From NCBI GenBank assembly GCA_947623455.1, contig OX392534.1, positions 10,364,001-10,428,000 on the forward strand: a stretch of 64,000 nucleotides of DNA, in the 5' to 3' direction. The stretch's first letter is position 1. Each line of letters starts with the position of its first letter. A program made the position numbers and the translations under genes. This document shows, in pieces, positions 1 to 64,000 of the stretch. This stretch comes from Mimachlamys varia (lineage: Eukaryota; Mollusca; Bivalvia; Pectinida; Pectinidae). Under the pieces are notes generated by a model, which saw only the letters and a list, made by a program, of their open reading frames with translations, had not been told where the DNA came from and ran no database searches.

Positions 1-3000
1 GTCTGTATTTTCAGGGCTGGTTTACTGATAGGTTTGGTATTTGTCTGTATTTTCAGGGCTGGTTTATTGATAGGTTTGGTATTTGTCTATATTTTCAGAG
101 CTAGTTTATTGATAGGTTTGGTATTTGTCTATATTTTCAGAGCTAGTTTATTGATAGGTTTGGTATTTGTCTGTGTTTTCAGAACCGGTTCACTGATAGG
201 TTTGGTTTTTGTCTGTATTTTCAGAATTGGTTTACTGATAGGTTTGGTATTTGTCTGTATTTTCAGGGCTGGTTTATTGATAGGTTTGGTATTTGTCTAT
301 TTTTTCAGAGCTAGTTTATTGATCGGTTTGGTATTTGTCTGTGTTTTCAGAACCGGTTTACTGATAGGTTTTGGTATTTGTCTGTGCTTTCAGAATTGGT
401 TTACTGATAGATTGGTATTTGTCTGTATTTTCAGAACCAGTTTACTGATAGGTTTTGGTTTTTGTCTGTGCTTTCAGAATTGGTTTACTGATAGGTTTGG
501 TATTTGTCTGTATTTTCAGAGCTGGTTTATTGATAGGTTTTGTATTTGTCTGTGTTTTCAGGGCTGGTTTACTGATAGGTTTGGTATTTGTCTGTGTTTT
601 CAGAGCTGGTTTGCTGATAGGTTTGGTATTTGTCTGTATTTTCAGGGCTGGTTTACTAATAGGTTTGGTATTTGTCTGTATTTTCAGAACCGGTTTACTG
701 ATAGGTGTGGTATTTGTCTGTGTTTTCAGAGCTGGTTTATTGATAGGTTTGGTATTTGTCTGTATTTTCAGAGCTGGTTTACTGATAGGTTTGGTATTTG
801 TCTAAATTTTCAGGGCTGGTTTGCTGATAGGTTTAGTATTTGTCTGTATTTTCAGGGCTGGTTTACTGATAGGTTTGGTATTTGTCTGTGTTTTCAGAAC
901 CGGTTTACTGATAGGTTTTGGTATTTGTCTGTGTTTTCAGAACCGGTTTACTGATAGGTTTGGTATTTGTCTGTGTTTTCAGAATTGGTTTACTGATAGG
1001 TTTGGTATTTGTCTATGTTTTCAGAACCGGTTTACTGATAGGTTTTGGTATTTGTCTGTGTTTTCAGAACCGGTTTACTGATAGGTTTTGGTATTTGTCT
1101 GTATTTTCAGAACCGGTTTACTGATAGGTTTTGGTATTTGTCTGTATTTTCAGAACCGGTTCACTGATAGGTTTTGGTATTTGTCTGTATTTTCAGAACC
1201 GGTTTACTGATAGGTTTTGGTATTTGTCTGTGTTTTCAAAACCGGTTTACTGGTAGGTTTTGGTATTTGTCTGTGTTTTCAGAGCTGGTTTACTGATAGG
1301 TTTTGGTATTTGTCTGTGTTTTCAGAACCGGTTTACTGATAGGTTTTGGTATTTGTCTGTATTTTCAGGGCCGGTTTACTGATAGGTTTGGTATTTGTCT
1401 GTATTTTCAGAACCGGTTTACTGATAGGTTTTGGTATTTGTCTGTGTTTTCAGAACCGGTTTACTGATAGGTTTGGTATTTGTCTGTGTTTTCAGAATTG
1501 GTTTACTGATAGGTTTGGTATTTGTCTATATTTTCAGAGCTAGTTTATTGATAGGTTTGGTATTTGTCTATATTTTCAGAGCTAGTTTATTGATAGGTTT
1601 GGTATTTGTCTGTGTTTTCAGAACCGGTTCACTGATAGGTTTGGTTTTTGTCTGTATTTTCAGAATTGGTTTACTGATAGGTTTGGTATTTGTCTGTATT
1701 TTCAGGGCTGGTTTATTGATAGGTTTGGTATTTGTCTATTTTTTCAGAGCTAGTTTATTGATCGGTTTGGTATTTGTCTGTGTTTTCAGAACCGGTTTAC
1801 TGATAGGTTTTGGTATTTGTCTGTGCTTTCAGAATTGGTTTACTGATAGATTGGTATTTGTCTGTATTTTCAGAACCAGTTTACTGATAGGTTTTGGTTT
1901 TTGTCTGTGCTTTCAGAATTGGTTTACTGATAGGTTTGGTATTTGTCTGTATTTTCAGAGCTGGTTTATTGATAGGTTTTGTATTTGTCTGTGTTTTCAG
2001 GGCTGGTTTACTGATAGGTTTGGTATTTGTCTGTGTTTTCAGAGCTGGTTTGCTGATAGGTTTGGTATTTGTCTGTATTTTCAGGGCTGGTTTACTAATA
2101 GGTTTGGTATTTGTCTGTATTTTCAGAACCGGTTTACTGATAGGTGTGGTATTTGTCTGTGTTTTCAGAGCTGGTTTATTGATAGGTTTGGTATTTGTCT
2201 GTATTTTCAGAGCTGGTTTACTGATAGGTTTGGTATTTGTCTAAATTTTCAGGGCTGGTTTGCTGATAGGTTTAGTATTTGTCTGTATTTTCAGGGCTGG
2301 TTTACTGATAGGTTTGGTATTTGTCTGTGTTTTCAGAACCGGTTTACTGATAGGTTTTGGTATTTGTCTGTGTTTTCAGAACCGGTTTACTGATAGGTTT
2401 GGTATTTGTCTGTGTTTTCAGAATTGGTTTACTGATAGGTTTGGTATTTGTCTATGTTTTCAGAACCGGTTTACTGATAGGTTTTGGTATTTGTCTGTGT
2501 TTTCAGAACCGGTTTACTGATAGGTTTTGGTATTTGTCTGTATTTTCAGAACCGGTTTACTGATAGGTTTTGGTATTTGTCTGTATTTTCAGAACCGGTT
2601 CACTGATAGGTTTTGGTATTTGTCTGTATTTTCAGAACCGGTTTACTGATAGGTTTTGGTATTTGTCTGTGTTTTCAAAACCGGTTTACTGGTAGGTTTT
2701 GGTATTTGTCTGTGTTTTCAGAGCTGGTTTACTGATAGGTTTTGGTATTTGTCTGTGTTTTCAGAACCGGTTTACTGATAGGTTTTGGTATTTGTCTGTA
2801 TTTTCAGGGCCGGTTTACTGATAGGTTTGGTATTTGTCTGTATTTTCAGAACCGGTTTACTGATAGGTTTTGGTATTTGTCTGTGTTTTCAGAACCGGTT
2901 TACTGATAGGTTTGGTATTTGTCTGTGTTTTCAGAATTGGTTTACTGATAGGTTTGGTATTTGTCTGTGATTTCAGTGCTGGTTGATGGATAGGTTTTGG

Positions 3001-6000
3001 TATTTGTCTGTGTTTTCAGAGCTGGTTTATTGATAGTTTTGGTATTTGTCTGTGTTTTCAGAGCTGGTTTATTGATAGGTTTGGTATTTGTCTGTGTTTT
3101 CAGAGCTGGTTTATTGATTGTTTTGGTATTTGTCTGTGTTTTCAGAGCTGGTTTATTGATAGGTTTGGTATTTGTCTGTGTTTTCAGAGCTGGTTTGCTG
3201 ATAGGTTTGGTATTTGTCTGTGTTTTCAGAATTGGTTTACTGATAGTTTGGTATTTATCTGTATTTTCAGAGCTGGTTTATTGACAGTTTTGGTATTTGT
3301 CTGTGTTTTCAGAGCTGGTTTATTGATAGGTTTGGTATTTGTTTGTGTTTTCAGAGCTGGTTTATTGATAGGTTTGGCATTTGTCTGTCTTTTCAGAATT
3401 GGTTTACTGATAGGTTTAGTATGTATCTGTATTTTCAGTGCTGGTTTATTGATAGGTTTGGTATTTGTCTGCGTTTTCAGTGCTGGTTTATTAATTTTTT
3501 TGTTTATTTGTTTTTTAATTTTGGTTTTCAGAGCTGGTTTACTGATAGGTTTGGTATTTGTCTGTGTTTTCAGAGCTGGTTTACTGATAGGTTTGGAATT
3601 TGTCTGTGTTTTCAGAGCTGGTTTACTGATAGGTTTGGTATTGACTGTGTTTTCATAGCTGGTTTACTGATAGGTTTGATATTTGTCTGTGTTTTCAGAG
3701 CTGGTTTATTGATAGTTTTGGTATTTGTCTGTGTTTTCAGAGCTAGTTTATTGATAGGTTTGGTATTTGTCTGTATTTTCAGGACTGGTTTACTAATAGG
3801 TTTGGTATTTGTCTGTATTTTCAGAACCGGTTTACTGATAGGAGTGGTATTTGTCTGTATTTTCAGAGCTGGTTTATTGATAGGTTTGGTATTTTTCTGT
3901 ATTTTCAGAGCTGGTTTACTGATAGGTTTGGTATTTGTCTAAATTTTCAGGGCTGGTTTGCTGATAGGTTTAGTATTTGTCTGTATTTTCAGGGCTGGTT
4001 TACTGATAGGTTTGGTATTTGTCTGTGTTTTCAGAACCGGTTTATTGATAGGTTTTGGTATTTGTCTGTGTTTTCAGAACCGGTTTACTGATAGGTTTGG
4101 TATTTGTCTGTGTTTTCAGAATTGGTTTACTGATAGGTTTGGTATTTGTCTATGTTTTCAGAACCGGTTTACTGATAGGTTTTGGTATTTGTCTGTGTTT
4201 TCAGAACCGGTTTACTGATAGGTTTTGGTATTTGTCTGTATTTTCAGAACCGGTTTACTGATAGGTTTTGGTATTTGTCTGTATTTTCAGAACCGGTTCA
4301 CTGATAGGTTTTGGTATTTGTCTGTATTTTCAGAACCGGTTTACTGATAGGTTTTGGTATTTGTCTGTGTTTTCAAAACCGGTTTACTGGTAGGTTTTGG
4401 TATTTGTCTGTGTTTTCAAAACCGGTTTACTGATAGGTTTTGGTATTTGTCTGTGTTTTCAGAACCGGTTTACTGATAGGTTTTGGTATTTGTCTGTATT
4501 TTCAGGGCTGGTTTACTGATAGGTTTGGTATTTGTCTGTATTTTCAGAACCGGTTTACTGATAGGTTTTGGTATTTGTCTGTGTTTTCAGAACCAGTTTA
4601 CTGATAGGTTTGGTATTTGTCTGTGTTTTCAGAATTGGTTTACTGATAGGTTTGGTATTTGTCTGTGATTTCAGTGCTGGTTGATGGATAGGTTTTGGTA
4701 TTTGTCTGTGTTTTCAGAGCTGGTTTATTGATAGTTTTGGTATTTGTCTGTGTTTTCAGAGCTGGTTTATTGATAGGTTTGGTATTTGTCTGTGTTTTCA
4801 GAGCTGGTTTATTGATTGTTTTGGTATTTGTCTGTGTTTTCAGAATTGGTTTACTGATAGTTTGGTATTTATCTGTATAGAGCTGGTTTATTGACAGTTT
4901 TGGTATTTGTCTGTGTTTTCAGAGCTGGTTTATTGATAGGTTTGGTATTTGTTTGTGTTTTCAGAGCTGGTTTATTGATAGGTTTGGCATTTGTCTGTCT
5001 TTTCAGAATTGGTTTACTGATAGGTTTAGTATGTATCTGTATTTTCAGTGCTGGTTTATTGATAGGTTTGGTATTTGTCTGTGTTTCAGTGCTGGTTTTA
5101 TTAATTTTTTTGTTTATTTGTTTTTTAATTTTGGTTTTCAGAGCTGGTTTACTGATAGGTTTGGTATTTGTCTGTGTTTTCAGAGCTGGTTTACTGATAG
5201 GTTTGGAATTTGTCTGTGTTTTCAGAGCTGGTTTACTGATAGGTTTGGTATTGACTGTGTTTTCATAGCTGGTTTACTGATAGGTTTGATATTTGTCTGT
5301 GTTTTCAGAGCTGGTTTATTGATAGTTTTGGTATTTGTCTGTGTTTTCAGAGCTGGTTTATTGATAGGTTTGGTATTTGTCTGTGTTTTCAGAGCTGGTT
5401 TGTTGATAGGTTTGGTATTTGTCTGTGTTTTCAGAATTGGTTTACTGATAGTTTGGTATTTATCTGTATTTTTAGGGCTGGTTTATTGAAAGGTTTGGTA
5501 TTTGTCTGTGTTTTCAGAGCTGGTTTATTTATTTTTTTGTTTAATTGTTTTTTTTATTTTGGTTTTCAGAGTTGGATTGCTGATAGGTTTTGTATTTGTG
5601 TTTTCAGAGCTTGTTTACTGAGAGGTTTGGTATTTGTCTGTGTTTTCAGGGCTGGCTTACTGATAGGTTTGGTATGTGTCTGTGTTTTCAGAGCTGGTTT
5701 ACTGATAGGTTTGGTTTTTGTCTGTGTTTTCAGGACTGGTTTATTGATAGGTTTGGTATGTGTCTGTGTTTTCAGGGCTGGTTTACTGATAGGTTTGGTA
5801 TGTGTCTGTGTTTTCAGAGCTGGTTTGCTGATAGGTTTGGTATTTGTCTATGTTTTCAGAGCTGGTTTGCTGATAGGTTTGGTATGTGTCTGTGTTTTCA
5901 GAGCTGGTTTGCTGTTAGGTTTGGTATGTGTCTGTGTTTTCAGAGCTGGTTTATTGATAGGTTTGGTATTTGTCTGTGTTTTCAGAGCTGGTTTGCTGAT

Positions 6001-6153
6001 AGGTTTGGTATTTGTCTGTGTTTTCAGAGCTGGTTTGCTGATAGGTTTGGTATGTGTCTGTGTTTTCAGAGCTGGTTTATTGATAGGTTTGGTATTTGTC
6101 TGTGTTTTCAGAATTGGTTTACTGATAGGTTTGGTATTTGTCTGTATTTTCAG
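1..6153 (+). repeat. 42-43 bp minisatellite with a splice acceptor in each unit
   Basis: About 145 tandem copies of a 42 or 43 bp unit. Each has a pyrimidine-rich run ending in TTTTCAG, then a short segment like agctggtttactgatag, then GTTTGG. The array starts before the window and its last copy is the acceptor and first bases of the transmembrane exon at 6154, so it seems to have grown from that intron/exon boundary. There is higher-order structure: about 80-1528 recurs 1439 bp later almost unchanged, and much of 2070-2970 recurs 1698 bp later. Some units near 3490, 5100 and 5530 carry a T-rich variant insert. The long open frames in the array (14-residue periods) follow from the stop-poor unit and are not evidence of a gene by themselves. 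Confidence 0.95.
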
Positions 6154-6731
6154 GACTGGTTTGCTGATAATATCCCAGTGCTGGTCGGGGCTGGAGCTGG
6201 TTCCCTTGTCCTAGTGGCAATCATTGTTATTCTGTATAAACGAAGAAGACACAGGTAGGCACATATAATTATATCCATGCTGCAATATAGATTGAGTTCT
6301 TATTGTTTATGTAGTGGGTAAAAATCAATATTTATGCTTTAACTTTTTGCAAAAATTTGCCTTGTTTATTTTCACTTGCCCATTTCAATGAAAAACATGG
6401 TATTGCTGTTAGTATGAAAGGAATATTCCATGTGCATTTGTTTCAATAAATTATCAGTTAGAATATTTGTAGTAAAGAAATCTGAGTAGAAAGTGAGAAT
6501 CATTTGAATGCTAAATGAATGTAGCATTAAAGGACGCCATATGTTCAAATTGTAACAACATGCTGTATTCCCTACAGTATACTTAAACACAGTCCATGAA
6601 TTCGGTGTGTTGATTTTTCCAGGAGAAGAGAATCGACTGTGTTGGACGATAGTATTGGCCTAGAGAGACGTGTTTCATCGTTAAAACTCATGAACAACCC
6701 GGTGTATGACACTTATACTACTAACGCGTAG
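6154..6731 (+). CDS. Last two exons of a single-pass membrane receptor with an NPxY tail (partial)
   Basis: Two exons are visible. Exon 6154-6254 follows TTTTCAG, starts in frame with GAC, and encodes DNIPVLVGAG, a hydrophobic helix of about 20 residues and the stop-transfer stretch YKRRRHR; it ends at AG|GTAGGC in phase 2. Exon 6623-6731 follows a pyrimidine-rich acceptor, restores the frame (AG+G), and encodes a 36-residue tail ending in TAG. The tail contains NPVY (6696-6707) followed by DTY. NPxY motifs are known to bind PTB domains and clathrin adaptors, so endocytosis or phosphotyrosine signalling is plausible. The ectodomain lies before the window, so the family cannot be named. Splice sites and phases agree well; the function is inferred. 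Confidence 0.8.
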
Positions 6732-7139
6732 CCTGGTAGGACGGGCTAGGCCGGGCGAGCTACGTATTCTAGACTGGTTCTAGTCTGACAGGCCAGGGTA
6801 TGCCGGACTAGCTACGTATTCTAGTCTGTTAGGCCGGACTAGGTCAGAGAAAGCTTGACTTGGCCGGACTGGCTACTCTAGCCTGATTCTAGCCTGATAA
6901 GCCGGGCAACCTATTCTAGTCAGTGTATTAAGGATTTTTTTCTAAAAGTCAATATCAGTTTAATATTGTCATGGCTGCATCTGTGATACCTATTGTAAAA
7001 ATTATGTGTGAAATATATTTTTTAATATGTATTGTCTTAATACTTTATATGTTACCACGCGAACTGTGAAATGTTTATTGTTGCAGTGCCGTGTCTAAAT
7101 ATGCGACCCTTGATAAATTAAAGATATTTTCAATTAGTA
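6732..7139 (+). other. Probable 3' UTR of the NPxY receptor gene
   Basis: The sequence after the stop begins with a diverged GC-richer tandem repeat (6732-6925) built on variants of ggccggactagctacgtattctag. It then turns AT-rich and contains an ATTAAA poly(A)-signal variant at 7117-7122, just before the next minisatellite. Transcript end is inferred. Confidence 0.45.
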
Positions 7140-8335
7140 TTTAGTATTGATGGTGCTTAGACAACAGAGCTGTGATTGGTGGTGCTAAGCCTGAGACAAA
7201 ACACCAGGGCAGTAATTGGTGGTGCTTAGCCTGAGACAAAACACAAGGACAGTAACTGGTGGTACTTAGCCTGGGACATTACAACAGAGCAGTGACTGGT
7301 GGTACTTAGCCTGGGACAAAACGACATAGCAGTGATTGGTGGTGCTTAGCCTGAGACAAAACAACAGAGCAGTGATTGGTGGTGCTTAGCCTGAGACAAA
7401 ACACCAGGGCAGTGACTGGTGGTACTTAGCCTGGGACAAAACAACAGAGCAGTGACTGGTGGTACTTAGCCTGGGACAATACGACAGAGCGGTGATTGGT
7501 GGTGCTTAGCCTGAGACAAAACAACAGAGCAGTGATTGGTGGTGCTTAGCCTGAGACAAAACACCAGGACAGTGACTGGTGGTGCTTAGCCTGAGAAAAA
7601 ACAACAGAGCGGTGATTGGTGGTGCTTAGCCTGAGACAAAACAACAGAGCAGTGACTGGTGGTACTTAGCCTGAGACAAAACACCAGGGCAGTGACTGGT
7701 GGTACTTAGCCTGAGAAAAAAAACAGAGCAGTGATTGGTGGTGCTTAGCCTGAGAAAAAACAACAGAGCAGTGATTGGTGGTGCTTAGCCTGAGACAAAA
7801 CAACAGAGCAGTGATTGGTGGTGCTTAGTCTGAGACAAAACACCAGGGCAGTGATTGGTGGTGCTTAGCCTGAGACAAAACACCAGGGCAGTGACTGGTG
7901 GTACTTAGCTGGGACAAAACAACAGAGCAGTGACTGGTGGTACTTAGCCTGGGACAAAACGACAGAGCAGTGATTGGTGGTGCTTAGCCTGAGACAAAAC
8001 ACCAGGGCAGTGATTGGTGGTGCTTAGCCTGAGACAAAACACCAGGGCAGTGACTGGTGGTACTTAGCCTGAGACAAAACACCAGGGCAGTGATTGGTGG
8101 TGCTTAGCCTGAGACAAAACAACAGAGCAGTGATTGATGGTGCTTAGCCTGAGACAAAACACCAGGGCAGTGATTGGTGGTGCTTAGCCTGAGACAAAAC
8201 ACCTGAGAAGTGATTGGTGGTGCTTAGCCTGAGACAAAACACCTGAGAAGTGATTGGTGGTGCTTAGCCTGAGACAAAACACAGAGCAGTGATTGGTGGT
8301 GCTTAGCTTTGGTTAAAACCCCAGGGCAGTGATTG
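7140..8335. repeat. 40 bp minisatellite, about 30 copies
   Basis: Tandem 40 bp units with the core ggtggtgcttagcctgagac followed by aaaacaacagagcagtgatt. Variants alternate between acaacagag and acaccaggg and between gtgctt and gtactt, giving a dimer-like pattern in places. It starts within about 20 bp of the candidate poly(A) signal of the upstream gene and fades near 8335. Confidence 0.93.
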
Positions 8336-9997
8336 CTTTGTGGAATCCGAGGGTTCTCGTAATAGATGTGTGATACTTATGTCCATAAATGTACATAAAT
8401 ATTATCTGAAGTAGCCGAGCTGTTTCAGCGATACCCTTTCAATAGTATACAGTTAATACATGCCCTTGCAGTTAATAGTCAAAACTGTTTTCTTATGTGT
8501 TAGGACTAACCTGACAAACCTATTTCCCAAATTTCGCCTGCATGTAAACAAAACGCTTTAATCAAGATCACATAAACGATTTAACGCGTTCCTGCATAAG
8601 TTCGTGACGTTCCTGTGCAAATAGTAGAACTGATACATAGCCGTGTATGAAAATCATTGGATTTACTAGGAAACAAAGTCAAACTCATTGAGTATCTTTT
8701 TAATGATCTGTACTACGACATGTGACACACTACTTTTGACGTCATGCCTAGCACGAGACCAGCGATATCTCGGTTTGAAGCACTGATTTGATTAGCAATA
8801 TAACTTGGCCGTTATATACAAACTTTGCTGGTTTTTATCATCGTTATCTTGGGTGAACTTGACCAGAGACGTGTATCACTTGAGAGAATGATAACAAATC
8901 AAACGGCTACACTGAGCTGGTGTCCGCGCAACAAGGGAAGCAACTCTTATGAAATTAAATAACTGAATTTGCAGATTATTCAAAATGCACCATTTTCTGG
9001 TATATAACGTAACGTTCAATTTACTCGCAAAATTGCAAAAATAACTAAGCCATATCCTATAAAAAGAACGAAAATTGTGATCTTACTTGTTCGTCTTTGT
9101 GGATCGCAAAAAAAACCAAGTCAAATAAATTTTGTTTACACTGTACCAAACTCCAAACATATTACTTACACCAAATGAGAGTTTCCACTGCATTTACTAA
9201 GTACGTTTACAAATCTCCAAATACATATCATTTGTACGTCATATGAGGCGAAAAAGTTCGATTAAAACGTTTTGCGTTAGTGTTAGAGTTTAATTCTATA
9301 ATAACTTCGTTTAATGTTTATATGAGGGTGCATAACTTTTGTGTTATTTGAAACTTGCGTTTTAACCTAACGGGCGTCTTTCTATTTATCTTGCACAAAG
9401 ATTGCATTAAAATTGACAATTCGTAAAATCTTACCGACGTTTGGTAATTAAATATATTGAAACCCGGGTTACTTTCATCTGAATATTGAGATATCAAAAT
9501 TTGGCAACTATTAAATGATACCCGACACATTGTTAGAAACAGACGGATTGTTAACGTTAGTTCTTATACCCTACTGGTATGTACAATTATATGTACGATA
9601 TCTCTAAATGTAGTTGCATTCATCGCTATATATTTACATTATGATTGTTTCTTCTCTATATGAACATACCAACTGAAAACAACAAACACTAGACTATGAA
9701 TACATCATGAATACAGTATGAATACATCAATTCACGTGAATTACTTATGACGTAATATATTAGTCTTGTTCAATGGGAGTCGTACGGCTTCGCTTCGGAT
9801 AACATGGAGAATGCCCCCGCGTCAAACGTTCAAATGACTACGGTAGATTATTGGCGCCAATTTTACCCAAATTATGGCTGTTCCGCCTTTTTCGTTTAAA
9901 GGACGGCGCAATAACAAAAGCAGTTGATTAACCAGTTGTTAAATAAATAAGAAAATAAATTAGACAATTGTTCAGTAGTAAAAATATAAATATATGA
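8336..9997. other. Intergenic, nothing recognised
   Basis: AT-rich, with stops in all frames and only short chance open frames. I see no exon with credible splice sites, no RNA gene and no tandem repeat. Confidence 0.5.
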
Positions 9998-10119
9998 ATT
10001 GAACGGCGTTGTTTTAATGTTCATGCCGGTAACAACATTAAACATTTGCGGGCTTCATGCAATATGGATGTAACCGCTTTGCATTCATACCGGCATGAAA
10101 ATTAAAAACGCCGTTCAAT
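9998..10119. repeat. Hairpin-forming inverted repeat, MITE-like
   Basis: The arm at 9998-10030 (attgaacggcgttgttttaa and on) is nearly the reverse complement of 10089-10119 (accggcatgaaaattaaaaa and on). The spacer is about 58 bp and no coding capacity is visible. It fits a small non-autonomous DNA transposon, but no clear target duplication was found. Confidence 0.65.
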
Positions 10120-10729
10120 CCCTATTTAAATGCCCATTAACTGGCCATTTAGGGACGTGCCAGGTTTCGGTGGTGGAGGAAAGCTAGCAGAAAACCATTC
10201 CTCTAGAGACCTAGGTCTTTGAAGGCTAGTAGTAGGATTGCAGGACGCTTGGTCATCTTACCCTACAAGTTGACGACACATGTAACGTATTAAATATCTA
10301 CTAGTGATAGCGAGATAGCATTTACCGTCAATGCATTATGTTTCCCGTTTCTGTATAAAACTATTGTATATAGTTTTTATTCTGTAGTTTCATTGTGGAC
10401 TACCATACGTATGTCCTCAACAACTTGTTATCCAAAGTTTAAACTTAAAGCTGACAGAGCAAGGTAAAAGGCTTTCAATAACTTATAACATTAAAAAAAG
10501 TATTCTTCCCCCCCCCCCCCCCCCCCCGATTTTGATATATTTCCCGGCAAAAATCTTGGTACTTCCCTAGAAACAATAATGAGAAAAGATGGGGATGTCA
10601 AAGCGGAAAAAAAATCAATTGATTCCATTGATCAAAATATGTGATATCTACGAGTTACTTCCCTTCTATCACCATAAGTTGTCAAAATATGTTCGAGGAG
10701 CAATGTCGAGTCTGTATTTTATGTAATTA
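10120..10729. other. Intergenic with a poly-C run
   Basis: Apart from an uninterrupted run of 20 C at 10508-10527, nothing is recognised. The run may mark an assembly-sensitive or length-variable site. Confidence 0.5.
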
Positions 10730-11145
10730 AATAAGATATCTTATATAGTATATGAGATATATTATATAAAATACCTTATATACTATATAAGATATTGTAT
10801 ATGTTATATAAGATATCTCATATACCATATAAGATATCTTAAATATTATATGAGATATATTATATAATTATATAAGGTATCTTATATACTATATGAGATA
10901 TCTTATATAGAAATTAAATGACATTCCTTAAAAAAGTATATAAGATATCAAATATACTATCTAAGATATTTTATATCGTATTTAAGATATCTCATGTAAT
11001 TTTCTATATAAGATATCTTATCTAATATATAAGATATCTTATTTAATATATAAGATGTCTTATTTAATATATAAGATATCTTATTTAATATATAAGATAT
11101 CTTATATTATTGAAATATCGTTGCTGTATAAGATATCTTATATAG
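10730..11145. repeat. Array of the palindrome ATAAGATATCTTAT and variants
   Basis: A dense run of short palindromes centred on GATATC, with variants such as atgagatatctcat and ataaggtatcttat, joined by AT-rich linkers. Units are 14-20 bp and irregularly spaced, so this is a field of repeated palindromes and not a regular minisatellite. A small outlier lies at 11668-11700 and a second field at 12256-12452. Confidence 0.85.
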
Positions 11146-12109
11146 AATGAGATTTCGAGGCATTAAAAGCCAGAAACTAATTTCTCCCTCGAAAACTTAT
11201 GTGGAACACATAAGGCCTACTTGTCTCGCTTCTGTTATGGCCTTATTTTTTTCATTTTTCATCAAGTTTATGCTAAACTATTATAACGATGTCCAAATTA
11301 AAGTTTTCATAGTCAAGAGTCTCATAGTGTACTTGATGTAAGGGCGGTTGAGGTGATATATTTCAAAGATCGTAATATTTGTACGTTTGAAAAGTGTCAT
11401 TTTAATTTGAATTGAATTGAATCTTAAGAGGTTCTCGTGTAGTTACAAGCCGTTTTCGTTTAAGCGGTTCAACCGGTCCCATCGGACCATATTTAATAAG
11501 ATCGGACCTATTGATATTATGCTACTGTCAGGCGAGTCTTGAAAATGTCTTGCAAGGTCTACATAACCATTTGCCTACACACGTTACCAAACGAACGTCC
11601 CTAAGTAAACCCTCGAGAGATTCCGGACGGGGAGCTTCATTTCGACATTTTGTTAAAGTCTCGTTCCTATATAAGATATCTGATATAGTACGAGATTTTG
11701 ATTATATAATATTTCTCTCATATCTCGCCATGTTGGATAGAGGTTGCCCATGTAAGAAAGCTATGTAAGAAAAATCTATCTTAAATAGCATTTTACGCGA
11801 CGTGACGTCACAATGGCTCACCAATGGCGTGACGTCATGAATACGGTAAACTCTGATGCCGGAAAGAGAAAACGACGGCGTGATAAAATTAAAACCTTTC
11901 ACAAACTTTTAACCATAAACACCAGGAAGAGGAGATAATTTTTTTTCTGCGCAAACTTTGTTTGCAAATATAGGGTATGCTTAAACTCGCTGTCTAATTC
12001 GTTTTCGTCAAAAAAGCTCAAGGAAAAAGTTGAAATTTCAAAATGGTAGCCTGTTTAAACATATTTTCATGGTTTTTGAGCTTATTCGGGTATTCGATAT
12101 GAGAGAAAA
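11146..12109. other. Intergenic between palindrome fields, with two TGACGTCA sites
   Basis: No convincing exon. One palindrome patch (tataagatatctgatata) lies at 11668-11700. Two perfect CRE-type octamers TGACGTCA lie at 11803-11810 and 11830-11837. CREB/ATF proteins bind this octamer in animals; with no recognised promoter beside it, function is unproven. Confidence 0.4.
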
Positions 12110-12250
12110 AGACTCTTTCATTATGTGTGGATATTTCCCCCTCGGGATCACAAAATGTGGTAAAACCCTCGGCAAGCCTCGGGTTTCACCACATTTTGTG
12201 ACCCTCGGGTGGAATATCCCTATCCTACATACACGCATATGAAAGAGTCT
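12110..12250. mobile_element. 141 bp hairpin element, MITE-like
   Basis: Nearly the whole element is an inverted repeat. AGACTCTTTCAT at the left pairs with its complement at the right end, and cacaaaatgtggtaaaaccc pairs with its near-complement across a loop of a few bases near 12174. Both strands therefore show mirrored short open frames, which are artefacts. It sits just before the second palindrome field. No clear target duplication was seen. Confidence 0.75.
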
Positions 12251-12255
12251 TATAA

Positions 12256-12452
12256 TCTTATATAGCTATATGAGATATCTAATATATTATATAAGATATC
12301 TTATATAGAAAATTAAATAAGATATCTTATACAGAATTGAATTGAATTTCTATATAAGATATCTTATATCGTATATGAGATATCTTATATAATTATATAA
12401 TATATCTTATATAGTATATCAGATCTCATATACGATATAAGATATCTGATAT
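12256..12452. repeat. Second field of ATAAGATATCTTAT palindromes
   Basis: Same motif family as 10730-11145, with about ten GATATC-centred palindromes and variants ending in agatctcatatacgatataa. Confidence 0.82.
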
Positions 12453-13755
12453 ATTGTTTCTGAAATCGGGATCGACATTGCTCCTTGGATAAACGTTAAG
12501 TTAGCTTGCCATAGAAGAGAGTGGTGCATTCTGTGGCCTTTTTCTGTTAAAACTGATTGCAGTATTCGGCATCGATCTGGTTTCACAGGCAAAGAGTATG
12601 TTATCTCGTTAAAATGTGCTTCAAAAGTGTTGTATCATCACCTCCTATCCGTATGATAAAATATCAGCAACACCTATGTAAGTTTTACTTCATCAATCCT
12701 TTGTTATTTCTGCCAATCGCTTATATAATATGCCTTATTTGGGGCTAGGAGAGGCTGTGGAAATCGAGTTTAATTTGATAAGAGTTTCCTCCAGTCAAAC
12801 AGACATGCTTTCTTCTCTTTTGAAAATCGCGTCTTGTTTTAGATGAGATATCAATTTTAAGTAATCTCTGTAATTTCTCATCATTAGAACTTATTGATGA
12901 ATTTAAGCATGTCTTCTCTTAATTAAACTTCCGTATGTAAATGAGAGTTGGAAGCCCTAGTAATCCTTCATAATTGGGAACAGTTTTTTATCTCTCATTT
13001 TGACCTTTTCGAATATTTGACAATCTTTCAGTTTGGCCCTTTACAAAGCTGGGGTGTTATTTCGTTGATTCTGATATCCCTGAGATAGCATCACACTTTG
13101 TACAATGTTTTGGTTATAAATATTGTATTAGGCCGATGCATTGAATAAAGACGTTTCTATTTTAGTTTTTGCTATATCTGCGAGATAAAACTACGGTTAC
13201 ATTATTTTCTATTGATGCTGTACTATATTTGTAGTTTAAATCAATGTGTGTCGTACATTTATTTATAAATACATTTACCTGTACGTACCATGTGACCTAT
13301 ATATATATATATATCTTACCTGCATGATTACGGTTAGTGGTTTGTGTAGTGGTCACGCTCGACAGCACAGCAAATCCATTATTTAGATCGCACCAAGTAG
13401 TCTGTAAGCCCTGAGATCAGTTTACCTGTGTAGTTCGGAACATAGTCGCTAGATGTCGCTCCTATACGTGGTAGGCAACCACGGACGCTCTGGCCCTGAG
13501 CCAACCCGACTTCCCCTGGACGGTTCACCTTCCAGCTAATGGAGGCATGGAGTTGGACATAGGCTCGGTCTGACTGGACATTACGTACAGTCCGGTGGCC
13601 GTACCGACTGAGGGCGTGATCATATACAACACGCCCTAGGCCGAGTGTTAACGCGGGGTAAATTATGGGACCGAGACGGGATCTACGGTGGGATATGCCT
13701 AGGGCCGTTATTGACATTTAATAATACAGAGATATATATTGCAAATATTACCAAG
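12453..13755 (+). promoter_or_regulatory. Upstream region and probable 5' UTR of the RING-finger gene
   Basis: Nothing coding is recognised. A short TA microsatellite lies at 13300-13313. The last 400 bp are less AT-rich. An in-frame ATG at 13645 could extend the RING protein by 37 residues; I prefer 13756 because its context (ACCAAGATGT) is better and the extension looks non-conserved in character. No TATA box can be assigned. Confidence 0.3.
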
Positions 13756-16700
13756 ATGTCGGACGTCCAGCCCTTGATCGCTCTGCTGGAGATTATGCTC
13801 AATCTCTCCACCCCCCGGAAAACAGCAGTAAAACCAGGGGGGCATCCGGAAAACATATTTATAGATCTAACGGAGGAGGAGAAAGAGGAGTTCGAATGTT
13901 CAATATGGTGAGTATATATGTACCCCCATGTGTACAATAAACTACTATTCAACACATAATTGCAAATCCCTGAGGTAGGGGTACGTATTTGGATATACAT
14001 TTATGTAGTATTATGTACCCATATAACCCCCGGGGTATATCCTCATACCCCGAGGTTAAGAGCGACACGGGACATATTTTGATTGAATTAACGGTCAGGT
14101 CGATGTACAATGTATATAATCACAAATATATATATACCCAATTATAAAACTATAGTTTTTACTACCCCCAAATCAATACTCTCTATAGCATGTGTCCCGA
14201 CGGTAACTATATGTTGACCATTTTCCCATGGGCACACGAATCTTGAATCATGTATATGGAGGGTGAAACGGGAGGCTACACATGACTGACTTGGTACCAA
14301 TATCTGGAATACAAGGGACTGGGTGGGGATGATGGATCGATACCAAACTTCAATAAAATGATATACCTTATATTCTAATGTAGTAAGTTTTACCCACGGG
14401 TAAGGTAACCCGGGTGTGCGCGTCTTTAATCTAAAAGTTAAAGGAAACGTATATATATATATACGTCTCTGGAAAGATGTTCAGTGTTGGGATTCATACT
14501 AACCATGGAGAGGTCTATAAGTGTTAACGGGGGGGCACGGGGGGGGGGGGGGGGGGGGTAGGGGTCCTAGTGAGAGTATATCATACAGTATTTACATAAC
14601 TCCCAAGTAAGGAAATCAAGGGATGGGAGGGTCTGTATTGACACTGAGGGTAAGTGTAAGCTGGTGATGGGTTAATATTAACTCCAAAGGAAGGGAACTT
14701 AGGAGGCGGGGGGGGGGGGCTTTATTGACACTGAGGGTAAGTGTAAGCTTGTGGAGGGGGTCAATATTAACTTCAAAGTAAGGGTACCTAGAGGTGGGAG
14801 GGGCTGTATTGACTCTAAGGGTAAGGTTAAGCTGGTGGAGGGGGTCAATATTAACTTCAAAGTAAGGGTACCTAGAGGTGGGAGGGTCTGTATTGACACT
14901 GAGGGTAAGGTTAAGCTGGTGGAGGGGGTCAATATTAACTTCAAAGTAAGGGTACCTAGAGGTGGGAGGGGCTGTATTGACTCTAAGGGTAAGGTTAAGC
15001 TTGTGGAGGGGGTCAATATTAACTTCAAAGTAAGGGTACCTAGAGGTGGGAGGGGCTGTATTGACTCTAAGGGTAAGGTTAAGCTGGTGGAGGGGGTCAA
15101 TATTAACTTCAAAGTAAGGGTACCAAGGGGTGGAAGGGTCTGTATTGATACTGAGGGTAAGTGTAAGCTTGTGGAGGGGGTCAATATTAACTTAAAAGTA
15201 AGGGTAACTAGGGTTGGGAGGGTCTGTATTGATACTGAGGGTAAGTGTAAGCTGTTGGAGGGGGTCAATATTAACTTCAAAGTAAGGGTACATGTACCTA
15301 GAGGTGGGAGGGTCTGTATTGACACTGAGGGTAAGTGTAAGCTGTTGGAGGGGGTCAATATTAACTTCAAAGTAAGGGTGCATGTACCTAGGGGTGGGAG
15401 GGGCTGTATTGACACTGAGGGTAAGTGTAAGCTTGTGGAGGGGGTCAATATTAACTTTAAAGTAAGGGTACCTAGAGGTGGGAGGGGCTGTATTGACTCT
15501 AAGGGTAAGGTTAAGCTGGTGGAGGGGGTCAATATTAACTTCAAAGTAAGGGTACCAAGGGGTGGAAGGGTCTGTATTGATACTGAGGGTAAGTGTAAGC
15601 TTGTGGAGGGGGTCAATATTAACTTAAAAGTAAGGGTAACTAGGGTTGGGAGGGTCTGTATTGATACTGAGGGTAAGTGTAAGCTGTTGGAGGGGGTCAA
15701 TATTAACTTCAAAGTAAGGGTGCATGTACCTAGGGGTGGGAGGGGCTGTATTGACACTGAGGGTAAGTGTAAGCTTGTGGAGGGGGTCAATATTAACTTT
15801 AAAGTAAGGGTACCTAGAGGTGGGAGGGGCTGTATTGACTCTAAGGGTAAGGTTAAGCTGGTGGAGGGGGTCAATATTAACTTCAAAGTAAGGGTACCAA
15901 GGGGTGGAAGGGTATGTATTGATACTGAGGGTAAGTGTAAGCTTGTGGAGGGGGTCAATATTAACTTAAAAGTAAGGGTAACAGGGTTGGGAGGGTCTGT
16001 ATTGACACTGAGGGTAAGGTTAAGCTGGTGGAGGGGGTCAATATTAACTTCAAAGTAAGGGTACATGTACCTAGAGGTGGGAGGGTCTGTATTGACACTG
16101 ATGGTAAGGTTAAGCTGGTGGAGGGGGTCAATATTAACTCAAAGTAAGGGTACCTAGAGGTGGGAGGGTCTGTATTGACTCTGAGGGTAAGTGTAAGCTG
16201 GTGGAGGGGATCAATATTAACTCCAATCCATATAGTATTATAGACCCGGATTAAGGTCTACTAGGCATCCCTATACTGGGATGACGGTGTGATGTGCGAT
16301 GGAGATCCATATTAATTCAAGGGTATTAATATTCAACATTATGGAGATCGATTCCGGGTTGAAATAGTACTATTTGTTTAGAGATGCTTTATAGAATTCT
16401 TGTTAAGTAGCTATATAAGTATAACGTCTATCAATTGATGGTAGTTTGAACTTCTATTTTTTGTAGATGTTTTACATGTAGCATTAATTATTGATATAAT
16501 CTTCGCGAGATGACGTTTGCACAATTTGTGGGACATACAATAATTCGTTAATCGTGACAAGTGTTGATAATTTTACCTCAAGGAATGTGTAAACGGGATG
16601 CCACGAAGAACATCTATACATGTTAAAACCTTGGTAAGAAATAAAATATCAAACTGTAATGTCAGAATCTCTGTCTTCTCACAGAATACTCAAAGGATAC

Positions 16701-19700
16701 TGTCTTAAACTGATTTTATTTCAGGAAATATTCACCACATCATGTTTTAAACAGGTATTACACATGTATAAGTACGTTGACACATCTCGCTTGACCTTAT
16801 TAGCGTATCAAACACAACCCTAGACTGTTCAATCGGTAAATTAATGAGTAGAGTACTTTAATATCGATCTTTTGTTTAACAATCTCGTGACACGAGAATC
16901 GTACATTAGTGCGGTTCCTGTATATACGGTATATGTAGTGGGGGACACTATATAGGTGTCGAGGGTCGCTCAGGGTGTTCTATCTGTCATATTGATCAAG
17001 GACGTGGGCGGGTCTATCCGAGACGTATATCATACACGTACATTTTGTAAGTACATAAATATATTTTTATATGGGGCAAGGCGCGCAGTAGTCCTTATAG
17101 TGTAGACAATATGTTGTCAAATGCTCGGAGCAATCCTTAATGAGACGCAAACAAAACATACATATTCAATTACATTTTATAAAATAGTATAATAAATACA
17201 ATAGGAAACACAATGCCATGTAACTATTATGATGAAAACAATAAGTTCACATACGTATAGATATATATACATGTGTAGGTATCTGGTTCAAAAATCGATA
17301 CTGTGGCTTGAAAATAACGTTATCTTGTCTTTATTAGTTCTTCAATTACACAAGAAAGAGAATACATGTAATTGTAATATAATAAATATATGTACTCGTG
17401 TTATTATTAATGTACCTGTGCAATTAAAATACTCGTGTAATTAAGATGCACCTGAAGTAATATTGTATACCTGTAAGTATATGTAATAAAAATGCACATG
17501 TAAGAAATTTAAATACACGCGAACTAGATAGAACAAATACAACCCAATTAATTATGTACACAGGCAAGAAATTAAATAGCCAGTAAATACGTTTGTAATT
17601 ATATACACAAGTAAGTACATGCTATTAAAATGCATATTTGTACCAGCACTTCGTTTTCACATCGTGTATAATAAAAGTTTGCCTCCCTCTCATGACGTTA
17701 CGATGCATTTTGTTTGCCATTGATCTTCCACGTTTATATTTAAAACTAGATTTTATCATCGTCTTATCGAGTCTTTAGAAAGCTGAACGTGAGGTATAAC
17801 TGTAAAGTACACGTAACATTGAATGTGGGCCAATTAATACACTACCCCGGTCGTGTAGGCTATAAGGCTTCGATTTATAAAGATAGAACTAGTACGTGTT
17901 TATATAAATCGACAGATTTTCTATAGGCTGGGATTAGGATCATACACAAGGACGTCTTAATCTTAGTAAGAAAAACACCACATATACAAACACATTAAAT
18001 AAGTCAGTTTTGTAACTCTTACGATTCCTCTAGAATAAGTTACAGTATACATTAATGAGCAATGTGATTATTCTGAAACAGACAATGCTTAGTCCCCCAC
18101 CTGGAACCTATCTGTGTGAGAATTCTGAAACAAATGATTCTTTCGTCAGCTGAGTGATATCCATCAAACAGGTCATGATTTTGTTAGCTGAATAATACCT
18201 CTAAAACAAGTCATGATTTTGTTAGCTGAGTGATACTTCTAAAACCAGTCATGATTTTGTTAGCTGAGTGATACCCCTAAAACCAATCATGGTTTTGTTA
18301 GCCGAGTGATATCCCTAAAACCAGTCATGATTTTGTTTGCTGAGTGATACCCCTAAAACCAGTCATGATTTTGTTAGCTGAGTGGTATGCATCAAACAGG
18401 TCATGATTTTGTTAGCTGAGTCGTGATACCCCTAAAACCAGTCATGATTTTGTTGGCTGAGTGATACTTCTAAAACAAGTCATGAGTTTGTTAGCTGAGT
18501 GATACCCCTAAAACAAGCCATGGTATTACACCGTATAAGCTGAGTGATACCTCTAAAACAGGTCGTATTTTTATTAACCGAGTGATAGCACTAAAACAGG
18601 TCGTATATTTATTAACCGAGTGAGACCTCTAAAACAGGTCATGATTTTGTTAGCTGAGTGATTCAAAATATACCCCTGAAACAAGTAATACATTTGTGAG
18701 CTATGTGAAAGCTTTAAAGCAATTCGTAACTTTGTTAATTGTGTGATATTTCTTACATAAACCTTTACAACAAGCCGAATACTTTTTAACTATGCTTATA
18801 CCCCGAAAACAAGTTGAGACAAATCATAAAACTATATGTATACAAAGCCAGTAACGGTGGCTAGTTGTGATAACGATGTATTTGTATGTGGGAAGGCGTT
18901 TGTTTTTTACAACAATCGGCCACTCATAAGCTGTTGTCGAGTTACACTTCTAATCCACAGGGACCCGAGAATTTGTTACAGCTAGTTTTGGACCTAAAAT
19001 AGGGTGTTTAGAGTAGTAATTTTACACATTTAGGGGTTAAAATCAATTTTCGATAAAAATGCCCCCTCAATGGTCATAAAAGCTTTTATGACCACTGGGG
19101 GGGCATTTTTATCGAAAATTGATCTAAACCCCCCAAATGTGTAAAATTACTCTAAACACCCTATTTTAGGTCCAAAACTAGCTGCAACAAATTCTCAGGT
19201 CCCTGTGTTCTAATCTGTCCCTATACTCGGTAATGAAGTTGATAGGAGTTGTCTCCCTTCTTAATATTTTCTTTCGTTCATATTTTCAGTTACCAAGTTC
19301 TAAAAGATCCGCGGATGTGCATCAACAATCATAAGTACTGTTACCCATGTATATTCGTATGGACTACCAGTGGTTACGCTGAAAACCATAGCAGGTGTCC
19401 CGTATGCCGTGTGCGCATGCCAGATTCTTACATCAGATGTAGGGAGCTTGCAGAGAGAATAGGACTCAAGAAAGTGAAATGTCTGGTAAAAAGCTGCAGG
19501 TGGAAAGGTCCATTGAAGAGTTTGGGTACACACCAGCACACAACGTATACAGAAACGGGTCTGCCGTATCGCCCAAGCAACAGAGAGGCACAGATGTTCC
19601 GTGAAAACGACCTTCCACAAATAACGGACACTGTGCCTTCAGATCCAGACGCTATCCCGTCCAATTACGTTATCAGAGACGTTGCCGAGACAACGTCGTC

Positions 19701-20403
19701 GAACGGTCGTCTGTTAATACGGCCAACAGAGGAAACGAACAATGTAACCTCTCAAGGTCGTCTGCTGTCAAGGTCGACAGAACAGCGGGCGCCATCTGGT
19801 ATGGGTCACACGCGATCTATAGCACGTCGAAATATTAGAGCAGTCGCCTCTTCTGATAATGCTTCAAGCTCTTTGTCGACTCCAAGAACGCCACACCCTC
19901 CTTCCGTTCCGCGTCCATCCGGATCACAAACCCGTCGTGTGCCGACCCTCCCGAATATTGTCGGCCATAGTCAGCCTTCAAGGCAGCCCACTACGACCGC
20001 CAGAAACAATGCCACCTCGACATCCAGAAATACCCCCTCAGCTACCAGGAATTCCTCCTCAAACACAGACACCCGACCACAGGGCTCCACAACTGCTGGT
20101 CGACTAAGGGCCAGGAACAGAGAGGAGCAGGAAAACTCGGGTAACCGAAACATTCGCGAGCGGCTTCGAGAGAGTAGGAACAGACTAGATTCTCTTATGA
20201 CTACTTTTTCATCAGAGTTAGATAGAGGGCGCAACGATATTGCCGCCTTCCAAGACCAGCGAGAGCGCAGGCGTCAAGAACAGCTCGATGAAGTACGTGA
20301 CTTGGGAAGGAGGTTGGGCCAAGTTGCCACGGAACTCCGACAATTATTGGATCACAGGCGTCAACTCCGGGACGATATTGAGGAGACCATTAGCGAACTG
20401 TAG
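13756..20403 (+). CDS. RING-finger protein with a TRAF-type zinc-finger-like segment and C-terminal coiled coil; likely E3 ubiquitin ligase
   Basis: Two coding exons, 13756-13907 and 19290-20403, give 421 residues. Exon 1 ends ...ATA TG|GTGAGT and exon 2 starts CAG|T, so the split codon becomes TGT (Cys51). The joined sequence gives a full C3HC4 RING: C48-x2-C51-x9-C61-x3-H65-x2-C68-x2-C71-x15-C87-x2-C90. After it, C115-x4-C120-x-WKG-x-L-x2-L-x2-H132 resembles part of a TRAF/RNF41-type zinc finger. Residues 150-320 are Ser/Thr/Pro/Arg-rich and probably disordered; the last 85 residues are Arg/Glu/Leu-rich with coiled-coil periodicity. RING proteins of this layout usually recruit E2 enzymes and transfer ubiquitin. 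The substrate is unknown. Confidence 0.88.
13908..14619 (+). other. Intron 1 of the RING gene, 5' part
   Basis: Begins GTGAGT. Contains a TA microsatellite near 14452-14463 and a run of about 20 G at 14539-14558. No other feature is seen. Confidence 0.6.
14620..16225. repeat. 84 bp minisatellite inside the RING gene intron
   Basis: About 19 tandem copies of an 84 bp unit (core ggagggggtcaatattaact); some copies are 90 bp through a 6 bp insertion near gtacatgtacc. Both lengths are multiples of three and the unit lacks stops in one frame of each strand, so open frames of over 430 codons run on both strands. Blocks of several units are repeated as higher-order groups, for example about 15050-15290 and 15480-15720. 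The intronic position and G-rich strand bias argue against coding. Confidence 0.93.
16226..18119 (+). other. RING gene intron, middle part
   Basis: AT-rich, with many tacatgta-like words. No exon, RNA gene or tandem repeat recognised. Confidence 0.5.
18120..18700. repeat. 38 bp minisatellite, about 15 copies
   Basis: Units carry gtcatgattttgttagctga then gtgatacccctaaaacca. Copies degrade towards both ends; variants with gtcgtatttttattaaccga occur near 18560-18620. Intronic to the RING gene. Confidence 0.88.
18948..19215. mobile_element. 252 bp near-perfect hairpin transposon with 8 bp target duplication, hAT-like
   Basis: Element 18956-19207 starts CACAGGGACC and ends with its complement GGTCCCTGTG. 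The arms are complementary along almost their whole length and meet at ggtcataaaagcttttatgacc near 19082. It is flanked by TTCTAATC at 18948-18955 and again at 19208-19215, a perfect 8 bp direct repeat. Eight-base target duplications are typical of hAT transposons, and a CAGGG-containing terminus fits. It carries no gene, so it is a MITE. It lies 75 bp before the splice acceptor of the RING gene's second exon. A diverged relative is at about 48365-48530. Confidence 0.85.
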
Positions 20404-20700
20404 ATATAATGTAGTACCGGTATGTCCACATACAGAACGTCAGTGACGACACCACTCTGGTCTAACAGGTACTTGTATCCATAAAGCCGGTGATTCAACT
20501 GTAAACAAATTTCTACAGTACCGTAACTCAACATAAAGTGTTAGATTCGAATACTGCAGCATGGTCAGGATTCTAGGAACTTGTTGGATCTGTTGCTGTT
20601 ATATTGTGATATATGTTATTGTCATCAATTTGTTTCAGTTCATTGCGATAAAGAATAAAGGACACGGACGGTCCTGACTTGGTACCGGAAGTTATACTTT
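20404..20700 (+). other. Probable 3' UTR of the RING gene with AATAAA
   Basis: A canonical AATAAA lies at 20654-20659, about 250 bp after the stop. Cleavage shortly after it is expected but not shown. Confidence 0.5.
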
Positions 20701-22021
20701 CCCAAAAAAGGATAATCTATGTAACTTACATCGGGTGAAATGTGACAGTATTTTCATGAGTTTTGTCGAGAAAAGAACCATTGAGCCAGACTGGACCTGA
20801 TATTGTGAGAGAAATCGTGTTGTGTGAAAAGGGACGCCTAATTATTAAGTGACAAAGTCGTGTGAATTGTGTGAGAAAATTGATAAAGATTGTTTGAGAG
20901 AATCGTCCTAATCAGAGTGGTTTAAGATTGGACCGAAGTGTGCCTGTTTCAGCCCTCTCCTGTGTATAAACATTATTATTGGGCTGATTCGGGATTTGAA
21001 ATTAACACTCGATAAAACAAAATAAAAAATTTCTTAACTTGTGAAATGTCTACTACATGTAATATTTCCTACCAGGGATATGTACAGTATGTGTTTTGCT
21101 CTACTGTTTAGGGGAGGGTTAAATATTCACACAGAACTCTATTTTCATGTCCCTATATTTACGACTGGGGGAGATGCTGGGAGAGATTACAGTCAGAGAG
21201 AATTGTCATGAGGGAAACTTGTTAAATTGAAGATAAGCCTTGTGGGAGAACTGATATGCAAGATAATTGTCATGCGAGTGAGAGAACTGCCGGATAAGAG
21301 AATTACCGAGTGAGAGAATTGCCGGGTGAGAGAATTACGGAGTTAGAGAATTGCAATGTGAGTGAACTGTCACATTGGAGAATTATCACATGACTGGGAA
21401 AATCGTTGTGTATATTACGTGTTTGCTTCTTGGTAATGAAAGGGATTTTAAAAAGCTGTTCAGAGGAACATTTAGAGAAAATTGAATTTACTTTATCGAT
21501 GTGTTTTGTTTTGCCTTGTGCATTGTCTGCCATTACACAAGTAGTATTGTAATTTCAATATCAAAATACAAAAGTTAATTAATTAAATATCATTTCAATA
21601 TCAAAATCTTTAATATCAAAAAAATATATTTTGCCAAGAAAGCAAAGCGTATTTCTTATCGCAGGTCTGATATACATTTGTAAATGCTTGATTGGTAATT
21701 ATTTTCATGTTTTTAAGGATAATACATTTGTAGTTCTTTGTTCAAATATGGTCACAATGGAGTATTGTCTTAAACTTTGTGTTATACAGAAATACTTCGC
21801 ACGGAAGGGTATTTATCATTATTAGAACTGTTGTTTTTTTCTCACTCTCTTTGTTTTTGAGATTAACAAAGTGCTAGCGCTTGACTCAAGTACACTTTTT
21901 TTTTTAGAAATTAATCCTATTTTCGTTGTTGCATCTATATTATTATTCAGACTGTGATAATTACAACTGTGATGTATACTAGATGTTTACCTCAAAGTTG
22001 AATATACGGCAATCACAGAAT
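20701..22021. other. Intergenic, with degenerate GAGAGAATT repeats
   Basis: From about 21177 to 21395 a loose 16-17 bp pattern (gagagaattgccgagt and variants) recurs with many changes. The rest is AT-rich, with no gene seen. Confidence 0.45.
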
Positions 22022-23110
22022 ATAGTGCTGTGCACTCCTACATATGTAAAACAGACCCCAGTTTCATCAACGTTCCTTAACTTAAGGAAACTCTATACCT
22101 TAAACATCTCCATAGGAAAGCATTACTGAATTTAAGGGGAAAATGCTTAGTTAAGGAACTTTCCTTAAATTCTGTCATGCTTTCCTATGGATATTTTTAA
22201 GTTTCCTTAAGTTAAGGAACGTTGATGAAACTGGGGCCAGGCTCAGTCCAACACTAACACGGGAATATATAGGTCTGTAGTCCTGTTACATGTGTAAAAC
22301 AGGCTCCTTTCTACACCTACACGGGAATGTATAGGCGTGTAGTCCTGTAACACGTGTAAAACAGGCCCGTCCTACACCTACATGGGAATTATAGGCGTGT
22401 AGTCCTGTTACACGTGTAAAACAGGCTCCTTTCTACACCTACATGGAGATGTTTTGGCGTGTACTCCTGTAACACGTGTAAAGCAGGCTCCTTCCTACAC
22501 CTACACGGGAATGTATAGGAGTGCAGTCCTGTTAAACGTGTAAAACAGGCCCGTCCTACACCTACACGGGAATGTATACGAGTGTAGTCCTGTTAAACGT
22601 GTAAAACAGGCGCCGTCCTACACCTACACGGGAGATGTATAGGCGTGTAGTCCTGTAACACGTGTAAAACAGGCTCCTTCATACACCTACATGGGAATGT
22701 AAAGGCGTGTAGTCCTGTAACACGTGTAAAACAGGCTCCTTCCTACACCTACACGGGAATGTATAGGCGTGTAGTCCTGTAACACGTGTAAAACAGGCCC
22801 GTCCTACACCTACATAGGAATGTATAGACCTATAGTCCTGTAATCTGTTACACGTGTAAAATACATGTGTAGGTTCTGTCGTACATCTGAATAGGAATTA
22901 TAGACCTGTAAAACACTAAAAACAGGCCCTTACACACCTAGACAGGAATTATAGACCTGTAAAACACCAAGAACAGGCCCTGTCCTACACCTAGACCTGT
23001 AATATGTACCACTAGTAAAACAGGCTCCGTCCTACCACTACACGGGAATATACAGGCCTGTTACGATACAACAGGTTTTTATACCAGTATCGGAATGTAG
23101 TCATGTAACA
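22022..23110. repeat. 62 bp minisatellite, about 15 copies, interrupted by a hairpin element
   Basis: Units read ctccttcctacacctacacg, then ggaatgtataggcgtgtagt, then cctgtaacacgtgtaaaacagg. The best copies lie at 22270-22830; copies after 22850 are more diverged and shorter. A partial unit also lies left of the insertion at 22056, showing that the array was there first. Confidence 0.88.
22056..22236. mobile_element. 181 bp hairpin element inserted in the 62 bp minisatellite
   Basis: CCCCAGTTTCATCAACGTTC at the left end is the exact complement of the right end. The following ccttaacttaaggaaac also pairs, and ccataggaaagcat pairs with atgctttcctatgg further in. Left flank gtaaaacag and right flank caggctc each match part of one minisatellite unit, so the element jumped into the array. 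A short CAG may be the target duplication. Confidence 0.82.
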
Positions 23111-23359
23111 TGTCCGTGCTTAATATGTCAATATACATATATTTACATTAACTATTCTATGTACTTTATTGTTTTTCGTAATTTTTGCTATAATTTTGAA
23201 CAGATTTGAAATAATAAATTTGTTATTTTTACATATTCAGTTGTCTGTTTTAATTTTTTTTCTTTCCATTCCCCTCCAATTTACAGTTGTAAGAATTTGT
23301 GAGGGAGGCTTTCGTCCCTGACCGAGACTTAGCTACTGCTGTACTGCTCGTTGCTTGAC

Positions 23360-23600
23360 GCTAAGCATTATGGGAGCAGAACGACTGGTTCGCCCGTTGT
23401 CACTATAATGTGACCGGGTGGGGTTTTCTGCTTGGGGTCTTCGGTTGTATACTTCAGTGCGGTAGCACTTAAAATCGAACTTTTAAAAAGATCCGGACTA
23501 TCGCAAGAAGGCTTACACGAACATAAAGCGGCCTCCCAAATACACAAGCTCTCAACATACACGCCCACATCGCTTACACCGAGAGTCGGTCCTTCAATGA
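23360..23600 (+). repeat. Diverged dispersed repeat of a type I recall from bivalves
   Basis: The stretch with gtgaccgggtggggttttct, then ggggtcttcggttgtatact, then tcagtgcggtagcact and acgaacataaagcggcctcc resembles a dispersed repeat I remember as common in bivalve genomes (phrases such as tcttcggcagcatgcttcag). This is from memory and needs a repeat-library search. Short open frames here are probably not genes. Confidence 0.4.
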
Positions 23601-23837
23601 CCGAAACCTCAGATTCTAGGCAGCCTAGTAAACTACTACAGTCGTGTAACGGGATATATTTGGTATCGACTGAAAGATGAAAGTTTCATCTTTAAAACGA
23701 GGCATGTAAAAGATTGGACTTCATTAAAAGACGAAAACGAGCTTAGAATGAAAACAGGTCGATTTTTTTTCATGCTAGTTCTCTCCCTTATCACAGATTT
23801 ATATTTTTGGGAAGAGTCTCATTCGAGTCAGGTTAAA

Positions 23838-24182
23838 GGCCCAATATACGTAACTTTCGGCAAAACCTGAAGCGAAAATCAAGCCTAATAACTTATTATA
23901 CTTATAGATTTAGTTAAGATTAACTGATATCGGTTACCGGTACAGCAGCAGTTGAAACACGCTATTTGTAAACACGCGTCCATTTCGAACCGTCTTCTAC
24001 CTTCGGTTTGTTGTTGAAGTGGACCGCACCTGAATTATTTTCAATTCTTTAGATTTTTTCACCAGAAGTTTCTTGTTAGTTACCGCTCAGGTTTACTTCG
24101 TTTTAGGCTTATTTTTGCATGGTTATCAACTGATTTTTTTTCAGAATCACGAAAAATTCCCTGAAGTTACGTATATTGGGCC
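23838..24182. mobile_element. 345 bp non-autonomous DNA element with 18 bp terminal inverted repeats
   Basis: GGCCCAATATACGTAACT at 23838 is repeated in inverted form as AGTTACGTATATTGGGCC ending at 24182. Flanks carry GTTAA on each side (one base offset on the left), a possible short target duplication. The interior has no long open frame. Confidence 0.72.
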
Positions 24183-24757
24183 GTTAAGTAATTATCAGAC
24201 AATCATTTCATAGTGACATAGGTCCGTGTCTAGCCCCTGTGTTATGGAATAAAATAATACGTACTACAAAATGTATATAAGTGTATTAAAACCAAATGAA
24301 TGGGAATTGGTTGAGTAGGACCAGTGACGTTTTAAAGTTTACTTTAGATCAGGAAATCATCGAACAGGTTAAGTCTGAAAAAATGACAATTTGACAATGA
24401 CAATGATTGTTTGTACAGTATATATGATCGTATCCAATGAGTCGAATGACTTATTACGGATTTATATACCTCTACTTTATTTGCTATATATAAAAGTTAA
24501 CTGGCTATATTCCCACTTTTGTATCGACTTCACTTAGTTGTGTTTTAGTCTGAGAACTGAAACATACCTACCGAGCTAAAACACACCTATATTCGTGAGT
24601 GTCCGTCGAGCCAATCGGGCCAGAGGTGGGCAGAGCTTGTTGTCGAGTGCAGACGACACTTTCTTTTAATTATTTTCAAAATGGCGTTGACACGATTCTC
24701 TGAACTCGATGAAAATGCTCTACGGACTTGCCTTGTTTGTATCGGTATATTAAAACG
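24183..24757. other. Intergenic, nothing recognised
   Basis: AT-rich, no exon or repeat array seen. Confidence 0.45.
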
Positions 24758-24896
24758 GTTAAGGTGTGGGGTTGAGGGATATAGCAAGTTTCTGGTTTCC
24801 CTCAACCATGCCTATTTCCCGAGCCGAAGCCGAGGGAAATAGACCTGGTCTCTGAAAACAAGAACCTCGCTATATCCCTCATCCCCATACGTTAAC
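24758..24896. mobile_element. 139 bp hairpin element, MITE-like
   Basis: The arm gttaaggtgtggggttgagg then gatatagc at 24758-24785 pairs with the right end (gctatatccctcatccccat then acgttaac), and inner bases tttcccgagccgaagccgagggaaa form the loop palindrome. Similar in design to the element at 12110 but not in sequence. Confidence 0.68.
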
Positions 24897-25399
24897 TGTA
24901 TAATAAAGAACTTGAACTTAAAAAAAGGACCAACAGTTTATCTTGGTCAGATCCCATGGTATATTTTGTCTCTATACCGACTTTATGGTTTACCCCGTAT
25001 ACCTCAGTATACGTTACTTCCAGCCATTGTACACAGAGAGCGTAGGTGAGTCTAACCCCAGGATATCGAAGATGAGCCTGAGTGTATGTTGTTGTTTTAA
25101 AGGGGCAACTAAGCGAAGTTTGTTTGCTTTTGAATAATATCACCAAATATTTTATAAAATTGTAGTTTGGTATTCCTTGTGAACTATTCACACGGATATT
25201 TTGACAAAACTCTGTTTTCTATGCGTTTTTTAATTAATAATAGGGGGATCCTTAATCGTCCAACCCATGCAAATGAAACATCATGTTTACATTTATACAT
25301 CTCTGAGCAATTTGACACCCCACGGAGCATGCGTGTTTTCAGGTTAACCAATTTCCCTTCAAAGGGCCCCTGTGTGTGCGAGCTTTCAATAATATCTGC
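24897..25399. other. Intergenic, nothing recognised
   Basis: No splice-bounded open frame or repeat seen before the inverted-repeat arm at 25400. Confidence 0.45.
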
Positions 25400-27843
25400 T
25401 TTTGGTTAGTTTAAAGTATACCAACACACTTTCTCGAGGGATCTAATAATAATCGTATATATCATAACTGTTGACAACGTATTTCGTTAATCTAGCATAC
25501 CTTGAATGAACTACGTGCGAAATCCAATCCCTCGTCTCCTCGCGTCCAATCGTTTACAACACACATGGTGGCGTGGTTATTTCGTGCTATATTTTGATGT
25601 CGCTTTATTTGGTGCGGGACGCCGGTTGTAACACTTTTTTGGGGGGTGTCTGTAGCGGCGATATACACGTAACTAACTAACTAATTTGGTGCGGGCTTTC
25701 CCAATAATTAAACTGACCGCATCGGACATCGGCTACACGGTATCTAATTTTCAAGTACTGATTCCTTTGTCTGAATATAGGTATTTTTCATTCTAGTTGA
25801 TTTAAAACAAAAACGCGGGTTCCCTAAATTGCCTCTTTAAGGCGTGGATTGCATGTTCTCATACAAAATTTTCAAAACTGAAAGATTGCGTTTAGTTGCT
25901 GCGTTTGACCCCCCATCTTTGAAAATATTTTCTGAATAGAGAGGGATACCAATCATTTGGAATTAAGGACTAGGTACAGCCATATTGGTTGTTACCTGGA
26001 TGAAAATGGTAATATTGAAATTTTAATGTTTCCTTCTAATACATGGCATAAGCTTTATCCTATTATGTTAAATATTGATATAAAATGCAATTAAGCCCCC
26101 AAAATTAAAAAAATCTGTACTTAGGAAAAAATATTCAGTAAATAATATCGAAATGGGAGTGCGCAAATATGTTTCATATAGTTATTTGAAACATTTCAAA
26201 AAAATAATACAAAGTTACTGCAATGTTCATAGAATGATAACCCAGTGTTAAAATTTCGATAATATTCTGTAAATCAGAGTATCAGGGAGAAATACACAGG
26301 TACCCCCTCTAAAAAATGTCGTCCATTGCATGCTGTTTTCAGTTCAGGTAAAAGTAGTTACCTGTATCTCGTGGGGGCAATATACGGGCATTATTTTATA
26401 TTGAATAGGTCATTTGTCATGTAAATGTAAGTTTCGTGTCAAAAAAAGGTATAAAATTAAAATAATAACACCGACATAACGTAATTTACATGTACGATAC
26501 GGTTACCTAATTACTAATTAAGTTTGAGAAATGTATTTTGATACCAATGTGCCTCAACTGCCACACATGTTTACGATGGCAACAATTTACGCTAGTGATG
26601 TTTGACAGGTGCGAAGCCGAGAACGAATCGGTATAATCAGTGCCGAGTTAATACTGTTCGATCCACGCGGAAGTGTATCATATATACGAATTCCATCAGA
26701 ATTTATGCAACACAAATTAAACTTTGTTGACAATTCTTTCAAAATCATTAAATTACCTAAAAAAAACACTGCCGGAAGTGCCGAACAACATCTTTTCACG
26801 TGCTATACATTTGCACAAAAATGGAAAACTGGCAATCGCTAAAAACAATTTATCGTGATAGGAACGGGCAGTTTCTGCTTTGTGACGATATACCAAGTAA
26901 CATTTACCTTTACTGCATGCTTGAATCCAATTTAATTGTTAATTTTGTCGATGTTTCACCATGCCTCTAAGTAAGGCGTATGAATATATAAACAGTAAAT
27001 AGTTCAAAATGGACATAGGACAATTTTTCGCTACATGCTACGGGAAGATGTTTGATTTAAGAGATCTGACATGTCATAACTCGTCATACCGCAGACGGTA
27101 AGATTTTTGTTTTGGCTATGCGGCGTGCAACATAAATTTGCCGATCGGCGATGGAAATTTTAAAAATTTGATCCAGATGTAATCGGTGTCCTGAATGTAC
27201 GTAAATTACCATTCATGTGACGAGTACGTTCTCTTATTCTGCGGTTTACCATTGCAAGAGAGATTTATTCAAAAATCGAAGGCTCGTCTATCATTCTGTG
27301 TATATTAAAGTAACAAAAAATGATATTCATTGTTTTTATTATCTTTCGCAGTATTCTGCAAACGTGCACGCGTTTTTAGACATATAACATCAAATATCAG
27401 AAAAACCACCAAACGTACCAAAATATGGTTGAAATTATCGATTCTCCATCACAAAATGTACTTTGTGGTCTATTTTGGTCATGTATTTTGCAGTATTTAA
27501 TAAAATAACAAGTTTTGGTAAAAACACCTCCGCCATATTGAATTGTCCTGTACCTAGTCCTTAAAAAGTACATAGAGGATATCTAACAGTGTCTTCAGTG
27601 ATACCAAATATATTTCACGAGTGGGGCTAATATTTTGATATTTTTCACGAGTGCGCAGCACGAAATAACCGCGCCACCATGTGTGTTGTAAACGATTGGA
27701 CGCGAGGAGACGAGGGTTGGATTTCGCACGTAGTTCATTCAAGGTATGCTAGATTAACGAAATACGTTGTCAACAGTTATGATATATACGATTATTATTA
27801 GATCTCTCGAGAAAGTGTGTTGGTATACTTTAAACTAACCAAA
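25400..27843. repeat. Long inverted repeat: two 187-189 bp arms about 2.07 kb apart
   Basis: The left arm 25400-25588 and right arm 27657-27843 are reverse complements with only a handful of differences (for example gaggga versus gagaga, and ggcgtgg versus ggcgcgg). Between them sits another element, 25963-27564. The right arm is itself the interior of the element at 27579-28010, so the arms are probably two copies of one element family in opposite orientation. Confidence 0.85.
25963..27564. mobile_element. 1.6 kb element with 17 bp terminal inverted repeats
   Basis: TTAAGGACTAGGTACAG at 25963-25979 matches its exact complement at 27548-27564. The interior is AT-rich and has no open frame resembling a transposase, so it would be non-autonomous. 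The fact that both ends lie inside the larger inverted repeat suggests nested insertion. Confidence 0.6.
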
Positions 27844-28010
27844 ATCAAAATATTAGCCACACGAGTGGACTTCAGTAATACCAAATATATTTCTCGAGCG
27901 GGGCTAATATTTTGATATTTTTCACGAGTGCGCAGCACGAGTGCAAAAAATCAAAATATTAGCCACACGAGTGAAATGTGTTTGGTATTACTGAATATAC
28001 TGTTAGACAT
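27579..28010. mobile_element. About 430 bp element with long imperfect terminal inverted repeats
   Basis: The left end (atctaacagtgtcttcagtg, ataccaaatatatttcacga) pairs with the right end (gtattactgaatatactgtt, agacat). Motifs cgagtggggctaatattttg and tgatatttttcacgagtgcg appear three times in alternating orientation, at 27618, 27845-27870 and 27896-27965, pointing to internal rearrangement or one copy inserted in another. Confidence 0.65.
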
Positions 28011-28599
28011 TCTGTTTATTACATTTTTGTATGAAAATCTATAGTGGCAGCTTCTGATTTTCCCAACGTTTTTTGTAAGCAGCGTTCTGATTGGTCAAAT
28101 CAGAAGTGATATTTTTCACTAGTAAAAAATTTCACTTTTACAGAATGAGAATTTTTTTATATTTCACTGGTAAAAATGTAATAAAAATGTATATTAATGT
28201 GTCAACAATTTCAAAACACAAGTTTGTCTTCTGATGTCATACGTACAGGATCTGTTTCCCTAAAATTTAACAAGTATCCAAACATCGGACTACTCTCATT
28301 TAAAAACAGTTTTTAGTGGAAAGAAGCGTTGGAACTGCTGCCCAGTAGAAGTACGAATTTCATCCTCTCTCCCTTAAGCTTATATTCACAACAAATTATC
28401 GGTGGAAACTGCATTAGCATACATATAATTTCGATATTCATGCTTTCACTGAAAACAATACTGGAGTTTATCTTTGCGTCTGTAGTGATGTAAATGTAGT
28501 CGTGTAAATGACCCTTTAATTGTATATATATTTGGTCAAATTATAGTAGTTAAAGACGGTGGACTAACTGTGATATTTGTTTACCGTCCCTGTTATATC

Positions 28600-28680
28600 T
28601 TTGTTTTAAATGACCGTTTTCCTTACATAGGATCAATCACACTGGCTGTTAATAGGACGTAAAACAAAATAAACCAAACT
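28600..28680 (+). repeat. Fragment sharing the 3' tail of the SINE at 37843
   Basis: ctggctgttaataggacgta followed by aaacaaaataaacca matches the end of the intronic SINE at 37.8-38.06 kb. Only the tail is recognisable. Confidence 0.5.
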
Positions 28681-29865
28681 ACACAGGATCATACGGAAGA
28701 TTAACTTTTCTAAACAGGTCTTTTATTGTTGTAAGCACTATTATCATTATTATCGTTATAGATATACTACTTTATCATCATATCAATATCCTTTATACAC
28801 TTTATGCATTGATTCGTCATCACTCATGTCCATTACATGTACGCTGTTATCAATTGCATGCTTTATCGCTAAAAAAATAATAAGCACATATTTTGATTCT
28901 GAACGGACAACCCTGATGAGTAGAGCTACGTGGAAAATAGTTGTGTAATATCGATCTGGGCTCATCGTCCTAAATTGTAGTTCCATTTAATATCCACACT
29001 GGTGTCGATTATTTTGATCTTATCTAAGTGATTCTATGAACACACATAAAGCTATTAATAATACAGCGTCCATAAAGTATAAAATAAAACAGGGAAGATT
29101 TCAGTAGTGTCGTGCGCCGTGGAGCCAGGTGTTTTTATCTTATCGACTTATCAGCTATCAGTTTTTGTTTACAACGGTTATTACTGTCTTTTTTAATCGA
29201 CCTTCTTGTTTTCCCCTGAAGCAGTAATGTGTCAATTTAGCATGATATTTTTGCAAGTGAAGAGAAATACCAAACCTTTTACTTGTCGACCGGTTCACAG
29301 CCCAAGGCAAAAGTACTGTTATCTGGAGTTATCGTTCTGTAGTTGACATTCCGTCCACGGGACGGCGCCACTGGTTGTTTATTACCTGTCCACGCCAGGT
29401 GTGCTATTTCTGGCAACATCGATGGCCGCCGTGGAATTCAAAAAATCAAGTGCGGAAGAGAGTTTATATGTGATTAACTTCGTCTGATCTTTGATCCATT
29501 TGACCAATAACGGACATCTGATCGATACGCCCGTGCTCGTGTACAGGTGAAATCGGGACAGGTGAGGGGAACGTGACGTTCACACATACACACAGGTGAG
29601 GTGTGTGTGTGGTATGACAGTTTACTTGGGGACAATACCCTTTATGAATGCGTCATATGTGAAGTATGGCTCTAATTACTCATAAACCCGGGTGTATACG
29701 GAAGTAATCAGTGTATGGGACAGACAGCAACCATCGTGGTACTATAATCAGTACAGACGAGAAAGGACACGTAAAAAACATTTACACCTGAGCGTGTGTC
29801 TGGACAATATACCTGTCGGGTATATCAAACTGTGAGGGACCTATCGGCGTGGACGTCCACATAGA
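28681..29865 (+). promoter_or_regulatory. Upstream region of the CUB receptor gene
   Basis: No other gene is seen. Base composition becomes less AT-rich from about 29300. No TATA box or initiator can be fixed, and splice-like words (acaggtgagg at 29560) could mean an untranslated first exon upstream. Confidence 0.3.
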
Positions 29866-32800
29866 ATGCGAAATGGCCTTAAAGGGGCTATCGCACACGG
29901 ATATACATATGTTCTTATAGCGATATGCCTGATAATAACACAACAGCCGACTGTCTCGTCGGAAGAGTTGGGTAAGTTGTGATATATGAGCGAGATCTGA
30001 ACCACCGCGTCCTCAAACTGTTCCCATTTTAACACACATACACTGTACGTTGTTACGAGGATATACAAGTCCTCGATTCTTTATGTCAAGTTATTATATA
30101 CAGTCAATTAGTTGTTATTAATTCCACAGTTTATTGTTGTTATCAAAGCGTAACTATTTTGTCAATTCCCCATTAATGCCAACATATATACCTACATGAT
30201 TGGTGTAGGTACCCCACCCATACGTACAGACTACCGAATACCGTTATACAAGTACTAACTGTCGTACTGGAGACCACACCTGTATACATGGCGGGACGAT
30301 TCACCTACAGCACTGTCGATAATTAACGTCTATTATATACGGGTGTGACCCACAGCTGATCAGTATGACCTTGTTCTACCCCCCACACCCATTGTGGAGG
30401 TCAAGTCATCCCCCAACAATGTATAACGACTTCTGTGTTAATGACTGTGTAATGACTTACCTGGGCATTCCTTACCTGTTTACTCATGCGTGTCGTGTGG
30501 CCCGAGTACCCAGTCTGGACCTAGACCAAGATTATACAGTATCCTAAAAGTGTGACTCTTCTCAATCTCCTGGTGGTGTATAGGACAGCAGGACATATGA
30601 AATAGAATCTCAGTATGTTTTCGATATTTAATATGAAACTATATTATAGCATTAGTAGAACTGTTCAATAGCAGGGATGTATGTACATGTCTATTACGTA
30701 AATCCTTGGGTCTAGTATAAAATGGTTTTATACGTCTCTGGTAATCAAAATTATCGACATGGTGTTGTACTGCTACATGTATATGATATACATATGTCTG
30801 TGTACCTCTCCGTGGCTTTATTTTTCATCCCAGGTACAGGCCTAAATTAATCTATCAAACCGGTAGTTCACCAGAGACGTATAAACTACTTTTATAAGTC
30901 TTCGGGTTGACATTTTAATGACATGTTTATATATTGATTTCACAGCTACACAGATAAGGTACATGTAACATTCGTGATATGTACATTGTATGTACTTCAG
31001 AGTTTCGCGATGTAGTGTATAACTGTATCGCACTCTAAAATGGCCTCTTTACCCTAAAAATAGAGACATACCACAGGGAGGGATCAAGATTTACCTGCTG
31101 GAACTGAAAGCCTTTCACTTCGAATTACAATTAATGTCATCATACAAATACTGAATTTACATGAGTTATTAACTTATTTTATTTTTACTAGTAATACACA
31201 AAACAGACGTTACAGGGAAGTGTAGACCAAGATGTTATGTTCACCATAACACCAGAAATGAGATTTATCAAGGTCACCACGTCAAGGTTACTATATATAT
31301 ACATATGTACATGTATACGTGGTGACCAACCTGTAAGACAATCATTTGACACATTTTGTGGTAAACAATATCATCGTAGCAGACACAGGGATTAACCTTG
31401 GACATGTGGAATGTGCTGTATACGTATACTGGCACACTGAATACATATGTATATATATGGGCACCGATGTTATGTTTCCAAATGTTGGACACATTTCAGA
31501 CTATCCAATGTTTCAATAGTCATTTGTTTGTATTTTGGACTTCTGTAAGTGATTCTGAAAATATTTTCGAAAACGCCGTTTTAGCTTGTATTTTGGACTT
31601 CTGTAAGTGATTCTAAAAATATTTTCGAAAACACCGTTTTAGCTTGTATTTTGGACTTCTGTAAGTGATTCTAAAAATATTTTCGAAAACACCGTTTTAA
31701 CTCTACTGACATCATTTAATTGTGAGGTGTTTAGTCCTTTTTATTTCAAAATTATACAGTGCACAGGGCACAGTTTAAATATTTAGGCGTCTGAGACTCC
31801 TAGTACACCTACAATTTCACCTTGCAGAAATTCGTGTGTGTGCATATTCCTGACCCAAACATTGAAAAGTGTTGTTGAGAAAAAAACAAGTTCAGAAAAG
31901 TGGTTATTAAAAAACTCCAGAATGATGTATATTAATGTTGTCCGGGTATAGTGTCTTTGAGAAGAAATATGTCATCATTTATTTAACATAACCTGACTGG
32001 TGTGTTTTGTGATCTTTTGAATATAATGAAGTTGTACATGTAAATACATGCCCTATATTGTGCTGTAAGTTTTTTTCCATGCAACCCTAACTTCTATAAA
32101 ACGTAACCCAAACTCCTGTAAAACGCAATCCTCACTTCTGTAAAACGTAACCCTAACTTCTGTATTCCACTCTGGTCTAAGTTTCGTTACGTCACTATCT
32201 ACAAAGGTCCTATATTACAGGTCAGGTTGCATGTTTATACTTGACCAGCAGTGACACTGACGCCCACAGACATGTATCCACACAGCGTTTTCTGCTAAAA
32301 ACGTTGATAGTATTGTAGACTTTACAGCACACCTTACTGTCCCAGGACGTACGATACCGGCCCAGACGTATGTAGGTTATCACACAGGACTGACGTAACG
32401 CGCAGACACTGTATACCTTTCGGCTAATCTCCGCGTTATGTAACGAGATCCCTCGAGGGAAAACGACATCATATCAGACACGAGGAGGTGTTACTACAAC
32501 TGTAGTCGTCGTTTTAACTACAAAAATGTATACAAGTGCATGATAGCGACACTCCCATCACCAATAAGCTCGCATGAATTAAAATCCCTATACACTGGAG
32601 CTCACTATATAGCTACCAATCTCAAACCTTTATCCCAACACGGTTTGATATATGGGTTTTAGTCTTCCAGTATCAAACTCAATCTCTTACTTATGTCACA
32701 TAATGTTTATGTCAACTCTTGAATTTTCTCCAAGGTTTCAGCTTCAGATGAACGCTTGACTGTATTGCCAAGACTACAAAAAGCACCATAATTAGTTAAG

Positions 32801-35800
32801 CTATCTTCTAGTTTCACCATCTTCCCATGTTTTCATTATCCCGTTGAATCATATACAATAGCCCACTAATTAACGTCATGGGTAAGTCGTTGCTCTATCC
32901 CGATCCCCAATTACCCTCCAAACTGTAGTTAACCCTAGGCCTCCGCTTCACCGACAACTCTCGGCTTCAATACTCATTTTTCAATCGTCCTGCTGAAATG
33001 ATGACATGATAAGGAGACATGATTTATCTCTATCATTAACAACAGAACGTACAGCTCTAGCATATACAAAAGGTAACATAATGTATCAGCATAGCCGAGC
33101 AGCGAGACAAAAGGTCGACAAGAGGGAAAACAAAGAAGACATGGCCGTCTGCAGTCTTCTGTCTGTGGTCTTATGTCTGTAGGCATTAATGTATACTAAA
33201 GCAATAATCTGTCGAACCTAATATGACAAACACATACTCATGTTGAACACACACCTGACAACACTGTGGCGCAACCAGTTGTCAATAAAGATAGATAAGG
33301 GTAATGGATGACAGGGTTGTTTTGATACCTAACATGACGTAAGTCTCCAAGTCCTGTGCATGTTAGTCATACTAGTCCAGGACTTTGTCCACGTGTTGTT
33401 GTACTACTACATTAATTACATGTGTCGGCGTCATACCTTACCGGTCCCCGGTCATATGTCTCATGTGTCGGCGTCATACCGGTCCCCGGTCATATGTCTC
33501 ATGTGTCGGCGTCATACCGGTCCTCGGTCATATGTCCATGTGTAGGAGTCATACTGGTCCCCGGTCGTATGTCCATGTGTAGGAGTCATACTGGTCCCCG
33601 GTCATATGTCCTTGTGTAGGAGTCATACTGGTCCCCGGTCGTATGTCCATGTGTAGGAGTCATACTGGTCCCCGGTCATATGTCCTTGTGTAGGAATCAT
33701 ACTGGTCCCCGGTCGTATGTCCATGTGTAGGAGTCATACCGGTCCCCAGTCATATGTCCATGTGTAGGAGTCATACCGGTCCCCAGTCATAGGTCCATGT
33801 GTCGGAGTCACAGTGGTCCCTCCTGTCATATGTACATATGTCGGAGTCATACTGGTCCCCGGTCATATGTACATATGTCGGAGTCACAGTGGTCCCCGGT
33901 CATATGTCCATGTGTCGGCGTCATACCAGTCCCTGGTCATATGTCCATGTGTCGGAGTCATACCGGTCCCCGGTCATATGTCCATGTGTCGGCGTCATAC
34001 TGGTCCCCGGTCATATCTCTATGTGTCGGCGTCATACCGTTCCCTGGTCATATGTCCATGTGTCGGCGTCATACCGGTCCCCGGTCATATGTCTATGTGT
34101 CGGCGTCATACTGGTCCCCGGTCATATCTCCATGTGTCGGCGTCATACCGGTCATATGTCCATGTGTCGGCGTCATACCGGTACCCGGTCATATGTCCAT
34201 GTGTTGGAATCATACCGGTCCCCGGTCATATGTCCATGTGTCGGCGTCATACCGGTCCCTGGTCATATGTCCATGTGTTGGAGTCATACCGGTCCCCGGT
34301 CATATGTCCATGTGTCGGCGCCATACCGGTCCCTGGTCATATGTCCATGTGTCGGCGTCATACCGGTCCCCGGTCATATGTCTATGTGTCGGCGTCATAC
34401 TGGTCCCCGGTCATATCTCCATGTGTCGGCGTCATACCGGTCCCCGGTCATATGTCCATGTGTCGGCGTCATACCGGTCCCCGGTCATATGTCCATGTGT
34501 TGGAGTCATACCGGTCCCCGGTCATATGTCCATGTGTCGGCGTCATACCGGTCCCCGGTCATATCTCCATGTGTCGGCGTCATATCGGTCCCCGGTCATA
34601 TGTCCATGTGTCGGCGTCATACCGGTCCCCGGTCATATGTCCATGTGTTGGAGTCATACCGGTCTCCAGTCATATGTCCATGTGTCGGAGTCATACCGGT
34701 CCCCAGTCATATGTACATATGTCGGAGTCATACCGGTCCCCAGTCATATGTCCATGTGTCGGAGTCATACCGGTCCCCAGTCATATGTCCATGTGTCGGA
34801 GTCATACCGGTCCCCGGTCATATGTCCATGTGTTGGAGTCATACCTTACCGGTCCCCGGTCATATGTCCATGTGTTGGAGTCATACCTTACCGGTCCCCG
34901 GTCATATGTCCATATGTTGGAGTCATACCTTACCGGTCCCCGGTCATATGTCCATGTGTTGGAGTCATACCTAACCGGTTCCCTGTCATATGTCCATGTG
35001 TTGGAGTCATACCGGTCCCCGGTCATATGTCCATGTGTCGGCGTCATACCTAACCGGCCCCCGTTCATATGTCCTTGTGTCGGCGTCATACTGGTCCCCC
35101 GGTCATATCTCCATGTGTCGGCGTCATACTGGTCCCCGGTCATATCTCCATGTGTCGGCGTCATACCGGTCCCCGGTCGTATGTCCCTGTGTCGGCGTCA
35201 TACCGGTCCCCGGTCATATGTCCATGTGTTGGCGTCATACCGGTCCCCAGTCATATGTCCATGTGTCGGCGTCATACCGGTCCCCGGTCGTATGTCCATG
35301 TGTTGGAGTCATACCGGTCCCCAGTGATATGTCCATGTGTTGGAGTCATACTGGTCCCCGGTCATATGTCCATGTGTTGGAGTCATACCGGTCCCCGGTC
35401 GTATGTCCATGTGTTGGAGTCATATCGGTCCCCAGTCATATGTCCATGTGTCGGAGTCATACTGGTCCCCGGTCATATGTCCATGTGTCGGCGTCATACT
35501 GGTCTCCAGTCATATGTCCATGTGTCGGCGTCATACTGGTCTCCAGTCATATGTCCATGTGTCGGAGTCATACTGGTCCCCGGTAATATGTCCATGTGTC
35601 GGCGTCATACTGGTCCCCGGTCATATGTCCATGTGTCGGCGTCATACTGGTCTCCAGTCATATGTCCATGTGTCGGCGTCATACCGGTCTCCAGTCATAT
35701 GTCCATGTGTTGGAGTCATACTGGTCCCCGGTCATATGTCCATGTGTCGGCGTCATACCTAACCGGTCCCCGGTCGTATGTCTATGTGTTGGAGTCATAC

Positions 35801-38800
35801 TGGCCCCTTGTCCCATGTCCATGTGTCGGCGTCATATTGGTCCTCGGGGGGAGGGGGGGGGGGGGTCCTATGTCCATGTGTCGGCGTCATACTGGTCTTC
35901 GGGGGGTCCTATGTCCTTGTGTAGGAGTCATGTCTCTTACCCATGTCAGAACTATACTGGTCGTGTATCATGATCATATATCCATGTGTCGGTAGTTATA
36001 ATGGTCCCGGATCATATACTGTTATCAAGTATAGGACTTCACTCGTCCCCGGGACTATAAATATCCAAGAGCACATCTTACTTATTTTTACCGCTGATCT
36101 CACAATACTTTCAAAAATACATCTACTGCATGTGTTCATATAAAAATGACTGTTAAGGCCAGATACAGCAGGGGCCACTGGTCCGTGTGATGCTGTATGT
36201 GGTCCCCACACGAAGCATTATCGACCTGAGCCTGATTCCAGCTCTTATCCACCCGGGCTACACAGCTGTTGGGAAATTTAAAACTTGCACAAAGGTAGAC
36301 GATCATGACGTCACGGAGATAACTGATATCCGTGTCACACAAGGTCACACTTCCATTCATTTACCACGTGGCGTTTGAGTCATACGTACATGTACACACA
36401 TACCCAGAAAACCCAACACCCATACAAACCAACGAGACGTTACGACGGCGTTAGTGTGAAACGAATATTCATGATTTAACGTAAATAGTCGTGCTGAATC
36501 AACATGACTGATCATGACCCACTAACAGTGCGTATGTAACATTATAAGTGACGTTCTGATTCTGAGGACTTCCCTAGACTGACCTTATACAATCACCGAA
36601 TTAAAGCCAGTCAACCAAAACCGCAGACATTTTAAATATGGCGACAACGTACACGGTACCGGTGTAAGATCAACGGCCTTTTACAAACAGTTTGGTGATT
36701 GCAAAGTACTACAGTATCTCCGACCTGTTAATTACCTGTATCACATACTGGGTACCAATCACATGTACTTCATTTTAACAGATTTCATTGCATAAATACA
36801 AACGGACCGGACAACAGGCAAAGCTTTGGTCCTTTCACGGAATTCCGTGGTCCTTTCCTTTCCATAGACAAGTTCTTCCTTAATACCACAGACATTGTAC
36901 AAAAAGACTTTCCTTGATTTAGTTGTTGTCGACCGCCTATTTGTTACCGTGTGGAAGTTACGTAGCTGTGTGTTACGTCCGACAACTGTGGTCATTTCAG
37001 GACAACAATCGGTTAGCTAGTGTCAGCTAATTCAGGCGCATTTTGTTGATTGAAATCGTTCCTTCATTTGTTTTGCATTTAAATTCAAATCTATATAATG
37101 TTATTTTTCAGTGAACTACGAAAAAAACGACTGTGATCGTTTGTACATAGTAAACGATATTGACGTGTACCGACTCGAGTCGTACCCACGTCAAGGCATC
37201 AACACCGGCAGAGACAAGTGCTTCAACAAGTTCCAAGGACCAAACAACAAAAAACTCAAGATCTATGTCTACGGAGTTTCCATCGGTAGTTGTGGTATCT
37301 TCGTCAACATCTACGATGGGGACGAGAAAATGTCTAACGACCCTAGGGTAAGTACGTAATTATAGAACAACACGTTTGTGTCCTGGAGCTCTCCGCGAGG
37401 GGTGGGGTCGAACTCCTTTCCCCGGTACACAGACTATGAAAGACATGCTACACCACATATGCTTTTTATTTGCATGCAGCATATTTTCGGATGTTGTAAG
37501 GTCATCTGTGCGAGAATAAATTGACTGTGAATAGAAAGATAGGGAGGCATTGAATCAAAAATGTGAACAAAGAGTTGTGTAATTGAGTTCACATTTTGGT
37601 TCAACGCCGACTCGCAGTCAATTGATCCTTTGAGAAATTGTCTCAAATATATACAATCAAACTGCTATTACGTCGTGATATTGAATTAGACAATTTCACA
37701 AAGATGACTTTAAAAAAGAAGACCAAATTACTTTTTAAAAAATCGATTTTTGTTTTCCGAATAATCATTTTTTCTAGTCGGTAAACTGAAAAGGCTCCCT
37801 AAAGCAGAACAGATCCCAGTCAATCAGTCATATTATACTATATACGGTGGCAGAGCGGTTAAGGTGTTCCGGCATTATACCAATAGCCCTCCACCTCTGG
37901 GTTAATTGCGAGTTCAAAACCCGCGTGGGACAGTTGCCAGGTACTGACCGTAGATCGGGGGGTTTTCTTCGGGTACTATGACTTTCCTCCACTTCCAAAA
38001 CCTGGTACGTCCTTAAATGACCCTGGCTGTTAATCGGACGTAATACAAAATTAACCAAAGTTAGCTCCATAGCTGATATTAAGTAAAACTATAGCTCACA
38101 TTGAGTATGATTACTTATTTGTAGGACAATATCCAAGAAAGATAATAGATATGTGACATTGTTTTATTACAGTGGAGCCTAGGTTGTCGTAGTCCTGGGA
38201 AGACCGTGTTCGAATCCTTCTCTAGTGAGGTGATAGTCCGACTAGACAAACCAGTGGCAGACTCCAGCAGCCTCTACCAATTCCGAATCTACATCACCAA
38301 CGAGAACGGTTGGTTCCTTTTTCCTTAATTTATATGGAACGGATCATTTCCTGTTTTTGTCTTTTCGTTCCTAAAGTCGCTTTTACACAGATGACTTAAA
38401 TCTATCATTGAGTCTATTCTATTGTAGGACCGGAAGTTGACCTTTCCGAACCCAGTATGTCTGACGGCGGAGCATCATCTGGCGTCATTGCCGGTATCGG
38501 CATTGGTGTCGGCCTGGTCGTCGTCGTCATCATCGTCGTCGTGGCGATCGTCTGCTGGCGAATGATGGGGAAGAAGGAGAAGTATGGCAACAAATCCCCC
38601 GCCGTATTCACTACTTGTAAGTTCAAACTCTCCGAATTCATTAGATTTTTCATCCAATTCTTTTTACTTCCGTCTGGAGAAACAAAGGAACATTTTTTAC
38701 TTAATTCTTCTCCCTCTCCGCCCTTTCTCCTTATCACCCTTCAATTCTACTTCTTCCCTCCAACTCCTTTCAACTTTGTCTCCTTCGTGTCTCCCCCTAC

Positions 38801-41259
38801 TCCCCCTCTATTCTCACTCCCTTTCACACTATTTCTTTTTTCCTCCTCTCTTTCCCAGTATGTTCCTATTTTCATCTTCTATTTGCCTCCGTTCTCTTGT
38901 CCCCCAATCGGTACTTTACTCAGCTCGTTTCTTTACCCTTCCCTCCAACTTTTCAACTGTTCCCTTCTCTGCCCCCTCCCTAACCATTTCTGAATCCAGT
39001 GTGCCTCTCCAACTCCCTTGTCCGTTTCCCTTTCCTTTCTTTCTCACTTTTCCTCCTTTAACTCCATTTTCTGTGTCTCCTTTCTCCCAAGTCCCCACTA
39101 TATACTTCTCTTCTTACCTTGCTCTGCCCCCCCCCCCCTGCTCCCACTCTGGTCATCTCTTTAGCTCCCGTTACTCCCCCCAGCCCCCCCTCCCCCCAAA
39201 AAAAACAGGCACACCACAAGACTACAATGTTTCATTTATTTTGACTTTCTGAGATGTTTATCAAATGGTTGAAAAGTTATTCAGGAAAATATTTGAGTAT
39301 GATTTGTTAGAACTTAGAAAAGACAAATGTTTTTCTATCGGAAGATGTTGGCACCCAAGTCAGTTGTTCCGTTTATCATTATAATAGGCAAAGTCGTACT
39401 TAGATACATCGAATTTTCTAGTATTTCATGGATATGATTGTGGTGTTAAAATTACAATTAAAACACATAATGATATCATACTCGAAAATCGAGGTTTCCA
39501 AGATCTGCATCATTTAGGCTTTGCCGAGTTCGACTAGTTTTTTAGTGGCTGTGAAATGACATCAGTGGTATTATAGTATTTAACTGAGAGTTGACCAATG
39601 TCAATGGGTCACTCAACAGCTCTGTTGGTCACCTGTGCAGTGTCATTTAGTCGTTGTCCAGTGTAGTTGAGCCGTTGTACAGTGTTGTTGGTTAATTTTC
39701 TTAGTTTAGTATCTGGTGTAGGTGACGTTTGTCGCTCGATCTCTTGGTGGTCCAATAGTGCGATGACGAGGCGACACCAGACACCAGCCAATCAAGCTTA
39801 CATCCGGGTTATGCACGCAAGTGCCGTGTCAATCTAGGTTCAGTAATGGAAGACAACCCGTTGGTCGATATTAGTTGATTGTTTCTTCTTTAAAGAAATA
39901 AGTTCATGCATGCATAATTGATAAAACACGAGCTTTTTCCTTGGAACAACGAAAACTGGGGTAAAATAGAATGACACATGTATATAGAATTTGTTTTTCT
40001 GTGATTTTCATTAGCATCGATCCACCCCGCCACACCCGTGTCTTCACTTACCATTTCCTTCTCATCACTGTGTTCCTATTCTCCTTTCCTATACCGTTTT
40101 CTATCCAGCTCCTCTCCTATTTTGTTCAGGACAGTCAAATAGTTCAATAGTGACTATATAAGTAAAACAGGCGACTGGATAGTAAACCTATCATGATTTC
40201 GGCTATCTACGTTCATAGTGAGTATGGTGAGTACCAAGTCTGTGTCGTTCGTATCAGTAGAATTAGTATATGTATGGTTGTACGTCACCAAGGAATCTCG
40301 ATATGCTTCTTAGTTCTTGAAGACAGATAATCTGATTGGATGAAATGACATTGACACCATTTGTATCCAATCAGAAATTGCCTCTGTCAAGAAAGGCTAT
40401 TTTACGGGGATGGGAAAAAAAGAGAATTGTGTTTTGACCTAGACGTATTTCGTTTACAGCTACTTCGAACGATCCGCCTGTCAACGGTATCTTAAAACGA
40501 ACGGAAAGTAAAGGGCGTGGGAGCAAACGCCGTAATAACCGGCCTGCTTATGGAGGCCATGACAACCAAGCTTATAGAAGTTCAGTAGACGGTGACGATT
40601 ACAGCAGTGTTAATGGCGCTCCCAGCACCGAGTCCACGCGCGGGGGTATAGACCTGCATTACGAAGAAGAAGTTGCCAGAAAAGAAGGTCGGACTTCCTC
40701 CCACCGATCGAACCGCCGACGGAATGACGACTCCACGTCCGATGATACTGGAGACAGTGTATTTCACAACAAGGCATTCGTAGACGACGAAAGAAGTGAT
40801 AGAAGTTTGCGCGTGCGCCCCGACCGACGACGTCGGGATCGGGATGATAGTAGTGACTCTTACGTCAGTAGCTCACGTGGGGCGGTAAGCTACATTACAG
40901 ACACAACAAATCGTACTCGCACAGACTCACCCTCCCGGAGCACGGACGAGCGGGGCAGCCAATCATCGACTACCGACGGAGCGCCCGGCCACTTCATCAA
41001 GGGCGATAACGCGCGGAGGAGTGGGCGCAGCCGCAGTCACAGTAGATCGTCAACACAATCAGGTCAGCGTCGACGACCGCGTGTCTCTCATAGCGCGGGA
41101 GGTGACGTAAGTGACGGCAGTAGTTCACACAGGTCAGGTCAACGCCCTAGTAGTGGGGGGTCACGTCGACACAGGTCAAGGTCGAGGGAAAGAGAAAAGA
41201 AGCCGTCGCCGTATATCGGAGCTTTTGCTGATGCTAAGAAAAAGAAACGGAAGAACTAA
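29866..41259 (+). CDS. CUB-domain single-pass receptor, isoform with tail A (488 residues)
   Basis: Five exons: 29866-29971, 37112-37347, 38173-38308, 38428-38616, 40460-41259. All junctions are GT/AG and the phases match (1, 0, 1, 1). Exon 1 encodes a signal peptide (hydrophobic YVLIAICLII, likely cleaved near residue 31). Exons 2-3 give one domain of about 120 residues with four cysteines, YPRQ, FVNIYDGDE and a closing YQFRIYI, the pattern of a CUB domain with two disulfides. Exon 4 holds a Ser/Gly stalk and a Val/Ile-rich helix at about 178-203, then RMMGKKEK. Exon 5A gives a 265-residue tail rich in Arg, Ser and Asp ending in a lysine cluster (KKKKRKN). CUB domains usually bind ligands or partners outside the cell; the tail matches no enzyme I know. 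A second terminal exon at 46058 is in the same phase. Confidence 0.82.
31530..31703. repeat. 58 bp tandem repeat, three copies
   Basis: Three nearly identical units starting gtattttggacttctgtaag, then tgattctaaaaatattttcg, then aaaacaccgttttagctt. Units 2 and 3 are closer to each other than to unit 1. Confidence 0.9.
32083..32165. repeat. Short degenerate repeat, 22-24 bp units
   Basis: About three to four copies of acttctgtaaaacgtaaccc. The taaccc word looks telomere-like, but the period is wrong for a telomeric repeat. Confidence 0.65.
33424..35990. repeat. 37 bp minisatellite, about 69 copies, in intron 1 of the CUB receptor
   Basis: Units read ccggtccccggtcatatgtc then catgtgtcggcgtcata. 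Common variants are gtcggag, gttggag, ccccagtc, and a 5 bp insertion giving cataccttaccgg. Because the unit is 37 bp and has no stop in any forward phase, all three forward frames stay open for up to 500 codons; this is an arithmetical effect. A G-run interrupts the decaying end at 35846-35865. Confidence 0.95.
35991..37111 (+). other. Intron 1 of the CUB receptor, 3' end
   Basis: No exon or repeat recognised. The intron ends ...TTATTTTTCAG at 37111. Confidence 0.55.
37843..38060 (+). mobile_element. tRNA-derived SINE in intron 2 of the CUB receptor
   Basis: The head looks like a tRNA with pol III promoter boxes: box A-like tggcagagcggttaaggtg at 37848 and box B-like gcgagttcaaaacccgcg about 50 bp later. 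A body follows (gggggttttcttcgggtact, atgactttcctcc), then a tail ending ggctgttaatcggacgtaat then acaaaattaacca. This layout of tRNA head, conserved body and LINE-like tail is that of invertebrate SINEs. A tail fragment of the same family is at 28600. Confidence 0.78.
38690..39225. repeat. Pyrimidine-rich low-complexity tract in intron 4 of the CUB receptor
   Basis: Roughly 530 bp dominated by C and T on the plus strand, ending in C-runs and an A-run near 39200. It yields overlapping open frames in two forward phases, which I regard as composition artefacts. Lies just after the donor of the transmembrane exon. Confidence 0.75.
39226..40459 (+). other. Intron 4 remainder, before tail exon A
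   Basis: No exon recognised. The acceptor of exon A is TTCGTTTACAG at 40449-40459. Confidence 0.5.
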
Positions 41260-42000
41260 ACGTAGGATTTCTTTTCATAATAATATTTTCTATAATTTGT
41301 GACAGGTTTTACTATATTATATAATATGATTTTACATGACTACGCCGCAGCTAAATAGTTTCGCCTCGTGTTATTGTTGTGATTAAAAGCTGACATTTGA
41401 AGGACTCTTTCTCACAAAGCCATACAATACATCGAACAGCAAATCAAACCGTACTTAAACAAGGTGAATCAATAGTTTTACCCTGACAGAGGTGCTATAA
41501 ACCCCTTTCTTGATGAGTTTGGAATATTCCATTGTGGATTTTGATTGTACCATATAAAATGTTTGGCGAAAGAAGTTTGTTCTATAAAACGGACGCCTGT
41601 GTTTTTCCTGTGTAGATCAGCCGGAGACAACTGTGTGAATCGTCTCCTTCCCTTTATGTGGGAGCTACACACCAGCTAATGTTCCACTCATCACGTGACC
41701 GACATGTGACATCGTGTAGTTCAAGAGTGGAACTTGTATCCATGACAAAATCGTCAATTTGTAACCTCTGGGTGTGATTTATAAAGACTGTGAAGTTATA
41801 ATCTAAAGCACACAGATTCAGTTACAAAGATGTTTTGGAGAGGAGAACGATGTGAAATACAAAATGTTCGTGTTGTACCATAGTTGAGAATCTACTGCTG
41901 AAATCGCCGGTAACGCCACCTGTTGATGGCAACTTGGCGACATCGACATCGTTTTACTTGTGAAATGATAGCACATTGCGAACGATAATAATCAACGACA
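41260..42000 (+). other. Probable 3' UTR after tail exon A
   Basis: Follows the TAA at 41257-41259. An ATTAAA variant lies at 41382-41387; canonical AATAAA motifs occur only in the repeat beginning at 42001. Confidence 0.4.
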
Positions 42001-42480
42001 GATATGGCTTGTGGAACACTGAAACGTGTCGTAAAGGACGTTTGTAATAAACGACAGATATGGCTTACAAGTGGAACATTGAAACGTGTCGTAAAGGACG
42101 TTTGTAATAAACGACAGATATGGCTTACAAGTGGAACATTGAAACGTGTCGTAAAGGACGTTTATGATAATCGGCCGATATGGCTTACAAGTGGAACATT
42201 GAAACGTGTCGTAAAGGACGTTTGTAATAAACGACAGATATGGCTTACAAGTGGAACATTGAAACGTGTCGTAAAGGACGTTTGTAATAAACGACAGATA
42301 TGGCTTACAAGTGGAACATTGAAACGTGTCGTAAAGGACGTTTGTAATAAACGACAGATATGGCTTACAAGTGGAACATTGAAACGTGTCGTAAAGGACG
42401 TTTATGATAATCGGCCGATATGGCTTGCAAGTGGAACATTGAAAAGTGACGTATTGCAACGTACTAGTTAACGACAGATA
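42001..42480. repeat. 60 bp tandem repeat, eight copies, five with AATAAA
   Basis: The eight units are exactly 60 bp apart, with core gtggaacattgaaacgtgtc then gtaaaggacgtttgtaataa. Five units contain the poly(A) signal AATAAA (starting at 42046, 42106, 42226, 42286, 42346). Units 3 and 7 replace it by tgataatcgg and unit 8 is diverged. Unit length is a multiple of three, so open frames occur on both strands. The array lies between the alternative terminal exons of the CUB receptor. Confidence 0.93.
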
Positions 42481-42647
42481 TGGCTTGTGGAACAAAGAAA
42501 CTTCGTATGGCGTGTGTACAACATTGACTGACTGGGCGATGATCATCGGTGTGCGTGCGCAACACTGTTTGGGGTTAATTGAATCTGTGAAAAAAAGACG
42601 CTATAACTTGAAGTTAGGCGATACATCTTGTATGCTTTTAACTGATA

Positions 42648-42674
42648 TACATATATATATATATATATATATAT
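42648..42674. repeat. (AT)n microsatellite
   Basis: About 12 uninterrupted AT dinucleotides. Confidence 0.9.
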
Positions 42675-45600
42675 CACACGTACGCAATTATGAATCTGTA
42701 AGAAAATGTATACTTCTGGCAATTACGTCACATGTTCTGGTAATTTGATCACGTGAGAGTTAACTGATCAGGTTATATTGTGAAGGTTAATTAATAATTA
42801 CTGTTTATTGTCCTATCATCATCTGATGTAAGAGGAGGCAATCCTAACGTCACTTCCATTTGTGATAAGGATCAAACTTCATACAGATAAATCTGCCACT
42901 AAAGAAATATTTCCTGTATTGTGACTTGGGGATGATAAGCCTGAGGATTTGATATTTCAATACATAAGGAATGGCTTCAGATACATATCCCTTTTGCAAT
43001 AGAAAAGTGCTTAATTTGAAAAAAAAATCAGATTCTTGCTGTAATCCAACTGAATTATAAATAAAAAGAATCGCATATATTACCGTTAAAGTAACCAATG
43101 ATTGTAGAGAGTTCTACTATTCTGATTCCTAACATTGTATTACCAATTTGTAGTTTTGTAGAATAGTATAAACTTATTTTTGAAACACCTAACATATACA
43201 TATACCTTGGTTTTGAAAAGATACAGCGATCTCTTAATTCTCTAATACATGTCTGTACGTGTATTGCTAAATAACGGGTTTTCAGTACAAATGTATATTG
43301 TGACGGTTTAATATTATTTTATAAATATACAAAAGTTAAAATCAAGTCTTATCTGCCCCAACCCACACCGGGCGTTTACACATGTTATATCGTAAGTTTT
43401 TTTTTATATTTATGTGACGAAGAACAGCATGACTGGCAGATCCTTGTTATATTTATACAGAGATAAAGAGAAGTGCTCAGTCATAGTATAGTTATTATAT
43501 ATATATAAATATTTGATATACCGCTAAAGTGTTACTTGCATGTAAACTACAGTACAATTATTGTTACGTATATATAATATATAACCATTGCCAGTTACGT
43601 GTGTGTATATTATAAACGATTGTTTTCATACATTTCATTGATAATGTAGAATTACCTAATTTTGTATATTACTTAGCGAATCAAGGGAAGTAACTCCAAT
43701 TGCTACTGTGTTATTGGGGCCAAGTATTACCTACATACATACATGTATGTACGTATAAGCTGTGTAGGACATTAATTTGGGACAGATGATGAAAGTCAGG
43801 ATCCTTGCTAATAAACCTCCTTCATTTATCAGTTCCTGTCTATGATTTATTTTCGTCTGAAATTGTAGTTTTTAACCACTGGTACTTCATCGTTTCCCTT
43901 CAATTATAGAGTTTTAATATATACCAGTAAGAATCATTGAGAATGATATCCGGATTTTAGGTTTTCATTAAATATAACATCAATTTGTGGGAAAGATAAG
44001 TTTGCAATTTTGTATATCAATCTGGCCTTACAGGTAGGTGTGCCACGTACGTAGAATGACTATGCTCTAACCAACTTATCAATAGACACCAGTGATCAAT
44101 CTACGTGCGAGTCCCGGGTCCAGTACTCATACAACTATGAAAGGACTCGTAGAAATTATGGAAATACTTCAATTTAACATTGTGGGACCCATAGTTTTCT
44201 GCAATATTTACAAAAAGGACCCATGGAAAAAAATTGTAAATTGATCACTGAGACACCAATTAGGAACGAGATTGAAACAATTTTATTGCTATCATCTCAA
44301 TATTATACAGAAATTACAGCTAAAAAAAACAGAAATAAGTATTTGTACCTAGTATAAACTTGATCGTCATTATTTGATCCTATTGTAAACTCTCATCTCG
44401 TTAACAGGTACATGTAGACAGTGTATGTAAGAACCCATACTTAGAAATCAGGCTTAAGCAACGATAACATTTAAAACCATATGCTCCATAAACACCCATA
44501 CTGTCGAAATGAAACGTGTGCTAAAACGAAAATTTTTGCGAAAATGATTTTGAAAACAAAATGGCATAGTTATTTTTTTTTGTATCTTTGAAAACCTTTT
44601 AATGACAATGTACTGCGTCAAACGTAAATATACTGATTTTTTTTCGCATTAATTATCAGTAGTCCTACTTTTTTCGTTGTGACGTCACGCCTGCAGCAAG
44701 TACATGACGTCTTAGAACGCAATCGCCTCAAAAGACAGTTTTTCCCATTTCAAGGTTGCTATGAAAATGTTTCGTTTTATATGAGTAAATGCCACAAATC
44801 TTGATTATGTGATAAAATCATCGTACACACGTTTTCGTTTCGTACGAAATTTAGGAAACCCAGTACAAATTTTTCTTAAATTTCATTTAAAGCGGAAACT
44901 CGTGTATGGATTGTTATTAACATGAATATTATGTGAAATATGAAAGTTACATTTCATAATTATTTAGTCACATGTTTGCCAAAAAACACCATACTTAAAG
45001 TAATACGGCTGCTGATAACAGCATAAATCATACTTAAAAGTGCGTTCGCAGCTGCTGACTCAAAGTGGGGCGAGTACTCTCAGAACATGTTGTAAATAAT
45101 GACAATTTATCATTCAATATTTAGATCATAAATAGTTTAAATGGAAGAAACGATCAATTTTTAATTTCTATTTCCACTTTTCTGTGATGTTTTATGCATA
45201 TTTTATGTATACAAGGGAATACATGTATAAAAGTGACATTAATTATTTTTTCTACTTTTTTATTTGTAACGTTCTAAGTGCTCCGGAAATTGATGAATAA
45301 TGGAGATTCATAACCAAGTCACACAATATTGAGAAATTTTAGAGACAAACAAAATGACGTACATATTAAGTATATGAAAAGCGGAAGTGAGGTACATGTA
45401 CTGGTATATTCGGTAATGATTCGGATGTAAGATGGATATAAGAGTGTAAATGTGCTGTTATTTTACATGTACACTTGTTTTTCGATAATAAACACATGCC
45501 ATACGACAAAATAATCAATTTCACGGCTCATTGTTTTGTTTTTGCATGTTCTAACTCTTCTTACTAATATTTGTACCTGTAATTTTCCCATCGAGAAATA

Positions 45601-46057
45601 CAATTGTCACCCACGACAAATTAATGCTAGATATTTATTATATTTGAAGTGTGTATCATAGTAAACAAGGATGAAACTTGAGAAATAAAAAAAATATTAC
45701 ATAAATCTTTTAACACCTGTTTTCTAATTGAGAGTAAAACATCAAGTTCAATTTTTCTAATACAGTATCACATCTTATTTGTAAACAAACATGCTGGAAT
45801 AGGAAATATATCAGCTGAAACATCGCAAAGGACGTTTTTGTCTAAAGCAGTGTGAATTTTTTATATATGTATTTACACCAGGGCATTGGCAGCGGCTTGA
45901 CGTTGGTTACACGATGTAGCACATTCCATTCATTCCCTAGCTGCCATCCTAAGCGTCCTTTTAATATTTTATTGGAGTACAACTTGGATGAGGAATGTAG
46001 TTTTTGTATTAATCTAAAATCGATTCAGGCGATCTAAAGCAGTCCTTTTGTTTCCAG
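42675..46057 (+). other. Intronic stretch before tail exon B
   Basis: Strongly AT-rich with no splice-bounded open frame. A TGACGTCA-type site occurs near 44681. The region ends with the acceptor TTTGTTTCCAG at 46057. Confidence 0.5.
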
Positions 46058-47394
46058 CTGAAACCAGAGGAGGCGATTCCGTACACTTCGAAAACACGCT
46101 TGGAGGAAGTCGGAGTCGTGCTGCAAGGGCATCCAGTGACCGCAGCTCGACCACCAATGGCTACCGTTCAACTTCCGGTTCACAACGCGGACGGTCTTCC
46201 CATCACCACGAAAACAACGGCTACGTATCAAGTAACGAATCATCCGTGACATCAAAAAAAGTCAGTCGCAATCCTATTCCAATCAAGGCTGGAGATGGTG
46301 CAAAATTCGAAATGGCGACAGAAACGACCCATCGCTTCACAAAACGAGACGGATCTGTTAGAAAAAAAGTCATTTTAGATCACGACAAAGAAACAAAAAC
46401 AAACACGAAGGATAGAGCTAAAGATGAATTCGACAGCGCTAGGGTAGAGCTCATTCAAAAATCAAAGCCAAACGATAACACCCATTCACTCGTCCGATCT
46501 AGTTCAGAAAAACGCAATACCAGATTAAGAAATACGACCGCAAGTCGAGCTGAAACTTCCAGTGACACTCTGTCGTCTCATTCCGACAAGCGACCAAGAC
46601 GTGATGATCGACAGAACGACAGACCACGTGATGATAGGTGTGAAGAGAGATCAAAAGACAGCGCCACACGGCGGTCAAGTTACCGCGAATCTCAGTCACA
46701 GGATCGGCGAGACCGGGTCGGCAGCACTAGAAGCAGGAAAAACTCCACATCACGTTCTGTTCGACCCAGTTACAAAGACGACTACGACGCAGGTGGACAG
46801 AGGCATCGATCAGAGCAATCTCACAAACATCAGGAGAAAACATACAGCGATTACGACAGCGACCATCGGAGTCGGCGGCGAGAAAAATACGACAGAAATA
46901 CTGGTTATGACAGTGACGCACGAAAACGTCACCGTGACTACGACAGCGATCGCGGAGGCCGTGACCGTGGCTACGACAGTGACACGCGGAGACGTCACCG
47001 TGACAACATTGATCGCGGGGGACGTGACCGTGGTTACGATAGTGACGCACGAAAACGTCACCGTGACTACGACAGTGATCGTGGAGGCCGTGACCGCAGT
47101 CAACGCCGTTACGATCAAAGTGACAGAAACTACAGTGACTGTGAGAGTGACCACGGTAGGAGACGCGAGTCCACCCGCCGTACACGTCCTCGCACAGACA
47201 GGAACTATATAGACTACGATAGTGACGACAACAGTTATCGGTCAAGTCGACATCGTCACAGTCAGCGTCAGGACCACCGAGCCAAGTACTACAGTGACGA
47301 GGACCTCGTGGACAGTCGGAGGCAGCGCGGCGGAAGTCTGTCCCGGAAGTCACGTCCGCGCAGTCAAAGCTACAGTCGCGACAGCAGGAGATAG
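46058..47394 (+). CDS. Alternative terminal exon B of the CUB receptor: RD/YDSD-repeat tail
   Basis: The exon follows TTTGTTTCCAG and begins CT GAA, so it accepts the same phase-1 donor (T|GTAAGT at 38616) as exon A; either exon completes the same TCT serine. Used with exons 1-4 it gives a 667-residue protein with a 444-residue cytoplasmic tail. The tail is highly charged and probably disordered, rich in RS, RD, SR and YDSD dipeptide-like motifs. Residues corresponding to 46903-47097 form three 21-22-residue repeats of the form GYDSDARKRHRD...GGRDR. There is no enzyme domain. It looks like SR/RD-type domains of nuclear factors, yet position and phase tie it to a membrane protein. It could also belong to a separate downstream transcript, but no start exon for that is seen. 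Confidence 0.72.
46903..47097 (+). repeat. Three in-frame 63-66 bp repeats inside exon B
   Basis: Units of 66, 63 and 66 bp encode GYDSDARKRHRDYDSD-GGRDR-like segments. Third positions differ between copies (gac/gat, ggc/ggt), which fits selection on protein. Confidence 0.88.
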
Positions 47395-47810
47395 GGCGTC
47401 ATGCAAACCATCGAAATTTATTGCATACATCAATTTCATAACGACTTTTCATTTCATCAATTTCATAACGACTTTTCATGTCAGTTAGTATCACATCATC
47501 GGTTTCTTCTCTACGATTTATTGTTTAGGTTAAGATAGGACCAAAACATATGTTTGTTTCAGATAGCATACCTCAAAAAATGGTAGGTCGGTAGGCAAAT
47601 TATTTTATTTATATTTTCGTGCGTTGAAATTATGCTAAATTTTAATTTTGAAATGCATTTGCACACATTTCAATGTATACTAGGTTGTCAAAAATGAGGT
47701 CAGATTTTCAGAACAGAAAGGAATTACATTATATAGAGTTGCTTTCTGGCTCATAAATTAATCTTGGATACAAAGGGTGATCAAATAGCCAGGATCGGCA
47801 ATAAAATCTA
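47395..47810 (+). other. Probable 3' UTR after tail exon B
   Basis: A tandem duplication of about 26 bp (atcaatttcataacgacttt) lies at 47428-47480. AATAAA is at 47800-47805, a candidate poly(A) signal for the long isoform. Confidence 0.45.
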
Positions 47811-48364
47811 GATATGTAGAGTCGGGGTTGAGAAACCTGAAACACATATTATTTTGGCTAGACTATATTAACTAGAAAGGGCGGTGCAGTGTACATACCG
47901 ACATTGTGCAATTATTAATTTAACAGCGTCACGATTGCAACTGAGATAACTATTTTAAAACTAAGAATATCTTTTTAGTTGTAAACAACAGTACCTTTTA
48001 ATGTTCAACATTATTCAAGCAAGCAGAAATAGCAATATTATCAGAAGTGTTGTCTTTAGCAATACATTCATTTTGATTAAATCATGGCGCAAACAATCAT
48101 GTTGTTGGTTGCCATGTTTAAAATAAGGCATTTTTAAAAACAAAACACTAAAACAGCTCAGAAATCAGAAAGGTGTTTCAATGCCAACGCTCTATACACA
48201 CTACAGTATCTATGATATAATCTGTCCTAATTTTGTTCTCTTGCGTTTCAATATGTTTGACGATACATAAGTATTCCTATACTCCTTTTCGATGTTGTAC
48301 AAAACTGGTTTAAAAAAGAAGGAATGACTCATAACATTTGAACAGTCTGAAACTACAGAGGTAT

Positions 48365-48530
48365 CACACGTGTTTAGAGTAGTTTTAAAATGAAGTGGGG
48401 GAAGGATAGATTTATTTTCGATAGTACATTTTTATCGAACCCCCCCCCCCCTTTTAAATAATGCGATTACAAAACCTTGGTGTTTGTCCAAAACTCGCTG
48501 TACCAATTCTCCGGCCCCTGTACATGTGTT
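48365..48530. mobile_element. Diverged relative of the hAT-like hairpin at 18956
   Basis: gtttagagtagttttaaaat on the left and gtccaaaactcgctgtacca then attctccggcccctgta on the right match the arms of the element at 18956-19207 with many changes; atttttatcgaa followed by a C-run replaces the centre. Arms no longer pair well, so this is an older copy. Confidence 0.6.
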
Positions 48531-51500
48531 ATCTCCTAGTTCAGAAAAGGACGTGTACATTGATCAGCTTAAAGCTCGGGCACGTATCCCAGTAATACAT
48601 CTATGACAAAATGTTTTATATACATGGAACTTGTTTTATCTCTTAAAAAAACAATGACAAAAATCAGCTATGAAACCGTTGTTAAATACGATATCAAAAT
48701 AGCTGTTGTTGGCGATCATTTTAGCGCGCTGCAAGTCATTTGCTGTATTGCTAATTCCTCAATATGTCGGTGTGATTATGAAGATATACATGTGATAAGG
48801 TGCTTCTGTATATAAATACTGTATCAGTCACAAGTGCTTACATTCTAAAATTTAATTTATTTTGAAAAAAATACATGTAGTAATAACATTAATCAATGGG
48901 GGTAACTTATAAATCAACTCTGCAATTTTATCAAAGGTTGTCCGTATACGTAGACAGTAATAGAATAAAGTATATTTGGCAGTAAGATATGACCTTTGTC
49001 ATAAATGTCATAATTTCTACCATTTTTTATTGTTTGTACGGGATATTGCTATTTGTTGTGAACAAAAAGTCAAAATTTTTAATAAAAACAAAGAATACTA
49101 TCATGCAATTTTTGTTATGTCTGAAACACTTTACGAGTTTTGTACCTTGTGTTTTTGAAGCTACGTATATACATGCTTTTGTTAAAGGGGCGGAATTCGC
49201 TCTGTAACAGTGATGTAGTTAATGATAAAAGTAACTACTATTTGTTTGGTAAGAACTGAATTTACTTGAAATCTTGGATAATGTGTAGCAATCAGATCAT
49301 AGTGTCACAACGACCGTCCAAAGTTACAGTGGCTTTTGATTCTTTATCAACCAAAAGTGAATTAAGACGAAATCCGTCCTCCATTTAGCTAAAACAAAGC
49401 GAAAGGGGAAGAGAGAAATATCACACAGTGGATCTACGACAGAAATGCTACACTGATATGGTCAAGAAGTGTAAACAGAAAACTTTATCACAAAACATAC
49501 CAGCCAGACAGCGAATAGCCAGGACAACGCAAAGAAAGGCAGCGCGGGACAAACCTGGAGAGAGATCAAAGCGCATTATTCATTTTTTTAGGTGTAGGCC
49601 AACCCGATCCCCCGGAACGGAATCCATGATACTTGCTGAAAAGGGTGCAATAAACAGCTTGAAAAGTGATAAATAATTATTACATAGGCGGTCTATAGTT
49701 ACACGTACTAAAGACACTGCGTACTACTACAACGAAACACGCCTTTTGGATGCTTAGATAAAAGTTAATTCCTAAATTGAAACGAAGGAATTGCAATGTT
49801 TTTAGAAAAAGAGTTTTTTTCTGCAATGGTTTTTTTAAGAATATTTTATTGCCATTAAAAGTAGCAATGGGATTGGGTACAAATTAGACAACATAGAAAA
49901 AGTCCTTACCATGTAAAACAAAGCTGTTTTCAACTATAATCGAAGACGGCAAAACTACTTATTGTATCCACTCACGGACACCAACTCATGACACGCGCAT
50001 TCAGCTCACTCATACTATCGCACACATTTTTTCAGACCTAGTAGAGAGTATGGTTTATATCGCTGATCACTTTGTCAAACTAATGTCTTTCCGACATATA
50101 TAACGTCTCCTGTTTAAACAAATTTTGCTTAAAGTAATTAACGATTTTTGAAATCGTTTCAATTGCTTTGATTAAATAAGAGAAGCCAATATTGAAATAG
50201 GTGTCGTTAATTGATCAAACCAATTCAAAAGTGACACGAAAACAAACTACCCATGAAAGACAACACACTCCTTACACGAAGGGAAATAACTCTTAGAAGA
50301 CCAATTTACATCATGTACATAACTCTTCTTCATATATTTTATACTCATGTTTGGAGCAAATAGCTACGGCTCAGCCGTCTATGACGTACGTTTATGTTAA
50401 TACCATATAACACGCTCTATAAAACCTGTATCCTACACACATTTAATATATTTACATTTACTCTGCATCCTTCCATTTTAATGCCCCGTTAAAATATTTC
50501 CTATTGCGATGTCCTAAACGTCTATTGTGACGTCACCAGTTTCATTGCTGTCTACACTTAATTTACTGCATAAATTTAAGCAATGAATGTTTTAACAAAT
50601 GTTATTACAGTGCTTTAACACACATTGCTTACCAGGCTTTATGTAAGTTTGTCAGCAATAGCAATGTGTGTTCTAAGATTGTAACAATATTTGCTAAAAT
50701 GCTCATTAATTATATTTACATTTTGATAGAATTGTTGTGCTTTATTTTATTTTCGTTCCGATTTTGGGCAGCAAAACCAAGTGAAGACAACAAGGAAATT
50801 GATGATGACGTCATAATAACAACTGCTGTTATAGTCGGAGGCTGCTGGGTGTTATAGGCGTATAACAGCAACTGCCTCTTAGCATTGTGTCAATGGAAAA
50901 TTACAGAGCAAATGTAAATATAACTAAATTGTCCGCAATAATTCTATATATAAGAAATGAACATTTAAGCATTTCTTGTTATAGTTCTAACACAAAGTCT
51001 TACAAAAGACGTTCTGATCAATGATTTTAGAAAAAGGTAAAGTCACTTGCAACATAGGTTTGTTACTTGCTTTTCTGGGTGTATATACATAACTCAAGTC
51101 TTATTCACATTCAGATGTTATACAAAAGGAACTATGAAATCTATCCTTCAATGTAAATTGTTTAATTATGTCCTGAATGGGGTTACAGCTAAATACATCA
51201 GCCAATTTCAATGTTTATTTTACACGTTAAAGATAGAAAAGCTAACTGTGAGATATAACAAATCGTCTAAGTGATCCTTACGGATAGTCTGCATAGACTT
51301 ATAATTATACTTATAAGAATATATAAACAAGCATCGTCTGTTTATATTCTTATGTCAACATACACACCCTTGACAATGAACTCTATCCAAAACAACCGGA
51401 CTCAGAGGGGACTGATAAGGGATAACCATTAGTATCATGTGTGTATTTCCGATCAGCAGTTCAGACATTTCCCCTTATGGGGCCCCAGCTGACGCAGCCT

Positions 51501-52100
51501 CCCGCCAGAGATACACGAGCAGCCGTCTAGATGTTCGGACACGACCCGACATTGTTATCATTGCGGCAATTCCTGGGCTTAGTTATATACAGTGGCGTGG
51601 TCAGGGTAAAGGGCACGGTAAGGTTATTTCTACAATCCAGCTTTATTTTAAAAAATAAAAACATCGACAAAAGTTGGGCAACCTCTGTTCCCACAGAAGT
51701 ACGTACGATCAAGTAAAATCTCCCGCCACTGAAGTTAAAGATGACATCATCAACCACAAACTCAATAATTGTTTCATCGTGGTCCCTGACTTGTTTTTAC
51801 AAAATATTCTATAAATTGTTAACTACCAAATCTCCATCCATCCTTCTGTATCAGAATAAGTTTGAAAAAGATTGTGTATCCCTGAGTTTGGTGTGAGACC
51901 TGGTATATGGTAATAGTTAACACTTGAAAAGTTAATCATTCTGATAGGCAATGTACATGTATTTTCAGTAATGGGAGGGTGCGCAAGAACCAATTTGGTC
52001 AAATTCCGCTCATCAACGATGCATTCCAATACATCTCTACGAAACGCTCCAATACTGGTTTTGAAGCACTTGCAAGTCCACACCATCGTATAAATCCATG
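48531..52100. other. Intergenic, with two weak exon-like stretches
   Basis: Mostly AT-rich. At 50772-50857 an acceptor-like ttttgggcag precedes an open stretch KPSEDNKEIDDDVIITT followed by a short hydrophobic run and a stop. At 51456-51590 an open stretch SSDISPYGAPADAASRQRY has coding-like composition. Neither has convincing splice sites on both sides; they may be relics of a receptor-like gene. A short open frame at 49428-49676 is Lys/Arg-rich but unsupported. Confidence 0.3.
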
Positions 52101-52498
52101 GTACACTTCTCTATCGTTTGTGTACCGTGGGCTAGAATAAACGAAGACTCTCATTTTCCCGAATAGAAGTCTTTTCGGAGATGTTGACCAATCAGAATGA
52201 TCGTTTATCGTGGCACTTGGTTAGATCATTTTACCTTGGTCTATTTCTGTAGGCATGACGCCGAGGTCAATGTCCGGTAGGACTTATAGTCCCCTATGTT
52301 GTTCAAACACAACCCACAGGTTTTCTTGAAAGGCGCTGGCGCCGCCATATTGGTTTCTATCGTAGAGTTACACACAGGATATCCCGACTTGATTTAGTCA
52401 CGGAGGAAAGAATCAATATGATTGGCTACTATTTTAGTACGTAAACGAGACTTTCCGTCTGTTCTAGCCCACGGTACACAAACGATTAAGAAGTGTAC
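52101..52498. mobile_element. 398 bp element with about 40 bp terminal inverted repeats
   Basis: gtacacttctctatcgtttg then tgtaccgtgggctagaataa at the left end is matched, in inverted form and with few differences, by gttctagcccacggtacaca then aacgattaagaagtgtac at the right end. Interior has no long open frame. No clear target duplication. Confidence 0.75.
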
Positions 52499-54330
52499 AG
52501 TGGATTTCCGACGATGAGTCCATATTTACGGACTAAAAGCTTGAAAAGTATACGTTAGCAAAAACTGTATGAAATGTTCGGAACACTTGTTTTTGCATCG
52601 GAGCTCGTAGTTACACTGGTTTCTAAAGTCTTTGGTATAGGACTGTTATTGTTATTGTTATTGTTATTGACATCTATCAAGATGCAAAGTAAGCTCTTTT
52701 CATTGTTTTATCAATTGTTTTGCGATTTTCGAATAAAAAGCCTGCTTTTACACCAAAGACATTTTGAAATTAACATGAAACTTAGCATAGATACTGTAAA
52801 AGTGGATATTTTCGCGGTGTGGACATTTTCGCTTATTTCGCTAGCATTAAATCTCCGCGAATATATCCACACGCAAACATATTTAGCACCATTCAATTTC
52901 TAGAGTATAGAATATAATTATAGGTACAAAATGCAAAACAGCATGACTGCAGCGCGATGATTTCCACATCGCGAACAGTTTGGAGGCTGACAAAGCGAAA
53001 CATTCCACACATGAAAATATTGGCTTTTACAGTACACGTGTTAGTTATCACATTACATTTAATATCTGAAAGTTTAAAGGGGCATCCCGGGGAAGTCTAC
53101 AATGAAGTTCTTGAATGTACATGCTGTCTGCACTACCAGATACATTTTCCTGTTATTTCAATATTCAAAGTCCACTCAAAATGTGTTTATTAGCCACTTG
53201 CAAAATTGTATTCCTCGGGAAAGCCCGATAAAAATAGCACTGATCACGCGACAAGTGATAGCGTTCTCGGTCAATTTGACGAAGGGGCCCAAGAGGGGAC
53301 GCGTAATGTATATACATGTACGTCCGATGATGAACCAGACACAAAGTCCGTGTATAAATTTATTGAATCACATTCACATTAATAATCAGACGTTAATTAC
53401 ACACGATATTCATATGAAGAAATCTATGTCGACATCTCTGCATCATTTACCGACATCAGTACCTGACTGAAGCCGTTGAATCGCCAGAAACCCACACGAC
53501 ACTGCACTCTTACATTGTACGTTTAACAGTGTCATGTGGGTTCCGACGATGACAACCATAGGGAAAACCTTAATTTCTGTAAAAAGTTATTTTCACGAAT
53601 CCTCATTTAGAACCATTTCACTAAAGGTGTGCATGCATTGAAAAGTACAAAAATAAAATGAAATGATTCCGATTTTTTTTTATACAACTCGATGTCTTGA
53701 AGATTTTTTTTCAGACTATCTATATATTCATCTAAAACCTATCCAACTTTCAGCGTCAACATACTTTAACACTTACAACTATATATGTATCACGGAAGTC
53801 CGTGCACTCATATGACGCACCGCGTACTAAACATGTAGAATACATGTATAATATATATATCAAATTTGGAACTTGTCGAGAAGATAATTGTCCAATACTT
53901 AATCCATTTATATATGTTATGATTCATTTTACTTTTTTATGTAAATCTAAAGGTTCGTTAAAATTTTCAACACAACTGCAGACATGGGACATACATGTAT
54001 ATGATTTTTTTTTTTTTTTTATAAATTAATGACTTCACTTATAAAATGCATATATTTTGATTCATTTCAAATTTATTACCGGGGTCCGAACCCGATCATA
54101 TTTGTAAGATTTTTTCATCCGCACATGATGACATAAATTTATTCATTTTGTCCAAATTGAATTTTTTTTTGTTTAAACATATTTTATTGCAAACATTAAA
54201 CAAAAGGATTGGGCACAAGTTATCACAACTTAATACTCGCCCTTTCCGCAATATTGTACAAAATATACAAGAATGCAATTTTCATTTTTTTAATATATTG
54301 ACATGCATAATTTCAATTCATGAGAGAAAA
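52499..54330. other. Intergenic, nothing recognised
   Basis: AT-rich; a short TTATTG repeat at 52643-52668 and T-runs near 54007. No exon or RNA gene seen. Confidence 0.5.
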
Positions 54331-54450
54331 TGTGGGGGGAGGGGGGAGAGAAGAAGAAAACGAGAAAAGGGATGGAAGGAGAGGGAGAGAGAGAGGAAGA
54401 GAGAAGTGGGAGAGAGAGAGGAAGAGAGAAGTGGGAGAGAGAGAGGGGGG
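54331..54450. repeat. Purine-rich (GAGA) tract at the 3' end of the LINE
   Basis: Plus-strand sequence is almost only G and A (ggggggagagaagaagaaaa, gagagagaggaagagagaag twice). It starts about 40 bp beyond the stop codon of the minus-strand LINE, so it may be the element's simple-sequence 3' tail or an adjoining microsatellite. Confidence 0.75.
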
Positions 54451-54490
54451 GACACTAGTAGAAATACAAAGTATTATATCCTATGATGAC

Positions 54491-57400
54491 TTAAAATCGG
54501 TTACTGGATTTAATGAAATTTTGAACACATTTAAAAATGTAGTCATTTTGTTCCTCGGATAACTGGGGAGAACCACAGAGAATAACACTGAGAGTTACAT
54601 TACAATAACAGGAAACAATATCAAATAAAATTTCACGCTCTCTTCTATACAATATACAATCAAAAAAGTAATGATATACGTTTTCGCAATCATTACCACA
54701 TGCACAGGTTGGATCATTTACTATATTTACTCTAAACAAATCATATTTTAAGCTACTACAAGTATGTCGTAACCTTGTGTGTAACACATTTAATCTTCTA
54801 TTTCCGGAAAGGTAATAATTAGGTAATAAATCACGATTGTTTTGTATTTTGGATTTAAAACTTTTAATGGATGGCTGCTCTCTGACATCAATAGGTAAAT
54901 TATTCCACAATCTAACAGAAGACGGGATAAAGGATTCATAAGAAGAAGACAATCGAACATTTGGAACGGTATAATTTTCATTATTTCTAACATTATACAT
55001 GTTACGCTCTCCTACTCTTAGAGGAAGAAGGTTATTGAAATAAGAAGGAGTTAAATTATTATGGAGTTTAAACATCATTGAAAGTTTTCGAAGCTTTCTT
55101 CTTTCAGATAATGGTTGGAGCTGGGATTCTTTATACAGAGAATGTTTACTTGAGAAAGATGGCATGCCGGTAATAATTCGTGCTGCCTCAAGTTGAACTT
55201 GTTCTAGTTTATTAACATCTGCCAGAGAACAACCATCCCATACTTCACAAGCATATTCCAATACAGGCAACACAAATACTCTATAAATTCGTAATAATGT
55301 TTTCCTACTTAACAAAAATTTGAATTTCCTTAATACCGACACCTTTTTCATACAAGTTTTTATAATTTCTGCTATATGAAGAGACCACTTTGCATCTGAA
55401 CTGAACGTCACGCCTAAATGTCTATGGTGGTCAACTAAATTCAAAGTTTTGTCTCCAAAAGTAAGATGCAAGGGTAATACATTTTTCGAATTTGTTATTA
55501 GCAATACGTCAGTTTTTTGTGGGTTAAAATTAGTTAGCCAGTCTTGGGACCATTTATTAAGCTTTTGCAAATCATAATTAAGAGATCTTTGAATGTCTAA
55601 AACAGATGATGAAGTATACATTAATGAAGTATCATCAGCAAATAAACGAGATATACTATTCAAATTATCAACAATATCATTTATATATATTAAAAACAAA
55701 AGGGGCCCCAAAACGCTTCCCTGTGGTACACCAGCATTAGTGTAACCTGTATTGGAATACACATTCTTAACTAAAACTTGTTGCTGACGATCAGAAATAT
55801 AATTTTTCAACCATTTCAAAAGACCACCTCTAATACCATAAGCTTCTAATTTAATTAACAAACCTTTGTGCCATACACGGTCAAAAGCTTTAGAAATGTC
55901 GCAGAAAATAAGACAAGTGTGTTTTTTTTTCTCCAATGAATAACAAATATTGTGGTATATTTCTATAAGTTGGTGTACTGTTGAGTGACATGACATGAAA
56001 CCAGACTGTTTTTCATAGAAAAGAGAATTATCTTGAAAATAATTGTAAATATGTTTAAAAACAACTCTTTCAAAAACTTTGCCGATACAAGACAATAGCG
56101 TAATTGGTCTATAATTGGATACTAGATGTTTATCACCCTTTTTGAAAAGGGGAAGTACAATGCCTTTCTTCCAGATTTCAGGAAAACAATTTTGACTAAA
56201 AGACATATTAAACAAAATAGACAATGGCTTGCATATGGTATTTGCAGTAAATTTTAACATATGGTGACTTATGGTATCATGGCCAGATGCTTTCCCTAGT
56301 TTTAGAATTTTTAGAATATCACAAACTTCGTCGGATCTGACTATAATAGAATCAAGGAAAGAATTAGTTCTACTATTGAAATTGGGTAAAGGAATCTCCC
56401 TATCATCTATAGTTGAAATAGAACAAAAATAATCATTCAGAATATTGGCTTTTCCGACATCACCAAGTTCAATATTTCCATTATGTGGGTTAGTAAGTGG
56501 TGGAATAACTTCCTGCGACTCAGATTGTTTATATAATTTACGTACAAGTCTCCAATAAGTTTTAGGGTTACTAGTGTCAAGTTTATCAATTATGTCCCCA
56601 ACTTTATCGTAAAATAATTCCTTGGCATGCTTTTTCATATTATTGACTTTATTTCTTTGTTGTTTATATTTTGTTCGATTGGAAACGGACTTAACACGTT
56701 TGCATACTTTATGTAATCTATCTCGTAGCCGCATAGCTTTCCTTAGTTCTGAGTCCATCCAAAGTTTATCTTTTGGTCTAATAATAACTGATTTTTTTTG
56801 TATACATTCATTAGCAAAGACTAAAAACTGCTCGCTGAAATTGACACCAGCTATATCAACGGAATCAAAATTTCGAAAAAATGTATTCCAATCAAAAGCA
56901 TCAATCAAATAATTTAACTTATTAAAATCTGCATGTTTATATGACCAAACTTGGCGGGTATAGTTACGAGAAAGATTTAAGGGTGTAGAGAGAAATACTA
57001 CACATGCGTCATGATCACTTATATTGCGGTCTATCTTAATTACGTGAGAATCGGTATATTTTGAACAATCACTCAACAAAATTGGATCTAATAAACTTTG
57101 TCTTGTTAATCCGTATCTGGTAGGTTCGTTAATAACATTTGTTAAGTCCATTTCCAACATAATTTGATTTAAAATATGGTTATGCGATATAGTTAAAAAA
57201 TCAACATTTATATCTCCAACAATTACCACATTGGTTGTAATTTCTAAAGCCTTCTCAATAGAATATTTAAAATTTTCCCAAAATGGATGACATGAACCTT
57301 CCGGACGATATACAGTACACAGTAATGAAATGTCCCTACCCACTTCAATTTGTATCCAAATAATTTCTCCGTCTGCAAATTCCAGATCATATCTTCGAGT

Positions 57401-58072
57401 ACATTTTAAAGAGTCAGAATAGTATACTAATAAACCTCCACCTGAGAAATTTCTATCTTTTCGAAACGGTTCCATATAACCCGGTATAGCTAAATCAGAA
57501 AATGGTACATGGCGATCTAAATGTGTCTCGGTAAAGCACAAGATATCATATTCGTCTGTGATAGTTTCAATGTATTCAAATTTGTTTCTGATACTCCTGG
57601 TATTTAAATGAAATATCGTCAATTCATTTTCTGCGGGTCCTGGATTTGATTCAACGTCCATATATGTTAATATAAGCAATAACAGAATATAAGAAAATTG
57701 AGAATTACGGAAGATAGACAATATAAAGTCGCTAAGTAAGCCTATGATTTTTTTCATACAACCATAATATGGCATTATACGTGTACTACGACCTCCGTAT
57801 GTGGGTGGACACAAAGTCGGACCGGATGTTTCAGGACTCTCGCATAACAGTAAACATTTCAGCACTAAAATAATAGCAATGTTATATTTATGAGATAAAA
57901 CTTGCATTAAACTTAAATAGGCGAATAGTACACTCGAGTACACAGCTGTTTTGAACAGCATAGCGAAAGATTCTTTATTGTAAATGAAATGTATTTTTTT
58001 GCTTACAGAATGTGTTTTGGAATAAAAACCACCAATGGCACACCTCCATGTATCAATACAACATCCAATCAT
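54491..58072 (-). CDS. LINE retrotransposon polyprotein: 2A-like motif, AP endonuclease, reverse transcriptase
   Basis: One uninterrupted frame of 1193 residues. Residues 1-138 have two hydrophobic stretches and end in the 2A-like motif DVESNPGP (139-146), known to make ribosomes skip a peptide bond. An AP-type endonuclease follows at about 150-360 with HLNTRS, TETHL, YRPEG, GDIN and SDHD, all expected catalytic positions present. The reverse transcriptase at about 630-900 has NYRPITLL, DISKAFDRVWH, GVPQGSVLGPLLF and the active-site FADD (811-814). The C-terminus has a Cys/His cluster (CACG...C...HYFFDC, 1123-1139). No RNase H. The layout is that of the CR1/jockey group of non-LTR elements. 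With no stop or frameshift, this copy looks young and possibly active. No separate ORF1 is seen; the N-terminal piece may replace it or the 5' end may be truncated. Confidence 0.93.
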   Translation of the reverse strand: MIGCCIDTWRCAIGGFYSKTHSVSKKIHFIYNKESFAMLFKTAVYSSVLFAYLSLMQVLSHKYNIAIILVLKCLLLCESPETSGPTLCPPTYGGRSTRIMPYYGCMKKIIGLLSDFILSIFRNSQFSYILLLLILTYMDVESNPGPAENELTIFHLNTRSIRNKFEYIETITDEYDILCFTETHLDRHVPFSDLAIPGYMEPFRKDRNFSGGGLLVYYSDSLKCTRRYDLEFADGEIIWIQIEVGRDISLLCTVYRPEGSCHPFWENFKYSIEKALEITTNVVIVGDINVDFLTISHNHILNQIMLEMDLTNVINEPTRYGLTRQSLLDPILLSDCSKYTDSHVIKIDRNISDHDACVVFLSTPLNLSRNYTRQVWSYKHADFNKLNYLIDAFDWNTFFRNFDSVDIAGVNFSEQFLVFANECIQKKSVIIRPKDKLWMDSELRKAMRLRDRLHKVCKRVKSVSNRTKYKQQRNKVNNMKKHAKELFYDKVGDIIDKLDTSNPKTYWRLVRKLYKQSESQEVIPPLTNPHNGNIELGDVGKANILNDYFCSISTIDDREIPLPNFNSRTNSFLDSIIVRSDEVCDILKILKLGKASGHDTISHHMLKFTANTICKPLSILFNMSFSQNCFPEIWKKGIVLPLFKKGDKHLVSNYRPITLLSCIGKVFERVVFKHIYNYFQDNSLFYEKQSGFMSCHSTVHQLIEIYHNICYSLEKKKHTCLIFCDISKAFDRVWHKGLLIKLEAYGIRGGLLKWLKNYISDRQQQVLVKNVYSNTGYTNAGVPQGSVLGPLLFLIYINDIVDNLNSISRLFADDTSLMYTSSSVLDIQRSLNYDLQKLNKWSQDWLTNFNPQKTDVLLITNSKNVLPLHLTFGDKTLNLVDHHRHLGVTFSSDAKWSLHIAEIIKTCMKKVSVLRKFKFLLSRKTLLRIYRVFVLPVLEYACEVWDGCSLADVNKLEQVQLEAARIITGMPSFSSKHSLYKESQLQPLSERRKLRKLSMMFKLHNNLTPSYFNNLLPLRVGERNMYNVRNNENYTVPNVRLSSSYESFIPSSVRLWNNLPIDVREQPSIKSFKSKIQNNRDLLPNYYLSGNRRLNVLHTRLRHTCSSLKYDLFRVNIVNDPTCACGNDCENVYHYFFDCILYRREREILFDIVSCYCNVTLSVILCGSPQLSEEQNDYIFKCVQNFIKSSNRF
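57635..57658 (-). other. 2A-like ribosome-skipping motif DVESNPGP
   Basis: Codons on the minus strand read D-V-E-S-N-P-G-P, an exact match to the known consensus D(V/I)ExNPGP. It is preceded by a leucine-rich stretch, as in functional 2A peptides. Skipping is expected between the last Gly and Pro, separating a 145-residue hydrophobic leader from the endonuclease/RT protein. Similar motifs have been reported in non-LTR elements of sea urchins, molluscs and trypanosomes. Confidence 0.85.
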
Positions 58073-58740
58073 GGAGGATAAAAATGGTAACTTGTAGTAT
58101 AGGTATTTAGGTGGTCAGAGGTGGTTCCATGAACATGTGAGGACATCCTAATGACGAAATAAGATAAGGGAGAGTAAGACTGACAGGAAGAAGAAAACGA
58201 TAGAAAAAGTGAAGAGGAAAGAAAAAGAGGGAAATAGGAAAAGATAAAGGAAAAAAGAAATTGGGATTCAAATGAGGAGGGAAGAGAATGCATGACTTAC
58301 AGAATTGTCGAGTCGAAAGGGGCCGGGGCGATAACTTAAGATAATGTGTATGTACAATTAATGTAAAGCTATACGGACACATAATAAATTGAAGATAGCT
58401 GAGTCTTACAACATGCACTCTACGAACAATTATTAAGATACAGTTAAAATTGATAGAGGGATGCTCAATTGTATCATGGATAACAGATAATATACTAATA
58501 TACAAATGTACACGTAAATATTTGACAACTACGCACACACATATGCACCACATACATATTGATTCACACATATACGTACGAATGCGCGCATGCTCCATTT
58601 CGCTAATACAAGGATATGCAAATGGAAATAGAAAGTTGGAGACATTTTATTTATTTTTTTTTGTTATATTGTAAGAATAAAATAAAAATATATGAAAGCG
58701 CCTTCTTTCAAGTTTTTTATAGACTGATGAATGAAATCAG
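58073..58740. other. LINE 5' flank, purine-rich then AT-rich
   Basis: 58140-58270 is GA-rich on the plus strand (CT-rich in the LINE's direction) and could be part of the LINE 5' UTR. The rest shows no gene. The 5' boundary of the LINE cannot be fixed. Confidence 0.4.
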
Positions 58741-58769
58741 ATGGTGATATTGTTAATTAGGGACATTCG

Positions 58770-60720
58770 CGATGGGAGCGTCACGGGCTATAAACAGTTA
58801 TTATTGTACACACGAATATGGATGTATATACCGCGTCGTCACCGCGTTTGACCGAGGGGACAGATAATGTTGTACAATGTGTTGGGAGAAATGTATATGA
58901 CAACGGTATCCGTATACTTAGAATAAAGAAACTAAAAATATTTGGATACAAAGATGGTGTCCCGTATCACACATAATTCAAGTTCTTAATATAATTTCAT
59001 AATATAACTCGGAAAATACGGCGAGATATGTAAACATTGAGGTGGCACGGGCTGTAACATTAACTGGAAAAGGAAGACGTGGCAATTGTGTTATTCTCTG
59101 GGCTGTATTGTAATACACGCATACGTGTCACGTGCAGTATCAAATAATATGGGTTGTACAAGACAGCATTATTCGTGAATTCAACAAATATCAGAATGCT
59201 TTCGAATGTCATGTGCTGTAACCAGCATCACAGAAACAATTATATGGACATAAAGGGAAATAAGCAACATCGGTGGGCGTCTGTTACAGCTAATTAAGCT
59301 GAGTCAAACATTAATTAAATATAACTTGCAGTAGACCCAGACAACGGATGATTGTAAAAAAATAAAAAATAAATCATACATACACTTTAATGCTTGATAC
59401 ATACATACGTGTACATATAGCATATTTAAGCATTTTGTTCCTTTAAAAAAAAAAAAAAAAAACCAAGGTAATAATGATAACCACATTAGTCGTATATATA
59501 CATCTACTTATACAAACACACTTATACTTTACACATCAATATGTATACATTTGTTTGTACATGTTTATGCACACAGGTACACACACTCGATTTCGAAAAT
59601 GCTAAAATTTAGCTTACGGAACAGAAAAAACGGAAACAGTAGTCTACTGATTAGTCATATGATGAGTATCTATTTACCTTTTTTCCCTCTTAAAAGATTA
59701 AAGAGCAATTATGACTCATAAAGACGAGAGACATTGTCCATGACTGCATTCCGTGCACAAATCTGCCTCCTGACCACCAAATTTTGGACAGTTCATGGGT
59801 CGCTGTGGCCATTTGTCAGATATGCACAACGCAATGCAGCCAAGGGAAAATGTCATTTATGGTGTGATAGCGAGGCTCAAATGCTAATTACAAATTATTA
59901 TTTAATTGATAAAATAGTAAAATAGTAAAGCACCACCCAAAAAGTTATCTAGTTCAGAGGAGACTGGTAAAGATAATAATCGGTATCCGTTTAAAATTTA
60001 GATATATTTGAATGAGTACAGCGGCTCATATGTTGTAGACATTACAGTATGAATTTGCATAATTCAGTATAAACTGAAGTGGGGGTGTGTGAGAACGTAT
60101 GCATATGGGGTCACGGGCTGTAACCAGTGTCACACATGAACTGAAGGGGAAGACATGGCTATGGTATAATATTTTGAACTGTATTGAAATGCACACTAGC
60201 GTGTCATGTGCAGTATCAATAAATCTAGATGGTGCAAGACAGCATTATATATGATTTCACCAAATATTGGAATGAATACTAGTGTCACGGGCTGTAACCA
60301 GCCTCACAGGAACAAGTATATGAACGTAAACGCGAATAAGCTGTATATAACAGCTGCATTGTACTTCAGCCGAGTCAACTTACATGTTAACTAACATTCA
60401 TTAAACTATTAATATTACTTGCAGTATAACGAGTCAGAGGATCATAATACTAGACAGTATGCATATATATACCCCTAAATACCTGACCAATGCATATATT
60501 ATGGAACATAAAGAGAAGAAGACGTATCATGCTTATTTAAAGAGTTGATACATTAAAAGTCATTAAAAAGGATGATAGTGGTAAGTATTTATTTATTAAT
60601 TTATCTTATTATCTTTGAGATTTAAGAGCAATTATGCATTCATAAAGATAAGAGACATTGCCCATAACTGCATTCCGTGCACAAATCTGCCTCCTGACCA
60701 CCAAATTTTGGACAAATTGA
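58770..60720. repeat. Diverged direct duplication of a 0.7-1 kb segment
   Basis: 59046-59345 and 60112-60440 share cacgggctgtaac, tgcagtatcaa, acaagacagcatta, gctgtaaccagc.tcacag and cttgcagta in the same order. 59731-59775 and 60655-60699 share actgcattccgtgcacaaat then ctgcctcctgaccaccaaat. The offset changes from about 1066 to 924 bp because of indels. A weaker third match (gtcacgggctataaacag) lies at 58782. No coding capacity seen. Confidence 0.75.
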
Positions 60721-60772
60721 ATCTGTATACATTAAACTCAATCGCCCTATACCGGCGTTTTACAACGTAACA

Positions 60773-60788
60773 CCCCCCCCCCCCCCCC
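60773..60788. repeat. Poly-C run
   Basis: Sixteen C in a row, followed by aacccccat. Confidence 0.9.
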
Positions 60789-62340
60789 AACCCCCATATG
60801 GTTTTTCTTGTATGTGAAAAGGTCTTTCTCTTCAGATATATATTTCAATAAGCCGTTTTACTGGAATATTATAAAGGGAATATTACAATACACGCTTTCA
60901 AGTTTTACACACGCATTTCGTGTAACAGAGGAATGAAAGAGTTATCCCTTGGGAGGCCCCAAAACCAAATCAAAACTGTGTCACCGGCAATCCAGAAGAA
61001 AACTGTAACATGCAAACAATTGGGCTGTTAGTCTCTCCCTTGAATACTTCCCATCCCTCATTATGCTTCCGTAATATAATCCTTACGTTAAAGTTTGATC
61101 ATTCGGCCACTTTTCGCTTGGTAGTTACATGTAGGTCACGCGGATCGCCATTTTTTGTTTACCGATGTAGCTTGTTATGCGCATGCGTTATATTATGTGA
61201 TGCAAAAAAATTTACATGTCCAAATCGTTGATCAACGAATAGTGATTCCCTTTTTTAATTATTAATTAAAATTTTTGAGAACATATTTCAGCGTAAATCG
61301 CCCATTAATTTTCCACAAGAGTATACATTTAATTCATATATACAATAATTCTAAATAAGCATAAAAAAATATAGTTTTACCGAGATGCCTCTTTAAGCTA
61401 TAAAACCTTTTTTCTTCTGTTTTGGAGTACACAAGATTAAATGCTTGAGGCATTTCTTTAAAATACCAGTCTATATGGACGTTTGTAGATTAAATCGGCT
61501 CACAAGTGTTCATAATAGGACCGTATGCCATTCTACGCTGACGAAAAACGTGAAAGTTCATTTTTTGAAAATATTTTTATTCCCAATTTTTAACATGAAA
61601 AGTGCATTTGAATAACATGCAGATTACAAATTTTCTTCTGTACACACTTTTGTTTTCATACTAAAAATGTAATATACAGCTCCCATAGATTGTCTTTTCC
61701 CGGTTTACTTCTGTAAGCTAAATTTCCTTGCCATCGAGGGCGGGAACTGATGTTTACCTGTCTTACAATGCGAAACCCATCTGCACTAATTATGAACCTG
61801 GTTTATTATAAGTAATGAGAAGTGCATTTATAAAGAAAGAGAAAAATGTAGAAAAGGCAAGACGAGGCAAACGTGCAAAACTTGACACTCTTGTCTCTAT
61901 GTCACGTGACGGACCATGTGACCGATTCGACAAATCTTCGACGTAAACGAACATGGCGCTGTACACAAACAGAAGCCAAACACACGAGAAAATGTGTCCA
62001 TATACATTAAAGATGAGAGAATTTCAAAATAATATACACGTACAAACACTCCCGTCGCCCGACGATATATCTTGACAGGATATATCTCAGAAGTATATAT
62101 GGAAGTACCATACAGCAATACCTGCATCATTCATAAATGTTATATATGTTAGCATGACAGCTGTGCTGATCCAGGATGTGGCCGAACACTTATCTATAAT
62201 TCTCGAAGATTAATGTACATGTTGTTTCAAGATCAGAGCTGTCCCCGGTAGGCGCCCCAAAAGGGTGCGCCAAACAACTAGTTATACAATTACATGTATA
62301 TCAAGAGTGATAGCTAATTTCGGAAGTCACTAAAATGATG
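60789..62340. other. Intergenic, nothing recognised
   Basis: AT-rich with scattered short open frames; no splice-bounded exon, RNA gene or array. Confidence 0.45.
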
Positions 62341-62558
62341 AGCCCTACAACTAGTTCCAGTAAAACAGTACAATAACAGGGGGCACACTACAACTAGTTC
62401 TGGTAAAACAGTACAATAACAGGGAGCGCACTACAACTACTTCCGGTAAAACAGTACAATAACAGGGGGCACTACAACTAGTTCCGGTAAAACAGTACAA
62501 TAACAGGGGGCACTACAACTAGTTCCGGTAAAACAGTACAATAAGAAGGGGCGCACTA
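62341..62558. repeat. About 43 bp tandem repeat, five copies
   Basis: Units read actacaactagttccggtaa then aacagtacaataacaggggg with 39-43 bp spacing. Two related half-decayed copies occur at 63718-63797. Confidence 0.9.
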
Positions 62559-63219
62559 CACTGAGGTTCGCTGAAGTATCCCATTACCTACAAATGTGTG
62601 CGGTCATTCTGTAGGGACAGCAAATGAAAAACTTTGATGTCATCTCGTGATCGGCAATCGTCAATGGTATCGGCTGGTATCATCCTACAATGTTGAAATC
62701 AAGGCCTAGGGGAGCTGCTGAGTTGACAAAAACACAACTTTACCCAAGATTTGTTAGCTTACACAAGTCAATAAACATTGGCTTCCGCATACGTATATCG
62801 ATCCATCTGGTCTATTAACTAGTTCAAGTTTCAATTTCAGATATTTTACAAGATGGCAATTTTATTTTCGTTCGCATGGTCGCAAATCAGTTCTCTGCAA
62901 AAGTAGCTGATCTTTTTTATGTAGACTACCAGGTCTAACCCCGAAGCATTGCATGGGGACATTTGGATAAAATATAGATCTTGATCGAATGGTTTCACAT
63001 TTAAATTAAATTGGCGTTTAATTTTTGCCTTGTTTTTTATGTTGCATATCATTTCAATACATGAAAAGTATGTGAACAGTACGATAAGGAGATAATATTG
63101 GAATTATAGTTGACAAAAACTAATACATGTATAGATAAGTTAATTCGTGTATATTAGTAGCAAATGGAACAAAAAGTAGCAATCATACAATGTATCAAAT
63201 AGGTCATACATCGCTGTAA
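62559..63219. other. Intergenic, nothing recognised
   Basis: No gene or repeat seen. Confidence 0.45.
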
Positions 63220-63430
63220 CAGAGGCGTGCCAGGACAATTTAGGTCGTCCAGTGTTTATGCTCGGAGACGTTGTTGCAGTATACATCATAACCATGCAGA
63301 CAGAGTGTTGCGTCAGTATTTTACAATGTTGGGCGTAGATTTCTCCCTATATATTCGTACAAATTTTAATCCGGTAGAAAACTGTTTTTCTAAAATAAAA
63401 AAAAAAGATTTTCACCCGAGGAAGGTTTAA
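63220..63430 (+). pseudogene. Decayed fragment of a DDE transposase C-terminus (Tc1/mariner or IS630-like)
   Basis: The frame reads ...CSIHHNHADRVLRQYF...GVDFSLYIRTNFNPVENCFSKIKKK. A DNxxIHH-like segment, then a hydrophobic GVDF stretch, then NPVENCFSKIK, correspond to the second half of a DDE domain, where the final acidic residue sits in NPxEN. The first Asp region is altered, the usual PxYSPDF before NPVEN is degraded, and the frame ends at once. A non-functional remnant. Confidence 0.6.
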
Positions 63431-63717
63431 TGACTTAGCCGTTATAAACATACCTAAAACTAACCATTGTAAAAATTATTGGTGAAATTTACCGGTACTC
63501 AGGATACTTCTGGAAAGTGTAAACCCGCAACATGAGTATGGTGTTTGGAATTTGGACAGCTGGTACATGCTCACTCCGCCCCGCCCTCGGTTAAATTGAC
63601 ACTGTTTGTGAATTGATAAACAAGCACACAATTTGTGAAATCAATTCACGTGACTGATGATTTGAATGATCAGAAAGGCATATTCGGTACTAAGCGCACA
63701 CCAGTGAACAACCACAA

Positions 63718-63797
63718 TGATCAGCTCTACAACTACTTCCGGTAAAACATTACATTAACAGGGGGCGCACCACAACTATGTAGTTCCGGTCAAACAC
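63718..63797. repeat. Two outlying copies of the 43 bp repeat at 62341
   Basis: ctctacaactacttccggta then aaacattacattaacagggg matches the 62.3 kb units, and a second partial copy follows (actatgtagttccggtcaaa). Confidence 0.75.
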
Positions 63798-64000
63798 ATC
63801 CTCGATATCCAGGGGTTACGATCACCTATGTAATCTACACCCCTGGAATATATCATGGCAAAATTGAAAGCTCCCGGGTCTGCCACCTAGCGGTCGGTGT
63901 GCGTTGTGTCCCTTTGAATCACGTAATCACCGACCAATCAAAATTGCGTGTAACAAAACGGCTTCTGCAATGAATGTAAACAAGGAAGAACATCTCATTC

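Follow-up and report, generated by a model that had tools for sequence, protein, structure and literature searches.

A scallop gene predicted to join one CUB ectodomain to either of two unrelated, disordered tails

Does a single gene of the scallop Mimachlamys varia fit one extracellular domain with either of two different intracellular tails? The question arose from a sequence-only reading of a 64,000-nucleotide stretch of DNA (hereafter the window; contig OX392534.1, positions 10,364,001 to 10,428,000), in which a signal-peptide exon, a CUB-like ectodomain, a membrane-helix exon and two candidate terminal exons appeared to lie in one frame.

Exons of the gene and their surroundings

All exons of the gene lie on the + strand. 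Exon 1 (29866-29971, 106 nt) carries the start codon and ends in phase 1, and its hydrophobic, signal peptide-like N-terminus is a putative signal peptide as judged from the sequence. Exon 2 (37112-37347, 236 nt) encodes the first half of the CUB domain with Cys1-Cys3, exon 3 (38173-38308, 136 nt) the second half with Cys4, and exon 4 (38428-38616, 189 nt) a stalk, the transmembrane helix (GVIAGIGIGVGLVVVVIIVVVAIVCW) and the juxtamembrane KKEKYGNKSPAVFTT. These four exons total 667 nt and translate openly into terminal exon A (40460-41259; 800 nt including the TAA stop, a 266-residue tail) to give 488 residues, or into terminal exon B (46058-47394; 1337 nt including the TAG stop, a 445-residue tail) to give 667 residues. 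Both terminal exons follow a CAG acceptor and begin with CT, either of them completing the identical serine. Intron 1 (29972-37111, +) contains a 37-bp minisatellite of 64 copies (33439-35847).

The introns of the gene are GT-AG, their acceptors rank between the 87th and 96th percentile among the AGs of the window by a crude pyrimidine score, and their donors match 6 to 8 of the 9 consensus letters; such splice sites are ordinary and alone would not convince, and the phase match between A and B is by itself a 1-in-3 coincidence. What raises the exon model above chance is that orthologous proteins, described below, carry the same joins, and with them the proposal that both tails share one frame (667 + 800 and 667 + 1337 nt) has held. 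Two terminal exons, each with an acceptor and a stop and in a common phase, with isoform pairs in two species, make up a predicted arrangement of alternative last exons.

Polyadenylation hexamers follow both terminal exons: ATTAAA at 41382 and AATAAA from 42046 onwards after A, and AATAAA at 47800 after B. Five AATAAA lie inside a 60-bp tandem repeat located 3' of exon A (41989-42486, +), which may serve as its poly(A) region. Over 41260-46057, AATAAA occurs 9 times against 6.5 expected, i.e. without clear excess.

The window holds several other elements. A 42-bp minisatellite of about 146 copies, the unit of which resembles a 3' splice site, occupies positions 1-6254; TTTTCAG is present in 131 copies in 1-6258. 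After the last of them comes a membrane-helix-like exon that has a GT donor (about 6154-6254, NIPVLVGAGAGSLVLVAIIVILYKRRRHR), and 14 of the 131 sites are open in frame to that donor, so that a variable in-frame exon extension is conceivable. An 84/342-bp tandem array (14605-16226) has long open frames on both strands, and an open frame at 19246-20403 (+) combines a RING-like zinc-finger part that falls below the Pfam cut-offs with a C-terminus that looks coiled-coil-like by eye. A non-LTR retrotransposon with an uninterrupted 1207-aa frame (54491-58114, -) encodes an endonuclease and a reverse transcriptase; near the start of this frame stands DVESNPGP, which we take to be a 2A-like motif.

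Orthologous isoforms and the place of exon B

A first protein search, scored on residues 30-222, returned six proteins, all from scallops: Mizuhopecten yessoensis isoforms X2 (P0001, tail A) and X1 (P0002, tail B), Ylistrum balloti (P0003, tail B), Pecten maximus isoforms X2 (P0004, named LOC117330303, tail A) and X1 (P0005, tail B), and Argopecten irradians (P0006, tail B). The start MRNGL is also found in P0001-P0005, while exon 1 is missing from the P0006 model. In all six proteins the tail is joined at the predicted serine, as in the two M. yessoensis joins, ...AVFTTS|ASNDPPVNGILKR and ...AVFTTS|ETRGGDSVHFENT. A second search added a fragment that holds an A-type exon (P0007) and a protein of Tegillarca granosa (P0008), named CUB domain-containing protein in UniRef, which has the CUB-like part, the membrane helix and tail A; a third added two fragments (P0009, P0010) that match exon 2 and continue into non-matching sequence past both of its edges. 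Among the matches listed, these searches thus reached four scallop species, Tegillarca and three fragments, with no named oyster or mussel relative; they needed shared 5-residue words, and absence elsewhere is not implied.

Both tails are listed together in two of the five named species (M. yessoensis and P. maximus), B alone in two (Ylistrum and Argopecten) and A alone in Tegillarca. According to a paper that used the RefSeq pipeline, an alternative variant had to be backed over its full extent either by a single long alignment or by RNA-seq data of one sample (PMC5737279). The 'isoform X' names suggest that the scallop entries passed this same rule, and the proposed two-tail structure rests on isoforms of this predicted kind. 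The central claim of the sequence-only reading, one CUB ectodomain with two alternative, unrelated and highly charged tails, is supported by the orthologous pairs, which show the same. We observed that the B tail of M. yessoensis (P0002) is without a near-C-terminal stretch that the window and three other scallops have, either through a true deletion or through a wrongly called intron.

The alternative, in which exon B forms an independent gene downstream with a start of its own and the predicted fusions come from the chaining of gene models, would agree with the position of B (4.8 kb beyond the stop of A and 7.4 kb away from exon 4), with a shared phase that chance could supply, and with an in-frame ATG at 46312 inside B. 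Against this, B is fused to the CUB ectodomain in all four scallop species with a named match, two of which also have the A isoform. That ATG, the first methionine of the B frame, lies 85 codons into a block that is conserved right from the acceptor. The interval between A and B yields a single CUB match, at chance level (residues 15-43, E 2.2), and its four ATG frames of at least 40 codons are all either 60-bp repeat or short. A genome-wide search with the ectodomain (975 Mb, best candidates scored) found its own locus and one chance-level match on contig 12 (E 1.8), and within the window the ectodomain query recovered the exons that encode it plus pieces at chance level. Residues 1-77 of tail A and 1-147 of tail B, used as genome queries, had one matching place apiece, again with the best candidates scored. 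By the assembled sequence, the gene is single-copy, at one locus. Because B is conserved from its acceptor onwards and the locus is single, we consider a separate gene for B very unlikely, and the observation that had been named as able to overturn the two-tail model is accordingly disfavoured.

Splicing from inside exon A to B was considered as well, GT[AG]AG sites being present at 40885 and 41107, but none of the four B isoforms contains any part of A.

The ectodomain and the two tails

The ectodomain had been described as CUB-like, and structure prediction bears this out: it models as a CUB beta-sandwich of about 110 residues, followed in the orthologue model by a helix at 179-214. Foldseek also returns non-CUB beta-sandwiches, e.g. 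collagen-binding domains, at lower TM (about 0.5). Four cysteines are present in all nine isoform entries (six distinct ectodomains), with spacing that differs by one or two residues. Sequence searches were less telling: no CUB family was among the Pfam matches at E up to 10 for seven relatives, where HMMER filters drop most weak matches and a divergent member is possible; Pfam gave no informative family for the A isoform, tail B and the seven relatives, and NCBIfam no informative match. One PDB search by sequence returned nothing, and another returned weak matches (E 0.019 or worse) in the membrane-helix region only.

Both tails are basic, highly charged and rich in Arg, Ser and Asp, and both are predicted to be disordered, with pLDDT mostly 28-45, climbing to about 55 at the very end of A (models built on 7- and 4-row alignments, the four-row B model being poorer throughout). 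The two tails do not appear related, an hhalign comparison giving a probability of 0.15. Descent of A and B from one duplicated exon was rejected on this value, although a tblastn run with composition correction and filtering off found 22-26% low-complexity similarity (best E about 1e-8).

The composition invites the reading that the tails are RS domains as in SR splicing factors, through which the receptor would talk to the splicing machinery; in its favour are the abundance of R, S and D, the stretch GRSRSHSRSS within tail A and automatic names such as 'pre-mRNA-splicing factor 38B-like'. When each of the nine tails was shuffled 500 times, however, the RS/SR and RD/DR counts fell between -1.6 and +1.3 s.d. 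of the shuffles (RS/SR in the window: 19 against 17.3 +/- 3.3 expected for A, and 27 against 29.0 +/- 4.5 for B), and no RNA-binding family was among the Pfam matches listed. Since these counts match the shuffles, 'RS domain' is the wrong term; the 'RS/RD tails' of the sequence-only reading come down to an enrichment of residues and not of dipeptides, and the splicing-factor names probably follow low-complexity similarity. We regard a link to splicing by this route as highly improbable.

Shared short blocks emerge when the tails are aligned. Tail A features GILK, YSSV, NxxY/F and a C-terminal PSPYIGAFADAKKKKRKN, and the blocks VNGILKR, DNxAYRxS, YSxV and EKxPSPYI...DAKKK are kept to Tegillarca. 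Three NPAY motifs occur in Tegillarca. In the A tails of scallops the corresponding positions read NKAY, NQAY or NKAF (two places) or have no counterpart, which counts against adaptor binding by tail A through such motifs; a single NPGY is present in the B tail of M. yessoensis. Tail B has a conserved start of ~98 residues (DSVHFENTLGGS...NPIPIK..DGAKF...THRF.KRDGS) and a conserved end of ~35 residues (YYSDEDLV.SR...SLSRKSRPRSQSYSR..SRR), and its length varies with a coding 63-bp repeat (46902-47096, +), present in 3 copies in the window and, counted by eye on the alignment, in 2 copies in M. yessoensis and a single copy in each of three further scallops. A reading as an ITIM receptor (pattern [SIVL]xYxx[ILV]) was dropped, no ITIM being present in either window tail; single matches occur in four of the nine tails (P. 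maximus A and B, T. granosa A, A. irradians B).

GILK, present in 4/4 A tails and 0/5 B tails, matches the SILK-type pattern [GS]IL[KR] and presumably belongs to this class of PP1 docking motif. RVxF, which PP1 binding usually needs, was matched in 0 of the 9 tails; this counts against the PP1 reading of tail A, and for this reason we do not class the protein as a PP1 regulator. SILK is described as a second PP1 site alongside RVxF; in Rif1, loss of the RVxF phenylalanine left PP1 binding under 0.1%, and loss of SILK cut it about 20-fold (PMC5437018). In Scribble, a buried SILK is reported not to matter.

How well the tails are kept was compared with the ectodomain. In the closest pair, formed by the window and M. 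yessoensis, identity is higher for the ectodomain (95%) than for tail A (87%) or tail B (85%). Tail A is 89% identical between the window and P. maximus (ectodomain 73%) and 88% between M. yessoensis and P. maximus (ectodomain 75%), which puts it above the ectodomain in two of the three scallop pairs. Full-length tail B, with 11 to 76 gapped positions, is above the ectodomain in two of six pairs and below it in four (tail B/ectodomain: 85/95, 79/73, 76/75, 76/85, 81/89 and 71/75%). The ends of the tails are tighter: the first 75 residues of B are 96, 85, 85, 89, 92 and 84% identical and its last 35 residues 97, 94, 91, 97, 94 and 85%, at or above the ectodomain in 6/6 pairs, and for A the first 75 residues (93, 93 and 96%) and the last 35 (83% in each pair) are both above it in 2/3. 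Tegillarca is far more distant, with ectodomain identities of 36 and 35% to M. yessoensis and P. maximus, and tail A identities of 42 and 39% of aligned positions (76 and 66 gapped). Tail blocks held as well as the folded part suggest that their sequence matters.

This conservation also bears on whether one tail alone is the regular product and the other a rare splice form or annotation noise. The predicted sets list only B for Ylistrum and Argopecten and only A for Tegillarca, as that reading would expect; isoforms are commonly missing from predicted sets. It is countered by protein-level conservation of both tails among scallops (A 87-89% in three pairs, B 71-85% in six), because of which both would have to be translated often enough for selection to act, and we think it unlikely.

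A proposed receptor with two outputs

We therefore return to a scallop gene with one CUB ectodomain and two alternative last exons that give unrelated disordered tails, the product being a type I membrane protein; this model is very probably correct. The protein would consist of a signal peptide, one spermadhesin-like CUB domain and one transmembrane helix, in a presumed type I topology. A transcript that accepts exon A would end there and encode the 266-residue tail, and one that skips A and joins exon 4 to B would encode the 445-residue tail; the two exons would be mutually exclusive, the choice being set by competition between splicing and polyadenylation. One extracellular recognition event could in this manner be wired to two sets of partners in the cytoplasm. 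The most probable candidates to bind tail A would be a PP1-type phosphatase, via GILK, and sorting or PTB adaptors, via YSxV and NxxY; tail B would probably act as a phosphorylatable scaffold through its conserved N- and C-terminal blocks.

More tentatively, and as a reading less likely than not, we propose a bivalve two-output receptor, in which one CUB sensor has its last exon switched between two unrelated disordered signalling tails, the end blocks of which are conserved to about the degree of the sensor or above it. By alternative splicing and polyadenylation the cell would then change what a single ligand means. PP1 and endocytic/PTB adaptors would be recruited by tail A, which the blood clam has too, and tail B, so far seen in scallops only, would be a scaffold gained later.

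Public databases already contain this gene in the form of predicted isoforms, whose names mislead (CWC22 homolog, dentin sialophosphoprotein-like, splicing factor 38B-like). Our literature searches on CUB, scallop and bivalve receptors and on these names found no description of it; one scallop paper that uses the dentin name counts 99 such genes, in a passage that gives no tie to the CUB gene. On this reading, what the databases call a splicing factor, a CWC22 homologue or a dentin sialophosphoprotein appears to be a CUB membrane protein, and the names are corrected accordingly. The gene offers a compact natural case of a small ectodomain with two disordered tails, in which short blocks were kept while much else, the folded part included, has drifted, and the conserved blocks are directly testable as carriers of receptor signalling.

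Among known proteins, spermadhesins and two-disulfide CUB domains (1sfp, 1spp) share 10-14% sequence identity with the scallop CUB; spermadhesins are secreted single domains, unlike the scallop CUB, which would be tethered by its membrane helix. Neto2 and the neuropilins, CUB-bearing type I membrane proteins, have several extracellular domains, whereas the scallop protein has one CUB; the searches made found no link between their tails and the scallop tails, and no named family matched the tail pair. Receptors whose tails differ with the choice of last exon are of a known kind: the genes of the prolactin, leptin and Fc-gamma-IIB receptors have alternative 3' exons and, like the scallop gene, provide one ectodomain with differing cytoplasmic tails by exon choice. 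The scallop tails differ from those in being without a recognised signalling domain, in being charged and unrelated to each other, and in their predicted disorder from end to end.
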